Assembly: GCA_964017235.1 (NCBI GenBank) | Contig: OZ024936.1 | Span: 46,241,028-46,305,027, forward strand | Direction of reading: 5' to 3' | Source of the DNA: Sabellastarte sp. h YS-2021 | Taxonomy: Eukaryota > Annelida > Polychaeta > Sabellida > Sabellidae | DNA length: 64,000 nucleotides | Shown: positions 1 through 64,000 of the stretch, in pieces | Position numbering within the stretch: the first letter of the stretch is position 1 | Layout of the letters: every line of letters starts with the position of its first letter | Made by a program: the position numbers and the translations under genes | Notes under the pieces: model-generated | Told to the model about the DNA's origin: nothing | The model's database searches: none | The model's input: only the letters and a program-made list of their open reading frames with translations

Positions 1-24
1 ACAGCATCAGTAGAAATAGTAATT

Positions 25-251
25 AGAGTAAGAAATCTGAAATTCGCCACATATCTGAAATTCGCCACATGTCAAAATACTAATAAAATAAATGAATTGT
101 GGTGAGATTTGTTGACTGTATAGTATATTAAGGCTTTTTGAACTGAAAAATACCAATTTTTGCACAAAAACATCATTTTCTTCATAAAATTAACTAAGGT
201 TTTAGAGGTGGCGAATTTTAGATTTCTGGCGAATTTTAGATTTCTTACTCT
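25..251 (-). mobile_element. MITE family 1, copy A
   Basis: It starts AGAGTAAGAAATCTGAAATT and ends AGATTTCTTACTCT. Each end carries a near-duplicate of the motif TCTAAAATTCGCC. The 226-bp body has no coding capacity. Orientation is opposite to the copies at 9941, 13085 and 14267. It lies directly before exon 281, so its right end forms part of that intron's 3' region. Confidence 0.85.
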
Positions 252-280
252 GATAGATGTCCCTGATTTCAAATTTTCAG

Positions 281-481
281 AAGAGCAGAGCAAGACCACT
301 CCATACCACGTAACAGAAAGTCACGTGCTAGTGACAACTCTAACGCCACCTACCAGTCCAACACCTCCAAAGATACGCAGGCCAGCACGCAGAAGTCTAG
401 AGGGTTTGCACTGGGTGGAGGTGGTGGAGGGAATAGAGGACCCGACGATAGATCACCTGCCAGAAAACCACCACAGCCACA
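281..481 (+). CDS. IQ-motif gene, first exon in window
   Basis: The acceptor is TTTTCAG before 281 and the donor CA|GTAAGT after 481. The first base completes a split codon and two bases are carried over. The frame chosen gives a Ser/Asn/Thr-rich stretch and then SRGFALGGGGGG and DDRSPARKPPQP. This frame is preferred because it is the one whose phase joins exon 12269, giving RRPPVKRHDGVFHAKP. A longer ORF on the same strand in another frame (160-531) starts in intron and MITE sequence and breaks the splice phase. The poly-Gly run and basic SPAR patch suggest a disordered segment. The upstream exon must lie outside the window. Confidence 0.72.
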
Positions 482-1269
482 GTAAGTTAATTTATAGAGT
501 TGAGCATATGCTGCATATTACCTATAAATAAATAATTTATTATAAATATTGATTTCTAACCTCCTGTTAACTGAACAATATGCGACTCTCCTGATACAGT
601 TGGCTTATTGAGGTCTTGCTTTATTTGAGGTTTTTGAAATAGACAGTGGATGAAACATTCATTTCAAATACAGTAGTAATTGTAGCCCTTGCTGATGTTA
701 TCATAAACTGGCCTCCAAATAATCTAATCTAATCTACTGCTTTGCAATCGCAGTATCTTCCCCACAAAGGGGAACTCAGTGCGCTAGTTTAACAAAAAAT
801 CATTTATCATAGGGAGAATGAGCCATTTCTTTCCCTTTGAAAAAAAGTATACAATATGAGCGATTGTATTAATTATTTGTCAAAGAAAAAAAATATTTTG
901 ATGGTTACTCTGATGCTCCCTTAAATTTTAGTATAATCATTAGAATATCTTAATTTAGGTTGGAGTGGTTAACTGGTGTTCACTGCTTTGAAGTTTTAAA
1001 AACACAAACTGATGTCGACATTTCATGTATTGCAGAAAGACCTGACATTTAACAGAGCCAAAACAAATATTAAACTAAACCAAGTAAAACATATACAAAT
1101 CTACACAAATATAACCATAACACTTTGAATATTCTTAAGCATTTTATAGACTGTATATCTCACCTCTGCTCACCTATGATTGGCCAGCTTCATGGTCACC
1201 TTGGCAACAGTGTGAAAAAACCAAAGTTTTGTCTTGTAAACTTGTTTACTTTAGAAATACATTTTTATT

Positions 1270-2078
1270 AACCCCAGCCCAAAAAGGCTGGTTTTATAGT
1301 CGTCCCCTGCACCATCCAGGCGGCATAGGTGGCACCGTGGCAGGCCTAAAGCTTGTGGGTGTTCTGCAGCCTAAAACCATGCACGCATTTTCGACGTAAA
1401 TTTACCCCAAGAGGATCTACAGCTGATTAGGTTTTGTGGGGTATCCAGCAATAACTGTTGCCATGGCAACAGATTTTTGAGTCTTAAATTTGGGGATGTT
1501 CCACAGCCTAAACTCATTGACATAATATTATATTCACCAAATTTTCAGGATATGTTCACCCCAAGAGTGTCTAGAGCTGATAAGAATTTTGTGGGTATCT
1601 GGCAACAACTGTTGCCATAGCAACAGTTTGAATATTTTTGGGTTTCAACATTTGTGGGTGTTCCACAGCCTAAACCAATGCATAGATTTTCACCAAATTT
1701 TTAGAATATGTAAACCAGAATAGGATCCAGAGCTGAGGTTTTGGAGGGTATCTGGCAACATCTGTTGCCATGGCAATGCATTAAATACTTTTGCGGTCAA
1801 AAACTTCAGAATTGAAAAAGGGGCGCTATGAAATGGATGTTACTACAGTAACTGTTGCATTTTTGTCTCACACCGGCCAAGGCTGGTTTTAGGAGATTAT
1901 GAAATGCCTTCTGTGCGCGCGTGCATGCGTGTGTGTGTGCGCATGAATGTGTGCGCCTTTGAATCTTACATTAACTTTTTTTATGGATTCTGTGTACTTC
2001 TTACAACTGAAATTGTTCCTAAGATTTTCCAAGATCTCAATGTTGTTGCCCATTTAGTTGTACCTGTAGGCTGGGGTT
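1270..2078 (+). mobile_element. Tandem-repeat foldback element, family CAGCC ('pearl'-like)
   Basis: It starts AACCCCAGCC and ends GGCTGGGGTT, a perfect 10-bp inverted repeat. The start is itself a hairpin (arm CCAGCC, loop CAAAAA, arm GGCTGG). The body has about three diverged units marked by CAGCCTAAA at about 1367, 1504 and 1666 and by GTTGCCATGGCAAC palindromes. There is no ORF. The architecture resembles Helitron-related pearl elements of oysters (known group, my inference here). Confidence 0.62.
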
Positions 2079-2555
2079 CTTGCCTACCGAGGCTGGCTAT
2101 TTTTTAGTGCTATTATTGCAGGTTTAAATGTTAAACATTTCAATTTATAATAAAACACGGTTTTAATTATGACTAACCTGCTTCATAATTATTAGGTTAT
2201 TTAGCTCTAATATAGTGAGTTAGTGGTTAACCATTAGGAAACAGGGACAGCCAACCACTAAATTAGACGGACCTATTCAGAGTAAATCTAAGGTGTTAAT
2301 TTCATGTCAAGGATTGATTTAAACAGAGTATTAAGCAAGGCAGTGACTTTGTTAGGAAAATGAGACTGTGCATCTCTTTGAAAAAAAGTGATCCAAATTG
2401 AGTAACAGCATTTTAGTAGTACTTGACTTAATCGCAGATCCACATGTGCCCCAGATTTACATATTGCAAACAGTTTTGCAGATCTTGAGGTGCTAGAGAT
2501 TCTTGCAAATACTTGGGTAAATTTTCAAATAAATGTCATATTTTATATATTCATT

Positions 2556-4296
2556 AAGCGTCCCGCAAGGGACGCTTGTTTGTGTATGGGAGACCTTCAA
2601 GCTCCGCCGGCTCCGCATTTTGATTTCCTTATAACTCTGTAACCGTTGGGTGGATTCTATTCAAATTTGGCAGGTTTATGCAGTAGCCTTGGGGATTTCT
2701 TTTGAATATGCTGCAGTGACATTTCAACCAATCAGAGAGGTCACATGACCAAAAATATCTTTTTTTGATGGGGAAGCTTGTCCGGATGATAACTTGAAAG
2801 GGATCTTATCAATTCACCTGAAACTTGGCAAATACATTCATTCTATTAAAATCTGGAAATCATTAGATTTTGGCAGTGATTGGTTAAGAAATGGCTGAGT
2901 AATTAATGATTAATTAATCATTATGAATTTTCCAAATAAGGAAAACACAAAAATGCTTATATCTCGAAAACCGTGCTAGATAGAGCGATTTTGACAAAAT
3001 TTTTGACCCCCAGGGTATCTCTGCAGAGTAGCTATCCCAATTTTGAAAAAAATTTTGTCTCGCCAAAAATGGATATCTCTGCAGAGTAGCCATGCCAATT
3101 TTCAAAAAAATTTTGTCTCGCCAAAAATGGCGGCCATTTTAAATTTTCGAATTTTGCGCAAACATGGCAAAACACAAAAATGCTAATATCTCGAAAACCG
3201 TGCTAGATAGAGCAATTTCGACAACATTTTTGATCTTCAGGGTATCTCTGCAGAGTAGCTATCCCCATTTGCAAAAAAAAATTGTCTCGCCAAAAATGGC
3301 GGCCATTTTGAATTTTTTGCAAAAATTGCAAAACATAAAAATGCTTATATCTCGAAAACCGTGCTAGATAGAGCGTTTTCGTCGAAATTTTTGACCCACA
3401 GGGTATCTCTGCAGAGTAGCCATGCCAAATTTTCAAAAAAAAATTGACTCGCCAAAAGTGGCGGCCATTTTGAATTTTTGAATTTTACGCAAAAATTGCA
3501 AAACACAAAAATGCTAATATCTCGAAAACTGTGCTAGATGGCGAATTATCTCTTAAAAGTATTGCAGATAGCCAATTTTTCTCAAATGAATCATTCACCT
3601 ACTTTTGGAAGAGCTTTCACATGGTGAAGTTTCAGACCATAGCTAATTACTCACCTACTCAAAATGAGTAAATGCGAATTATCTCTAAAAGTATTGCACA
3701 TAATTCTAATTCTAATAGCACTTTTATAGCGCTTAATCTCCGTCAAAAGACAGACTCTAAGGCGCATCACACAAAAACATTGTTCAATATTCAAAAACCA
3801 ATATCTCTTAAAAGTATTGCATATAGCCAATTTTTCTCAAATAACTCATTCACCTACGTTTGGAAGAGCTTTCACACATGAAAATGAAAAATTGTGAATA
3901 TCTCGGAAAAGCTATTTCTTCTCCTTTAATGCTCGGTGGGAGATACACACTGTGGCAGTGGTCTTGTTTTCAAAAATTTTTGTCTCACCAAAATGGTGGC
4001 GATTTTGAATTTTAGAAGTTTTTGCAAAACACAAAAATGTTTAGATCTCGAATTCAACAAAATTTTTGACCTGCTGGATATGTCTGCAGAGTAGCCATGC
4101 CAATTTTCAAAATATTTTTGTCTCGCCAAATATAGCGGCCATTTTAAATTGCAAAGCACAAAAATGCATATATCTTGAAAACCGTGCTAGATAGAGCAGA
4201 CTGCGCTGACTTTGGTTGCCACAACAGTATAAGGCTAGGAATGGAGCATTTTCTTAATACTTTAGCACTCACCTTTATATCCTTTTCGGGACGCTT
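2556..4296 (+). mobile_element. Tandem-repeat foldback element, family GCGTCCCG ('pearl'-like)
   Basis: It starts AAGCGTCCCG and ends CGGGACGCTT, a perfect 10-bp inverted repeat. The start folds into a hairpin with arms AAGCGTCCC and GGGACGCTT and loop GCAA. The body holds units of about 160-170 bp marked by ATATCTCGAAAACCGTGCTA (about 2959, 3186, 3347, 3517) and ATGGCGGCCATTTT, with further degenerate copies at about 4020-4190. A foreign AT-rich segment at about 3670-3880 interrupts the array. There is no ORF. Confidence 0.66.
3690..3800. repeat. Dispersed repeat piece with CTCCGTCAAAAGACAGA motif
   Basis: It contains GCACTTTTATAGCGCTTAAT and CCGTCAAAAGACAGACTCT. The complementary pattern (AGATTCTGTCTTTTGATGGA then GGTTAAGTGCCATAAAAG) occurs at about 49840-49890, and a shorter one occurs at about 18897-18930. 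It is shared dispersed repeat sequence of unknown class. Confidence 0.5.
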
Positions 4297-4578
4297 TGTT
4301 TTTGCTATGCAAAAACATTATCTTTTTTTTTGCGAGCGATCCTCTAGTTAATTTATAGATAGAATGCTTCACATTGGTAACGTTTTTGGTTGTGATTCTA
4401 AAGATATTAAAAACTATAATGATCATGTAAAATCCCATAAGGTAATGTATATATTAAGAAAACAATTTACTGGTTCAGCATTGGTGTGAGTTATTGCTTA
4501 GGTAACCTAATAATCGGTTAGTACGATTAATTGCTTCAGCCTTACAAATAAATATCTTTTAAGATTAATATTTTTGTC

Positions 4579-5059
4579 CTTTCGCTACTGAAGGAACATT
4601 ATTCCATGGGGCTGTAGCTACATGACGTCATATCACGTCAGAAACGCCAATGAAGTAAAATAATATCTCACTACCTTATGCACTTTATTTGCGGTATTTT
4701 TCGGTATATTTCATCAGGAATTGATGAAAGTCGAATGGGAAAATTCGTGGGAATTCCCCAAATAAAAATAACCACGAGTACACAATATGCAGTTATATGC
4801 CTTAAATATGGCAATATTTACAGAAAGCAGTTAAAATAGGTGAAATGGTGAATTTTTCTATAAAATATAGCATAACTTTCATTTAAAATACTTAAAAAGT
4901 CAGTTTAATACTGATACACCAAACAAAACATATAACAGTACACTGAAGGGAAAGAAGAAATATATATTATTGCCCCCTGTCCCCTGTAATTATTGCCCCC
5001 TGTTCCCTGTAATACACATTGATGTCGACTGCTAGTTGACACACATGGTAGCGAAAGGG
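4579..5059. mobile_element. Possible piggyBac-type MITE
   Basis: The left end CCTTTCGCTACTG and right end GGTAGCGAAAGGG are inverted, and TTAA follows the right end (5060-5063). TTAA targets and ends beginning CCCTTT are typical of piggyBac-derived MITEs. The left TTAA is not preserved, so the class is tentative. Confidence 0.45.
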
Positions 5060-5396
5060 TTAAACAATTTAGAATAACCATGGCTACATAATAGGAGTCA
5101 GTAAATCACTTTCTTTGTAAGTTTTCACTGAATTGCTGGTTCCCAGAGCTAATATAAACCAACTTTTCGTCTCTCAAAGGACTGGTTGTTTAAGTATAAC
5201 TTTACTCGTAATGGAGGCCCAATATTTGCTCTTCAAACAAAGATTTATTGGAAATGAGATACTGTATAACCTGAAATTTTCACAAGGCATTGATATTAGC
5301 TATTTGAGTAAGTGAGGATACATACTGAAAATAAATTCCTAGTGAAATTTTAAATCACTTATTCCTGCTGTTCCATTTTTGCAAGTTATTGTAAGG

Positions 5397-5430
5397 TGGG
5401 GCGGGGTGGGCGGTGGTGGTGGGGGTGGGG
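5397..5430 (+). other. G-rich tract, possible G-quadruplex
   Basis: GGGG, GGGG, GGG, GGGGG and GGGG runs occur within 34 bases in an otherwise AT-rich intron. It could fold as a quadruplex in the sense transcript; one loop would be about 10 nt or use GG runs. Confidence 0.5.
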
Positions 5431-6767
5431 TTGAAAAGATTAGCCTTATGATGTGCTTCCCAAGCCAATGACTTAAAATAAAGATAACCCATAAAAATAA
5501 GCCCCGACCACTCTAGCAGCAGTAATTTAAGGAATTCCTAAGATTAGTATACAAAGTCTTAATCTCAATTGTTAATTAAAAATGTCAGTTGTGACAGTAG
5601 TGTAAATGGTAGACTGGTATACTGTATTTAATTAGATAAGGAAAGTCAAGTCATTTTGGGGCAGTCGGGAGGTAGATTCCTGGCAATGGAACAGGGGTAT
5701 AAGATTTGAAAATCAGTGGAAATTTCTTCCAGCTAAAATATGAGCTTGTACAGTATTTTGAGTCCTTTTTTCGGGAAAATAAAGTGTGTGTTTGTGTGTG
5801 TGTGTGATTTTCCCTGTGATCTTGTGTGTGGTTTACTATTATAATTCAAGTGCTTGAATGTGTGGAATTTATTAATAATGTATCAAATATCAAGATAATA
5901 AAGTGTGGAAACAGGTTTTTGTCATTTTATATTTAAGAAAAGATAATTACTTGTCATAAGATATACAATAAGATGTGTAAAATTTGCCACTGTAGTTTGA
6001 AATTTCACCTTTGGAACACCCATTAAAGTAAAGAAACAATAAGTAAATGTCAAGAAAATTTGCGTTATATTAGATAAATTACCTTAAATAATACCAAAAA
6101 TGATAAATGTATTAGGAATGTCCCAGAATTGAAAGAAAAGTAAAGGAATTTCCATGGTGATAAGGCACAAGTGTTGTGGCAAATTTGCCATTTCTTACTC
6201 GGCATGCTCAAAGGTTTGGTGATTTTCGATTCCAGTCACATGGGAATTATACACTTACTGTTATTGAATGTCCGCTATTATAAGTGTTCATAATATTGGA
6301 ACAGATGAAATCAGATTCCTACTTTACCTCCAGATAAATGGGTCAATTATGTATAGTAAAATACTTCTGCATATGTGCATTCACCGAGATGTGTAATAAT
6401 TTTAAAACTTTGGATTTTTTTTGTTCATTTATTTGTTTGTTCAACTACATCACCTTGGCAACCAGTGGGGCTCTGGATTACCCAAAACTCTGGGCCAGAA
6501 ATAAGTCCAGGAAAGACCTTTGAGCATGAGACAGTTCCAGTGACCCCCTCCAGTGATCTTACATGCTACAAACAAAACATAAACTTTTTCTGATGGATCC
6601 TTTCCTGTTTCTAGCTCTAAAAAGCTTTCCAAAGTCCATCAGAGCATCTGAAAACTTGGATGACTTCAAGCCCAAAATGAAAATTTATATACTTGCTAAG
6701 TACAAGTCAAATGAGTTAGTAAAATGCGTATTTCGGATGTCATTAATATATCTAAATTGTTCTGTTA

Positions 6768-6870
6768 TTAGAAATAATTTGCAATTATCAACCATACAAA
6801 TTTGAATTTTTTTTCACTAACAAAGCTTAACACCAGTTCATCACAGTGTAAATCTGTTGCCAAGTCACTT
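6768..6870 (+). repeat. Dispersed repeat, copy 1
   Basis: AATTTGCAATTATCAACCAT, followed by CAGTTCATCACAGTGTAAAT and CTGTTGCCAA, matches 11138-11240 in the same order. No terminal repeats are seen. Confidence 0.5.
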
Positions 6871-8024
6871 AAAAGTGTGAATTACAGATAGAAGTGCAAA
6901 AGTGGTTTAACATTTAGGAAAATATTTTTCAATTAAAATTTCGGTATTAAATGAAGAAGAAAACCAGGTATGTCACAGCAGTTCAACTTTTTTATGAATC
7001 ATGCAATCATTGTAAAATGATTTACAATAAGCCATCTAACTCTGCTTGTGAACACAATTTATAACATGAGGTCACTATTTTGGTTGTAACAGAAACAGTA
7101 GTTTCCATAAATTGACCCAGTATGTCAACAACAAGACACATGTTCACGTTCCCAGAGTGCGTCCCACTCAACATTCAGTCATTTGTAAATACCCAAGCAT
7201 TAGATTTCTACTTCAGGAAAACATTTAGCCCCCAGGGTGATACAGAATAATTGGTCTCTAGTGTTTCACCTATTTTAACCTCAAAGTCACTTTGCTATGT
7301 TAAGTCCGGTACATATTTTAAAGTGAAATTTGGTATTTTAATTAAGAGTTTTGTATACTTTGAAGTGTATCAGCATTATCTATTTTAATGCAGTAATTGT
7401 AGATGTTAACTGTTCACTTAGTTAGGTTTAGTTCAAAGTAATTTCTTACTACATGCAGTTTTTTTGAAGAAGAAGAAGAACGTTGGATACTATTACAGCT
7501 TCACGTTGTGTATCTTTGTATTTGTTACTCAAAATTTGGATTATCATGAATATATGAAACATTGCCTGATTTCAAATAAACACCTTAATTGTAATTTTTA
7601 TTATTATTTAATTTTTTTTTTCCAAAAAAGTGCCTGATAAAAAATTAGGCTAGAACAAGTTGTTTTTTTTTTCAGGATAAAATATCAGACACTTTATTCC
7701 TGATTTTCATGCAAAAGTTACATTTTAAAACAGCTTGTTTCAAGGCAATTTTTTTTTTTTTATGAAAGTTTTTCTAGAATGGTGAATATTAAATAAGGCC
7801 GTGGATTGACATTTGTGTTTATCATCCACACTGTTTTCTTCATTGATACTTTAGTTGGTTACGACTAAAATGTGCACTTGGTTACACAGATATGGGTCGG
7901 TTCCTTGTAAACTTTTACTGAGTCTCATATCTCTTCCTAAGTCACAGCAATAAATATTTATAAAGGCAAATACAAATACCAAAGTACTCATTAAAATACA
8001 GTCCTATAGTTCAAATAAACTTCA

Positions 8025-8297
8025 GGGCCCAGTTTCACAAAGGCCTACTATCTCCTTAGTAGGCTGCTAAGTGCTAGTAGTCTACTAAGCCTGTACTATC
8101 TGCTTCACTGAGATAATTCTTTACTGTGGTAAATAGTAGGCTGTCCTCACTAGAAGCCCTGCTATCTCTGGAACTTGATAGATCCCAAATATCAGCTCAG
8201 TGGAACACTTTTGTAGTGGCTACTAAGGGCCTACTAAGATCTAGATTCAATAGCATACTTTCTTCTATATTGAGTAGACCCTTGTGAAACTGGGCCC
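8025..8297. mobile_element. MITE with GGGCCCAGTTTCACAA ends
   Basis: The left end GGGCCCAGTTTCACAA and right end TTGTGAAACTGGGCCC are a perfect 16-bp inverted repeat around 240 bp of non-coding DNA rich in CTACTAAG/CTTAGTAG motifs. No clear target duplication is visible. Confidence 0.8.
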
Positions 8298-9940
8298 AGG
8301 TTTACTAGATATTGAAAATAATTAATGCCCAGGCCATAATATATGGGAAGAATACGGTATAAATAGTATAGTATTCTTTGTCAATTCTTCTACACTAATT
8401 TTCCTCTTCATTAGTGTTGCATAATATATTTCTCTAAAGAGAATTCTTTAACCACAACAAATATGTGCATTGGAAATACAGTGTTTGACTCAATGATCTC
8501 TGAGCACTTTAGCTTGGGAAGACTCACAACTGCTATTAACTATTATTATTATTATTATCCCTTTTATGTTCATAATCTTCTAGCCCAAGTAATTATTTAA
8601 GATATCTCCTGTATCTATTATGTATATAAATAACATTTGTGTAAATTCTTCTCATTTATAATTAATATGACATACCACTCGCACTGTGTCTTGAAAGTGA
8701 TTGCATTTGTTTTAACATTTTGCCAGATAAGACTCTCAACCAGCCTGATATAAATTTTAATTTGGGTAAATTGTATGTGTCCAGTTCTATCTAAATTTGT
8801 CCTGCAGTGGGTAGGTTTCAAAGAGCTGGTAAAAAATGCATGGTTTAGCTGTCTATAAAATGGGGGTCAGAGATCTGAGTTGTTATTATTATTCTGCCTG
8901 AATTCATTAGAGATCAGAAACACAGTTTTATGTATTGCTTGAGCAGAATTTTACTAAGTAAAAATGGTTGCATTTTACAAGAAAAGTATGAAAAAATTGT
9001 TGAAACTCTATTTTTGTGACTTGCTGACTATATTATTCCTATCTCCTGCAACTTGAATTGAAGGAAGGCCCAGGTTGTATAACAAGAGCGTAACAAAATT
9101 CAAATCAAAGTTTCTATCAAGTTTGGCTTGGTAGAAACTCCAATTGGGCTTTCAACCAAATTTAGCTTAAATTGGAGTTTCTGCCATGACATATACAGTA
9201 AAAAATCATCAGTGTGAAAAATTTATTTACATGTTAGTAACATTATTTCATTTTTAAAAAGTTATTTGAAGTGAACAGATTGTGGAAATTTTAAATTGAA
9301 ACCCCAAACATAGAAGATAAATAATACAACAATGCAGGTACATAACGTACCAGGTCAAAACAACTGGTTCAAAACAATACAAAGTCCTCGTGTCTTCAAA
9401 GACCAACCAGCCACTCTCAAATACTGAAAGTTACATAGTAGTAATTACTCATATTTACTCTTTACAAGCCCAATATTACACATCCCAGCAGCTTTAAATC
9501 TGTAATCCAAGAATTATCTCAAAGGGTGTGATTAGACCTGTAGGGTCCAGACTCCCAGACAATTTATCAACATGACAGTAATAGTCATGTAGTTAACTCC
9601 CCATAAGCGGGAACCAGATGAAGCACTTTGTCGCTTTAAGTAGCCTTGTCTTGTATGCAGAGATGTATGTATCAGGTGCTAAAGAAAACTATTGAGTTTA
9701 ATTCTCATGCATTTATTTATTTTTTTTTTTTTTTTGCAGCTGAGTTTATACGAAATCAAACAATATTGGTTCTGGAAAATTTAACTGGTAACAACGCCAA
9801 ATTTACCTTATGGCATTTACTGAAACAGTTTTTGTGTCCCAGTTTCTAACCCCTTTTCCATTTGAGAAAGTTGACCATGTGTTACAACGCATGTGATTCA
9901 TCAATGATTACCTTCTTCAGTGGTGGGTTCTACTATGTAT
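8298..9940. other. Intron sequence, little seen
   Basis: AT-rich intron with the hairpins at 9111-9182, an ATT run at about 8542 and poly-T before 9737. No exon, RNA gene or transposon ends were found. Confidence 0.5.
9111..9139. repeat. Short hairpin
   Basis: The arms GTTTCTATCAAG and CTTGGTAGAAAC surround the loop TTTGG. A second imperfect foldback (AACTCCAATT / AAATTGGAGTTT) follows immediately, to about 9182. Confidence 0.6.
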
Positions 9941-10165
9941 AGTAAGAAATCTAAAATTCGCCAGGAATCTAAAATTCGCCACCTCTAAAACCTTAGTTAA
10001 TTTTATGAAGAAAATGATGTTTTTGTCTAAAAATTGGTATTTTTCAGTTTAAAAAGCCTTAATTTACTATACAGTCAACAAATCTCACCACAATTCATTT
10101 ATTTTATTAGTATTTTCACATGTGGCGAATTTCAGATAAGTGGCGAATTTTAGATTTCTTACTCT
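9941..10165 (+). mobile_element. MITE family 1, copy B
   Basis: It begins AGTAAGAAATCTAAAATTCG and ends TTAGATTTCTTACTCT, with the TCTAAAATTCGCC motif twice at the left end. It is very similar to copy D at 14267 across its whole length. Confidence 0.88.
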
Positions 10166-10256
10166 AATTACTCTGTAACTAGACAATCTTACCCAACAGA
10201 TGGGACCAAAACATTGTGAAGTATGAAGACAATCACAACTGTTAGCAATACCAGTA

Positions 10257-10491
10257 CTGCCTTGCTACCAATTGTCGCCGGGTACCAATTATCGCCAGAT
10301 AGAATTCAAATAGATATAACTTCACCAAAAGTAGCATCCCAAGTCTCGTAAATAAGGTACAACTATTTCCAAAGTGAATGGAACAGATACACAACAGAAA
10401 GCTTTCAAAATATGTGACCATTACTGAAATATGAATGTTTTATTTTCTGGTGGCGATAATTGGTAGCCGGCGATAATTGGTAGCAAGGCAG
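10257..10491. mobile_element. MITE with ~41-bp inverted ends and TA target duplication
   Basis: The left end starts CTGCCTTGCTACCAATTGTC and the right end is its inverse, ending TTGGTAGCAAGGCAG. TA flanks both sides (10255-10256 and 10492-10493). Each end contains two direct copies of CTACCAATTRTCGCC. A TA target suggests a Tc1/mariner-mobilised MITE (inference). No ORF is present. Confidence 0.88.
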
Positions 10492-10493
10492 TA

Positions 10494-11944
10494 GTGAACC
10501 AGTGTTCTGCTATTCATTCTATTTTCACAGAAAATATGAAAACTGGAAAGAATATTTAAGAACCAGTCATTGAAAACGTCACATCTTGAATGGCTGATAT
10601 TTCAACAAAACAATAAACAAAAACCCATAAATTTGGTTTTAATAGCTCATATTTTTATTTTATATTGGGTAAGAATTGAATTTATGAACTATAACGTGGT
10701 TGTGAAGAAATTTCCAGTTTTAAATAGTATCTCATTTTCATTTGCGGTTGATATTTAAATATTGACATAAATCTCTTCACTTAAATTAACTATGTGGCAT
10801 TTACCATCTATATGTTACAATGTTTTCTTTGCATCACATGTGGCAAATTGACTTTAAATATAGTATTTAACCTCTCTGACTTGACTGAGGCTTTAGCCAG
10901 CGAATTCTACTTACTAAGTTCCCCTTAAAGGGCTTTGGCCATAATATAGATCTATGATTCCTTACTTTCAGTTTCAAGATTATATGTAATTCGTAAAGTA
11001 TATTATTAGTGTGGTATTCAAAAACTATGTCACAAATTCTCAGCAGATTTATGTTGTAAGAGATTTTATATTTCATTCTAAAGTCTAATTATGGGACTCG
11101 TGATACTATTGAAAGCAGCATAGTGTCTAACATGTGAGAAATAATTTGCAATTATCAACCATATAAATGAGATTTCTCCTATGTTTCCCTAACAACCTTG
11201 ATATCAGTTCTTTACATTGTAATCTATTGCCAATTTACCTGTGTGAACTCCAAGAAAATGACCATGAAATTGCCAACTGCAATAAATTTACTATGAAGTG
11301 TTTTGACACTGTCTACATCGTAGGTGTTTGAAGATTTATTGTGCCAACCCATTATTATATTTTCTGTTGTATATTTTTGTAACAATATTCTAATTTCTAA
11401 GGTATGTTGCAATGGAAGAAAGTTTCTTATATTTTGGCAAACATGACCTGACTACATTCGAAATACAACCTCTGTTACCTCCTTCAGTCAAAAGCTCAAA
11501 ACTTTCTGGTAACTGTCTGCAAAGGCTTAATTCCACTGTAAGCCACCTTGCCTCTGTGTGTCTTCTCTGGTATGTTCTGGCTGTGTTAATGGACCAACTG
11601 TTAACTCACTATGTTTATGTATAGCTGCAATTTGGAGTCAGGCACATGATGGAGCTCAAGCACTATACATGTACATGTCCTTATTATATAAAATGGTTTG
11701 ATTAGATGAAAGATCCCTGAATATGAGACATTAGTTTAATCTACTTGGCCAGTACATGTTGCATAATCAATGGATAATTTTGCAAAATATTGCAAATATT
11801 TAACAACTGTAAGATTTAGAAAAATGTTTGTAAGATTTATGAACATTATACATGTAGTCGAAACAGGGGAGTTAATGGAACTTAAATTGTAGGCAGTTGA
11901 ATATGGTATTTCTAGACAATCAAATTATAATATGGATGAAGTAT
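10494..11944. other. Intron sequence, little seen
   Basis: AT-rich intron with dispersed repeat copy 2. The short ORFs here have no family resemblance and no splice-compatible context. Confidence 0.45.
11138..11240 (+). repeat. Dispersed repeat, copy 2
   Basis: AATTTGCAATTATCAACCAT, then CAGTTCTTTACATTGTAAT and CTATTGCCAA, parallels 6768-6870. Confidence 0.5.
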
Positions 11945-12150
11945 AAAGGTGGCATAATTTTAAAGAATGTGGCATGATATTTAACAAAAATTCTATTAAA
12001 TGGCATGATTTTTTTTAAAAAAAAAAGTGGCACAGTTTAAAAAAAAATAAATGAAGTATTATTTTTTTTTGTTATTTGGCATGAATTTACAAAACCTGCC
12101 ATGATATGTTAAAAAGTGGCATGATTTAAGAATAAAAGTGGTACATATTT
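11945..12150 (+). repeat. Degenerate tandem repeat of GTGGCATGATTTTAA type
   Basis: Variants of (G)TGGCATGATTTAA recur about every 20-45 bases between poly-A and poly-T runs. It ends about 120 bp before the exon at 12269. Confidence 0.6.
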
Positions 12151-12268
12151 TCCAAAGTTGATTGTTTAAATTGCTCTCTCAGTCTTTCTACCATGAGAAG
12201 GCTGCTTCATGATATTGTGATTCTTTGAGTCAAATGTTTTGTTTATTTCTGAGTTTCTTATTTATCAG

Positions 12269-12366
12269 GAGAAGACCACCTGTCAAGAGACATGACGGGG
12301 TGTTCCATGCAAAACCCACCAGACATAGCCGCAGTCCGGGTACAGGTCATGTAGATTACGACAAAG
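12269..12366 (+). CDS. IQ-motif gene, basic Pro/His exon
   Basis: The acceptor is TTTATCAG and the donor AAAG|GTAAGC. The exon is 98 nt: one base completes a Gln codon, 32 codons follow, and one base is left over. It reads RRPPVKRHDGVFHAKP, then TRHSRSPGTGHVDYDK. The composition is basic with an RSP motif that could be phosphorylated. No domain is recognised. It fits between the exons at 281 and 13377 only in this frame, which supports both neighbours. Confidence 0.8.
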
Positions 12367-13084
12367 GTAAGCATTTGTGGTACTGAATTGTGTTTTCATT
12401 ATTGTTTTCAAACATCAATTTAGCTTTCCAAAATTTTCTAAGTACAGGAATTTTTGCCACAAAGGTTTCATGCTTTGCTTATTACCAGCCCCATTTACAG
12501 TAGGTGGTAATTTTCAGTGGATACTAAATGTTGAGAATTTCAAAACAGCCAAAACTCTTTTGGAGTTTCAAGGAGTACTATGTTAAGTAATATTGACCAG
12601 CAAAAGAATAATATAAAGCAAATAATAATAATGGCTGGATCATCGTTATTTTACAATAATAGTGAGTCATTGACCTAGAAAATTTAAAATCACTCTCAGC
12701 ACTTCTCTAGATAACTTTTCAGGCATTCTGCAGCAAAGTTATATAATTGTTATTTCAGTTTGGTTGGGGGTGTAAAAAAGTTCTTCTTTGAAGTTGTTAT
12801 TTATTTATTTAACAATTTATTATTCAACAGTTATGTTATAGTACAGCAATTCCACATACCGGTATAATTGTATTCCAATATCACTTTTAGAATGCTCATT
12901 AAAGTCTCTATTTCAATTTTCTACTCAATGTCAATATTAAATACAGTATGCACAGTAAACAACAGATACAAACAACTTAACATGTGTTTAAAACCTAAAC
13001 AGAATTCAAATGCCAAAAAGAGTAACTTATAAAATATGACCTAAGGAATTTCTTATGTTTACATTTTCCTGTTGATGGTCATTT

Positions 13085-13310
13085 AGAGCAAGAAATCTAA
13101 AATTCGCCAGAAATCTAAAATTCACCACCTCTAAAATCTTTGTTAATTCCATGAAGAAATTGATGCTTTGTTTTAAACTTTGTATTGAAGTTCAAAAAGG
13201 CCTGATTTACTCTACATTCAACAAATCTCAGTCCTCAATTCATTATTTTTATTAGTATTTCCACATGTGGCGAATTTCAGATATGTGTCGAATTTTAGAT
13301 TTCTTACTCT
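13085..13310 (+). mobile_element. MITE family 1, copy C
   Basis: It has the same ends (AGAGCAAGAAATCTAAAATT ... TTTAGATTTCTTACTCT) and the same body with more substitutions than copies B and D. It ends 66 bp before the exon at 13377, so it almost touches that exon's branch-point region. Confidence 0.86.
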
Positions 13311-13376
13311 ACCACACTATAACATTGTCATTAATGTTTTTCATCCTTTTGCTTTGACTTTGATATTTGCCCACAG

Positions 13377-13501
13377 ATGATGGAGGCATTTTCAAGGCTA
13401 AGGGCAAGAATAAGGAGACTCAGGGCGCACGGGAAGTAGACGATACACGCGACACACAAGTTGACCTGCCTATTGACCAGGTTGAGGCTGAGGAGGTCAA
13501 G
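13377..13501 (+). CDS. IQ-motif gene, acidic exon before the alternative junction
   Basis: The acceptor is TTTGCCCACAG and the donor AAG|GTCAGT. It starts with two bases of an Asp codon and ends in phase 0. It encodes DGGIFKAKGKNKETQGAREV followed by an acidic run ending QVEAEEVK. The phase-0 end is important because both the stop-carrying exon at 20749 and the exon at 26687 start in phase 0. This exon can therefore splice to either without changing frame. Confidence 0.8.
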
Positions 13502-14266
13502 GTCAGTGATAGAGTGTGATCTTGAAAAAAATTAAGTCAGTGGGATAAAGTGATATTGGGAAAAAAAACAGCTGATTCAAGGCTTAAGTAATCTAGATTG
13601 TAGAACAACCATTTGTCTGATACTGGGTAAATCACTGGTAGTGAAAATATCCTTGAGTGAAAGCTAAGTAAATGTAGGTGTGAACTACATAAAGTTACCT
13701 TGCCTTGAAATACTAGGTCAAGATCAGTGGTATAGAGTATAGATGACTGACCTTGTGATGTGAAGAATTGAGGTCAGTGGGATAAAGAAGCCTTTTGTAG
13801 ATTTTATGATGGGATAGGAGACCTTCATATAGATTATTATTGAGAGATGGAACAGTTTCATTAATAAGTGAACTTGTTTTAAAACTTCATCAGATTAATA
13901 GCCATCTCTGTTATTATATTCTCTTTTATATCATCGGGGACTATTAAGAAGTATGCTTTAAAGCAGTAATAATTTTACAAGGAGAAAATTAGATGAGTTT
14001 TCATTATTAGTAAATCTCAAATAATACCACTTGTGTATACAGTCACATTTGACGAGAAGGTTATAGTTCATTAACTACTTCTGCATTGATTCTGCATCCT
14101 TGCTGTTATTTTGATAATTCTCTCCAATTACTGTGTTCTGTGTAAGAATTACAAGGTGCCCCCCTTTTTTTCCAACAAAAACCTCAGAAAAAAAAAACCA
14201 AACAAAAAAGGCAAATAATAAACATACCTGTGTATATGTTACAGGCAATCTGTGTAACCAGGCATT

Positions 14267-14493
14267 AGAGTAAGAAATCTAAAATTCGCCAGGAATTTAA
14301 AATTCGCCACCTCTAAAACCTTAGTTAATTTTATGAAGAAAATGATTATTTTGTCTAAAAATTGGTATTTTTCAGTTCAAAAAGCCTTAATTTACTATAC
14401 AGTCAACAAATCTCACCACAATTCATTTATTTTATTAGTATTTTCACATGTGGCGAATTTCAGATATGTGGCGAATTTTAGATTTCTTACTCT
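14267..14493 (+). mobile_element. MITE family 1, copy D
   Basis: It is an intact copy with ends AGAGTAAGAAATCTAAAATT and TTTAGATTTCTTACTCT. It is nearly identical to copy B, which suggests recent spread. Confidence 0.88.
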
Positions 14494-15856
14494 ACACACT
14501 AAACCCTTTTGCTATTGTGAAGCCACTCAATTTATTGATGCAGGGTTGCCAGCCTATTCTGTCTGATTAGGCAGTTATTGTATTCTTTGCCCAGGTATAG
14601 CATCTCCGTAAAATAGGTGTGACTTAAGGGCAATGGGCATTTAATGCATTTATGTCCCCCTGCTAATAAGCCCATTAGCGTTTGTGTGATGGGTAGAAAG
14701 GTCATTAAGACGGAATGTGTTGTTAAGGGGGAAAATTTTCATTCCGGAATAAATATCCTATTAAATCACCTTTGGCATATTTATAATATTATGTTAGCAA
14801 GGATCAACATTACCCAAACCTCTGCTGAGGTATTTCATATTATCTGTAAAATCCTGGCTTTAGGCTTTAAACAGCATTCACTTGTGGGGTGGGGGGTAGA
14901 CTGTCTATCATTAGTACCAGTAAGTAACTGAGCCATAGAAACTAAGTGAAACTAAGCTGGTGAGGCCCAAACATCATGTATTGTTTTTGTTTTAAGTTTT
15001 CAAAAAAAAAAATTTGGTTTCTTTGAATAACTGAAAACTGGTTACTGGGTGGTTTTAAAAAAAATCTAAAAATTAAAAAGATCTTCAAAAATTAAAACAA
15101 AGCAGATGGCTTCATCATCCTGGTTAATCTATGTAATAACTTCTGCTGAAAAAAAGTGATAAGCGAGTTGAAATATTATGATAATTCATTAATTAGCTAG
15201 TCTTTCAGTACTTTTAACGATATTTTAAACTTGGCAAAAAAAAAAAAAAACAGACAAAAACTTTTTGCCTATTATTTTATAATCAGATAAACCAATTTTG
15301 CATTTGCTGCTGTTGAAAATACTACATGACTGTCATGTTGTTACACAGGTGCCTCTGGTTTACAACCAGTGTACGTCCAGCTGAATCAAATTAAAACAGC
15401 TACAATGATTTAATTTGTGCTAGTACAGAAGTTAAGCACTATAAAAATAAAATTTGAGTAGAATATTGGTTTGTACACAATGCTATTTAGTGTCAAGGTG
15501 ATGGTAAACTTCTTACGGTGCCACAGTTTTGTTCATCCTCTCATCAGATCTAGTGCAAGGTCCTTACTTAGTGCACAATGATTTCTGTAAGAATATTTCC
15601 CTCCAGTGAGAGTGTAAAAATCCTAGCTTAAAATGCACTCATTCATTGTCTCCAAACTCCATGAAGTAAAGACTTGTGAGCAAGTCTGTTCTTTCATAAA
15701 TTATGGCAACAGTTCAGTCACAGGTTGTGAATAGAAAATGATTTTATGGGTTGCCTTTGTCGTAAAACCCAATAATTGGTTATAAACTTTTAAAGGCAAT
15801 TGTATCTCCGTAGTAAATATAAATTATTATACATTTTTCTTTCCCACTTAAATACA
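14494..15856. other. Intron sequence, little seen
   Basis: AT-rich, with poly-A tracts at about 15000 and 15236. A 95-codon ORF at 14644-14931 has no family resemblance and is taken as chance. Confidence 0.45.
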
Positions 15857-16072
15857 GGGACTCCATGATGTAGTTGGTAACACACCTCCCACCTCTAAGA
15901 TCAATGGTTCAAACTCTAGATTCTATGTTCCTTACCAATGACCAGCAGTGTACAGAATCTTGACCAGCTAGTATGTACTGGTTGCCTCTTCCCTTAAATC
16001 TCTCCATCATAATGTAGCTTGTACAATGTGTTGAAAGCGACGTTAAACCCAAATAAATCAAATTCACACTTT
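15857..16072 (+). mobile_element. tRNA-headed SINE with GCGACGTTAAA tail
   Basis: An A-box-like TGATGTAGTTGGTAACA and a B-box-like ATGGTTCAAACTCTA about 40 bp later mark a tRNA-derived RNA polymerase III head. The tail contains TGTTGAAAGCGACGTTAAA and an A-rich end. The same tail ends the copy at 41691. SINEs with this tail are common in bivalve genomes. Confidence 0.75.
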
Positions 16073-16892
16073 AAATTTAATTTTTAAATTTTATTGAAGG
16101 TCCTAAAAGGCTAGCTATCTGTAAATAAATACCACATTATTTTAATCATAAAAACTGATGAAGCTGCTTTATATGTCATTTTTGAAGAGGTTTTAAATAC
16201 ATTTTGTAGAGTACTGAAAATTAAAACTAACAGCATCTTTAAATTCCATTATAATGACATGGTATTGACTATTGAGGATATCAGGGCTGGAAAATTGGTT
16301 TGGTAGAATGTAGCTAAGTATCTAGCTATTCAGTGCATTAGCCTAGCAAAAGAATGGGTAAAAAGTCATAGTCAAGGGACATACTAGGTCAATTATCCAG
16401 GGTATGAAAGAGGGAAAATACTGGATGGGGAAACTTGATTTGAAGATGAGGCTCAAGATTTATCGTAAGCGATGATACTGAGGAACTCACTGGTTGTTAC
16501 ATGAAGAGGGAGGGAGTTTCATAGTGTTGGTACATAATAGGGGGATGAGTTGGTGAAACCGGTATCTTGGTGTCCAGACCATTTCACTAAATTACTATAA
16601 TGACACCTTGCAACTGCCGTATTGAGTCTATTGACTGTGAGCATGGTCATGTAATTGTGGGGAAGCTTAAAATATTACAAACTAATTGTACATCTGAAAC
16701 AGTCATACCAATTTGTTCAGCATTTTTACCCCACAGCCCTTAAGGGCTGTCGGGGTATTGTTTTCACCCATGGTGTCCGGATGGGCGGGCGAGCGGCGGG
16801 AAAAGGTTTGTCCGGGCTTGTATCTCAGAAACCGTAAGGTGTAGGAAGTTGATTCTTGGTAGGGACATTGGTTAGGGGGTGTAGGTGTACAA

Positions 16893-18880
16893 CGTCATGG
16901 TGTGACCTTGATTTGAACTTTGACCTTGCCGCAGTGACCTTGAGTTTGAAAATCTTGTCCGGGCTATATCTCGGAAACCGTAAGGTGTAGGAAGTTGATA
17001 CTTGGTAGGGACATTGGATAGGGGGTGTAGGTGTGGTACGTCATGGTGTGACCTTGATTTGACCTTTGACCTTACCGTAGTGACCTTGACCAATAAAATC
17101 TTGTCCAGGCTATATCTCGGAAACTGTAAGGTGTAAGAAGTTGATACTTGGTAGGGACATTGGCTGGTTGTTGTAGGTGTGCAACGTCATGATGTGACCT
17201 TGATTTGACCTTTGACCTTGCCGTAGAGACCTTGACCAATAAAATATTGTCCGGGCTATATCTCGGAAGCTGTAAGGTGTAAGAAGTTGATACTTGGTAG
17301 GGACATTGGTTGGGGGTTGTAGGTGTGCAACGTCATGATGTGACCTTGATTTGACCTTTGACCTTGCCATAGAGACCTTGACCTATAAAATCTTGTCCGG
17401 GCTATATTTCGGGAACTGCAAGGTGTAGGAAGTTGATACTTGGTAGGGACATTGGTTTGGGGGTGTAAGTGTGCACTGTCATGGTGTGACCTTGATTTGA
17501 CCTTTGACCTTGCTGTAGTGACCTTGACCTTTAAAATTTTGTCCAGACAATATCTCTGAAACCGTAAAGTGTAGGAAGCTGATAGTTGGTAGAGGCATTA
17601 GCTAGGGGATGTAGGTGTGCATCATAATTTTTACCCCACAGCCCTTAATGGCTGTTGGGGTATTGTTTTCACCCATGGTGTCCGGATGGTCGGGCGGGCG
17701 GGCGGCGGGAAATAGTTTGTCCGGGCTGTATCTCAGAAACCGTAAGGTGTAGGAAGTTGATACTTGGTAGGGACATTGGTTAGGGGGTGTAGGTGTGCAA
17801 CGTCATGGTCTGACCTTGATTTGACCTTTGACCTTGCCGTAGTGACCTTGAGTTTGAAAATCTTGTCTGGGCTATATCTCGGAAACTGTAAGGTGTAGGA
17901 AGTTGATACTTGGTAGGGACATTGGTTAGGGGGTGTAGTTGTGCAACGTCATAGTCTGACCTTGATTTGATCTTTGACCTTGCCGTAGTGACCTTGACCT
18001 ATAAAATCTTGTCCGGGCTATATCTCGGAAACCGTAAGGTGTAGGAAGTTGATACTTGGTAGGAATATTGGTTAGGGGGTGTAGGTGTGCAACGTCATGG
18101 TCTGACCTTGATTTGACCTTTGACCTTGCCGTAGTGACCTTGACCTATAAAATGTTGTCCGGGCTATATCTCGGAAACTGTAAGGCTTGGGAAGTTGATA
18201 TTTGGTAGGGACATTGGTTAGGGGGTGTAGGTGTGCAACGTCATGGTCTGACCTTGATTTGACCTTTAACCTTGCCATAGTGACCTTGACCTATAAAATG
18301 TTGTCCGGGCTATATCTCAGAAACCGTAAGGTGTAGGAAGTTGATACGTGGTACGGATATTGGTTAGGGGGTGTAGGTGTGCAACGTCATGGTGTGACCT
18401 TGATTTGACCTGTGACCTTGCAGTAGTGGCCTTGACCTATAAAATGTTGTCTGGGCTATATCTCAGAAACCGTAAGGAGTAGGAAGTTGATACTTGGTAG
18501 GGATATTGATTAGGGGGTGTAGGTGTGCAACGTCATGGTCTGACCTTGATTTGACCTTTAACCTTGCTGTAGTGACCTTGACCTATAAAATATTGTCCGG
18601 GCTTTATCTCGGAAACTGTTAGGTGCAGGAAGTTGATATTTGGTAGAGACATTGGCTAGGGGGTGTAGGTGTGCAGCATCATGGTGTGACCTTGATTTGA
18701 CCTTTGACCTTGCCATAGTGACCTTGACCTATAAAATCGTCAGGGCTGTATCTCGGAAACCGTAAGGTGTAGGAAGTTGATACTTGGTAGGGACATTGTT
18801 ATTGGCTATAGGTGTGTATTATCATGGTGTGACCTTAATTTGACCTTTTACCTTGCCGTAGTGACCTTGACCTTTAAAAT
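16893..18880 (+). promoter_or_regulatory. Array of nuclear-receptor half-sites in the 146-bp units
   Basis: Each unit contains TGACCTTGATTTGACC then TTTGACCTTGCC and TGACCTTGACCT. Read on the other strand these are five AGGTCA half-sites in one direction with gaps of 5, 1, 8 and 0 bases. The pair with a gap of 1 is a perfect DR1 (AGGTCAAAGGTCA), and TCAAGGTCA matches the ERR/FTZ-F1 monomer site. About 13 units give roughly 60 half-sites. Binding is a prediction; the motifs are seen directly. Confidence 0.5.
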
Positions 18881-19344
18881 CTTGTTGCACCTTTGGGTCT
18901 GTCTTTTGATGCAGATTAAGCAAAAGTCATATTAGAATTTATTAAGAATTTTACTTTCATAACTTCCCATTGTAAGAGATAGAATTTCATCAAGTGAGCC
19001 GCAGATTTTACTCCAACACCACACATAAGCATTCATTAAATGTATTACCACTTCTGTATGCATGGTAATATTCAAACCATCTAAACCATAATTCGGAAAT
19101 GCAGATGTATATAAAGAGTGTTGAATTTTAGTTTACTGATTAATGCTGTCATCTTGTCATTGAATTATCTTCTTTTAATACTTCATCTTTATACGCATTA
19201 TCTTTCTTTTAAACATTATTTCTCCATTTAAACATTGTTTGGACCTTTATATAACTGACAGTGCTCTGAAAGTATCCTGAAGTTTGTACTGGTACAGTAC
19301 TTCTATATCTCATGGTGTTGAAAATATTTCCCAAGGCTGTGGGG
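17634..19344 (+). mobile_element. Tandem-repeat foldback element, family CCCCACAGCC, nested inner copy
   Basis: The hairpin head (CCCCACAGCCC, TTAA, TGGCTGTTGGGG), about eight 146-bp units (marker at 17801, 17947, and so on at exact 146-base spacing) and a 220-bp unique tail end in GGCTGTGGGG (19335-19344), the inverse of the start. It lies inside the outer copy: outer units precede it and the outer copy's tail follows it. Confidence 0.8.
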
Positions 19345-19590
19345 TACGGGCATCTCTGATGCTATTTTTAGTTTTCTGATTAATGCTGTCATCTTGCTAT
19401 TGAATTGTCTTGTTTTAATACTTTATCTTTACATACATTTTCCTTCTCTTAGATGTTAATTATTTTCTCTACTTAAACATCATTTTGACCTTAATGTAAC
19501 TGACACTGCTCTGAAAGTATCCCGATCTTTGTACTGTTTCACTACTTCTATATCTCATGGTGTTGAAAACTATTTCCCCAGCCTGTGGGG

Positions 19591-20748
19591 TATGGACATC
19601 TCTGATGACTGATGCTATTTTTGTAAATTCTAATACTTCTGTAACATATTTCTTTGAGCAGGACTGCAATGTATTTTCATAAATTTGATTGGGGATATGA
19701 ATACGGTAGAACTAACCTTTTTATGTATCCCAGAATCAGAACAGTTTTGCATTGACCTGATATCGAAATGGAAAATTGCTACCCACTCATTCCCAGTACT
19801 TAATTTGCAGTAGTTCTTTTAGAAATTATATTGTGCTTTACTAGCGATTCTTTTGTACCATTTTTGTGATTTTTTCTTCTTCTAACTATGTGGAAGCAAT
19901 TTTTTTTTGTGCTTTTCGCCTTTTACTAACTATCAACTGTGTTGCTTTATAGTTAATTACTTGTATAGTTTGCTAACCATGCACCCAATTGAACTTTGAT
20001 ACATATTTTACTTGCATATTTCTACTTGCATATGGCTATGTATTAGTATAGTTTTCACTTTGCTTTGATGTATTACTTTTCTGATAGTATTAGTAATCAG
20101 ATTCCTCTATTTTCCATGTTTTTACTACAAATTTAATTTAAAAAAAAAGGATTTTTGGTTCAGTCTGCTCATTGTGTTCAACCTTTTTTGAAATAATAGT
20201 GTTAAATTGTTAATATTTAGTGGCTTACTGGAGCATGATCTTATTTGGGGCAAGATAGGTAGAAACTAGAAACCAAAACTTTGTGAGTTTTGACACTGAT
20301 GCAAGCAGTGCAAAGACATGAATTCAGGCTGTTGGTAAGAGAAATGTGGATGAGACAGTAATGTGTCTGTATTCAGTGTGAAAACCATGGCACTCGAATA
20401 CTTAAATGAAATGTTGCATCTCAACTCACAGCACCTAAAGTGGTGGGAAAACATGAAATATTGAAACATAAAATATGAGGAAATGCTTTTTCAGGTTGCC
20501 AAGATTGTTATGGTAACAATGCATGGAAAATAGAGGGTTGAAGTAGCTCTTTAATATCTTGTAAATTCTTATTAACAATTTGTTTTCATATAATTTCTTC
20601 TTTATACTCATTTGTTTATCAACCTGTCTTTTTTTCTTTCTTTCTTTTTTTGCACTCCCTCTGGCTTTCCATCACTGTCACAATATAACTAACTCCCTCC
20701 ACTCTCTTATGAATAACATGCAAAAATAACACCAATCCACAAAATCAG
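19591..20748. other. Intron sequence before the large exon, little seen
   Basis: AT-rich DNA with poly-T and TTTC runs at about 20630. No transposon ends or extra exons were found. Confidence 0.45.
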
Positions 20749-21753
20749 GAAGACTTAGATACCAGCAGAAGCCTGGATCTCCCCACTGATGAGAAAAGCC
20801 TCACCAAAAATGCATCAGATGACTGTGATAAGGGCAACCATGGCAACAGCAAGCAGCGGTCATCTGCATCTCCAGAGTCAGAAGAAGTGCACTGGACGAC
20901 CTCTGAAGAGAGTGTGATTGAGAAGAAAATAGAGGAGAAACTCAACAGTAAAAACCTGTTTGAATTTCCACCAGGATTTCAAAAGGGAACTTATCAGCAG
21001 CAGAGCAATAAGAACCAGAATGCCTCAGTAGAAAATGAAGATGTAGAAGAAGATGGTTCTGTGAACTGTGAACTACACAAGGGTGAAGGTAGTTTTGATA
21101 CTGGAATAAATGATCATGGAGATGATGATGATTTTGAAGAAGATTTTGAAGGAACTGAGGAAAGAAGTTTTCAAGGAAGTCATGGTGGGGAATATTATGA
21201 AGAAGACACAGACAGAGGTTTGATTGAACATTTTAATGAACGTTTCAATACAGATGGAATGGAAGACGAGGGAAGGAAGTTGACCAAGGTTTATAAATCT
21301 TGCGAGAGTGAGAGAGAACAAGGAACTGATACTTATAGAATAAGTCCTGCAAGAGAGAGAAAGCATCAACAGACTGGTAATCGGAACATTGATGACAGAT
21401 CAGGGGGGAGTGGGCATAATGATATGTTTCATGAAAATGAGAAAGAATTCAGGAAAATATTTTACCAATTGAATGGAAGGTCACAGGAAAATGATGAATA
21501 TCGAGAAACTGATGAAAAAAGGAGAGAATTGCAGAAGCATAGGCGAGATAGATCACAGCAAGAAATCTTGGCTAGCTTGAAGTCTCCTAGGAATGTCGAT
21601 GATGATACTTTGAAATCACCTAGAAATGATTTGGACAATGCACTGAAGGTCAGCAAGATAGAAAGACAGCATCAGAGTAGACACAGTAAGAAGGAACAAC
21701 AGCGGAGGAAGGAGGGCTATGTGTTTCAACACCCAGAACTCAGTCTCAGGTGA
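20749..21753 (+). CDS. IQ-motif gene, large acidic exon with its own stop (alternative 3' end)
   Basis: The acceptor is CACAAAATCAG and the exon begins in phase 0 with EDLDTSRSLDLPTDEK. It stays open for 334 codons to TGA at 21751-21753, ending HPELSLR. The product is strongly charged: an Asp/Glu tract (DHGDDDDFEEDFEGTEE), then a Lys/Arg/Gln-rich part with two KSPRN repeats. It looks disordered, with no known domain. Polyadenylation-like AATAAA lies just after the stop (21785-21790). An internal donor-like AAG|GTCAGC after 21648 is also phase 0, so the exon could instead be internal (20749-21648) and join the exon at 26687. The short isoform would lack all IQ motifs. Confidence 0.78.
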   Translation, partial: EDLDTSRSLDLPTDEKSLTKNASDDCDKGNHGNSKQRSSASPESEEVHWTTSEESVIEKKIEEKLNSKNLFEFPPGFQKGTYQQQSNKNQNASVENEDVEEDGSVNCELHKGEGSFDTGINDHGDDDDFEEDFEGTEERSFQGSHGGEYYEEDTDRGLIEHFNERFNTDGMEDEGRKLTKVYKSCESEREQGTDTYRISPARERKHQQTGNRNIDDRSGGSGHNDMFHENEKEFRKIFYQLNGRSQENDEYRETDEKRRELQKHRRDRSQQEILASLKSPRNVDDDTLKSPRNDLDNALKVSKIERQHQSRHSKKEQQRRKEGYVFQHPELSLR

Positions 21754-23953
21754 CGGGGAAATGTTAACTGTATAAAAAGGAGAAAATAAATTTGATACAA
21801 AAATACAAAACAGAAAAAAATAATATCTACTGGAAAATAAAACATAAGTGTCAAAAGTATAGAAAATAAATTCAGTGAAACAGAAAACAATAAAGCATAG
21901 ATGAAAATTATCGTTTGGGATGCAGAATGTGGTAGTTTGGTGATTCACGAAAAAAGAGAAATGTAAAAAATTATCAAACGATTCATTAACAAAGGACATT
22001 TTCAGATATTGAACAGTTGTGATTTTTTTCTGTAACAATATTTTTTTCTCCGCCTTTTGCTATTTTATTGTGTTTGTGACATACTATAAATAACTGATCA
22101 ATCTAAAATTGAAAACATATTGCAAACAAGACAATGAGATACTTTAGAGGTTAAAATATAAGGCTTTCTCTTTTCTTCAAATTTGGCACAGTATCTGTAC
22201 CAGCAAGAATAAAGTGATTCTTTTAAAAAAATTGCCAAGTATAATTATATAGGTTTGTTGTTCAAGTCTTGATGGTAGATTAACCAGGAATATATGTTTA
22301 TGTTTCTGTGTGTGATATTAAATACTACAACTTGAACAATATTTTAATATATATATTTAGAAACTGTATGACCAAAAGATTAGACCTAAGCATTGGTCCA
22401 TTTGTGGTTAATAAATGTATATTGTTCCATAGTATAGAAAATCATAAGCTTTGTGTTTTGTGAAAATAGAAATGTGATTGTAAAAAGTAATATAAATATA
22501 TAGTATCAACGAAATGGGTTTCAAAGTATTTATATTATTCAAAAAAAAAATTCAGGTGTGTGCTTTGTGGTGCATTTGTACATGAAAGTTCTTAGTGTGA
22601 ATGTGCCTTTTGTGTATGTTTTTTGATATAAAATTACAATCATTTCTTTTCCAAACTATACAATATCAAAGTAGAAAGCAATGTTCGAGTGAAAACCATC
22701 TCCACCAGGGCATGTTTTTTCCAAAAATTCAGGATTTTTTTAAAAAAAAATTTTTTTTAATTTTTTTTTTTTTGGTATCAATAATATGATCCAGATCTTT
22801 TCCAAAATGTAATTACTTCTTCCTTTAGCCGGGCATTTCCACTTAAAAAAAAAAAATTGTGAACATCAGCTGATTATTTTTTGGAGTAATGTCAACTAGA
22901 AAGCCAGAGTCATTGAAAATACATTGAAAGTGGAACCTTTCAAAATTGTGGAATATTTTTGTATCCAGAATAGGATCCAGATTTCCGAAAATTTAACCAC
23001 TTTTTTTTTGGGTCAGGCTCTAACGACAGAAAATTTTTCACAAAGATCGGTTTATTACTTGTGTTGTTACTATGAAACGGACAAGCAAACCCTTGTAAAT
23101 ACATTACCTCCTGGTGGAGGTAAAAACTGGAGTTAAAATTACAAATATATAAAATTATATGTTTAACATGTGTTTAACATTGTGAGTATGTGGTCCCAAC
23201 AAATGATTATATTAAAAAAATGTCAGTAAAAGTTAACATATAACCAAACTTATCATTACAAAAATAGAAAAAATAAATATATTTATGTTAAAAAATAATG
23301 TTTTCAAATGTTTATAGTCATAGTGTCATTGTAGTAGAATCTTTTATTGTGTACAGTAATGATTAATTTTTTATTTGACTTCAGCAATCAGAAAAAGGTT
23401 TTGTGAGTAAGAAAGTTTTTCTAAAGAGCTTTTGTCATATTGTCATTGTGCAATGGAGTCCTTAACTGTACTTTGTACACATTGCATTTTGTACTTTTTT
23501 CAGTACATTTATATGTATAAAAGACAGAAAAGAAAAACAAAAACAGAAAAACATTTTGCAGACTTAAAAACTTCTTTATGTTTTGTATTTATTCAGGAAG
23601 TAACGATTAAAAAGATGAATGTCTTGTTGGTAATTGTTATCAGTTTATTTTCTAACTTATAGTATACCAATGGTTTTAAATAAAAATAACAATTTTATCT
23701 TGTTTGTTTTCAGTGTAACAAATACTGTCATGTTATCATGTCCCTTTCTTCTTTATGTACTCTGTAATATCAAACCTTATTCATTTTAGAACTGTTAAAA
23801 GTGCAACTAAACCTTTCCTTTTTCTCGCACCCATGTCCGCCATTGTCTGTAACCATGGTACCCTAGATCTGTTGATATAAAGCAGTGTAACTGTCTGTGT
23901 CCGTGGAGAAGAATGATATTGATCCTTTCTCATCAGAAGCACAGGCAACTATA
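21754..23953. other. 3' region of short isoform, then intron
   Basis: Very AT-rich. Multiple AATAAA hexamers within the first 500 bp fit a 3' UTR of the short isoform. Poly-A and poly-T tracts occur at about 22740-22775 and 22845. No coding exon is recognised. Confidence 0.45.
21785..21790 (+). promoter_or_regulatory. Possible polyadenylation signal for short isoform
   Basis: An AATAAA hexamer lies 32 nt after the stop at 21753. The following 1.2 kb is AT-rich and holds several further AATAAA copies, so the actual site cannot be fixed from sequence alone. Confidence 0.4.
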
Positions 23954-24091
23954 GGGCCCATATTAACTAAAGGGATCAAGATCAAGTTGATGCCAAAATA
24001 AGCTCAAATTTTGTATAAACAATAATTATTGTAAACTTGAGGTGATTTTTGGCTCAAGTTGAGCTTGATCCCTTTTTTTGAATACGGGCCC
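23954..24091. mobile_element. Small foldback MITE with GGGCCC ends
   Basis: The left end GGGCCCATATTAACTAAAGG and right end TTTGAATACGGGCCC are inverted, with internal arms GGGATCAAG and CTTGATCCC. It is 138 bp and non-coding. It belongs with the elements at 8025, 32094 and 54593, which also have GGGCC(C)-A-TATTCAC-like ends. Confidence 0.68.
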
Positions 24092-24487
24092 AGTGTTTCA
24101 TAGATCAAGCAACATATTGAGAGTATATCACAGGTATGGACAATAGCAGACACAGATAGATAAAATGGAAAGAGGAAAGATGTAGTACCCTAAACAGGGA
24201 CAGCTTGAATAAAGAGTAATAAACTATCAGGAGTATGAAATTGTATCAGCGTTTTTTCTAAAGATTCTAGTAAAATTGATCTCAAGTGAATCAGTTTTTG
24301 TAATATTTACAAGAAAATCATTAAAATTTTACCTATTTTTAAAAAAAGAAATGAGCATTTATTAAGACCTTTAGTGAACATGTATTCAAATGTTGGTATT
24401 GATCCATATAAAATTGTTGATTCAATGTATGATTTCTTTCCTGTTGATCACTATCATTATATATCAGCTAGCGTATCATAAAATTTT

Positions 24488-25461
24488 TTTTTGTGTGTGT
24501 CACTCTTTATTTTTCTTCATATGGTACAATAAGCAAAAATACAATCTCGTAATATAGTGAGTATATAAGTGCATTTAACAATTTATATGCCACTGGCACA
24601 TAATAACCAACTATATAAACACACACTTGTTCACCCCCTCACAACAACTGAAATATTGGTTACACAATATAAAAAACAATACTTGGATTTTATTCAAATA
24701 TTTTTAAAAATTTATTCCAATTCTTTTCAAAAACTTCTTCTTTATATTTTTCTTTATGTATTAAAAATTCGTAGTGATACAATGACTTTAGTTTTTTCTT
24801 TAAATGTGATAGGTTTAAGGGCTACTTTGAAATGGCACAAGAAAAAATGTATGGCTTTGTTATCAAAAGAATGACCTTAACTGGAAGGAAATAGTCTGTT
24901 TTTAATAAGTATCCAAGAATTATATCCTTAGCTTGAAGGTTTAATTGAATGGACGTTGAATTGCACAAACAAAGGATTAATCATCCACAACTTTTTTCCT
25001 GGTCCACAAGAAACAAATAAATGAATTAAAGTTTCTACATTTGAATTGCAGATCCTACAATAATCTGAGTCTGAAATTTTCATTTTAAACAACTGTTTTG
25101 GGGTACCCAGAATACGATGTAATATTTTATATTGAAGCCATTTTATTTGATGATCATTGACAGACTTAAAACAGATTGTAAATGCTTCTTTCCATGTCTG
25201 ATCATCAATTACTATACCCAAATCTGTGCTCCATTTTTGTTGGTATTTCACATTGAAATTCTGTTTAATCATTTTATAATACATGTCTTGGCATCCAGAT
25301 TTGCTTTTTAAAAGTAATTGAAAATGACTTGGAATGTACGGTCTTCTGATATTATCAAGTTGGTTAAGTACCCGATATTTTTGAAGGAATTTATTTACAT
25401 CTGCCCTCACTTGGTAATAATCCAGAAAATTTATTTCCGGGAGGGAAAATATCATATCAAA
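24488..25461 (-). mobile_element. 5'-truncated L1/Tx1-like LINE with 15-bp target duplication
   Basis: The 15-mer GTATCATAAAATTTT occurs on both sides (24473-24487 and 25462-25476). Read on the minus strand the insert ends with AATAAA and an A tract, as expected for a retrotransposed 3' end. Its coding remnant is the C-terminal part of a LINE ORF2. The truncation point is at 25461. Confidence 0.85.
24928..25455 (-). pseudogene. LINE ORF2 C-terminal fragment (zf-RVT type)
   Basis: 175 codons are open, containing DHQIKWLQYKILHRILGTPK and DYCRICNSNVETLIHLFVSC, the Cys/His pattern of the zinc-knuckle-like domain after the reverse transcriptase in L1/Tx1 elements. Weaker similarity (ILGYLL..., KPYIFSC) continues past the stop towards 24600 with stops and frameshifts. 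RT and endonuclease are missing. It is a dead fragment. Confidence 0.8.
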
Positions 25462-25840
25462 GTATCATAAAATTTTAATTGGATGTATTTTCTGAGATAT
25501 ATAGAAATACATGCACTATTTAATTTATTATAAGGATCCTCGTGAACAATGTGTACAATTAATTCTTAAAACAGCACTTTCCAGGGATATTCATTTAGGC
25601 TTCCAAGTAATATCATCAGCTAGTACTCCACATTTTGTGTTTAAAAACAGTGATAGCATGACCATTGCTTTCACTGGAAGCATAATTATTTAAACATTCC
25701 AAAGCCTGTAAATAGCAGGGATTTGTCTTTCATGACCATAGACTTTTTTTCGACAATAGCATATACCTCATTGTTTACCTGTGTGTGAGCCTGAGAGTAT
25801 ATTAGCTGTGGATATATGTATTTGCATTAACTGAATGATC

Positions 25841-26025
25841 TGTGGTGACCTAGTGGTTTAGCAGGTTTGGCATCTAATCATAGGCTGTTACCTGTCTGTG
25901 GGTTTGACTCCCACAAGTGGCAATACTGAGAGCCTGTTCCAATATGACCCTGGCTGTTGAACAGGATGTCAGACCCATAACCTTGACCTTTGCACTGATT
26001 TCATGTAAATAGATAGTTGGTGAGT
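25841..26025 (+). mobile_element. tRNA-headed SINE, second type
   Basis: An A-box-like TGACCTAGTGGTTTAGCA and a B-box-like GGGTTTGACTCCC mark a tRNA-derived head. The tail (GGCTGTTGAACAGGATGTCA, then GACCC) differs from the GCGACGTTAAA type. The right limit is approximate. Confidence 0.6.
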
Positions 26026-26686
26026 ACAACTTCTTTGTTTTATCCGATTTAAATGTGCTTTTGCTTATTTGTAGTTTTTTGGTTTATTTTATTGTAATTA
26101 TAATCTAACCACGTTTTTGCTCTACGTTTTCTAATTCAATGGATAAAATATGCCTGATTTATTTACCTTACAAAGACTTCATCATTTTAGCCTGTAAAAA
26201 CTTGATTTGTCTTGCTTTTTTGTAGCTTGATTTTGTCGCACTTTCTTTATTTATAACTAGAGTCTTTCAGTTGCACATATTATTACTAATATTTATATTT
26301 TCCTCTTTTAACACAATAGGTTGATTGTTTTTCTTCTTGTTATTTTGACAAATTAATTTAAAATCTGTAGCTCATGTTTTATCTGCTAAATTTAGAAATG
26401 TGAACCTTACATTTATGTGAAATTTGCCACTTCCATAGTAGTCTGTGTTCTGTAAATAAAAAAAAAACAGTTACCCACAAAAGCCTGGAACTGCCATCCA
26501 AATTCAAAATTCAAAATTTGAAAAATGCTATTTGGAATTCGAAATACGTATTCAGAATTCCAAATACGAATTCCGAGCTGTCAGTTATTTTCAGAAACCA
26601 ATAACTGCTTTTGAAAAATTAAAACCAACTGTAGCCCTGATGTTTGGATGTATTTTGATAGTTTGTGTTATTGAATGGTTCAACAG

Positions 26687-26770
26687 GATGAAGACATTGA
26701 GGTGCAGAAGAACAGGAGGCGTAGCAGATCCAGAAGTCCTTCTCCACAGTTAAGAGAACTGACCAATCAT
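26687..26770 (+). CDS. IQ-motif gene, short SR-type exon
   Basis: The acceptor is GGTTCAACAG and the donor CAT|GTGAGT. The exon is 84 nt, phase 0/0. It encodes DEDIEVQKNRRRSRSRSPSP and then QLRELTNH. The Arg-Ser dipeptides are typical SR-kinase targets and could mediate nuclear or cytoskeletal contacts (inference). Because it is symmetric it can be skipped without a frameshift. It lies 176 bp before the left end of the Harbinger transposon. Confidence 0.78.
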
Positions 26771-26974
26771 GTGAGTTGATACAAGTTTAAATGGTGTAGA
26801 TATCCTGATTATTAGCAAATCCTGTGAACTAACACAAAAATTGAAATACTTAAAAAAAAAACAAGTCAAGTGGTGTAGTAGGTCCTGGGGTTCTATAATA
26901 ATTTATAAAAACGAATTAGTGAAAGTTCAGTGAAAAATTAGCCTTATGCCCCTGTTCCACCAAAGGATTAAGCC

Positions 26975-27335
26975 CCGATCCTGTCGGCGACCCTTAATCG
27001 TGCACAGTCGGTTGAAAAAAGACAAAAATGGGCGGGAATACTGGGTCGGTACTGAAGTCTGGGATTAAGAACAGATCGTCCCCAGGACGCCTCAGGACAC
27101 CTCAGGACGCCTCAGGCGGCCGCAGACAGTCCCCGACTGGTCTGGGACTAAGAACCGACTAAGCCAGTTTTCGGGTCGGTTTCAACCACGATCCTGTCAG
27201 ACACAAACCGACTGGGTCCCAGGACGCCTCAGGCCTCCTGGGACTAAGAGCCGACTAACACACGATTAACTACCGGCGTCCTCAGGCCTCCTCAGGCCTC
27301 CTCAGGCCTCCCCAGACCACGATCCCCGATTATTG
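26975..27335. repeat. Left subterminal repeat zone of Harbinger
   Basis: It contains repeats of CCTCAGGACGCCTCAGG, CTGGGACTAAGAACCGACT and CGATTAACT in both orientations. Comparable motifs fill 31440-32010. Arrays next to the ends are the usual binding sites for the element's own proteins in this superfamily. Confidence 0.65.
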
Positions 27336-27362
27336 TTTTGCAAAGTTGCTGGATTTTCTGGG

Positions 27363-27376
27363 TATATATATATAAA
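27363..27376 (+). promoter_or_regulatory. TATA box of Harbinger transposase
   Basis: TATATATATATAAA lies 44-57 bp before the ATG at 27420, between the GC-rich subterminal zone and the ORF, a good position for a core promoter. Confidence 0.6.
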
Positions 27377-27419
27377 ATTTGCGATCTAATCATCATTGCT
27401 TTTCTAGGAACACACCAGG

Positions 27420-28742
27420 ATGCCACCTTTTAATGGAAGACAGATTCAACAACAACTTAGGGCTTTCTTGGTTTTTATTCAGTTACAAATAATCATGTAT
27501 TTCCATTTTTTACGTCAAGCACAGCAACAGCAACCACCACCACCACCACCAGCACCACCAGCACCCATACAGAGACCTAGAAGAAGGCACAACATGTGGG
27601 TCAGGCCATGGCTTCTGCAGAGAGAGGAGAGGGGGGCCTACCACAACATTATGGCTGATCTGTATGCCACAGACATTCCAGGATTCACCAACTACATGAG
27701 GATGACCCCAGAATTCTTTGAAATGATGAAGACCAGACTGGAACCACGTCTAGCCAGGCAGGCCACCAACTACAGAGCTCCTATCAGTGTTGGGGAGAAG
27801 TTAGCCCTCACCATCAGATATCTGGCCACTGGAGAGTCATACACATCATTATCCTGTCAGTTCAGGGTTGGCAGATCCACCATTTCCAAGTTTCTACCAG
27901 AGGTCTGCAGGGCCATCCAGGATGAGTTCACCAGAGAGTACCTCAAATGTCCTACTACTCCAGATGAGTGGAAAGAACTGGAAAGGGAATTCAGGATCAG
28001 GTGGAATGTTCCACATGCCCTGGGAGCCCTGGATGGAAAGCATGTGGCCCTGAAGAAACCCAAGAACTCTGGAGCCCTCTACCACAACTACAAGGGGTTC
28101 TTTTCCATTGTCATGTTGGCCTTGGTAGATGGGCAGTACAAATTCAGATGGGTGGATGTGGGTACAGAAGGGTCTTGCTCAGATGCCCAGATATTTAATG
28201 CCTCTCAGATGAAGAGGAGGATTGAAGATGGCAGGATAGGCTTCCCTGACCCAGCTCCTATAACACAGGGTGGTAGAGATGTCCCCTACTTCATTTTGGC
28301 AGATGATGCCTTTGCCCTGAAGACCTGGCTCATGAAACCCTATGGCAGAAGGCTGTTAACAAGGGAGGAAAGGATTGCCAACTACAGAATATCAAGGGGC
28401 AGGAGAGTTGTGGAGAACGCTTTTGGCATCCTTGTGTCAAGATTTAGAGTCATGAGGACCACCATTGAACTACCCCCAGAAACAGTTAGAGAAGTGGTCA
28501 TGACCTGTGTGGTTCTGCACAATATACTCAGAAGCCAGTATCAAGGTCAACCTGCTGGTCAGCAGCCTGGGGGGGATGATGATGATGATGATGATGTGCC
28601 TGGTGATTGTGGATTGATTGGTGGTGCTGCTGGTGGTGGCCAAGACAGAAACCCTGCTAGAGAGGCCAAAAGACAGAGGGATTACCTGAAGGACTACTTC
28701 AATAATGAGGGAGCAGTGGCCTGGCAAGATGGCAGAATATAA
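27420..28742 (+). CDS. Harbinger DDE transposase (HARBI1-like)
   Basis: 440 residues, uninterrupted. N-terminal Gln/Pro-rich stretch (residues about 34-50). Helix-turn-helix region about 137-166 (YTSLSCQFRVGRSTISKFLP). DDE-4 nuclease core: first Asp in GALDGKHVALKKP (D205), second in FILADDAFALKTWLMKPY (D295/D296), Glu in YRISRGRRVVENAFGIL (E332). It ends with a poly-Asp tract (about 389-395) and a Lys/Arg-rich tail. The usual family length is 350-450. It cuts and reinserts the element and normally needs the MADF/Myb-like partner encoded at 30013. All catalytic residues are present. Start chosen: first ATG, behind a TATA box. Confidence 0.95.
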   Translation: MPPFNGRQIQQQLRAFLVFIQLQIIMYFHFLRQAQQQQPPPPPPAPPAPIQRPRRRHNMWVRPWLLQREERGAYHNIMADLYATDIPGFTNYMRMTPEFFEMMKTRLEPRLARQATNYRAPISVGEKLALTIRYLATGESYTSLSCQFRVGRSTISKFLPEVCRAIQDEFTREYLKCPTTPDEWKELEREFRIRWNVPHALGALDGKHVALKKPKNSGALYHNYKGFFSIVMLALVDGQYKFRWVDVGTEGSCSDAQIFNASQMKRRIEDGRIGFPDPAPITQGGRDVPYFILADDAFALKTWLMKPYGRRLLTREERIANYRISRGRRVVENAFGILVSRFRVMRTTIELPPETVREVVMTCVVLHNILRSQYQGQPAGQQPGGDDDDDDDVPGDCGLIGGAAGGGQDRNPAREAKRQRDYLKDYFNNEGAVAWQDGRI

Positions 28743-28831
28743 GTCCTGTTGCAGTAAACAGTCCTTTTCAGGACTAACTATAACAGTCCTTTTCAGGACT
28801 ACCAAATATTCCAAAAACAATTAATCAGCTA

Positions 28832-29190
28832 TGTGGACAAACAGACAAACCCCATGCCAAACATAACTTGTTGAGACGGACAAACAGACAAACCCCATGC
28901 CAAACATAACTTGTTGAGACGGACAAACAGACAAACCCCATGCCAAACATAACTTGTACAGACGGACAAACAGACAAACCCCATGCCAAACATAACTTGT
29001 TGAGACGGACAAACAGACAAACCCCATGCCAAACATAACTTGTTGAGACGGACAAACAGACAAACCCCATGCCAAACATAACTTGTACAGACGGACAAAC
29101 AGACAAACCCCATGCCAAACATAACTTGTTCAGACAGACAAACAGACAAACCCCATGCCAAACATAACTTGTTCAGACAGACAAACAGAC
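28832..29190. repeat. 43-bp minisatellite inside Harbinger
   Basis: About eight tandem copies of a 43-base unit (GACAAACAGACAAACCCCAT, then GCCAAACATAACTTG and TTGAGACG or variants such as GTACAGACG and TTCAGACA). It sits between the 3' ends of the two convergent genes. Copies are nearly identical, with variant types in an ordered pattern. All three minus frames are free of stops across the array because 43 is not a multiple of three. Confidence 0.93.
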
Positions 29191-29457
29191 AAACACAACT
29201 TACTCACCCAACAAACAGACAAACCCACTGTTAAACAAAAGCGAAACACAAAGTGACACATAATATCCTAAATTGAATAATTATTTTATATATTTTCAAA
29301 TCCACACCATAATTTAAACATTTTTCTTTTTTCATGGCTGGAAAACTTATTTGTAGCAGAAATTTTTTTATGGAAATATTCAATTTTAAATATTCATTTC
29401 TAATCACAAAAATTTGGAAAATATAACCATGGAACTAGTTTTGCTTTCAATAATGGG

Positions 29458-29645
29458 GGATTGTGTTTGCTAAATAGTTTGTCAGTTCGTTGGCATGGGT
29501 TCTATCTACTTTTGGGTTTGGGTGTTTGTTGGTTGTTGGTTACTGGGGTTGGGTTTTTTTGGGGTAGTTGGGTATTAGGTTTGGTACTGGGTTTGTTATT
29601 TGGGGGTTATGTTTGGTATTGGGTTTGTCTGTTTGTGGGTTGGTA
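29458..29645 (+). other. GT-rich strand-skewed region with G-quadruplex motif
   Basis: About 190 bases almost without C on this strand. At 29545-29572 the runs GGGG, GGG, GGGG and GGG are separated by 2, 7 and 5 bases, fitting the standard quadruplex pattern. Part of it (TTTGTCTGTTTGTGGGTTGG) is the inverse of CCAACAAACAGACAAACCCA at about 29207-29226. Confidence 0.6.
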
Positions 29646-30012
29646 AGTATGTAATTATGCCTTTTAACTCCAGGGAAGGTGCAAGTGTTGGACTTTTCAA
29701 TTACAGATTTTAAACTATCCCATGGATTTTAATCTAAAAATGGGCTGATTAATGGCCATATTGGGAGTTACTTTTAATATTTTTTTTATGTGGCCTTTTT
29801 GGTTATGTGTAGTACCATGGGTTATTTGTTTCATGTTTGGGGTGGTGTAAGTGTTGGACTTTAATTTTTTTTTTCTTGTGATAAGTATTTGTACTGAACT
29901 TTTTTGTTTTGGGAGGGGAATTGGAAGAACACGTAGCTGAATAATTGTTTTTGGAAGAATTGGTGGCCCTGAAAAGGGCCTGGCAGGTCAAAGACCCGCC
30001 CTGACTGGATGG

Positions 30013-31230
30013 CTACTGAGGAGGCTGCTGCTGCTGTTGAGGCGGTGCTGAAGTGGTGATAGTAAAGAGCTGCTGCTGCGGTTGTTGCTGCTGCTGCTGA
30101 GGCTGCTCGACGATCTGTGTTGATGTCAGATCTGGTAGCTGGCTTAAGATTCCACTCAGATTGTGTCTGCTCCCTTCGTCCTGTACAGTTAGGACAGATG
30201 TAGGGTTGCTGAAGCCAATGGGGCTTGGTGTATAGTACACAAAACTGCTGCTAGCTGCTGCTTGAGTGGAACTTGACGCCTGTGGAGTGGTTGTTGGCAG
30301 TAGGCCGACCCTCTGGGACTCCGTGGTAACAGTGGCTGATCTTCTGGGCAATGGCTGACGTCTGCGGTTACTCTTAATATTTTCGATATCTCTGAATATC
30401 TTGCCCTTTAATTCTTCAAATTCTTCTTGAGTCATCTTTTCGGCCTCTGATGCCACGTAGTCAAAGAAGGGCTGCCTGTCTGACTTCTGATGCAGAAAAC
30501 CTGAGATAAGTGTCCTCATCTGCTCAAAGTGTTCGAGAATCTTGGAGTCTGTAGTTGAAACGGGTGTTGATGTAATGATGGACTGACTCCTCTCCCTCAG
30601 GACACTGGACTCGAGGTGTTCTGTGTCAGTAGTTGACCCACGTGATTCGTCCTGCTTGCTGGTATTTGGACTGGCCTCAAAACCTGAACTTCTATTGGCC
30701 CCCTTTCTTCTGATGTGGGTTTTAAGAAAACCCATCTGTTGGTAGACCCAGGACTGTCTCTTGGTCATCTCCCTCGGGGCTTGGCCAGATTGGAGCTTAG
30801 ACAGCTTTCCATAACGGGTTCGCTGGGACTCAAACCACCTTCTCACATCAAAGGGCTGGAGCTTAAGTTCTGCAGATATTTCTGCCCAGAGAGCCTCTCT
30901 TCTATTCCTGTCGTGGAAACGTGAATGTTCCTTGTCATACAGTTCAGGGTGCAGCTTGACGAATTCTACAATGGAAACTTCATCACTGTCTGTAAAAGTG
31001 GCACACACCCTGGCTCTCTTGGCTGAAGAATGGCACTCCGGATCTTCCTCACACCTCTCTTCTTCTTCTGCCACAGCTTCCCCAATAGCTGGATCTTCCT
31101 GAATCTCCTCCTCCTCTCTCCTCTCACTTCCTTCTTCTGTAATAACTTCACTCCTCTCCTCTACTTGACTTTCCTTCTCCCTCTCATCCATCTTTTTCCT
31201 TCCTCTCTTCCCTCCTTTCTCTTTTCTCAT
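30013..31230 (-). CDS. Harbinger accessory protein, MADF/Myb-like DNA-binding
   Basis: 405 residues, intact. A Lys/Arg then Glu-rich N-terminus (1-65) is followed by a MADF (Myb/SANT-like) domain at about 80-175: EVSIVEFVKLHPELYDKEHS, RREALWAEISAELKL, VRRWFESQRTRYGKL. Then comes a Ser/Thr-rich middle and a Gln-rich C-terminus. In PIF/Harbinger elements such a protein binds the transposon's subterminal sites and takes the transposase into the nucleus (known for the superfamily). Start chosen: first Met of the ORF at 31230. The gene converges with the transposase gene. Confidence 0.9.
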   Translation of the reverse strand: MRKEKGGKRGRKKMDEREKESQVEERSEVITEEGSERREEEEIQEDPAIGEAVAEEEERCEEDPECHSSAKRARVCATFTDSDEVSIVEFVKLHPELYDKEHSRFHDRNRREALWAEISAELKLQPFDVRRWFESQRTRYGKLSKLQSGQAPREMTKRQSWVYQQMGFLKTHIRRKGANRSSGFEASPNTSKQDESRGSTTDTEHLESSVLRERSQSIITSTPVSTTDSKILEHFEQMRTLISGFLHQKSDRQPFFDYVASEAEKMTQEEFEELKGKIFRDIENIKSNRRRQPLPRRSATVTTESQRVGLLPTTTPQASSSTQAAASSSFVYYTPSPIGFSNPTSVLTVQDEGSRHNLSGILSQLPDLTSTQIVEQPQQQQQQPQQQLFTITTSAPPQQQQQPPQ

Positions 31231-31403
31231 GATCCAGTCGACAAAATAATAAAAAAATAGTAAAATGTGTCTCCTAACTGTGAAATTTGCCTTAAGCTCA
31301 AGTATATAAAATGTAAAATAAAAATTGAAAACCCCTACAAATCAGTGACACACGTCTCTCAGTAGCCAAACAGTCAGTAACAATGACAAAGTGTGCGCGG
31401 TCG

Positions 31404-31412
31404 CTTATATAG
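31404..31412 (-). promoter_or_regulatory. TATA box candidate for Harbinger accessory gene
   Basis: CTATATAAG on the minus strand lies about 175 bp before the ATG at 31230. A second TATATA lies at about 31302. GC-rich subterminal repeats begin just upstream. Confidence 0.45.
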
Positions 31413-31429
31413 TCCCAGACCTGCTCATT

Positions 31430-32015
31430 GCCTCGTTTTAATTTCCAACGCGCGGAAAACAGTCGGTTCTTAATCGGTTGTTAGTCCCAGGCCGCCTGGG
31501 GCGTCCTCAGGCCGCCGCAGACTGAAAATGTGTGGTCCCAGGCGTCCTGGGGAGGCCGGTTTGGATCGGTTAGGGTCGGTTACCCTTAGTCGGTTCTTAG
31601 TCCCAGACCTTGATTTTTGGGTCGCAGGACACCGAAGACGGTCTGAGGCTTCCGGGGACTAATGAAACCGACTCACTTTCAGACGCATGAAATTCATACG
31701 CATCATATTTGAGTCTGGGATTAAGAACCGGCCGCCTGGGACTAAGCTACGGAGGTCTGGGACTAAGGGTCGCAGGACGCCTGGGACAACAACCGACTCT
31801 GTAAATTTGGGTCTGAGGAGGCCTGAGGACGCCTGGGACTGGACATTTTGTTGACGGCGGGAAATAGGAATCGGTTGTAGTCGTGTGAAATATCAAACAT
31901 GTTTGATTTTTCACACGGCCCCAACCGACCACAACCGACCCTTACAGAAGGTCTGGGACTAAGCAAATATTTCAAACCGACCCCCAAAAACCCTTAATCG
32001 GGAGCCTTAGTCGTG
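31430..32015. repeat. Right subterminal repeat zone of Harbinger
   Basis: CTGGGACTAAG or its complement CTTAGTCCCAG occurs at about 31479, 31592, 31737, 31758 and 31950, and CTGGGATTAAG at about 31713. They are mixed with GGTCGGTT, GCCTGAGGACGCC and CGGTTGTAGTCG. The same motifs occur in the left zone. Confidence 0.65.
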
Positions 32016-32093
32016 TGGTGGAACACCCACATTAAGTTATTCCAAAAATCGAATTTGGACTTAAGTATTCACAGAGAAGGTGTGCTGATTTTG

Positions 32094-32271
32094 AGCCCCG
32101 TTTATCAAAAACGATTAAATTTTGGATCAGATGTGATTCAGTCTTCTGCAATTAATCCAAAATAGCCAGCTTAACTTTGTGAATACTGTTTAAAGTCAAT
32201 GATTAGCTGAACCATTTCTTGTAAATATGTTTTTTGATTTTTTGGCTCAGCTTGTGAATAAGGCCCCAGTG
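32094..32271. mobile_element. Degenerate foldback MITE (GGGCCTTATTCACAA type)
   Basis: The left end GCCCCGTTTATCAAAAACG and right end CAGCTTGTGAATAAGGCCCC are imperfectly inverted. It is non-coding and starts 60 bp after the Harbinger end. Confidence 0.5.
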
Positions 32272-32320
32272 AAGTAGTGAATCAACCCTTCACATGAGCT
32301 GGCACAAAACTAAATCATAC

Positions 32321-32550
32321 ATTTTATGAATAATAACTTTCAGCAGGTCATTGTAATTGAAAAACAAATTGATGTCAGAATTGCCAAATAGGTTTACAAA
32401 CTTAAAATAGTATTTCACAATTATTTATGATATATTTTATGAATAATAACTTTCAGTAAGTCATTGTAATTGTAAAAAAAAATTGATGTCAAAAATGACT
32501 AATAAGTTTACAAACTTAAAATGTTATGGAGTATTTCACAATTATTTAGC
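32321..32550 (+). repeat. Two-copy tandem duplication, ~113 bp
   Basis: ATTTTATGAATAATAACTTT starts copies at 32321 and 32434. Both contain GTCATTGTAATTG, ATTGATGTCA, TTTACAAACTTAAAAT and TATTTCACAATTATTTA in order, with a few differences. Confidence 0.85.
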
Positions 32551-32685
32551 ATGACTGTATGTTTAATAATGTATGTAATTGAATGCCTGTTTATGTTAAA
32601 TGTTAGCTGTGTAATGATTAAAAATATTTTAGTTGCTGATATTAGAATTAATCAATGTCTGTGTAAAGCCTCTCTTACATCGCAT

Positions 32686-32701
32686 CGTACGTGCACGTAC
32701 G
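32686..32701. repeat. Perfect 16-bp palindrome
   Basis: CGTACGTGCACGTACG is self-complementary. It lies in a CpG-richer patch (about 32670-32960) that differs from the surrounding AT-rich intron. Confidence 0.6.
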
Positions 32702-33080
32702 TCCTGGGTACAGAGAAAAATCGCCTGCTTTGCAAGGGACACTTAAGCTACCCTTGCAATTTTATAACAGAATATCATGGTCGCACAGACCCCACAATGA
32801 AAATTGGCATGCACATTTTCTTTGCGTACACGCAGTATTCCTATAAACACATCCATGTCTCAAGGGTAACTTATGAGAGACTTGCGCACGTGCAATCCCC
32901 TTGCTAGTGTTGCAAGATCGCCCCATTCACTTGCAGGGTTTGCATTTGTCATATAATACACTCGCGTGTACCTTGCATCCATATTATCCCACTGTGGAGC
33001 CTGTAGCTAGTCGCAGTCTGTTCTTTGATGTTCAAGTACTCACACTGTTGTTGGGAAAATATACCTTGTTTGTAGTAATG

Positions 33081-33373
33081 GTGTTATCGATATTGAAATA
33101 TTTATCAATTCGCGCCAAGTATACTGATATCGATAATGCAGGGTACAATATCAATATCGGAATATGTGATTTAATAGATGAAATTAAGCTGTATTCCATT
33201 TAAAGAGGAAACGCCATATTTGTTTACATTTCGGGAAACTACTAAAACTTGCCAGAAAGTTTGGAAGGTCTCTCTCCAAAAACATCTATGACCCAATATT
33301 TCAATATCGATCGATACACAAAGCAAAAATATAGTTTGATATCGATATAGATATTATTATTCGATACCAACAC
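33081..33373. mobile_element. Inverted-repeat element rich in ATCGAT
   Basis: The left end GTGTTATCGATATTGAAATA and the right end, inverted, GTGTTGGTATCGAATAATAA are similar. The body has several ATCGATAT motifs. No clear target duplication and no ORF are seen. It is possibly a decayed hAT-type MITE. Confidence 0.42.
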
Positions 33374-34542
33374 TACTTGTTTGCTCCTGCAATTCTCTGC
33401 TACCCCACTACCAGGCTACGTTCATATTTTTCAAAAATATTTGCAGCACACTTACGTGTCTATGGATGTACGATGGGATGTAAGAGAAGCGTTAGACTCG
33501 TCAGAAAAATCGGGATATTTTTGGCCTCCATTTGTCATTGACAAGTTAATATTATACTTTGAACAAGCAGTGTGACTTTATACAGAAAAAACATATTCAA
33601 ACACATAAGTTCCGACAAAGTCAAACAATTGTTTTATTGTTTTTGCTTGTGTTGGTGTCATTAGTTGCATGATTTTAGATATATAGTTTTGCTGTGTTGA
33701 ATATTTTTTGCAATAAATGCTTCAATCATCAATATTACTCATATTTATCACCACAACAAAGTGCACATACTTTTCAGCAGTCACCAGTTTTTGCCAAACT
33801 CTGCAGGCAAGATTGGGCATATATTTGAAAAAAAAATTTTTCTGTATCCTCTATCAGCATGACATTTACATCTCATGTAACTGAAGACAAATGTGAAAAG
33901 GTATTAAATTTGAACCAAAAAAAAAACCAGAATGTTATAGCCATTTAAAGGAAAAAGATGTTGCTTCTGTTTGTTTAATTACCATGAAAATATAATATAA
34001 TGTAAGCCACACCTTTAAGCTACATACTGTATCCTTGCTCATGAACATCTACACTCTTCCACGACCCGAAATTCACAGGAAGGTTAAAGCAATTTGCTTG
34101 TCATTTCTAGAAAATGTGTGCAAAATATGTTTGTCACAGTCCAAATTTTTTTTTTATCTGAAAAAAGTTTTGTCCCTTTATAAAACAATAAATATCTGAG
34201 ACATGTATTCTATTTTTTTTTTTTTTTTTAAACTTATAAGTTATTAAATGTCATCATTTAACATGAATATCTGAGACATGAATTTTTTGTCTTTTTCTAT
34301 TCAAAACACTGTCATAAGTTATTTAAGGACACCATTTGACATTTATAAAGAGTGCTGGGATTGCCCCCTTTCTCATACCAGATTTTATCTTTATCGTCTC
34401 TAGAAATTACTTGTGAAAATATTGATGACAAGCAAACTTTCTCTTGTAACAAAAGTCCCTGTGATCAGTAGTAAAGATTGGAGCTTTTATTACAGAAAAT
34501 ACATACTGTTATATGTTGTGTCCTGCATTTTTTCCTCTGTAG
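33374..34542. other. Intron sequence, little seen
   Basis: AT-rich, with poly-T at about 34210. ATATCTGAGACATG occurs twice (about 34192 and 34267) as part of a short direct repeat. No exon or transposon ends were found. Confidence 0.45.
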
Positions 34543-34890
34543 TCATATGTCAGAACACCCACACCAAGACGACTCACCCCATTACAAAGATCCCCCACCC
34601 CAAGAAAATCCACGACGCCGGTGCAGAGACAGAGGACCCTCACTCCCATAGACAAAAGCCCTACCCCACAACCACGTCCCGATTCCACTGCACAGAATAC
34701 CAGGCGTAGTCCAACACCTGTAGAGAGAGAACCCACTCCTAAACCACTTACACCTGCCAGTCAAGCTAGAAGCCCCACCCCTCAGCCCAGAACCCCTACT
34801 CCTGCAGAAAGAGTGCCCAGTGGTAGACCAAGGACTAACTCACCCAGAGATAGGTCTCCAACGTCTCAAGTAGATAACAGTAAAGAAAGG
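34543..34890 (+). CDS. IQ-motif gene, Pro-rich (S/T)PTP repeat exon
   Basis: The acceptor is TTTTTTCCTCTGTAG. The frame gives SYVRTPTPRRLTPLQRSPTP and continues with repeated TPTP, SPTP and PTPQPR units to SPTSQVDNSKER. It holds many (S/T)P dipeptides, the minimal site for proline-directed kinases, and PxxP motifs. The donor is uncertain: AGG|GTACTT after 34890 and CAA|GTAGAT after 34869 are both phase 0. A second acceptor-like CAG at 34551-34553 would break phase with exon 26687, so the upstream TAG is preferred. Confidence 0.78.
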
Positions 34891-36235
34891 GTACTTGATT
34901 CCTTGTTATACTTTATCCTCACAAATAGCTTATTAGTTTGTGTGAAGTACAAATCTGTCCTATTAGATAATTAGCTTGAATGGCAGCTACCAATCTCAAA
35001 AGTGGTCAAAGTAGGAAATTGTGGAGAAGCAAATGTGCATTTTACTGTGACCAAAACAAATATGCATACCATGGGACTTGCCAGACAGATTCATACTATA
35101 TTCCACTATTTTGTAGCAGTTATGCTGTTCCTTTTGTAAAGCCGTCTGATTTAATGGTGAAGCTCTTCCACTTTTTTTCGCTTTTATGGGGCTTTATTAT
35201 GGAGGACAGTATATTATAAAAGGAAAGTATTATGCAAATACAACCCTTATCCTTTATGTCACATATTCACAGGCCATAATAGAAGAGTTTACAAATTGCT
35301 AATGCTGATTTTTTTGTCAACATGTAGTACTTCGCATACTGATGAGCTGTTTGTGAAGCAAGTATTTATCGAACAGAAGGATAAATTACAGTAAACTTTG
35401 TACAAAAGTTTTAGATTGTTTGACCATTGGTGTTGTTTTATTATCAATATTGTTATTGCTGATCAATGTGAAACCTGTAAAGTTGTATGTCTAGGTATTA
35501 AAAAAAATAGCTCAACCACCCCCAGGTCTCTTTGCCTACCATGTGTTGTGATTTTAGTACTAGTGTAGTCTTTGGTCAAGGGTTAAGATGCTATGTTGCC
35601 ATTTAGTTTTAATACACTGTCTTGATGTCCTAAGTAGTCGTAGAATGATTGTCTACAGACATCGAATGGTTGGAAGAAATTCACTGTAGTAGCGATGATC
35701 GATCTGGAATCTGTGCCCGTTGATCCACACATTAATGACATTATCACTGAAAATTTCTTAATGTTTAGTTACCTTTCTTTATGTATCTAAATATCCACAG
35801 GTTTTTTAAATATTTTGGGAAATTTCCTTCGTTTATATCTACCGCCATATTTACATGAAGTGAGTGTTTTTGGTAGATTCTAAATGTCAGAACACCGTTA
35901 TTACCTACCGCATCAACATACACTTCATCCCGGAATGTGTTTCATGATATAACCAACAATGGAATCGATAATTGCTCAATCATCACTCGGAAAATTGGAC
36001 GAGTAATTGACCATGCAACTTTGAGGTGATTCCCATCACTTGTCTGAAGAGACACTGCCACATATTCAGTCATTGTTTTGACATTCTGCTCTGAAGTGAT
36101 AGTTGCAAAGATGTTATATTGCTAGTTAGTATATGTTGTATTTAAAGCTTGTGCAATAGGTGGGTACATTTATAGCCCACTTCTGTGACACTTTGGTATA
36201 TTTCGCAATTGTTGATAATGGATTTCAGTGCGCTT
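34891..36235. other. Intron sequence, little seen
   Basis: AT-rich with no recognisable exon, RNA or transposon ends. Short ORFs here lack family features. Confidence 0.45.
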
Positions 36236-36415
36236 TCTTTCCGCTACCTGTGAAACAAGGCTGAAAGGGATTTCAGTCTACTAGCATGACCCGCAAAACA
36301 ATCAGATACACGAGTAGTGCACTGAGGTGGTCACCCATCCAAGTACTAACGTAGCCCATTGCTGCTTAACTTCAGTGATGAGACAGGCACTCATCCCGCT
36401 TCGCCACAATTCATG
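36236..36415 (-). mobile_element. 5S rRNA-derived sequence (SINE3-like or 5S pseudogene)
   Basis: On the minus strand, about 36320-36380 reads GAAGTTAAGCAGC, TGGGC and TTAGTACTTGGATGGGTGAC. These are the A box, intermediate element and C box of the 5S rRNA internal promoter in the right order and spacing. The first part of 5S is not conserved and non-5S sequence follows on the minus strand towards 36236. This fits a 5S-headed SINE (SINE3 class) or a 5S pseudogene rather than a working 5S gene. Confidence 0.75.
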
Positions 36416-36770
36416 AAAGTCTGGAGAAAAAAAAAGAATAAAAATAAAACAAAAAATGTGAACCCTAGAAGCGCAAGCCTCTCACGCTTAAAAAGAGGAA
36501 CTTGTCATCCTGTAGGGACAGCATTTTGGTGAAAGTATTGCGTTAATATAGCCATTAGGATGTATAACACACCTGAAGATGTACTTGAGGCATCCTCTGT
36601 TTGTCTCTCATGGCTAACTAGGGAAATGGAAAACATCTGAACTTCTACACATGTGCCCTGTTCAATGAATTGTCTCTCCTTCATTTGAGACTGTTGGTTT
36701 TGTCTTGGTGATGAAGCTCTTACTTTTAGATGGTTTGACAGATAGTTATTGTCTGTGTGTTTACTCATAG

Positions 36771-36866
36771 GAGGAGGCAGCCACAAAGATACAGGCAGGT
36801 TACAAGGGCTACAAGACCAGACAGTGGATGGCCAAACGTAAAGAAGAGAGGGAGAAGAGAGAACAG
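36771..36866 (+). CDS. IQ-motif gene, exon with IQ motif 1
   Basis: The acceptor is TTTACTCATAG and the donor CAG|GTAAGC. It has 32 codons, phase 0/0. It encodes EEAATKIQAGYKGYKTRQW followed by a Lys/Glu/Arg helix. IQAGYKGYKTR matches the IQ consensus IQxxx(R/K)Gxxx(R/K), a helix that binds calmodulin, often in its Ca-free form. One motif per exon suggests the IQ units multiplied by exon duplication. Confidence 0.88.
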
Positions 36867-37840
36867 GTAAGCACCCGCAAGCCGTTTACATGGAAACACT
36901 CCCATTATAACTGTACCAATTGAATTGCAAGCAAGCCACACCCACAAGCCGCACCCACTTACATCAATGTCTACACTTAGGCTTATCTGTAATATAAATA
37001 CACCGTCTTTCCTTTATTGGTCCCAGTGATTAATTTAATATGACGTGGTGTCACATCTTTCTTTCTAATCCAAAAGGAGCTTTACAGTGTATTGGTTTTC
37101 ATAAAATCAGTGTAATATTATCTGTGCCTGTAAACATTAAACCATCAGTGTTTTAGATGTCCTGTAATTAGGGAACTATCTTGTGATTCATGCACATTTT
37201 ATTCGCAGAGACATTGGATTAAGGTAGATTTTTTGCCTTATGAAAATATTAATGAATAGGGTGCATACTTTGATCTTGGGTGTAATTACAGAGACATTAC
37301 TTGAATAAGAGAGAGAGAAAATAAGGAAATACTGTACAAAATATCAAAGGGGAAAATTGAAATAACTTTGAGCAAATGGCCTTTAATTTACCTAATGTGA
37401 TATGTCTTCAGGCAATGAAAATACAGAGTAATTGATTTGTAACTAGAGGTTACACTAGCTTTCTTTCAGAAAGAAAATAAGAAAAGATAAATAGCCATGG
37501 TTTTCTTCCTTGGTCTCTGTATAAATAAAAAGTTATATTATTGCTGTAAGATGTACAAACACTGTATGTAATTTACTAGAAAACTTTGTAGGTTCACCAG
37601 ATCTGCAACACTACAATTTTAAATTTTGCTGGGGCATAGCAGAAGTTGCCAGTCTGTTTTTCAGTGTATGTTAAATTGAGTTTCAAATTTTGTTTTAAAA
37701 TTGATCAAGGGGGCAAGTACAAAAGACTAAATGGTTTTATGCTATTTTCTATAATGATAGCAATGCCTGTTGTGGTTGCCCTTGTCCTGAAATAATTTGG
37801 GTAATTAAAGGAAAAAAATATGAACAGTTTTTACATGTAG
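36867..37840. other. Intron sequence, little seen
   Basis: AT-rich intron between exon 36771 and the 146-bp family element. Nothing further is recognised. Confidence 0.45.
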
Positions 37841-38721
37841 TTTCACCCATGGTGTCCGGATGAGCGGGCCGGCAGCGGAGAAAGTTTGTCTGGGTTGTAT
37901 CTCAGGAACTGTAAGGTGTAGGAAGTTGATACTTGGTAGGGGCCCTAGTAGGGAAGTGTAGGTGTGCAAAGTCATAGTGTAACCTTGATTTGACCTTGCT
38001 GTAGTGACCTTGAGCTTGAAAATCTTGTCCAGACTATATCTTGGAAACTGTAAGGCGCAGGAAGTTTATACTTACTAGGACATTGGTTAGTCAGTGTACA
38101 ACATCATAGTGGGACCTTGATTTGATCTTTGACCTTGCTGTAGTGACCTTTAGTTTGAAAATCTTTTCCAGACTATATTTCAGAGTATGTAAGGTTTAGG
38201 ACGTTGATACTTGGTATGGACATCAGTTAGGGGGTGTAGGTGCGCACCATGATGGTATGACCTTGATTTGACGTTTGGCCTTCTTGGATGGGTCATATGT
38301 TGGGCAGTGTAGGTATGCATCATCATGGTATGACCTTTATCCTTGTCTCTGCCAAAGTGAGTTCACCTGCTATATTTGAGACATCTTTTTCTTGTCACAA
38401 AATTATATGGATTGCTGTAACCAATTATTATACATAGACTGTTACTTAATTGTGCTCCATTTCCATTGACAGCTATACTTAAGTCAATAAATTTTACAGC
38501 TACATATTTTCAAATTATTTTTTTAGTTTGCTGATTGATGCTGTCATCTTGCTATTGAATTGCCATGTTTTAATACTTTATCTAAGCATAGATTTTCTCT
38601 CTCTTGAACATTATTTGGACCTTTATATAACTGGCACTTTTTGCTCTGAAAATCTTCTGATCTTTTTGTGTTTCACTTCTATATCTCATGGTGTCAAAAA
38701 CTGTTTCCCCGGGCTGTGGGG
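37841..38721 (+). mobile_element. Tandem-repeat foldback element, family CCCCACAGCC, 5'-truncated copy
   Basis: It begins at TTTCACCCATGGTGTCCGGA without the hairpin head, has about two full diverged 146-bp units and a partial one, and the unique tail ending GGCTGTGGGG (38712-38721). It is more diverged than the copies at 16.7-19.6 kb. Confidence 0.75.
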
Positions 38722-38839
38722 TATGGGCCAATCCTATTTCCTTAAGTTAAAGGACATTCAGACCTGTAACTCTAGAATGATACTGAGAGAATATTAACCA
38801 GATTAGGACCGGGGGAAGATCTTTATTTTGTACAGACTG

Positions 38840-39771
38840 TGTACTGTTACGGTCACGGGGCAAGCACGGTAGCAATTACCAGTTGCTTTTAAGTTGCAAC
38901 AGGAAAAGACAAAAAGTTTAACTTAACAAATTTATTTAACAATTAAAAATAATGATTACAGTCAACTGGTATGCTCTCAATATTACATACAATGATACAA
39001 TAATGAAACCTATCTGACCTGACCACTGTGACTGACAGTTATGTTTATCCACTATATCCAGCAATCTGTTCTGTGATCTGTCCTGTGATCTGTCCAATAT
39101 CCACTAACACACAGATATCTATATCCTGTGATCTATTCAATGTTCGATAACACAAGATGTCCTTATCCTGTTATCCTCTTGATATCCAATCACACAAAAT
39201 GTCTGTATAGAGATATTCAGAGAGTTTGCACAACTGTACTGTCTGCGCTAAGATACAGACAATGACCAAAATGCAGTAAATCCACTCTCTGATAGAATCA
39301 TACAATGTATATAATAAGTATTCTCCAAAGTACAGCAAATCTATCCAGACACTGTAGAAAGTTCACTCCAGCAAAGGTTCACAACAACACAAGCAGTTTA
39401 TATCCACTTGAATGTTAATCCTAAGACACAATAGCCTTCCTTATAGCCAGCGAATACTAAGTTCACTTGTGGTCAGATATATAGTCCTTATATATACTTA
39501 TAGAAATTCTAGAATCTTACAGAACATAACAGCTGTCACCAGAGGCAGTGAGGAAGTTCTAGAACCTACAGGTAGCTTATAGGGTTTCCCCAAATCTATT
39601 AATAGCATCACTGGGGTTAGCCTAGAGGGATTCCCCCCAGTCAATAAATAGATCAATAAACATCAGTAACACGTAACACATAATCAATAACTCCTTTACT
39701 TTAAATGTCAATACATACATGTAAAGCTTAGATTAAATAATGCACACAGTGCCCATATATGTAACAGTACA
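38840..39771. mobile_element. 0.93-kb element with short inverted ends (MITE or solo LTR)
   Basis: It starts TGTACTGTTACGGTCACGG and ends GGGCCATATATG-like sequence then GTAACAGTACA, an 11-bp inverted match (TGTACTGTTAC). TG...CA ends would also suit a solo LTR. Internally there are CTGTGATCTGTCC and TATCCTGTGATCTAT direct repeats. It has no ORF and no clear target duplication. Confidence 0.5.
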
Positions 39772-39794
39772 AACAAGGAACCTTCATTTATCTT

Positions 39795-40020
39795 AGAGTA
39801 AGAAATGTAAAATTTGCCACATATGTGAAATGTGCCACATGTGGAAACACTTATCAAATAATGAATTGAGGTGAGATTTGTTTTATGTATAGTAAATTAA
39901 GGTTTTTGAACTGAAAAATACCAAGTTTAAGACAAAAAATCTTTTTTTCATAAAAATGTTAATTAAGGTTTTTATATTTGGCAAAATTTAGATTTCTGTC
40001 GAATTTTAGATTCCTTACTG
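39795..40020 (-). mobile_element. MITE family 1, copy E (diverged)
   Basis: It begins AGAGTAAGAAATGTAAAATT and ends TTTTAGATTCCTTACTG. It keeps the doubled GCCACAT-type motifs but has more changes and short deletions than copies B and D, so it is an older copy in the reverse orientation. Confidence 0.78.
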
Positions 40021-40218
40021 TACATATTTTCCATGAAATGTAAACCCGTTTGCACCAAACTGATGCCATCCATTACACTCAGGTATGAGCCTTCATTAAA
40101 CTGAAAGAAAACAATGAAAAACAAATTTTTAATTTGTTCCATAATCATCAAAGTTCTAATCATTTTAGCTGGTCATGCAGCCCTGTTGTATGCCTACCAA
40201 TCTGGAGAATTCTTCAAG

Positions 40219-40245
40219 ATTTTTTTTTTTTTTTTTTTTTTTTTT
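40219..40245 (+). repeat. Poly-T tract
   Basis: A run of about 27 T in the intron between exons 36771 and 40677. A (CA)n run follows at about 40627-40641, and another poly-T at about 40659-40672 forms the polypyrimidine tract of the acceptor at 40676. Confidence 0.8.
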
Positions 40246-40676
40246 GGTTTTTGTTTTTTAACAGACAGGGTTCCTACAGAACAGGTCTATCCTATGTGAA
40301 TTTCAGGGTTTTTTTTTTTAAATATTTCTGTCATTTGATTAAAAGTGATACCTGTGTGGAATGCTGGGAGGCCTGGACACAAGAAAATTAATAACATGCT
40401 AAACATTGAGAAGTGTGACAAATTATAATATGGTAGTTGTATCTGACAAATATAGTAATTATAATGAATATTTTGTCCTGGAAAAGTCACATTCTAATTC
40501 TTATGAGAACTCCATTGAGGCATTTCTGTACTAATCAAGTGTTGATTCTAGAGCATGTGTTATGTGATATGGGTTTTTCAGACCCAGCATTGTTTTTTTC
40601 ACACATCTGGAAGAACTGCCCCTCTACACACACACACACATTTTACATTTACTATTATTTTTTTTTTTTTTTCCAG

Positions 40677-40751
40677 GAGGAACAAGCTCAGGAAGCAGCT
40701 GCTGCAGCTGCCGCAGAAGACAGAGAGAAGAAAGAGAGCGAGGAGAAACAG
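40677..40751 (+). CDS. IQ-motif gene, Ala/Glu linker exon
   Basis: A long poly-T tract and TTCCAG precede the exon, and the donor is CAG|GTATGA. It has 25 codons, phase 0/0, reading EEQAQEAAAAAAAEDREK then KESEEKQ. It is strongly helix-forming and acidic, a spacer between IQ 1 and IQ 2. Its symmetric phase makes it skippable. Confidence 0.78.
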
Positions 40752-41163
40752 GTATGAGTGAAGAAATAGAACAGGATATGCACTCCATAACTTGAGTGTG
40801 GTAAATGAAAAAATAAGAAGTGATACATGCGATAACATTTAGTCATGACAGGAGACAAAAAAAAAACTTAGAAGGGTGCCCCTAGTGAGCTGCAGGAAAT
40901 AATATTGTAAAAGATGCTTTATATATTGATCATAATAATATACTTAAGGAGGCTATGCCAGTCAGAATTGAAATATTGCTATTCAATCATTTCCCTAATT
41001 TACAACCAGTTTCATGCTGGAAAACCTGTTTGTTTCAATAAGTAAAGTAGAGAAATAAAAGTAAGTATTCTACTACAAAAGAACAACAGGAAAAAAAACA
41101 ACAATAATTTGATCCAGTATAACAATATGACCTTAAATCATAACCTAGATTTTGTAACCTTAG

Positions 41164-41523
41164 GCCAGGGAACATGAGGCTGCCACTAAAATTCAGGCTA
41201 ATTATAAAGGCTACAAAGTCAGACAAGAGTTAAAGGAGAAAAAGTCTCAGAAAATGGCTGAGACAAAACAACAAGATAAAATGTCTCAGAAAGAGGTAAC
41301 ACCTCGAACGGAACAAGAGCAAACGTCTCAGACTGAGCCAAAAGAATCATATCCATTGGAGCAAATGTCTCAGACTGAAGAAGAGAAACCATCTCACACT
41401 GCCGAACAAGAGACTGAAACAGAGAAAATGCCTGAGACTGAACGAGAGAAAACCACTCAAACAGGGCAGACAACTCAAACTGAACCAGAGCAAATGTCTC
41501 AGACTGGAGAAGAACCAAAGGAG
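41164..41523 (+). CDS. IQ-motif gene, exon with IQ motif 2 and SQTE repeats
   Basis: The acceptor is TTGTAACCTTAG and the donor GAG|GTAGTA. It has 120 codons, phase 0/0. The first part, AREHEAATKIQANYKGYKVR, is an IQ motif. The rest is a hydrophilic repeat region with variants of (M/T)SQTE and TTQTG, recurring every 12 to 25 residues. An internal donor-like GAG|GTAACA after 41295 is also phase 0 and would drop most of the repeat region. No similar domain is recognised for the repeat part, which is probably disordered. Confidence 0.86.
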
Positions 41524-41690
41524 GTAGTAACGAGTTTGTGGAGAACTGAATGTGGTTTTGATTTGATTTGCTGGTTGAAGTGTCACTATCTCTGAATAAT
41601 AATAATTATTGTAACAACTCAGTGTTTGCATTAGGGTTGTGATAAGTTGTTACCTCACTGTAAAAATCTGGCATCCCTTAACAAAAATGG

Positions 41691-41925
41691 GGGGGACATG
41701 GTGGCGCAGTGGTAACACGCTTGCCTCCCAACTCTGAGGTCGGTGGGTCAAATCATGAACCCTATGTGGGAAAGATGGTAGTTTCTTACCGATGTACAGA
41801 CAGTTTACAGTACAGAACCTTAATCAACTGTATGTACTGGTTTCCTGTGCACATAAAACTACCCATTGTGATATTACCTATACAGTGTTGAAAGCGATGT
41901 TAAAACCCAAACATACAGAACAATA
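41691..41925 (+). mobile_element. tRNA-headed SINE with GCGAYGTTAAA tail
   Basis: The A box TGGCGCAGTGGTAACACG and B-box region GGTCGGTGGGTCAAATC are well preserved. The tail has GTTGAAAGCGATGTTAAAAC. It is the same family as 15857 with a better preserved head. Confidence 0.82.
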
Positions 41926-42137
41926 ATAGGATGTTGTACATGTATTGTACATGTATGCTCAGTGCAGTATCTACTTGTACTATAGGACTCAAAGTACTAT
42001 TTGACCCATCCTAACTACACAAGTACAGCTTAATCTCTCGAATGACTGACAGTCCCCTAACTGAAAGACAGAGGCTAAGGGATGATTATATTACATTGTC
42101 CCTGATGATTTTCATCCTGCCACTGGGAATAGGATCC

Positions 42138-42262
42138 AACGACAGAAGACCGCCATTTTATGTGGTCAGGTGAACCGCTCTGTCTCTTCATGTAAGTGGG
42201 ATCAATCCCAGGTCTTCTCTGTTCCTAGATAAGTGTGTTACCCACTAGGCCACAGTAGCAGA
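42138..42262 (-). mobile_element. tRNA-headed SINE fragment, minus strand
   Basis: On the minus strand TGGCCTAGTGGGTAACACA (A box) and GGGATTGATCCCAC (B box) are about 35 bp apart. It is a tRNA-derived head with an unrelated tail. The cloverleaf is not complete, so a functional tRNA gene is unlikely. Confidence 0.62.
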
Positions 42263-44384
42263 TGGCACGGTAAATTTGGATATTCCTGTACATTGGAAAC
42301 CATTCTGAAAGTGGATGGAGAACCTAATACCCTCTGAAACAGCAAGTAAAAATTAACACTGGAGATTTACAGTCAATTTAGAACAAAATTGGAATGAACA
42401 CAATCACTGATAAAATTATCTGGGCGATAATTGATCAAAAGTCCGAGGAAAATGTCACATGAAAGTGCAGAGATCAGTGTTAGAGCATTTTACAGTTAAA
42501 GTAAAAAAGAAGTTCAGTTTGGTTAGAAATGATTATGCAGAAATAATGTTCAAATCTTGAAACACAGAATTTCTGTAGATTTTCCTTCTTTTTAGGTAGG
42601 TAAAAAGGATGACCAAAATGGTGAATTTTCTTTGCTTAATCCACCATCAAATTTCAGCTAATAACCTTCTCAAAAAAAACAAGTTTTGAACTAGATTCAT
42701 CCATATTGGTATTTCCTTTATTAAGTCCCCCCATTCAAACTTCAGCAAAGTAACTTGACAAAAGTTCTGTACCAATTTTTATCCATATTTGAATTTGTTA
42801 AGTTTATATTTAAAATTCAACCTATTACCTTGCAAAATTTATTAACTATATCCATCCATATTTGAAATTTCTTTAATATTTAGCTAATAGCTTCCTCAAA
42901 GTTATGAACTAGATCCATCCATAATTGAATCCCAAGTCGTCTTCACACTTCAGCTAATAAACTTGCAGCAAAAGTTGTGAACTAGATCTATTTATATTTG
43001 TTTTCAATACCAAAAACACTCTCATCAAGGAAATAAAGCAGGGTGAGGAGCCAATGAGAGATTTCTTTCATGTTTAATGTCAGCATCTGGATTTGTTAAC
43101 AATAAATACATCCCTTGTGTTAAAACAAAAACTATTGCACTTGGATTTTTAAGAAAGCTCTCAATGATTTGTGAATGATAGTGTCATTATATGCATTCTC
43201 AGATTACAAAGGCCTGCCCTCTGGTTGTTTTATTAAAAATGTTGATTCATTGCTGTGTACTAATATTAGTGTGCTTATAGCAGTTTGTTGACAAAAGTTT
43301 GTTTGTTGACTAAGTTCACTCTTCATGATGAACATTGATGGCTTGGAGCAGTACTGCAATCTGAAATGACTGAAAAGAATATTTGAATGAATGTCATCCA
43401 GCATTGCAGGATTTTTTCATTCAAAAAGAAAATTACAAAAAATGAAAAAAAAAAAACAAAAAAAAACCCCACCAACATTCAATTTGGCACATGTTATAAC
43501 ACTATCATGTTGCTGTGTTTTTCTTTTTAACTTACTTTTACTGTGTATTTTTAAACATAAAAATTTTTACACAAATGATAGGTTTAATAGGTCTGAGATT
43601 TAGTGTGCTATTGTGAAGGGAAATGTTGCTAGTAATTGAAGTTAAAGTTGTAACTAATCTTCTTCGAGGTGAGCACAAGGAATTAAAACAGTTTGCCAAA
43701 AAGTCAATAAAATAAGGCAGGACTTTAGCAACATTTTGAAAAGCTTGGAGCTAAAATAGGTTTAACTTTGACACATGTGCTTCCTGATTTTTGTCAAAAA
43801 CATTTTAAATAATCATTTTAATGTTGTAAAATGGATTTCAATGAAGCATTTTTATTGTCAAGAGAATGATTTTCTTTTTCAAAAAAGTAATTCACAAGGG
43901 CAGGTTAACTTATTCAACTAATCCAACATTTCAGTTTCATCAAGCAGAGACATATTGATTAAATTATATATTGTGTAAAAAGCTTCATACAATGTTTAAA
44001 AGTAATTTTTACAACATTTTGTAAAATAGGCTTCAAGAAAGTACATTTTCATCAAAGAATAGCAATTGATCTGGTCGAAAAAAAAAAAAAGAAAAATTTG
44101 TAAAATTAAGTTCATGCAATATTTGGCCATATATGTTTCAAAATCTGAATCTTGTCACATCCGATATGTTAAAAGTGATTTATTTTCAATTAAAGGATTA
44201 AACTAAGAATTATTTTTGTTTTAGTCTAACCAAGAGAAATTAATTGATTTCTCCAGTTATATGTTTGTAAAATACATTGCTTTAAAAATGCTACCTGTGT
44301 TTTGTATTATACGTTATTCAATTGTATAGTTTTTAAAATAAGTTTCATTCAAGATTTCACAATGTGTTTATTTGAAACCTGCAG
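42263..44384. other. Intron sequence, little seen
   Basis: AT-rich. Loosely repeated phrases (GATCCATCCATATTTG, TTCAGCTAATAA) recur between about 42640 and 42990, suggesting an old degenerate tandem repeat. No exon was recognised. Confidence 0.45.
42640..42995 (+). repeat. Old degenerate tandem repeat
   Basis: Units of about 80 bases share variants of AACTAGATCCATCCATATTT, followed by TTCAGCTAATAACCTT. About four copies are seen, strongly diverged. Confidence 0.5.
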
Positions 44385-44447
44385 GATAATGAGGCAGAAC
44401 AGAAGGTAGAGGAAAGTGCAGAACAGGCAGCAGAGGATGATGAACAG
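44385..44447 (+). CDS. IQ-motif gene, short acidic linker exon
   Basis: The acceptor is GAAACCTGCAG and the donor CAG|GTGAGT. It has 21 codons, phase 0/0: DNEAEQKVEESAEQAAEDDE and a final Gln. It is an acidic spacer before IQ 3. The LINE insertion starts only 41 bp after this donor, leaving the splice site intact. Confidence 0.78.
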
Positions 44448-44488
44448 GTGAGTAAAGAATATGTCCATCAAACCTATTTACTATAATA

Positions 44489-46393
44489 CAATATATAGAG
44501 GAGAATCTTACGTCGCAGCTGGTTTGCAGTCATGCAGCCTTAATACCAAAAATGGTACTTCCAGATTATACCACCATGAACAGTCTAGTCAGCACTTTTG
44601 GCAGGTATTTCACAGACAAAATTGCTAAATTAAGATCTGGATTACTGTCTACTGATGCCGATCCCCCTGTCTCAGGTTCCTACAAAAACAAGTTTGTTTC
44701 TTTCCGGACCATGTCAGAGGAAGAAGTCCTTAAAATCATAAAGTCCACACCAAATAAATCATGTGACTTGGATCCCATCCCAACATCATTGGTCCTTGAA
44801 TGTATCAGTGTGCTCCTGACTCCTATTACAAATATTGTGAACTACTCTCTACAGAAGGGCAGTTTCCCTTCCTGTTTTAAGACTGCACATGTTACACCCT
44901 TGTTGAAAAAAGCTGGTCTTGACAAGAATATTCTCAAGAATTATCGACCAGTGTCCAACCTCAGCTACATCTCCAAACTCATAGAGAAAGCTGTGGCTAA
45001 GCAGATAAATGAGCATATTGCTCACGAGAGTATATCTAACGAAAACCAGTCCGCATATAGAGCTTTTCACTCAACTGAAATGGCGTTGCTCAAAATACAA
45101 AATGACATTGCCACATCAATGGACAAGGGTGCAGCTGTTGGATAGTCCTTTTGGACTTATCTGCAGCTTTCGATACAATAGACCACTCAATCCTATTCAA
45201 CTGCCTTCAGCACTGGTATGGCATTGATGGGGTAGTGCTTAAGTGGGTCCAGTCATACCTCAACTCACGCAAGCAGCGCATCAAAATAGATGGACATCTT
45301 TCAGATGCTTTTCAACTCCCTTACGGGGTTCCCAGGGCTCAGTTCTAGGGCCACTCCTTTTTACCCTATACACAACCCCTCTCAGTTCAGTCATATCTAA
45401 ATTCAATGTCACCCACCACTTATATGCAGATGACACACAAATTTACTTGGAACTCGACTCTAGGAACTTCGATTCCAGTATCACTGAATTAACAAATTGC
45501 CTTGAGGCGGTCCAGGCTTGGATGGGAAATAATAAGCTTAAATTAAATCCTGACAAGACAGAATTCATAGTGATTGGTGATGATCAAATTAGAAGTTCCC
45601 TGAAGTCATCTTTCCCAGTGAGTTTGCTTGGCAACACCATGGAACCAGCTGAATCGGTAAAAAACCTTGGTGTCATCCTGGATGCTGAAAATTCAATGCA
45701 AAGACACGTAGCTAATCTATGTCGCATAAGTTACTACCATCTCCAGGGACTACGAAGGGTCCGCAGGTACTTAAATCATGAAACAGCTGTAAAGGTGGCA
45801 AATGCTTTAGTAAGCAGTCGTCTGGATTACTGTAACTCACTGCTTTACAACACAAAAAAGGCATATACTAGCAGACTACAGAGAGTTCAAAATGCCTTAT
45901 GTCGGACGGTGTGCAACCTAAATAAATACTGTCATGTTACACCCTTCCTGCACAAACTACACTGGCTCCCCATTCATTACCGTATACTGTTCAAATATAA
46001 TCTCCTCATTTATAAAACAATACATTTGAGCCAACCTCCATATCTCTCCGCTCTAATTAGGCGGAGTGACCTCACACGGGGCAATCGGCTATCAATTTCC
46101 TCATCTAAACCAAATAAACGCTCAGGGCTACGCAGTTTCATAGCAGGGGCTCCCACAGAGTGGATCAAGCTTCTTCAAGCCATCAGAACCATAGAAAGCA
46201 TTTCTGGTTTCAGGAAACAGTTGAAAACATACCTTTTTAGATTGGCTTATCCTCCACCATAGCCTATCTCCCCTACCGGACGCTAATATGGAAACGGACA
46301 CCTTTCTGGAACTGGACTATCCCTTTTTGCACATCAGCGCCTTAGAGGATGTTTACATCAAATTCGGCGCTATATAAGTGTTTCTTCTTACTC
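44489..46393 (+). mobile_element. 5'-truncated CR1/L2-like LINE with 11-bp target duplication
   Basis: TTACTATAATA occurs at 44478-44488 and 46394-46404, flanking the insert. It contains a reverse transcriptase ORF broken by two frameshifts, and ends GGCGCTATATAAGTG plus a short TTCTTAC-type tail. It has the same orientation as the host gene, and sits 41 bp after one exon and about 70 bp before the next. Confidence 0.85.
44552..46262 (+). pseudogene. LINE reverse transcriptase, frameshifted
   Basis: Three consecutive frames carry one RT. Frame 1 (44552-45145) has LKNYRPVSNLSYISKLIEKA and ENQSAYRAFHSTE. Frame 2 (45151-45348) has LDLSAAFDTIDHSIL. Frame 3 (45243-46262) has [10 protein letters not shown], the catalytic [14 protein letters not shown] and [14 protein letters not shown], ending in a C-terminal part that includes [10 protein letters not shown]. 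The shifts lie near 45140 and 45325. The order and motifs fit jockey-superfamily LINEs (CR1/L2-like). The endonuclease half is missing, so it is not functional. Confidence 0.88.
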
Positions 46394-46462
46394 TTACTAT
46401 AATAGTCTTTGAATCATTAAGCTGTACGTTCACCAAGATTGTGTTGTATTTTGTCCTTGCAG

Positions 46463-46582
46463 GCAAGACAGAATGCTGCAACCAGGATTCAGGCAGGTTT
46501 CCGTGGTTACCAAACCAGGAAAGACATAGAAAAAATGAAGAGCGAAAACCAGCAACAGGAAGAGGGAGAACAGGGGGCTTAA
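46463..46582 (+). CDS. IQ-motif gene, last coding exon with IQ motif 3 and stop
   Basis: The acceptor is TTGTCCTTGCAG. It reads ARQNAATRIQAGFRGYQTRK, then DIEKMKSENQQQEEGEQGA and TAA at 46580-46582. IQAGFRGYQTR is the best consensus match of the three IQ units and is close to the neuromodulin/igloo pattern. Directly after the stop is AAG|GTAACC (donor after 46583), so the transcript may splice on into a 3' UTR exon. Confidence 0.88.
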   Translation, partial: ARQNAATRIQAGFRGYQTRKDIEKMKSENQQQEEGEQGA

Positions 46583-46583
46583 G

Positions 46584-47024
46584 GTAACCCAATTGCTTCT
46601 TATGGGTTTTACTTTAAAAATCTGGGTTAATTTATTGTGCATTTATGTTTGGTACATTATTGAAGAACGTGTGGTGTATGCAGATTTTTAGATGACTTTT
46701 TAACCAATTAGAACTGACGATACAACTGTGTCATGTTAGAACTGATGATTAGGCTCAAATGTATGGAATCACAAAAACTCCATCAACATGAAAGTCTTGA
46801 ACACAATGGAAAAATTTCTAGTTCGATGCAATTTAAATGCTTGGAATAAACCTGCTTGCAGTGTATGCATTGGTCCTATTGTAGCTTCTTATTGCAAACC
46901 TTAGAGTATTTAAGTAATAAGCTTTTCTTAATGTCCAGTAGATATAATACACACCATTCCTCCACTGCAGATACATCAGGTATTTTTTATTCTCTCTTGA
47001 GAAAAATTGTTTCAAAGAGGGACA
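46584..47024. other. Downstream of last coding exon, little seen
   Basis: AT-rich, either 3' UTR read-through or 3' UTR intron, depending on use of the donor at 46583. No polyadenylation signal stands out close to the stop. Confidence 0.4.
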
Positions 47025-47200
47025 TTTTATTGCACTACAATAGCTTACCATGTGGGACTAAGTGCTATCTTGGATGGCTGCTTGTGACTCGGCTAACTCA
47101 AGAAAAATGAGCATATGATGACCAAGTCAGTCATTTGGTGGCAGCACCTGCTGCCTCGAGGTCACATAGATAGTGACATACTACACGACTTCCTTCTTCT
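47025..47200 (-). mobile_element. Partial copy of the 53458 MITE family
   Basis: It contains CTTACCATGTGGGACTAAGT, GAAAAATGAGCATATGATGA and GGTGGCAGCACCTGCTGCCT. The inverse of the same order is found at about 53575-53745 with about 80 percent similarity by eye. One end is missing. Confidence 0.7.
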
Positions 47201-48408
47201 CATTGGCTGCCAATTTGGATAAACTGATTTTATTGAAAGTAAAGAATTTAATTCTTTTATGTGGACATATATTTTGTTAAATATTGAAACTACACCAGCT
47301 TGTTTATAAAGTCACATAGAATTTTGTGATAATTCAAAGAGCAAATAAGTATTTTTAATATATTTATAAAATAAAATATGTCTAGGTATCAATTTGTTAA
47401 GAGTAGACAACCAAGACTCAATGTATGTAGCATATAAACAGGGAAATAATATACAGGGACTGTACCTGTCAAAACAAAAAGAAATTTTGTAAAGGTTTAA
47501 TCCCTATGTGCTATATTCTTGATCAAGTAAAAGGTTAAAATAGAAAGGAAAGCAGTGAAGGGTGAAGGGAAACCCTGGGAAACCCCTTAGTGACATCATT
47601 GTTGTCTGTAAAGCGTGTGATTGTTAAATAATGGCAATTGTGTAGGGTACAATCTTGGTATTCTCACTTAGTAAAGTCACCCTTCTTGTGTACTGTTTTA
47701 AAAGCTTAAAGCAGATATTTTGATGACAGCATATCAAAATATTTAGATTGTTTTACATAAAGGTCATCTCCCTTTTAAAATAAATGAATATTTAGTGCAC
47801 ATTTGCACACACAAGGCAGTTGGCAAATGCAGGGTATTGCAAAACAGTTTGCCTTCACTTCCGTCCATTCAGAACACTGGGACTTGGAAGAACTTCACTG
47901 GTATCGAGTAAACTCAGCAGAAATGGCCATGCAGTCGAAACAACAGAGACTGTTCACTGCAAGTGCAGATTAGGGCCCCGAGGGCTACAGTATCAATCCC
48001 TGAGGGAGAACCAGTGTTCGAACTCAACGCCGTCCCGCGAGTCCGCGACCGCCAATATTGCTGCAGGACCGCCGAGTTTTAGTACTTACAGGTCCGCCGG
48101 ACTGTCGAGAATCCTCGATTATCGCCCATTGAAAAACGTTCTGCAAACGAACTGTAAGGGTGAGATGGATGACAAATACTTTAAAATTAAATATATTTTA
48201 CTTGCTATTGCTGTACACAAGACGTTTTTCGCCTTAAAATAAGATTTTATTGTTGGTTGTTTGTGTCACGATAGGAAATCTCGCGGACCTCGAGATTTAA
48301 AGATGAAGTCTCGTTGCTTCATAGCTTCCGGTATTGCTTTTGGCGCATTTTATTTCATCAAAATTCTACTAAATCACCTGATACAGACTTGTTTCATGAG
48401 CAATTGAC

Positions 48409-49650
48409 ATGGACAAATACCTAACAAACCTAGATCTAGGCTCCAATCCCAAAAAGCCAAAAATTTCAGAGACAGACCGGCTTCAAAAGCAAAGGGAGTA
48501 TGAAAAAAATATCAGAAAAAGGGAATTTCAGGCTTCCTGGGTGAAGTCATACCCCTGGATTTTGTATGACCAAGGCAATAATGCAATGTTTTGTACCACT
48601 TGTAGAGCCATTTTTGGGCATTTGAGCCAGTCATAAGTTAAACAGTCAATTGTGGTACCAGATAAATTTTCAAAGTATATTAGTGGCCCTTTTGTTACTG
48701 GTGGCTGCAAAAATTTTAAATTGAGTGTGGTGAAAGTCCATCATGAAAGTGAAGGCCATCAAACTGCCAAATTTGAACTTGAAAAAAAAAGACAACCCCC
48801 AGGCAGCTCCAAAGCTGAGCAATGCATTCAAATATTGAATAAGTCCTCGTTTGACAAATTGGAAAATTTATTTCGCACTGCACATGGAATTACTAAAAAC
48901 TGCAGGCCATACACTGATTTCCAATGGATTTGTGAGGTCGATGAAAAGAAAGGCGTTGTCATTGGCAACACCTATCGCAGTGATAAATCTTGCCGAGAAT
49001 TTATCAGAGCGATTGCCACCACAGAAAGAAAGAAAATTGAAGGTTTATTTGAAAAAGCCAAATCTGTGTCATTGTTGTCCGATGGGAGCACAGACATATC
49101 TGTCAAAGAAAATGAAATAATTTTTGCACGTTTCGCTATAGAGGGGACCATACATGTATTTTTTTGGGCAATTGTTGCAGTAGAAAGGGCAAATGCTGAT
49201 CATATATACCAAGCTTTGCGCAAAGGCATTTCAATTGCATTTCCCGACTTCAATTTGCAAAATAGCTTGAGTAAAGTTGTTGGATTTGGAGCGGATGGAG
49301 CCTCAGTAAATACAGGTGAAAAAGGTGGCGTTATTGCCATAATGAGGAAAAATTTGAACTCTGACATTCTCATGGTAAGATGCTTAGTTCATCGCCTTGA
49401 ACTGGCCTACAAGGCAGCTATGAAGAAGTCAAAATTGTACAGTCGCATCATGTCTTTGCTGTCAGGCCTTTATGGCTTTTATCACACAAGTGCCTTACAA
49501 CGACAGAACTTAAAGCAAGCTGCCGAGGCAACCAAGTGTCCCTTTGCTGTTCCACTCAGAGTTGGTGGGACTCGTTGGGTGTCCCATACACTTTTGGCAT
49601 TGAATCAACTTTGGAAGGCTTATCCTGCTCTGGAAATGCACCTGAGTCAG
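48409..49650 (+). pseudogene. hAT transposase exon 1 (ZNF862-like), one nonsense codon
   Basis: The ORF opens with MDKYLTNLDLGSNPKKPK and carries a TTF/BED-type zinc finger spread over MFCTTCRAIFG (Cys pair) and VHHESEGHQTAKFE (His pair), about residues 64-122. TAA at 48634-48636 breaks the frame inside the finger. The reading frame then continues unchanged to the donor CAG|GTATTG at 49650. The RNase H-like core has SLLSDGSTDISVKENE (first Asp region) and GFGADGASVNTGEKGG (second Asp). The RW motif GGTRWVSHT is near the end. It resembles animal ZNF862/KIAA1586-type hAT proteins. Confidence 0.9.
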
Positions 49651-50091
49651 GTATTGTAAAGTCTTTAACCCTTTGATGAACTGGTATATTAAGAAATTAT
49701 GTTTACTCTTGTAAACCTATCCTTTTGAAAAAGCATACCCACATTAATTTTCATTTTTTTTCCTTGTTTTCTCTGGGGCATTGACCCCTGCAATGTCTCT
49801 GGCTTACAAATATTGAATTCTGTTTTTGTTGTGTTGTGCCCTAGATTCTGTCTTTTGATGGAGGTTAAGTGCCATAAAAGTACTGTTAGAAATAAACTTA
49901 TTGACAGTAATTGTTCTAACAATAAAACATACAATAAACACCACACAGTATTTTGATAGGGGCCCTGGTGTGATTGATATGATCAATTAGTATCTGTGAT
50001 AGAAAAGTTGATCTGTACATCCCACTCTTCATCCCATCTCACCGTTGTGATGTGCAAGTTGTCAAATGCTAATTTTTAATTAATGTTTTAG

Positions 50092-51067
50092 GTTGCTATT
50101 GGCAATGGGCCCGGCAATCTACAATCAAAGGCAAAGAATTTTCACAAGGCCTTGGTTGCAAAAGATGTGATTGTCTTCGGTCATCTTCTCCATGACATAC
50201 TTTCTACACTATCTAAGGTGTCACTGACATGGCAACGTCAAGATGCCAGCATTCATGAATGCTTTGATTCTCTTCAAGGGGCATTGCTATTGATCCGCAA
50301 ATTCTTGACAACCCCTGGATTTTTTCTGAGCAAAGTTCAGGATGACGATTGTTCCGTGGTCACTGACGCCAAATACTGTGGGGTGGATCTAAAAGGCAAC
50401 TTAGATCAATACAACAAAGAACACACTGAAGTAGTTACTGCTGTCATTATGTGTCTTGAGCAAAGATTTAGTGACATCAGTGATGGTTTACTTGCCAGTA
50501 CCAAGATAGCTAATTTGAAAACCTGGCCCTCTGATTTCCACGAAGATTTTGGAGATGAAAACATCAAAATCCTCTGCAAGCATTTTGGTGAGCGACTTGA
50601 TAAAGTGTGCAGCCTGCCTGATATTCAGCCTGAGTGGACATTACTTCAAAAAAGTCTGTATGAAAACCACAAAAATGAAATCCACTCAGATTTAACTCCA
50701 CTTACCTGGGAAAAAATCAACAAAATGTACAAAGAGTCATTTCCCAACTGCCTGCAGCTCTTTGACTTGCTTCTTTCCCTACCTGCAAGCTCTGCTGTGT
50801 GTGAGCGTGGATTCAGCCAAATGAAGATTATCAAGAACGAGTACCGTAACAGAATGGGTAACTCATCCCTGTGTGACTTGATACTAATAAAGCTACACTC
50901 ACCTGAAGTTGCTGATTTTGACCCTTGTCAGGCCATTCATTATTGGAATTCGTCTTCTAGCAGAGCCAGGCGCACAGACAGAAACAGCACATTGGCAGAA
51001 CAAGAGGCAGATGGTGCTGCTGCGGCTGCCCATAGTGTCAACCCAGAGACTGATAAGTCGGATATGG
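50092..51067 (+). CDS. hAT transposase exon 2, with dimerisation region
   Basis: The acceptor TAATGTTTTAG joins in phase 0 to exon 1, giving HLSQ-VAIGNGPGNL across the junction. It holds the helical insertion and the C-terminal hAT dimerisation region with FDLLLSLPASSAVCERGFSQ and MKIIKNEYRNRMG. The conserved Glu of the catalytic triad is likely within SAVCERGFS. The donor is GATATGG|GTAAGT after 51067 (one base left over). This exon is uninterrupted. Confidence 0.9.
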
Positions 51068-51435
51068 GTAAGTGCTTAAAATCTATGTTTTGCATAATTT
51101 TACTCAAAATAGCAAAGGAATGTCAAATATTTTACCTACCTTAGATTTAAAGCCTGCTTGCAGTAATTTGCAATTAGTATTGACTGGAGTAAAATTTTAT
51201 TATATTCAGTGTAAAAGTGTAATTTTATTAACAAAAAGGTCCACAATAAGAGAGGTTTAATGTTGGCCACCACTGACAAAGGTCCAGAGTAAGAGAGCCT
51301 AATGTTGGCCACAACTACCCAGGGTCCAGAGTAACGAAAGGTTGGCTACCAATATCCATGTGATTAAGGTTACATACTTCTGACAATTCATCAATATTAT
51401 CACTTCTGATATTTCTGATGAACTTTGTTTTTCAG

Positions 51436-51530
51436 ATGCTGAACCTGAAGACTTCATAGATTCTGATATTTCACAGTGTTCTGACCTGGACAGCGACTTT
51501 AATGACTTTGCCGAAAGTGAAAATGAGTAA
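51436..51530 (+). CDS. hAT transposase exon 3, acidic C-terminus
   Basis: The acceptor TTTGTTTTTCAG completes a split Asp codon. It encodes AEPEDFIDSDISQCSDLDSD, then FNDFAESENE and TAA at 51528-51530. It is an acidic tail. The phase match and position inside the transposon support it, although it is too short to stand out as an ORF. Confidence 0.82.
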
Positions 51531-51938
51531 ATGAACTGCGTATTGTTTTATTTTAATTTGTGAAATATTATCCTAAGCAATAGACATACAAACTCACTTA
51601 AACAGTGTTGTTAATAGACATTAAGTTGACAAGATGTGAAAAAAAATTAAGTACCATTTTTCACTTTACAATTTTTAAGTGTATTTTTACATATAGTAAT
51701 TTTGTGGAACTTCTATAACAAATTATTTGCTATATCATGTATTAGGCCTAACTGGACCCAGATTTACTGTAGTTTTTCAAGTAGGTGTACAGTACTCAGG
51801 TGTATGCAATTAACTATATGTCGATTTGGTAAATAAACTTCGGACTTGTTATTTTTGGCTCAGACCTTTTCATTTTCAGAGTTGAAGGTCCTTCGGACCA
51901 CCTCCATATTTTTCTTAAGCGTGAACACTGGGGAGAAC

Positions 51939-53060
51939 ATGGAGATTGAGTTTGTTAGGCCACCCTCTGGCCTCGTAAGTTCCCTTGGACTCAGAATCCG
52001 ATAACATCATCCGAGGAAGGCCCAAAAAAACACCCCTACAAGTCTCTCAGACATGTAACCTCATCAGAGGACTCGGATCTACCATCCTAACCTAAAAACC
52101 CTCTCCAGGTAAAGGACCTGGGAGAGAGGAGGGGGAAATTAAGGAACCTTGTTCCTCCATTATATACAGGGACCTTAAGAATATACAGATTGATTTTGAA
52201 AGGCAACTTAGCCCTGACCCTATCACCTCTAGAAATGTGCATCGGTTCCTGCTGTGGTTTCTACAAACTTCTGGCCAGTAACAATGCTTCCAATCTGGTG
52301 AACCTTTCGGACCATTTCTGGTCGAGAGATTCTATTTTAATGTCTGCAGAAGCCTTGGCCAACCTGAGGACTGGGCAGGCTTGTCTGAAGATGACTTGGC
52401 CGGTTTAACAGAAGATTTAGTGTTTTCGTCAGGGGAAGCAAATTTCTTCTTCTCATTAGTAACAGTCTTGCCAGGGGACAGTGCCCTGGCTGTCCACAAC
52501 CCCCACTACCGACACCAGGGCCGGGTCCACAAGGGAGGAACTAGTGTCGACAACAGCATCTGAAGTGTCAGACTTGTCAGACTTTTCCTTCAAATCTCAC
52601 TTTTCCTTCTTAAGTTTGTAACTGGGTGTAGCTGGCCGAGCACATTGGTCGCTAGTTAGAATGTTACAGAAAGTACAGTCTAGTTTAGCAACACAGGGAT
52701 TGGTTCCCTTACCTTTATCGCGGCATCTGGCACAAAACGTGTGGTTATCAAAAGCTGCCATAAGATGGCCACAGCCTCCCTGATTTTGTCCTGGCGATGC
52801 CATGATGTGTTTGAATAATGACTGTAATCCGTAAATATAAAACAACGCTCAAAACTTGCAGCATTTTCACAAAATTCTTTAACTTCTGAGGGCTAACAGA
52901 AATGCATCTGCACTGTACATGCGTCAAGCAAAAAAGATGCTATGATGTCACGCTGTCTAGACAGGAAAGAAGTACGATGCACAGTACTGGACCGGCTTGC
53001 CGGTGGTTTACACAGGATGACTTTTTCTTTCGGCCAATCTGCATCAACCGGACTAGCAAT
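51939..53060 (-). mobile_element. Decayed DIRS-type retrotransposon, 5' part, minus strand
   Basis: On the minus strand it parallels the element at 60.0 kb: a leader with CCAATGGACAATTGCT-like sequence (about 53030-53045), a MASPGQ start at 52803, a Cys-rich gag N-terminus, then KWSERFTRLEALL at about 52300. Later codons are broken. The sequence left of the hAT insertion (about 47820-48011) probably continues it, since the target duplication joins the two sides. Confidence 0.75.
52597..52803 (-). pseudogene. DIRS gag N-terminus remnant
   Basis: It reads MASPGQNQGGCGHLMAAFDN followed by a Cys/His cluster (HTFCARCRDKG, CVAKLDCTFC) and stops after YKLKKEK. The homologous start in the 60-kb element is MSSPGQKRGSCGHVMALFDN. 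The later conserved KWSERF(T/S)RLEA block survives in another frame at about 52300, so the gene is broken. Confidence 0.8.
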
Positions 53061-53327
53061 TGTCCATTGGGTAGGGTATTAACTTATAAACAACACTTCA
53101 GAGTTGCTAATCTCCCTGAGGAAAAATACATCCCCCCTGCCACTGGAAAGTGGTACAAGATGGTAGATCCCTGCTTTGAAGAAAAGATGCAGGACTTAAA
53201 TAGAGACTATTCAAACATTTGTACCTCTTGTAAGCCCTCAGAAGCCTCCAGGAGAAGAGTTTCCCTTCAAATAATCAAAGAATTTTTGACTTGTATGCTG
53301 CAATTGGGACTCAGACTGCTTCTATAA
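53050..53327 (+). pseudogene. Possible DIRS gag middle fragment, opposite strand
   Basis: The + frame reads VANLPEEKYIPPATGKWYKM and continues to NRDYSNICTSCKPSEAS. This loosely follows the 60-kb gag order VKTPRTSKWYDM and LNSMFSRVARRS. If real, it is head-to-head with the minus-strand fragment. The similarity is weak and judged by eye. Confidence 0.3.
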
Positions 53328-53457
53328 TTCTGATATGCATAAAAAACACAAGAAAAATTCACAAAATACATCTTGTCTCAGCTGTAATCCCTCTGCCTAG
53401 TGGTTGGATTCAGCACTTAGTTCCACATGGTAAGCCATTGTAGTGCAATAAAATTTA

Positions 53458-53770
53458 AAAGTTTTAATTAGTTAAATGTAGCTTTTATAAGCTACAAGCT
53501 AACCATGTAGGACTAAGGAGAATCCCACCCTGCCTCCCCTCTATATTAAAGCTGAAAGGTATGGCCAAAATTCCACTTTGAAGAAGGAATGTGTGTACTA
53601 TCTCACTATATCACCTCAAGGCAGCTGGTGCTGCCACCAGATGGTTAACTCGGTCATTATATGCTCATTTTTCTTGAGTTGGCCAAGCCGCAATCAACCA
53701 CTCAAGATAGCACTTAGTCCCACATGGTAAGCTTGTAGTTTATAAAAGCTGCATTTAACTAATTAAAAAA
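53458..53770. mobile_element. MITE with TAGTTAAATGTAGCTTTTAT ends
   Basis: The left part (TTTTAATTAGTTAAATGTAG, CTTTTATAAGCTACAAGC, CCATGTAGGACTAAG) and the right part (CTTAGTCCCACATGG, GCTTGTAGTTTATAAAAGC, ATTTAACTAATT) are long inverted repeats of about 57 bp. A fragment of its end also lies at 53410-53455. Another partial copy is at 47025. Confidence 0.78.
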
Positions 53771-53895
53771 TTGAAATCTCTCCAAAACTGTTGTGTGTTT
53801 GGCCGCATTATACACGTATGTACAACTTTACTTCAAACTTTTAAGTTTTATTGAGTCATATATTGTAACTGTTACTTCGAATATTTTACAACAAA

Positions 53896-53912
53896 TATAT
53901 ATATATATATAT
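53896..53912 (+). repeat. (TA)n microsatellite before acceptor-like site
   Basis: A TATATATATATATATA run occurs directly before ATTACAG. It would be the weak polypyrimidine region of the candidate UTR exon. Confidence 0.7.
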
Positions 53913-53917
53913 TACAG

Positions 53918-54190
53918 ATGTGCTTGTGAAGAAATCTTCCATTCTGTGATGACTTTACCGTATCTTATCAGCATGACGGCCTCTCTTCTCATTCCAAGGA
54001 TCTGATGTGTTAGACTTCTGTAGATACTCTAGCTTTACTCTAGTATTTATATACATCTCTTATCTCTGCATTCCTGCACACTTTATTATACACTTTATTA
54101 TACTATGTACACTGTATAATTTAAGCCCTGTTAATATGAATTTAAAAGATGAAGAAGAATGTTTCAAATAAACAATTTAAATTTGGACCT
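53918..54190 (+). other. Candidate 3' UTR exon of the host gene
   Basis: An acceptor-like ATATATTACAG ends at 53917. It is followed by sequence without long ORFs and by AATAAA at 54167-54172. If the donor right after the stop codon at 46583 is used, this is a plausible terminal exon, placing the hAT and DIRS insertions inside a 3' UTR intron. This rests on splice-like signals only. Confidence 0.25.
54167..54172 (+). promoter_or_regulatory. Possible polyadenylation signal
   Basis: AATAAA lies about 250 bp after the acceptor-like site at 53917. It would end the long transcript if the 3' UTR intron is real. Confidence 0.3.
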
Positions 54191-54210
54191 TGTTAAGAGG
54201 AATGTCACCA

Positions 54211-54480
54211 GGAGCCATATTCACAAAGAAGGATTAAGCTGAGCCAAAAATTAAAGCTTACAAAACAGTGGGTTACCTAATCTTGGTATTAAATCAGTAT
54301 TCTCAAAATTAAGCTAAGTTTTGGACAAAGTGCAGCAGACTGAATTATATTTAATCCAAAATTTAGTCCATTGTAATAGGTTAGTTATAGTTAATCACAA
54401 AAATTAGCTTAAATTCTCAGTGAATACTAACCGTAATCCTAATCCAATTTTTGGAGTAACCTAAGCAAAATTTTTTGGTT
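54211..54480. mobile_element. Decayed MITE related to GGGCC-TATTCAC class
   Basis: It begins GGAGCCATATTCACAAAGAA with GGATTAAGCTGAGCC. The right half holds GTGAATACTAACCGTAATCC and a GGTTGATTTTT end. The ends pair poorly. Confidence 0.4.
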
Positions 54481-54592
54481 GATTTTTCGCTTATCCCCGT
54501 TGTGGGTGTGACTGCAGAAAAATACTAATACTTCACCTGTTTGCTGAGCAGCATGGATAGGGTACTGTTATGAAGTGAGTAATGCCACTTCA

Positions 54593-54792
54593 GGGGCCAT
54601 ATTCTACAACAATACTTAGGCCATTTCTTACAAACAATTTAAGTATTTATTTGATTTCAAGTAAGAAATTATGAAACTGAACATTCTAACTTTTTTCGTG
54701 AATACAAAGTTCAAGAAAATCTTAAGTGAAAAACCTTCCATTACTTAGATCTGAGGTCACCTTATCTAAGTATTGTTGTGGAATCTGGTCCC
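54593..54792. mobile_element. Foldback MITE with GGGCCATATTCTACAACAA ends
   Basis: The left end GGGGCCATATTCTACAACAA and right end TTGTTGTGGAATCTGGTCCC are inverted, with internal CAATACTTAG and CTAAGTATTG arms. It is 200 bp and non-coding. A related, more decayed sequence (GGAGCCATATTCACAAAGAA) begins at 54211. Confidence 0.72.
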
Positions 54793-55322
54793 AGATCTTA
54801 GTCCATATTAACTAAATGGGGAAAGTCGGTAGTTGCTTGCACAGTGCCAAATGGTAAGCAGTGGTAAATCAGAACCAGTCTTGAAGTTCAGTGTTTTCTC
54901 CAGTTATTTTCATTTAAAAAATTAAAAAAATATATTAATATAGGTGAATTTCGAGAATTCTTCGAAGAGTCTATATTCAAGAGAATTCTACTGAACAATT
55001 CCACAGGGTAAATTATGTGTATCGAACTTGTTAATTGTAAATTTTCTGTTTTCACTTGTAACCTTTATAATATCTCAATAGTTTTAGTCATGCAGTTGTA
55101 TCTCTGTTTAGACTTTTTCTTTATCTTTGTGAACACACGGCAGGATTTTTTGTCATATATTTTAGGTTTTTACACATGTCTTTGATTCCATGATTTATGT
55201 TTGAAAAATATAATTTTGGTGCTAGTAATGACAGTGTTTAAATGGGTTTATTTTGTGTGAGTACGAGTCCGCTTGTGCATGAGAATTGTGGCTCAGTGTA
55301 TAATGCAGTAGTATTTATATAT

Positions 55323-55540
55323 AGTAAGAATGTGAAATCCTCATCAAGATGTGAAATTCGCCAGTGTGGAAACACCCTTCGATTTCCTTAACTTGTGAGA
55401 AATTAACAATACATATTTGTGATTTATGTGAATATCTTAGACCTGCCATCTTCCCTATTGCAGAATTTTTACAAAGTTTGATTGTTTCCTCTTACTTTAA
55501 GGGATGCTTCCCCACTGGTGAGTTTCACAGTTCTTACTCT
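55323..55540. mobile_element. Possible distant relative of MITE family 1
   Basis: It starts AGTAAGAATGTGAAAT and ends TTTCACAGTTCTTACTCT, with ATTCGCCAG near the left end. Length (218 bp) and terminal motifs match the family, but the centre does not. Confidence 0.4.
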
Positions 55541-55969
55541 ATCAGTTTTATATTGTCAGTAATTTTTATTCAGTAGAATGTCTATTATCTTTGCATTTTT
55601 TGGTTTTGTTTTGAAGCGGGAGGTGGAAATAAGAAGTTCAACATGATGGAAATTTTCTCTTGAAAATAAAACAGCCACAAAATGTAAATTTGGTAAAACT
55701 AGGTTCAGTAGTTGTATCATGTGGAGACACATCCCAAGGTATCTGAAAATACTTGTAATTAGCTTGGATTTCTGTAGGATGGTAAATTTGAGTTAAAAAT
55801 TTAATCCAGGACCTTAGGTCCATGTTCAAAAAGATTTATCAAGTGATTCCTTTATAATATTTACTAAATGATAAAGCCATTAGCAGCCCCGTGGTTATCA
55901 AATGTGGCATACGGTCACTTGACTCTGGCCTTCGTGGTTATAAGTTTGAATCCAACTCTTGACAACATT

Positions 55970-56080
55970 GGTTTTACCTTTGATGCTTCTACAATCTGGA
56001 ATGAATTGTCTGATGATGTTCATTCTGCTTCCTCTGTCGCCTCATTGAGGGAAAAGCTCGAGTCACATTTGTTTTCCCCA
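55970..56080 (+). pseudogene. LINE ORF2 C-terminal fragment
   Basis: FTFDASTIWNELSDDVHSAS and SLREKLESHLF match the common LINE pattern in which an aromatic-Ser-Ala-Pro-x-Leu/Ile-Trp-Asn block precedes a short helix and HLF. The flanks show no further RT motifs. It is a small relic on the + strand. Confidence 0.6.
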
Positions 56081-56099
56081 AGGTCATTGCACTATTGTT

Positions 56100-59000
56100 T
56101 CTGGTTCAGCTGGTGTCTCTGTTATAACAACCATTGCTATGCCCATGAACTAATGAATTTTGGAATACTGGTCGATATGGTTGTTAACATCTGTTTAACT
56201 GCAGAGATGAAGCATGATTATAAAAAGTCCAGTGTAGAACATGTGTTAAATCTTGATGTCCTTTCCCAGTATAACTCCAGCTGTTAACAGGGAAGTGTAA
56301 AAGCAACTGGGACTGTGAATAAATTGACAGAATCTGGGCTGGTATTCACTAACATGGATTAAGAATTTAAGATCAAGATCAGATTTAGAAAAAAGTTTCA
56401 AGCAAGCCAGTGGATCAAATAGCTATTCATAAAGGATCACTTGAACTTGAGCTGAAACGATTTAATATTTTAACCCTTTTTTTTGGGCCCGTTATTTTTT
56501 TCACAAGTTTCACTAGAATTTTTTATCACTCAGGAAATTTAAAGGATTTATTCAGTTGTAAAGTACTTTCTGCTTCTGTAATGACTGATTAAAACATTCT
56601 CCTTCATCCCTGAGAAGTCTTCAATCAGCTGCTTCTGATCTGTCTTGATCCTAAAGTTAATCCCATCCAAGTGAACAGATCAAAGTTAATCCAAAATTTG
56701 ATTGAAAAATCAGATCAAATGATTTGTGAATACCAATCTGAGCTGATCCAAAAGGCTGATCCAAAATTGATCATTCTTGCTCAAATTTGATCCAATATTC
56801 TTCACTGATTCCTGTTAGACAATACCACCCCAGAATTTGCCATTTTTGGTAAGAAAAATCCCTTGCCCGACAACCTCGACACCTTTTGTGCTTTTTTTCG
56901 CATTGCTACCTTTAAGGACTGAGATACGTGTATGTGTTATGATTATCGTAATGATGATTTTATTATAAACTCACTGCATTCATTAATGATTTATTTAAAA
57001 GAGATTAACTATTTTGGACTCACTTTTTTTATTAATTTACCAAAGATACTTAAGGTTTCCTTATGAAGAGATTGTTTTTCTTGACTTGTTTCACATATTT
57101 CTTTCTGTTAGTATACATGTTCCATTACTTAATATTTAATAGACTGAAAATATTATGTATTATATATGATTTGTTCTTCCAAAGACTATGTTTTATCACA
57201 GAGTAATCTCAGACTATGTATTTCATCTTCAGTTATAAGTACATATCGGTGTGTATATTAGTGACCCAACTGGACAGATTTTTTTTGTGTATTCAATTTT
57301 TCAGATAAACACAGCAGAAGCAGTGTGCAAGCACAGATCTCTGTTTTGTACTAGCACACACCATACAAAACATTGTGTACGCGTAAAATTTTACTAAAAG
57401 GTCTTTACAGACCCAAATCTGAAACAATCAGAAATGCTCAGATGGCAAGCCTGTCAACACTGAACAAAAGAGTGGGAAAATGTTCAAATTGGGCAATAAT
57501 TAAGGAAATTGGGGTTATTTTGGCTTAACATTCTTATTATTTATGCTTTCAATACCAACTGATCCTATATAAAATATGAGAATTCTCCAAACTAAAAGGT
57601 CCTGAATTGCTTTGGGACATATGGACCTTCACACTGGTTCTACTTATAGAAATTCTGTTGTATATTTTATCAGCTTAACTGTAAGTCTATATGTTCATTG
57701 ATAATGTCACCTCACAGAGTAGATGTTGTGTAAATAAGTACAAAGCAATGTTCTTAATTTTGCGAAAGCCAAAATTATAAATTATTTACTTATAGAAAGT
57801 TTGGCCAAGAAAATTAGCAAAAACAAAGTTCAGTTTTTGATCTGCCCTAGTTGTGGGGTTAAACCATCTTTAATCTTACATTGATTTCAGTTGGAAAGAG
57901 AACTACAAGAAAAGAGGTGGTTTTTACAAAGAATAGGACAATGTGATCTTTGAAGTTCATAACAAATATAAGAAACCTATTAGTTGCCCACTCCTGTGTA
58001 AAAATACTATCATTTTAGTTATTTTATAAATTATGACATAAAACAAAGAGATTTTTAAGATCATTTTGTTATAGCTAGTGGGGCATATTTCAAATTGATA
58101 CATTGTTGTCATAAATGGTTTATAATGTACTTCAATAGTTGTGGTAAAACCTTATATATTACATAGTTTTTGGTCGTTTCTTGACATTACATGCCCTTCA
58201 AATTGCTATTTTAATGGTTTTGCAATGTATTTTTATTGTTAAATTTTATCATCATTGTAATTTTAAATCACTCTGTGCAGATCTCTCCTCAAGGAACACT
58301 ATTTTCAATAAACTCTTTTTGCACACAGAGATTATGTGATTATCAATATTTGTGTAATATTTGTTAAAAGCAAAGAGATTGTGATAATTTTGTAAACTAG
58401 TCAGAATTCATTCTGTGGTTTGTTGTAATTTTACTAGTTGCAGTTTTTTCTGTTGTTGACAATGAAGATCTATAATGTTTATGCATATGCATGTTTATCA
58501 TCACCCAACAAGCCCACAGATTAAAGAAGCTAGATTTTGTACAAGTATCAAATTAACACAAGTGTGGTAAATTGCTAAGATTATATAAATTTGATTATTA
58601 TTGTTTAACAGTATTAAGAATTCTCATAGCAGGATATGTTTGTCAAATTAATTGTATTTTATAGAATATAATTGTTGTAATAATCATTCCAGGATAAAGA
58701 TCAGTATTAAACAATATGTTAACTGACATTGATGTATAAATTTGTATAAATTATAAGAAGTAATTTTTTTTTAAACTTAAAAGTCATATTTTCTGTTGTT
58801 TTTGTAAATTGATAAAATTAATAGATTGGTTTTAGAAACCTACTGTGGTAATTTACAATTAAGCTTTATAAAGTATTTCAAAGTGAGGCCTCATTTTACA
58901 TCTTTCTATTTGATTAAAAATTTATTAAAGGAATTCAAATCAGGTTGTTAATTTGACAAGACTTAAAAAAATAGTGAAGCATTTATTTCACCTCGTGTCA

Positions 59001-60005
59001 AAAACCACAAAGCTAAAGATCTTTCACTGGTAATTCAGTGTCCCTGAAAGGGCACTTTATTTTTGCTTCAGTTTCCTCATTCTTTTTCATGTTTGATATG
59101 TTCAAGTAATATGTTCCAACAGTGTAAAGCATTTTTAATATTCACATCTTGAAGGTTTAAACCCAATCTATTTACAAATATTGGTTGGTGAAATACTACT
59201 CGATGACTGCTTCCTTTGTATTTGTATGATATTTCCAGAATATTTAACGAGTTTGAAAGATTTTTTAAATGATTCAATGGAACCCCCCCCAAAAAAACAA
59301 CAAAAAAACAAGTCACCATTTTTAGTAGTGCAATGAAAGATAAATTGTTAAAGTTTAAGTTGAATAAATTGGACTGTGTATATCTGTAAATATAACATGT
59401 AAAGAGCTTACTTAAAATAAACTTTCTGACTTCTCAAGTTACTTGTCTGACTCAATGTGCTCACGGATGAAAAAATCTTAATGTGATTGGACATTTCTTC
59501 AGTTAAAATGTCATTTTATTGTGTTTTAAGCACGTCTTTCATTGAGAGGGTAGTGTTCATTTCTCAAACCTGACGACTCCAACTCAGGGTCCAATCATCG
59601 CCCTTGTGTTTTGAACTAGATTATACTCATGGACAAGTGCCAGCAACAGCTTTGTACACTGAAGTCTTCATCTTTTGAAGAAAATCATAAGTAGTCCCCT
59701 TCAATTGCAAAAGTGGCTTTCAGGTGTAACAACGTCATATGACCTTGAAGCAGGTCAAATTTGACCTCCCAAAGAGACTCACAGTCCATATTTTGACTGT
59801 GGTGGATGTTTTAGGGATGTAAATCTTGTAGCACCAGTTAAGTGTCAAACTTGTATCTGCAAAAATAACCAGTCTCAAATTTTCTGCAAGTAGTTTCCCA
59901 TTCCAAACCCATAGGACCAATAAAGTGAGACAAAAGGACTCTTTAATTATGGAAAGATTTGAACCAGGAGTCATAAATCTGATGTTTCTTTTTTATTGGG
60001 CTAAT
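56100..60005. other. Intergenic DNA with little recognisable content
   Basis: AT-rich. At about 56330-56830 there are several ATCAAGATCAGATT / AATTTGATC phrases with GTATTCAC/GTGAATACC that look like a decayed foldback element. CCACCAAAAATGGTG-like and ATGACCTTGAAGCAGGTC phrases occur at about 59735. No gene was found. Confidence 0.45.
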
Positions 60006-60387
60006 CTAGATTTACCCAATGGACAATAACCAGAACTTCCTAAGGAAAGCATACTGGAGACTGAAACATCATTTTTATTGCGTTAATACATCCTATCCAA
60101 TGGACAATTGCTTTACCGGTCGGCGCGACCGGTCCCGCCAAACGCCAGAAAAAGACGTCCTGTATATACTACCGGCAGCACCGGTGACAGAGTGTGCATT
60201 CGCCAGGTGGCGCATCGTACTTCATTTCCTGTTTACTTATTGACGTCATAGCATCTTTTTCGTTTGGCGCGAAAAGAGTGTGCAGAAGATTTTCTTCAGA
60301 GATACGTTTTTGAAGTTTTACAATGAACTCTTCCAAGTTTCTTGTTTTTTATTAGTACGGAGTATTTCTACAACGTTATTGATCATT

Positions 60388-62412
60388 ATGTCGTCTCCTG
60401 GACAGAAGCGAGGTTCTTGCGGGCACGTTATGGCCCTTTTTGACAACCATAAGAAATGCGCGCGTTGTCGTGACAAGGGGGTGGGAGACGACCCCTGTGT
60501 GAAGAAGTTGGATTGTAGTATCTGTAAGGCGTTTACGCCTGCTCAGATCCACCAGTTAGCTACCCCCACCTACAAGGAACGGAAAGAACGCTCTAGCCAG
60601 AAGAAATCTGAAGAATTGACAAGTACGTCTCCCAAGCTTGTTGATCCGTCTGAGGTTTCACTGCTGGGTCCTGTCAATTCAGGGACGCAGTCTCCTGTTG
60701 ATTCTACACCCAAGCAGAAGAAGAAGCGTTCTGATGGCTCCCCAAGGTCTAGTAAACGGAAGCACAGCAGTAAGCCCACTTCAGACGACCTCAAGTCCCT
60801 TGATGACAAGTGGAGTGAGAGATTTTCCCGTCTGGAAGCTATGCTGATTAACCAGTCTTTTGCTGTTCCAGTGAGACCGGTGAATTCTGCTTCTGTGGTG
60901 CCCAGAGAACACCCCTTCTTTGATCCGGGTGCTTCTACTAGTGTTATGTTTTCTGAGGGCACTGGTGACGTTGCTACGCAGTTGACGGCTACCCAACCTC
61001 CTCTGGGGGTTCCCGGTACACAAGCTGTGAAGGAAGTGACTGAGAGTGCTACCCACCCTGTTCAGGGCCCCGGTACCTCTGAGACTGTTGCCACCCAACC
61101 TTTACTGGTTCCCGGTGCAGGGACTGCCACCCAGCCTCCACAGGCTCCCGGTGCGGGTCCTGAGGTTCTGCCTTCCGGTTATGAAACTACGCTGTCTAAC
61201 CAGTCGCCTCCCATTGGCCAGAATTCTGAGGTTGCTAGGGAATCTGACAGTGAGGCTGAGTTGGATACGGAACCGGCTTCACCGGCTAGTGTTCACTACT
61301 AGGGTGATGTACCGGAAACAAACACTGACCAGGACCTCTCTGAAGATGCCAATTACCGGGAAACCTTGAGAGGGGTGAGGAGTTTCATGGGCTGGCATCA
61401 AATCCCGGATTATGACGCCTCAGCTGCATCTATGGATGACAATCCCTTTGCCGGTTCTAGAGTGAAGACTACCGGTAAAGTGTCAGTTAAATTGCCGGTG
61501 GATGAATGGCTTTGTAAAAGGCTGGAGAATCTAAATGTAACTATTGCTGAAGGTTATCCTTCCAGGAATACAGAAACCAGTGGTCTGCTGCGTGATCAAT
61601 TTGTCAAGACACCCCGTACTTCAAAGTGGTACGACATGCAAGCTGTTAAGAAGGATACATCTACCCAGGCTGTTGGTGACTGGTCTCCGGAACCGGCAAA
61701 GCTTAACAGTATGTTTTCTAGAGTTGCAAGGCGCAGTTTACCTTCTGCTCCAGCTTCCCGGACCTTCAGCCAGGACACCCTTAGAAGGTGGGAGAGGTCT
61801 TTCAGAAAACAATCAGTGATGTGTAATCACGCTGCTGGCCTATCTAGATGCCTCACCAAGGTACAGGACTCCATGGTCACCCAGTTAAAGTCCCTCAGGT
61901 TCGATTCCTCAAAGGGCAAAAGTGCTGAGAAACAACAACAAGCTGTTGAAGAACTGGAGTATCTGGTTACATTTAACCGGTCAATTTCACAGGCTATGCA
62001 GCGAACCATGCAGGATCTTTCAGAGGGAGTCTTTATCAGCATGGCTAATCTCACCCTGGCCCATCGGGACAGTTATTTAGAGTTCATACGGGGTGGGATT
62101 AAACCGGACACCTTGTCTGCCTTACGTACGTCTCCAGTTCACCAACTATCACTCTTCCCGGACAGCTTACTGGTCAAGGCTGAAGAGGAGATCTTACGTA
62201 GTGAAGAGAGGCGTTCTGCTGGTACCACACCAAGGAAACCTGGACGTTTTCATCCATACGTCCCCTCCAATCGAACCCCTCACCAGCCGGACCGGAAGCC
62301 CACTACTCCGGCATGGAAGCAGATTAGAGACCGGCAAACTGCTCAGAAAGGTGGTGGTAAAGCCTCAAACTTCAGCCAGAAGCCGGCTAGGGGATTTAAA
62401 AAGCATAAATGA
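60388..62412 (+). CDS. DIRS gag-like ORF with one in-frame amber codon
   Basis: ATG at 60388 (MSSPGQKRGSCGHVM). N-terminal Cys/His cluster (CARCRDKG, CVKKLDCSICK), basic stretch (about 110-135), KWSERFSRLEAML helix, then a Pro/Thr-rich repeat region (TQPPLGVPG, TQPLLVPG, TQPPQAPG). TAG at 61300-61302 interrupts. The same frame continues as GDVPETNTDQDLSEDANYRE to TGA at 62410. The second half has SKWYDM, LNSMFSRVARRSLPSAPA and a helical region typical of DIRS gag. The frame stays open on both sides of the amber, so it is either a single recent mutation or a suppressed stop. The start at 60280 would add codons in the leader and is less likely. Confidence 0.85.
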
Positions 62413-62470
62413 CAATCACTGTGTTTCAAATGTGGTCGGATTGGTGAACTCTGTACATGTATTCGACAAG

Positions 62471-64000
62471 ATGGAGGGCTTGAACCCACCACCACCAGTG
62501 ACAAGCAAGAGCGAGACTGTGTTTTCACATGTAAACTATTTTGTTGCAAGTGTTCCTTTTGCCAGCGGGTCACCACAAAAGAAAGGTGTAAATCCCGTTT
62601 ATTGTCAATCTATCAGAGAAATAAACCATGTGAAAGATGTTTCCTGTGTAGATCACTTGAGTTTTGTAAAAATTGTCACAAATGTCCCAACTGTTGTTAC
62701 AAATCTTCCTGTAGGGGCAAGGCTTCAGCAGTTTTGGGAAAAGTGGGAAACTCTGGGTTCGAGTCCAAAAGTTATCAGAATACTGAGAGAGGGCTACACC
62801 CTTCCCTTCCGGTTCAGACCCAACCTAACCAGGTCACCAATGGTCATCAGCAAATATGTAAACCCCCAAAGACAGTCCCTCCTTTTGGAGGCACTGGCTC
62901 AGCTAACAAACAAGAATGCAGTGGAACCGGTAACAAATCAGACCTCCCTAGGGTTTTACAACCGGCTATTTTTGGTTCCCAAACCCAACAACCGGTGGAG
63001 ACCTATCTTGGATCTGAGCACTTTGAACATCTTTTTAAACACAGAGTCGTTCAAAATGGAGACTCCAGAAACCATAAAAAGCTCCCTACAGGTAGGGGAG
63101 TGGGTCACCTCAATAGATTTCAAAGACGCATACTTCCACATTCCAATTCACAGTCAGTCCAGGAAGTACATGCGTTTTCACATTCAGGGCCAATCCTACC
63201 AGTTCAAGGCCCTGCCCTTTGGTCTTTCCACAGCACCCATGGAATTCACAGTGGTGGCCAAAGAGGTCAAGCTCATGGCCTTACGACAGGGTATAAGAAT
63301 CCACCAGTACCTAGACGACTGGCTGGTGAGAGCCTCTACCCTCCACACCTGTCTCCAGCATACTCAAACCCTGGTCACACTTTGTCAGGAGCTAGGGTGG
63401 CTGGTGAACAAGGAAAAGTCAGAACTGGCACCCAAACAGGTCTTCAACTTCGTAGGTTACCAGTTCGACCTGAAAGAGGGCAAGGTCAGACGAACAGAAG
63501 AACGTTGGCAGGCCTTGACAGACAAGATCAGATCAATGATGTCGGATCCGGTTTGTCCGGTCCGGAAATTCATGTCCCTCATAGGTCTCCTCACAGCAAC
63601 AGAAAAACAAGTCCACTTAGGGCGACTCCACATGAGACCCATACAGTGGCACTTGAAAAACAATTGGAGGGTCCCAGAGTCACTGGAAAAGGTGATCCCG
63701 GTCCCCAAGTCCCTCCACCCTCATCTAAGGTGGTGGCTGGAGGAAAGCAATGTGCTACTAGGTCAACCATTACACCCTCTAAAACATGCTCTGCAGATCT
63801 TTACAGACGCATCAAACGAAGGGTGGGGCGCTCACTTGGACGACCATACTGCAAGGGGAACCTGGTCCCTTCCAGAAAGCAAGTTGCACATAAACCACTT
63901 AGAGCTAAAAGCAGTTTTTCTAGCTCTAAAGGAGTTTCGAACCCTGGTCTGCAACAAGACTGTGTTGATAGCTACAGACAACACAACAGTGGTTGCCTAT
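62471..64000 (+). CDS. DIRS reverse transcriptase/RNase H ORF (partial)
   Basis: 510 codons, open to the window edge. ATG at 62471, 58 nt after the gag stop, in another frame (overlap upstream is possible because the frame is open). Motifs in order: REGYTLPFRFRP and LTRSPMVISKYVNP; RT fingers LGFYNRLFLVPKPNNRWRPI; SIDFKDAYFHIPI (D216); ALPFGLSTAP; catalytic HQYLDDWLV (YLDD at 280-283); VNKEKSEL. RNase H: IFTDASNEGWGAHL (D446), LELKAVFLAL, ATDNTTVVAY at the edge. This order and the YLDD box are typical of DIRS elements. All visible catalytic residues are intact. Confidence 0.95.
   Translation, partial: MEGLNPPPPVTSKSETVFSHVNYFVASVPFASGSPQKKGVNPVYCQSIREINHVKDVSCVDHLSFVKIVTNVPTVVTNLPVGARLQQFWEKWETLGSSPKVIRILREGYTLPFRFRPNLTRSPMVISKYVNPQRQSLLLEALAQLTNKNAVEPVTNQTSLGFYNRLFLVPKPNNRWRPILDLSTLNIFLNTESFKMETPETIKSSLQVGEWVTSIDFKDAYFHIPIHSQSRKYMRFHIQGQSYQFKALPFGLSTAPMEFTVVAKEVKLMALRQGIRIHQYLDDWLVRASTLHTCLQHTQTLVTLCQELGWLVNKEKSELAPKQVFNFVGYQFDLKEGKVRRTEERWQALTDKIRSMMSDPVCPVRKFMSLIGLLTATEKQVHLGRLHMRPIQWHLKNNWRVPESLEKVIPVPKSLHPHLRWWLEESNVLLGQPLHPLKHALQIFTDASNEGWGAHLDDHTARGTWSLPESKLHINHLELKAVFLALKEFRTLVCNKTVLIATDNTTVVAY

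Follow-up and report, generated by a model that had tools for sequence, protein, structure and literature searches.

Three repeat elements of the annelid Sabellastarte sp. h YS-2021, here called A, B, and C, are very probably HINEs, that is, non-autonomous Helentrons, rolling-circle transposons that depend in trans on the Rep-helicase(-endonuclease) protein of autonomous Helentrons. All three lie on the forward strand of the window, the whole stretch of 64,000 nucleotides that was analyzed. Genome copies reveal their anatomy and true boundaries, insertion at T-runs without further duplication, and recent amplification of C. A helicase-endonuclease Helentron, with Rep at some of its places, has its 3′ end in common with a fourth HINE family, E. 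The layout of A, B, and C agrees with that of published HINEs in PMC4067079 and PMC7492417. A sequence-only reading of this DNA had already guessed at HINE relatives, and the anatomy supports that guess. The same reading offered the rule of a head arm, its inverse, and a distant third arm as new, whereas these papers already describe a 5′ subterminal inverted repeat (subTIR) with an adjacent inverse and a matching 3′ subTIR.

Anatomy of the elements

Each of the three elements reads as a head arm, its adjacent inverse, a repeat body, and a matching inverted third arm. Element A, entire to its T-run, spans positions 1270–2105 and was delimited with genome copies (78 matches at 40 scored places) and a tail alignment of eight loci. 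In the sequence and its copies, the head (1270–1291) consists of the 5′ arm AACCCCAGCC at 1270–1279 and the inverse GGCTGG at 1286–1291, and the third arm, GGCTGGGGTT, lies at 2069–2078. A weak 4-bp palindrome, GCCT-ACCG-AGGC (2082–2093), and then the terminus GGCTATTTTT follow and are mostly kept in copies. The body unit of ∼155 bp is weak. Conservation extends ∼25 bp past the third arm, with an arm-to-end distance of 24–25 nt in all six elements.

Element B (2556–4349, up to its terminus CTCTAGTT) was defined by matches (125 at 40 scored places), boundaries, and its head pattern. The head hairpin, AAGCGTCCC-GCAA-GGGACGCTT at 2556–2577, has arms AAGCGTCCCG (2556–2565) and the inverse GGGACGCTT (2569–2577), and its exact pattern is fitted at 7,019 places genome-wide. 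Among these heads, 639 carry the loop TTGC, the reverse complement of the commonest loop among the fetched heads, and such inversions likely had several independent origins. Downstream are a microsatellite-like GCTCCGCCG stretch (2601–2616), longer in some other copies, and a tandem body of ∼161-bp and diverged units (2942–4197; unit lengths ∼161 and 133 bp). The third arm CGGGACGCTT (4287–4296) and the palindrome GTTTTTGC-TAT-GCAAAAAC (4298–4316) are likewise seen in the sequence and in copies. Element B is conserved for ∼53 bp past the third arm and ends in CTAGTT with no T-run. The distance from arm to CTAG is 50–52 nt in six of nine elements; in the other three the arm is damaged or not in place.

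The coordinates that the sequence-only reading gave for element C hide a nested pair. A young C (17632 to ∼19369) splits an older C copy into a 5′ part (16727–17631) and a 3′ part with a second tail (∼19370–19622). The head hairpin of the young element (17632–17655) pairs TACCCCACAGCC at 17632–17643 with GGCTGT at 17650–17655, and its exact pattern is fitted at 10,416 places genome-wide. It is followed by a microsatellite beginning CGGGCGGGC (17691–17709), whose length differs among copies, by eight tandem units of 146 bp (17717–18885), and by the third arm GGCTGTGGGGTA (19335–19346). The 29 aligned tails then show the palindrome GCATC-TCT-GATGC (19350–19362) and a TATTTT terminus. Among the 40 scored places, the 39 others are 95–99% identical over nearly the full query. 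The mean pairwise identity of 29 elements is 97.6%, which indicates that C was recently active. Some C copies start with CTAGTT, which looks like a re-used target; a separate lineage of such copies was rejected, since L040, L045, and L060 do not group together exclusively in a tree (support values unchecked).

The shared plan can be compared across families with different arms. In A, B, C, and E, the 5′ end is soon followed by a 5′ subTIR and its adjoining inverse; in A, B, and C, a 3′ subTIR that matches the head lies some way inside the 3′ end. The palindrome beyond it measures 8 bp in B, 5 bp in C, and 4 bp in A, and is formed in E only with a bulge; the A and E palindromes count against the class assignment. 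All four families carry a microsatellite downstream of the head, central tandem repeats, or both; these are weak in A. That one plan recurs with different arms held up, and a common rolling-circle (Helentron) mechanism is its likeliest cause.

The window was also scanned for 10-mers that have an inverted 7-mer close by and an inverted 10-mer farther away. This yielded eight cases, whereas 20 first-order Markov resamplings gave 1.45 on average. Elements B and C account for three of the eight (C counts twice, once for each tail), and the other five are not such elements. With an inner stem of just 6 bp, A escaped the scan and rests on its genome copies. The phrase said to be common to two of the bodies is indeed present, as ATATCTCGAAAACCGT in B and ATATCTCGGAAACCGT in C. 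Its motif, TAWCTC, occurs in six of eight satellite-unit families (mean of 1.34 in single-base shuffles), a lead only, given that the motif was chosen after it had been sighted.

Whether head and tail arms co-vary had been posed as a check. Between families the arms do match, in four of four, whereas within families no co-variation appeared: among 44 elements, 24 positions had changed on one arm only and none on both. One-sided changes of this kind are what decay of already inserted copies would produce. Head and tail arms remain complementary throughout in 26 of 29 C, three of nine B, and two of six A elements.

Boundaries and insertion sites

The third arm had been taken as the end of each element, and boundaries lying elsewhere had been named as evidence against that view. 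On the 3′ side the boundaries do lie elsewhere, with copies of A, B, and C conserved ∼22–53 bp beyond the arm. For C, conservation after the third arm is at least 0.97 to position 22, then 0.79 at 23 and 0.55 at 24 (29 tails). The arm-to-end distance is 23 nt after an 11-nt arm, equal to 22 nt after the full arm, in 29 of 29 elements, a uniformity that is partly by construction because ends were placed by match to a typed tail. The C boundary itself comes from the drop in conservation among copies, apart from that placement.

These boundaries bear on whether the elements are cut-and-paste MITEs, bounded by short terminal inverted repeats and containing tandem repeats. Every element does have a 10–12-bp inverted pair near its ends, and excerpts of PMC4067079 and PMC7492417 note that elements of similar look were once classed as MITEs. 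However, the 3′ arm lies ∼22–53 bp inside the true end and the boundaries are asymmetric, empty sites lack any duplication other than T or TT, and the E tail is common to a helicase-endonuclease element. A DDE transposon would terminate in inverted repeats and have a fixed target-site duplication around it; neither was found. We therefore consider this reading very unlikely.

Insertion between A and T had been proposed, but the empty sites show T-runs instead, and both they and the left and right flanks reveal no duplication beyond ambiguous T's. Paralogous empty sites were recognized by BLAST for two C elements (L046, L052), two B elements (L019, L033), and one A element (L004). These are the five used among 13 elements with matches that span the joint; the remainder were too diverged, too repetitive, or had an empty copy with different T's. 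Because the target is a T-run, one or two T's are ambiguous, which leaves room for a duplication of T or TT.

The left flank of C has exactly five T's in 25 of 30 copies, a pattern that the simple no-duplication reading does not alone explain and that counts against it, and the right flank has at least four T's in 29 of 29. A TTTT duplication is thus formally possible for C, as if a Crypton-like recombinase had inserted circles at a T-run common to circle and target and left TTTT on both sides. In contrast, the left flank reads TAGTT or TTGTT in four of 30 C copies that still retain ATTTT on the right, the ends of B and E are CTAGTT and CTTGTT rather than T-runs, and the E tail is that of a Helentron. 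The chance that such a recombinase is at work is very slight.

Spread of satellite arrays through replication slippage or segmental duplication, with incidental hairpins, is extremely improbable: tandem duplication does happen, as with the 492-bp duplication across the left junction in L058, but both ends are fixed, flanks differ between copies, and paralogous empty sites exist. Boundaries and empty sites also rule out a canonical Helitron (Helitron1, with 5′-TC, 3′-CTRR, and insertion between A and T). Heads begin with AACCCC, AAGCG, ACCCC, or AGGYGG, none with TC, and A and C end in TATTTT; the CTAG before T in B would alone fit CTRR.

Family E and a Helentron with a similar 3′ end

Complementarity of head and tail also held in family E, a tandem-repeat HINE for which the tail was known before the head. 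The tail was seen in L069, L055, L059, and L068; heads read afterwards carried the complement of the tail arm in three of three loci, one of them damaged. The E head pattern is present at 2,141 places genome-wide, compared with none for the pattern read backwards. The element has a fixed end, CTTGTT, with no T-run; one search, whose query ended at the E boundary, was uninformative on that boundary.

The last ∼185 bp of E, third arm included, are 86–88% identical to the 3′ end of the helicase-endonuclease Helentron. This Helentron matches 40 scored places, mostly at 99–100% identity, and so a Helentron relative is recently active in the genome. Of 39 other places, 21 have the 3′ end of the Helentron precisely at L069:1318, and 35 have it within 1318–1332. 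There are 65 PIF1 matches genome-wide, 10 of them within frames of 823 aa. An endonuclease-like domain lies 0.85 kb downstream of one PIF1, in phase, with the stretch between unread; the endonuclease match of the Helentron (E = 3.7e-5) scores 24.0 bits, 0.5 bit under the Pfam cut-off of 24.5. Rep (PF14214), with 24 matches listed genome-wide, is found upstream of the Helentron at four of 40 places, at one of which Rep and PIF1 occupy a single frame of 2245 aa. Rep, PIF1 helicase, and apurinic-type endonuclease together make up the Helentron at L069 and its copies, with Rep at those four places only.

Since the identity is only 86–88%, the helper of E at present may be something other than the sampled coding copies. 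A Helentron with Rep and with a 5′ head complementary to GCAACCCGCC, if present, would complete the E link. Autonomous elements bearing the arms of A, B, or C were not found, and the link through terminal sequence holds for E only. Both B and the Helentron have GAYCCTCTWGT at their ends, which is only suggestive.

Related systems, mechanism, and significance

PMC7492417 describes Cg_HINE of the Pacific oyster with a 5′ subTIR and adjacent complementary inverted repeat, a microsatellite, a satellite-like array, a 3′ subTIR, a palindrome, and a T-rich target without target-site duplication, all as seen here. Its GTCC-type microsatellite is found also in E; the likeness is one of layout, with arms not compared letter by letter. 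That study could not tie Cg_HINE to an autonomous Helentron, whereas E has a 3′ end in common with one. The bivalve pearl element, there said to have been classed first as a MITE and later as a non-autonomous Helentron, likewise has tandem central repeats, a likeness of description rather than of compared sequences. HINE-Mo, DINE-1, and their Helentrons, as portrayed in parts of PMC4067079, similarly have palindromic subTIRs or a subTIR plus inverted repeat, a 5′ subTIR near the end, a 3′ subTIR set in, a 3′ stem-loop, a TT target, variable end T's, and an endonuclease-bearing Helentron partner. In the mite families of those parts, the 3′ subTIR lies 38–60 bp from the end, compared with ∼22–25 bp in A and C. 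The Fusarium elements FoHeli1/2, of Helitron2 type, also have a 5′ hairpin arm that recurs inverted near the 3′ end (ATTTT, versus TATTTT in A and C), but in the excerpts of PMC5148889 they are autonomous fungal elements with no endonuclease described, whereas A–C are non-autonomous.

If A, B, and C are HINEs, the head palindrome and matching third arm would be the 5′ and 3′ subTIRs, the palindrome just 3′ of the third arm would be the 3′ hairpin, and the tandem units would be satellite-like central repeats carried along. Rep would nick at these ends, movement would proceed through rolling-circle replication, and a Helentron with fitting ends would mobilize all three elements. The first arm can pair in two ways, locally in the head hairpin or with the tail, since the tail arm and the inner head arm are identical in sequence. 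It is conceivable, though unlikely, that the arms form a switch in which exchange from the inner head arm to the tail signals a full copy and joins the ends for Rep. If so, the B loop inversion would be the trace of a hairpin opened and re-copied during transposition.

The plan was already published, and no classification is changed by these data. What is new is the head counts, the recent activity of C, the fourth family E, and the 3′ link between E and a Helentron. The genome holds nearly 20,000 head hairpins of three HINE families, and a Helentron with many copies at 99–100% identity is a useful addition. Moreover, a tandem-repeat HINE is tied to a Helentron, a kind of link that the oyster study (PMC7492417) could not make. 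With abundant heads, a near-identical Helentron, and the E link, the role of the arms is testable in a system that has moved recently.

Plan and boundaries of elements A, B and C

The arms of three HINE-type (non-autonomous Helentron) elements were read directly from the sequence. In element A, the first arm lies at 1270-1279, its inverse at 1286-1291 and the third arm at 2069-2078. The corresponding positions are 2556-2565, 2569-2577 and 4287-4296 in B, and 17632-17643, 17650-17655 and 19335-19346 in C. The plan proposed in the sequence-only reading (a head made of an arm and its inverse, a tandem body and a third inverted arm) is therefore present in all three. This plan is over-represented in the window, with eight cases, whereas 20 first-order Markov resamplings averaged 1.45. 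Just three of the eight cases are B and C (C is counted twice, for its two tails), and A is missed because its inner stem is only 6 bp.

Genome copies are stronger evidence for the plan than the window scan. The genome searched comprises 1.786 Gb in 647 contigs, with the window at G000:C14:46241028-46305027. For each of A, B and C, matches were found at 40 or more places; these are floors, given that scoring covered 40 candidates each. With exact arms, the head pattern of B fits 7,019 places and that of C 10,416, and neither pattern is found when read backwards. At 37841-38735 of the window, a C-related element retains repeats and its third arm but lacks a head hairpin and a 3' palindrome. The motif TAWCTC (part of TATATCTCGRAAACCGT), chosen only after being seen in the units, occurs in six of eight otherwise different satellite unit families (L015, L028, L037, L040, L055 and L060, all stretches fetched from this genome), versus a mean of 1.34 in shuffles.

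The genome copies bear out the first arm as the head boundary. The claim that the third arm ends the element did not hold, since conservation continues past it through a palindrome (8 bp in B, 5 bp in C and 4 bp in A). Among 29 C tails, positions 1-22 past the arm are each conserved at 0.97 or more (CGGGCATCTCTGATGCTATTTT), and the next two fall to 0.79 and 0.55. Conservation in A tails from eight loci extends through CTTGCCTnCCGAGGCTGGCTATTTT, with scattered changes. In B it extends through GTTTTTGCTATGCAAAAAC to CTCTAGTT in ten rows; these include the window itself (L009) and two loci that are each represented by two rows. The arm and palindrome are missing from L016 and partly missing from L019.

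The rule of an arm, its inverse and a third inverted arm had been put forward as new. It is already in print, because the plan is described in three papers. DINE-1/HINEs are reported to have 13-bp subTIRs, an inverted repeat whose 5' side nests in the 5' subTIR, central repeats and a 3' stem-loop, as well as a preference for TT and terminal T's that vary; mite families have 3' subTIRs 38-60 bp from the end (PMC4067079). The same plan is given for 11 oyster elements with arrays of 13 clusters, to which that study could relate no autonomous element (PMC7492417). FoHeli1 and 2 are described with hairpin ends and an inverted third copy (PMC5148889).

Insertion sites and age

Exactly five T's precede the C head in 25 of 30 copies; four others have TAGTT or TTGTT, and one has six T's. 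Empty sites were sought by joining the flanks of elements and comparing them with other fetched sequence, which makes these sites paralogous. Clear examples were obtained for C at L046 (TTTTT/CTAC) and L052 (ATTTTT/CATTTTCC), for B at L019 (TTATTATT/GGTCC, within a diverged repeat) and L033, and for A at L004. The last lies inside a 230-bp repeat with inverted ends (GAGTAAGAAATCTGAAATTCGCCAC...) that is found five times in the window (22-254, 9938-10168, 13083-13311, 14264-14494 and 39793-40022; 79-97% identical). Eight other elements with joined-flank rows were set aside as too diverged, too repetitive or differing in the T count of the empty copy. Filled sites carry one or two more T's than empty sites and no longer duplication. 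These extra T's can be part of the element or a T/TT duplication.

Families also use each other's ends as targets: in L022 a C copy has B at its 3' end, and in L040 a B copy has C at its 3' end. In L050 and L060, another palindromic head (ATCTCCCGCC...GGAGGGAGAT) starts immediately at the T-run that ends C. In L058 (1009 and 1501), a 492-bp tandem duplication extends across the left junction of one C copy and takes in the flanking sequence.

The mean identity of 29 C elements is 97.6% (95.8-99.2), and therefore C spread recently. In the window, a young C (17632 to ~19369) interrupts the body of an older one (16727-17631 plus ~19370-19622), and this nesting accounts for the two heads and two tails in this stretch.

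Arm co-variation and loop inversion

Head and tail arms co-vary between families but not within them. In a comparison of arms entered by hand, the modal arm of the head in A, B and C is complementary to that of the tail at 10 of 10 positions, as is the commonest listed head of E, a fourth HINE family from other loci, to the E tail; pairings across families match at only 1-5 of 10. Within families, a survey of 44 elements revealed 24 changes, each confined to a single arm, with no position altered in both; fully complementary pairs number 26 of 29 in C, 3 of 9 in B and 2 of 6 in A. Thus, arms co-differ between families and not in decaying copies.

The head loop of B occurs in two orientations. 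Among 19 fetched heads fitting a regular expression, 15 have GCAA or a near form, and four (L017, L019, L027 and L035) have the reverse complement, TTGC or TTGT. Genome-wide, a count made for the TTGC form alone found it in 639 of the 7,019 B heads fitting the arms. An inverted loop was also seen in one of 32 C heads matched in fetched loci (L068). A tree of these 19 B heads, which was poorly resolved, requires three changes for the flips, and 1,000 label shuffles gave four changes in 799, three in 181 and two in 20. Recurrent inversion of the B loop is likely but not proven. Copying errors inside palindromes, without transposition, would explain such flips.

Family E and the link to a Helentron

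Searches of the genome yielded 24 matches to the Rep domain (PF14214) and 65 to PIF1 helicase, ten of the latter in frames of 823 amino acids. L069, a 2.8-kb stretch downstream of one PIF1 match, starts with a reading frame that is in phase with that helicase across a gap of 0.85 kb. This frame matches an endonuclease-like domain (PF03372; E 3.7e-5, 24.0 bits with a cut-off of 24.5). Positions 1-1318 of L069 recur whole or in part at no fewer than 39 places beyond the query at 96-100% identity, mostly 99-100%. The matches stop exactly at 1318 in 21 of 39 and within 1318-1332 in 35; the remaining four end at 713, 1299, 1388 and 1388. A Rep match lies upstream at four of 40 scored places, at one of which a 2245-amino-acid frame contains both Rep and PIF1. 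The Rep search gave no match at the other 36, some of which are fragments. Judged by sequence, L069 and its copies are an endonuclease-bearing Helentron family because of the PIF1 helicase, the endonuclease-like domain, the common 3' end and the Rep upstream at some places. A Rep-less helicase-endonuclease derivative may have been amplified.

About 185 bp downstream in L069 recur in L055 and L059 (86-88% identical), and ~150 bp of this tail also in L068, with the end GCAACCCGCCTTTTGGGGCA..GACCCTCTTGT. In L055 this tail comes at the end of an array of 157-bp units, and related repeats precede it in L059. Family E is thus a HINE with the same end as the Helentron. Its tail predicted a head complementary to GCAACCCGCC, and such a head was present upstream of all three arrays then fetched (TTTTTAGGTGGGTTGC..CCAACCCGCC in two, with one T for C of the exact complement, and damaged in the third). 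A GTCC-type microsatellite follows these heads. The commonest head among 94 matches listed, TTAGGCGGGTTGC-GTGTAAC-CAACCCGCC, is the exact complement. The head pattern, drawn up after three heads had been seen, occurs at 2,141 places and at none when read backwards. A shortened Helentron copy (C1:31521057-31522444, minus strand) has an E-type head ~1.2 kb upstream. On the same contig, the 100 listed E heads include 10 clusters of two or three, spaced 729-825 bp from one another, which would fit elements arranged in tandem.

The most likely explanation for these data is that A, B, C and E move in trans by Helentron Rep-helicase rolling-circle transposition. The data show the ends, the target, the recency of C and the end that E has in common with a coding element, whereas nicking by Rep and the rolling circle are inferred. 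The common mechanism claimed earlier finds support for E in the end shared with a coding Helentron; for A, B and C we infer a helper. The ends of A and C are alike (GCTATTTT), and that of B (GATCCTCTAGTT) resembles the Helentron end GACCCTCTTGT, which suggests that two types of helper may operate. Relative to the open-licence papers compared, and with no claim of absence elsewhere, what this genome adds is the link from E to a Helentron and the recency of that link.
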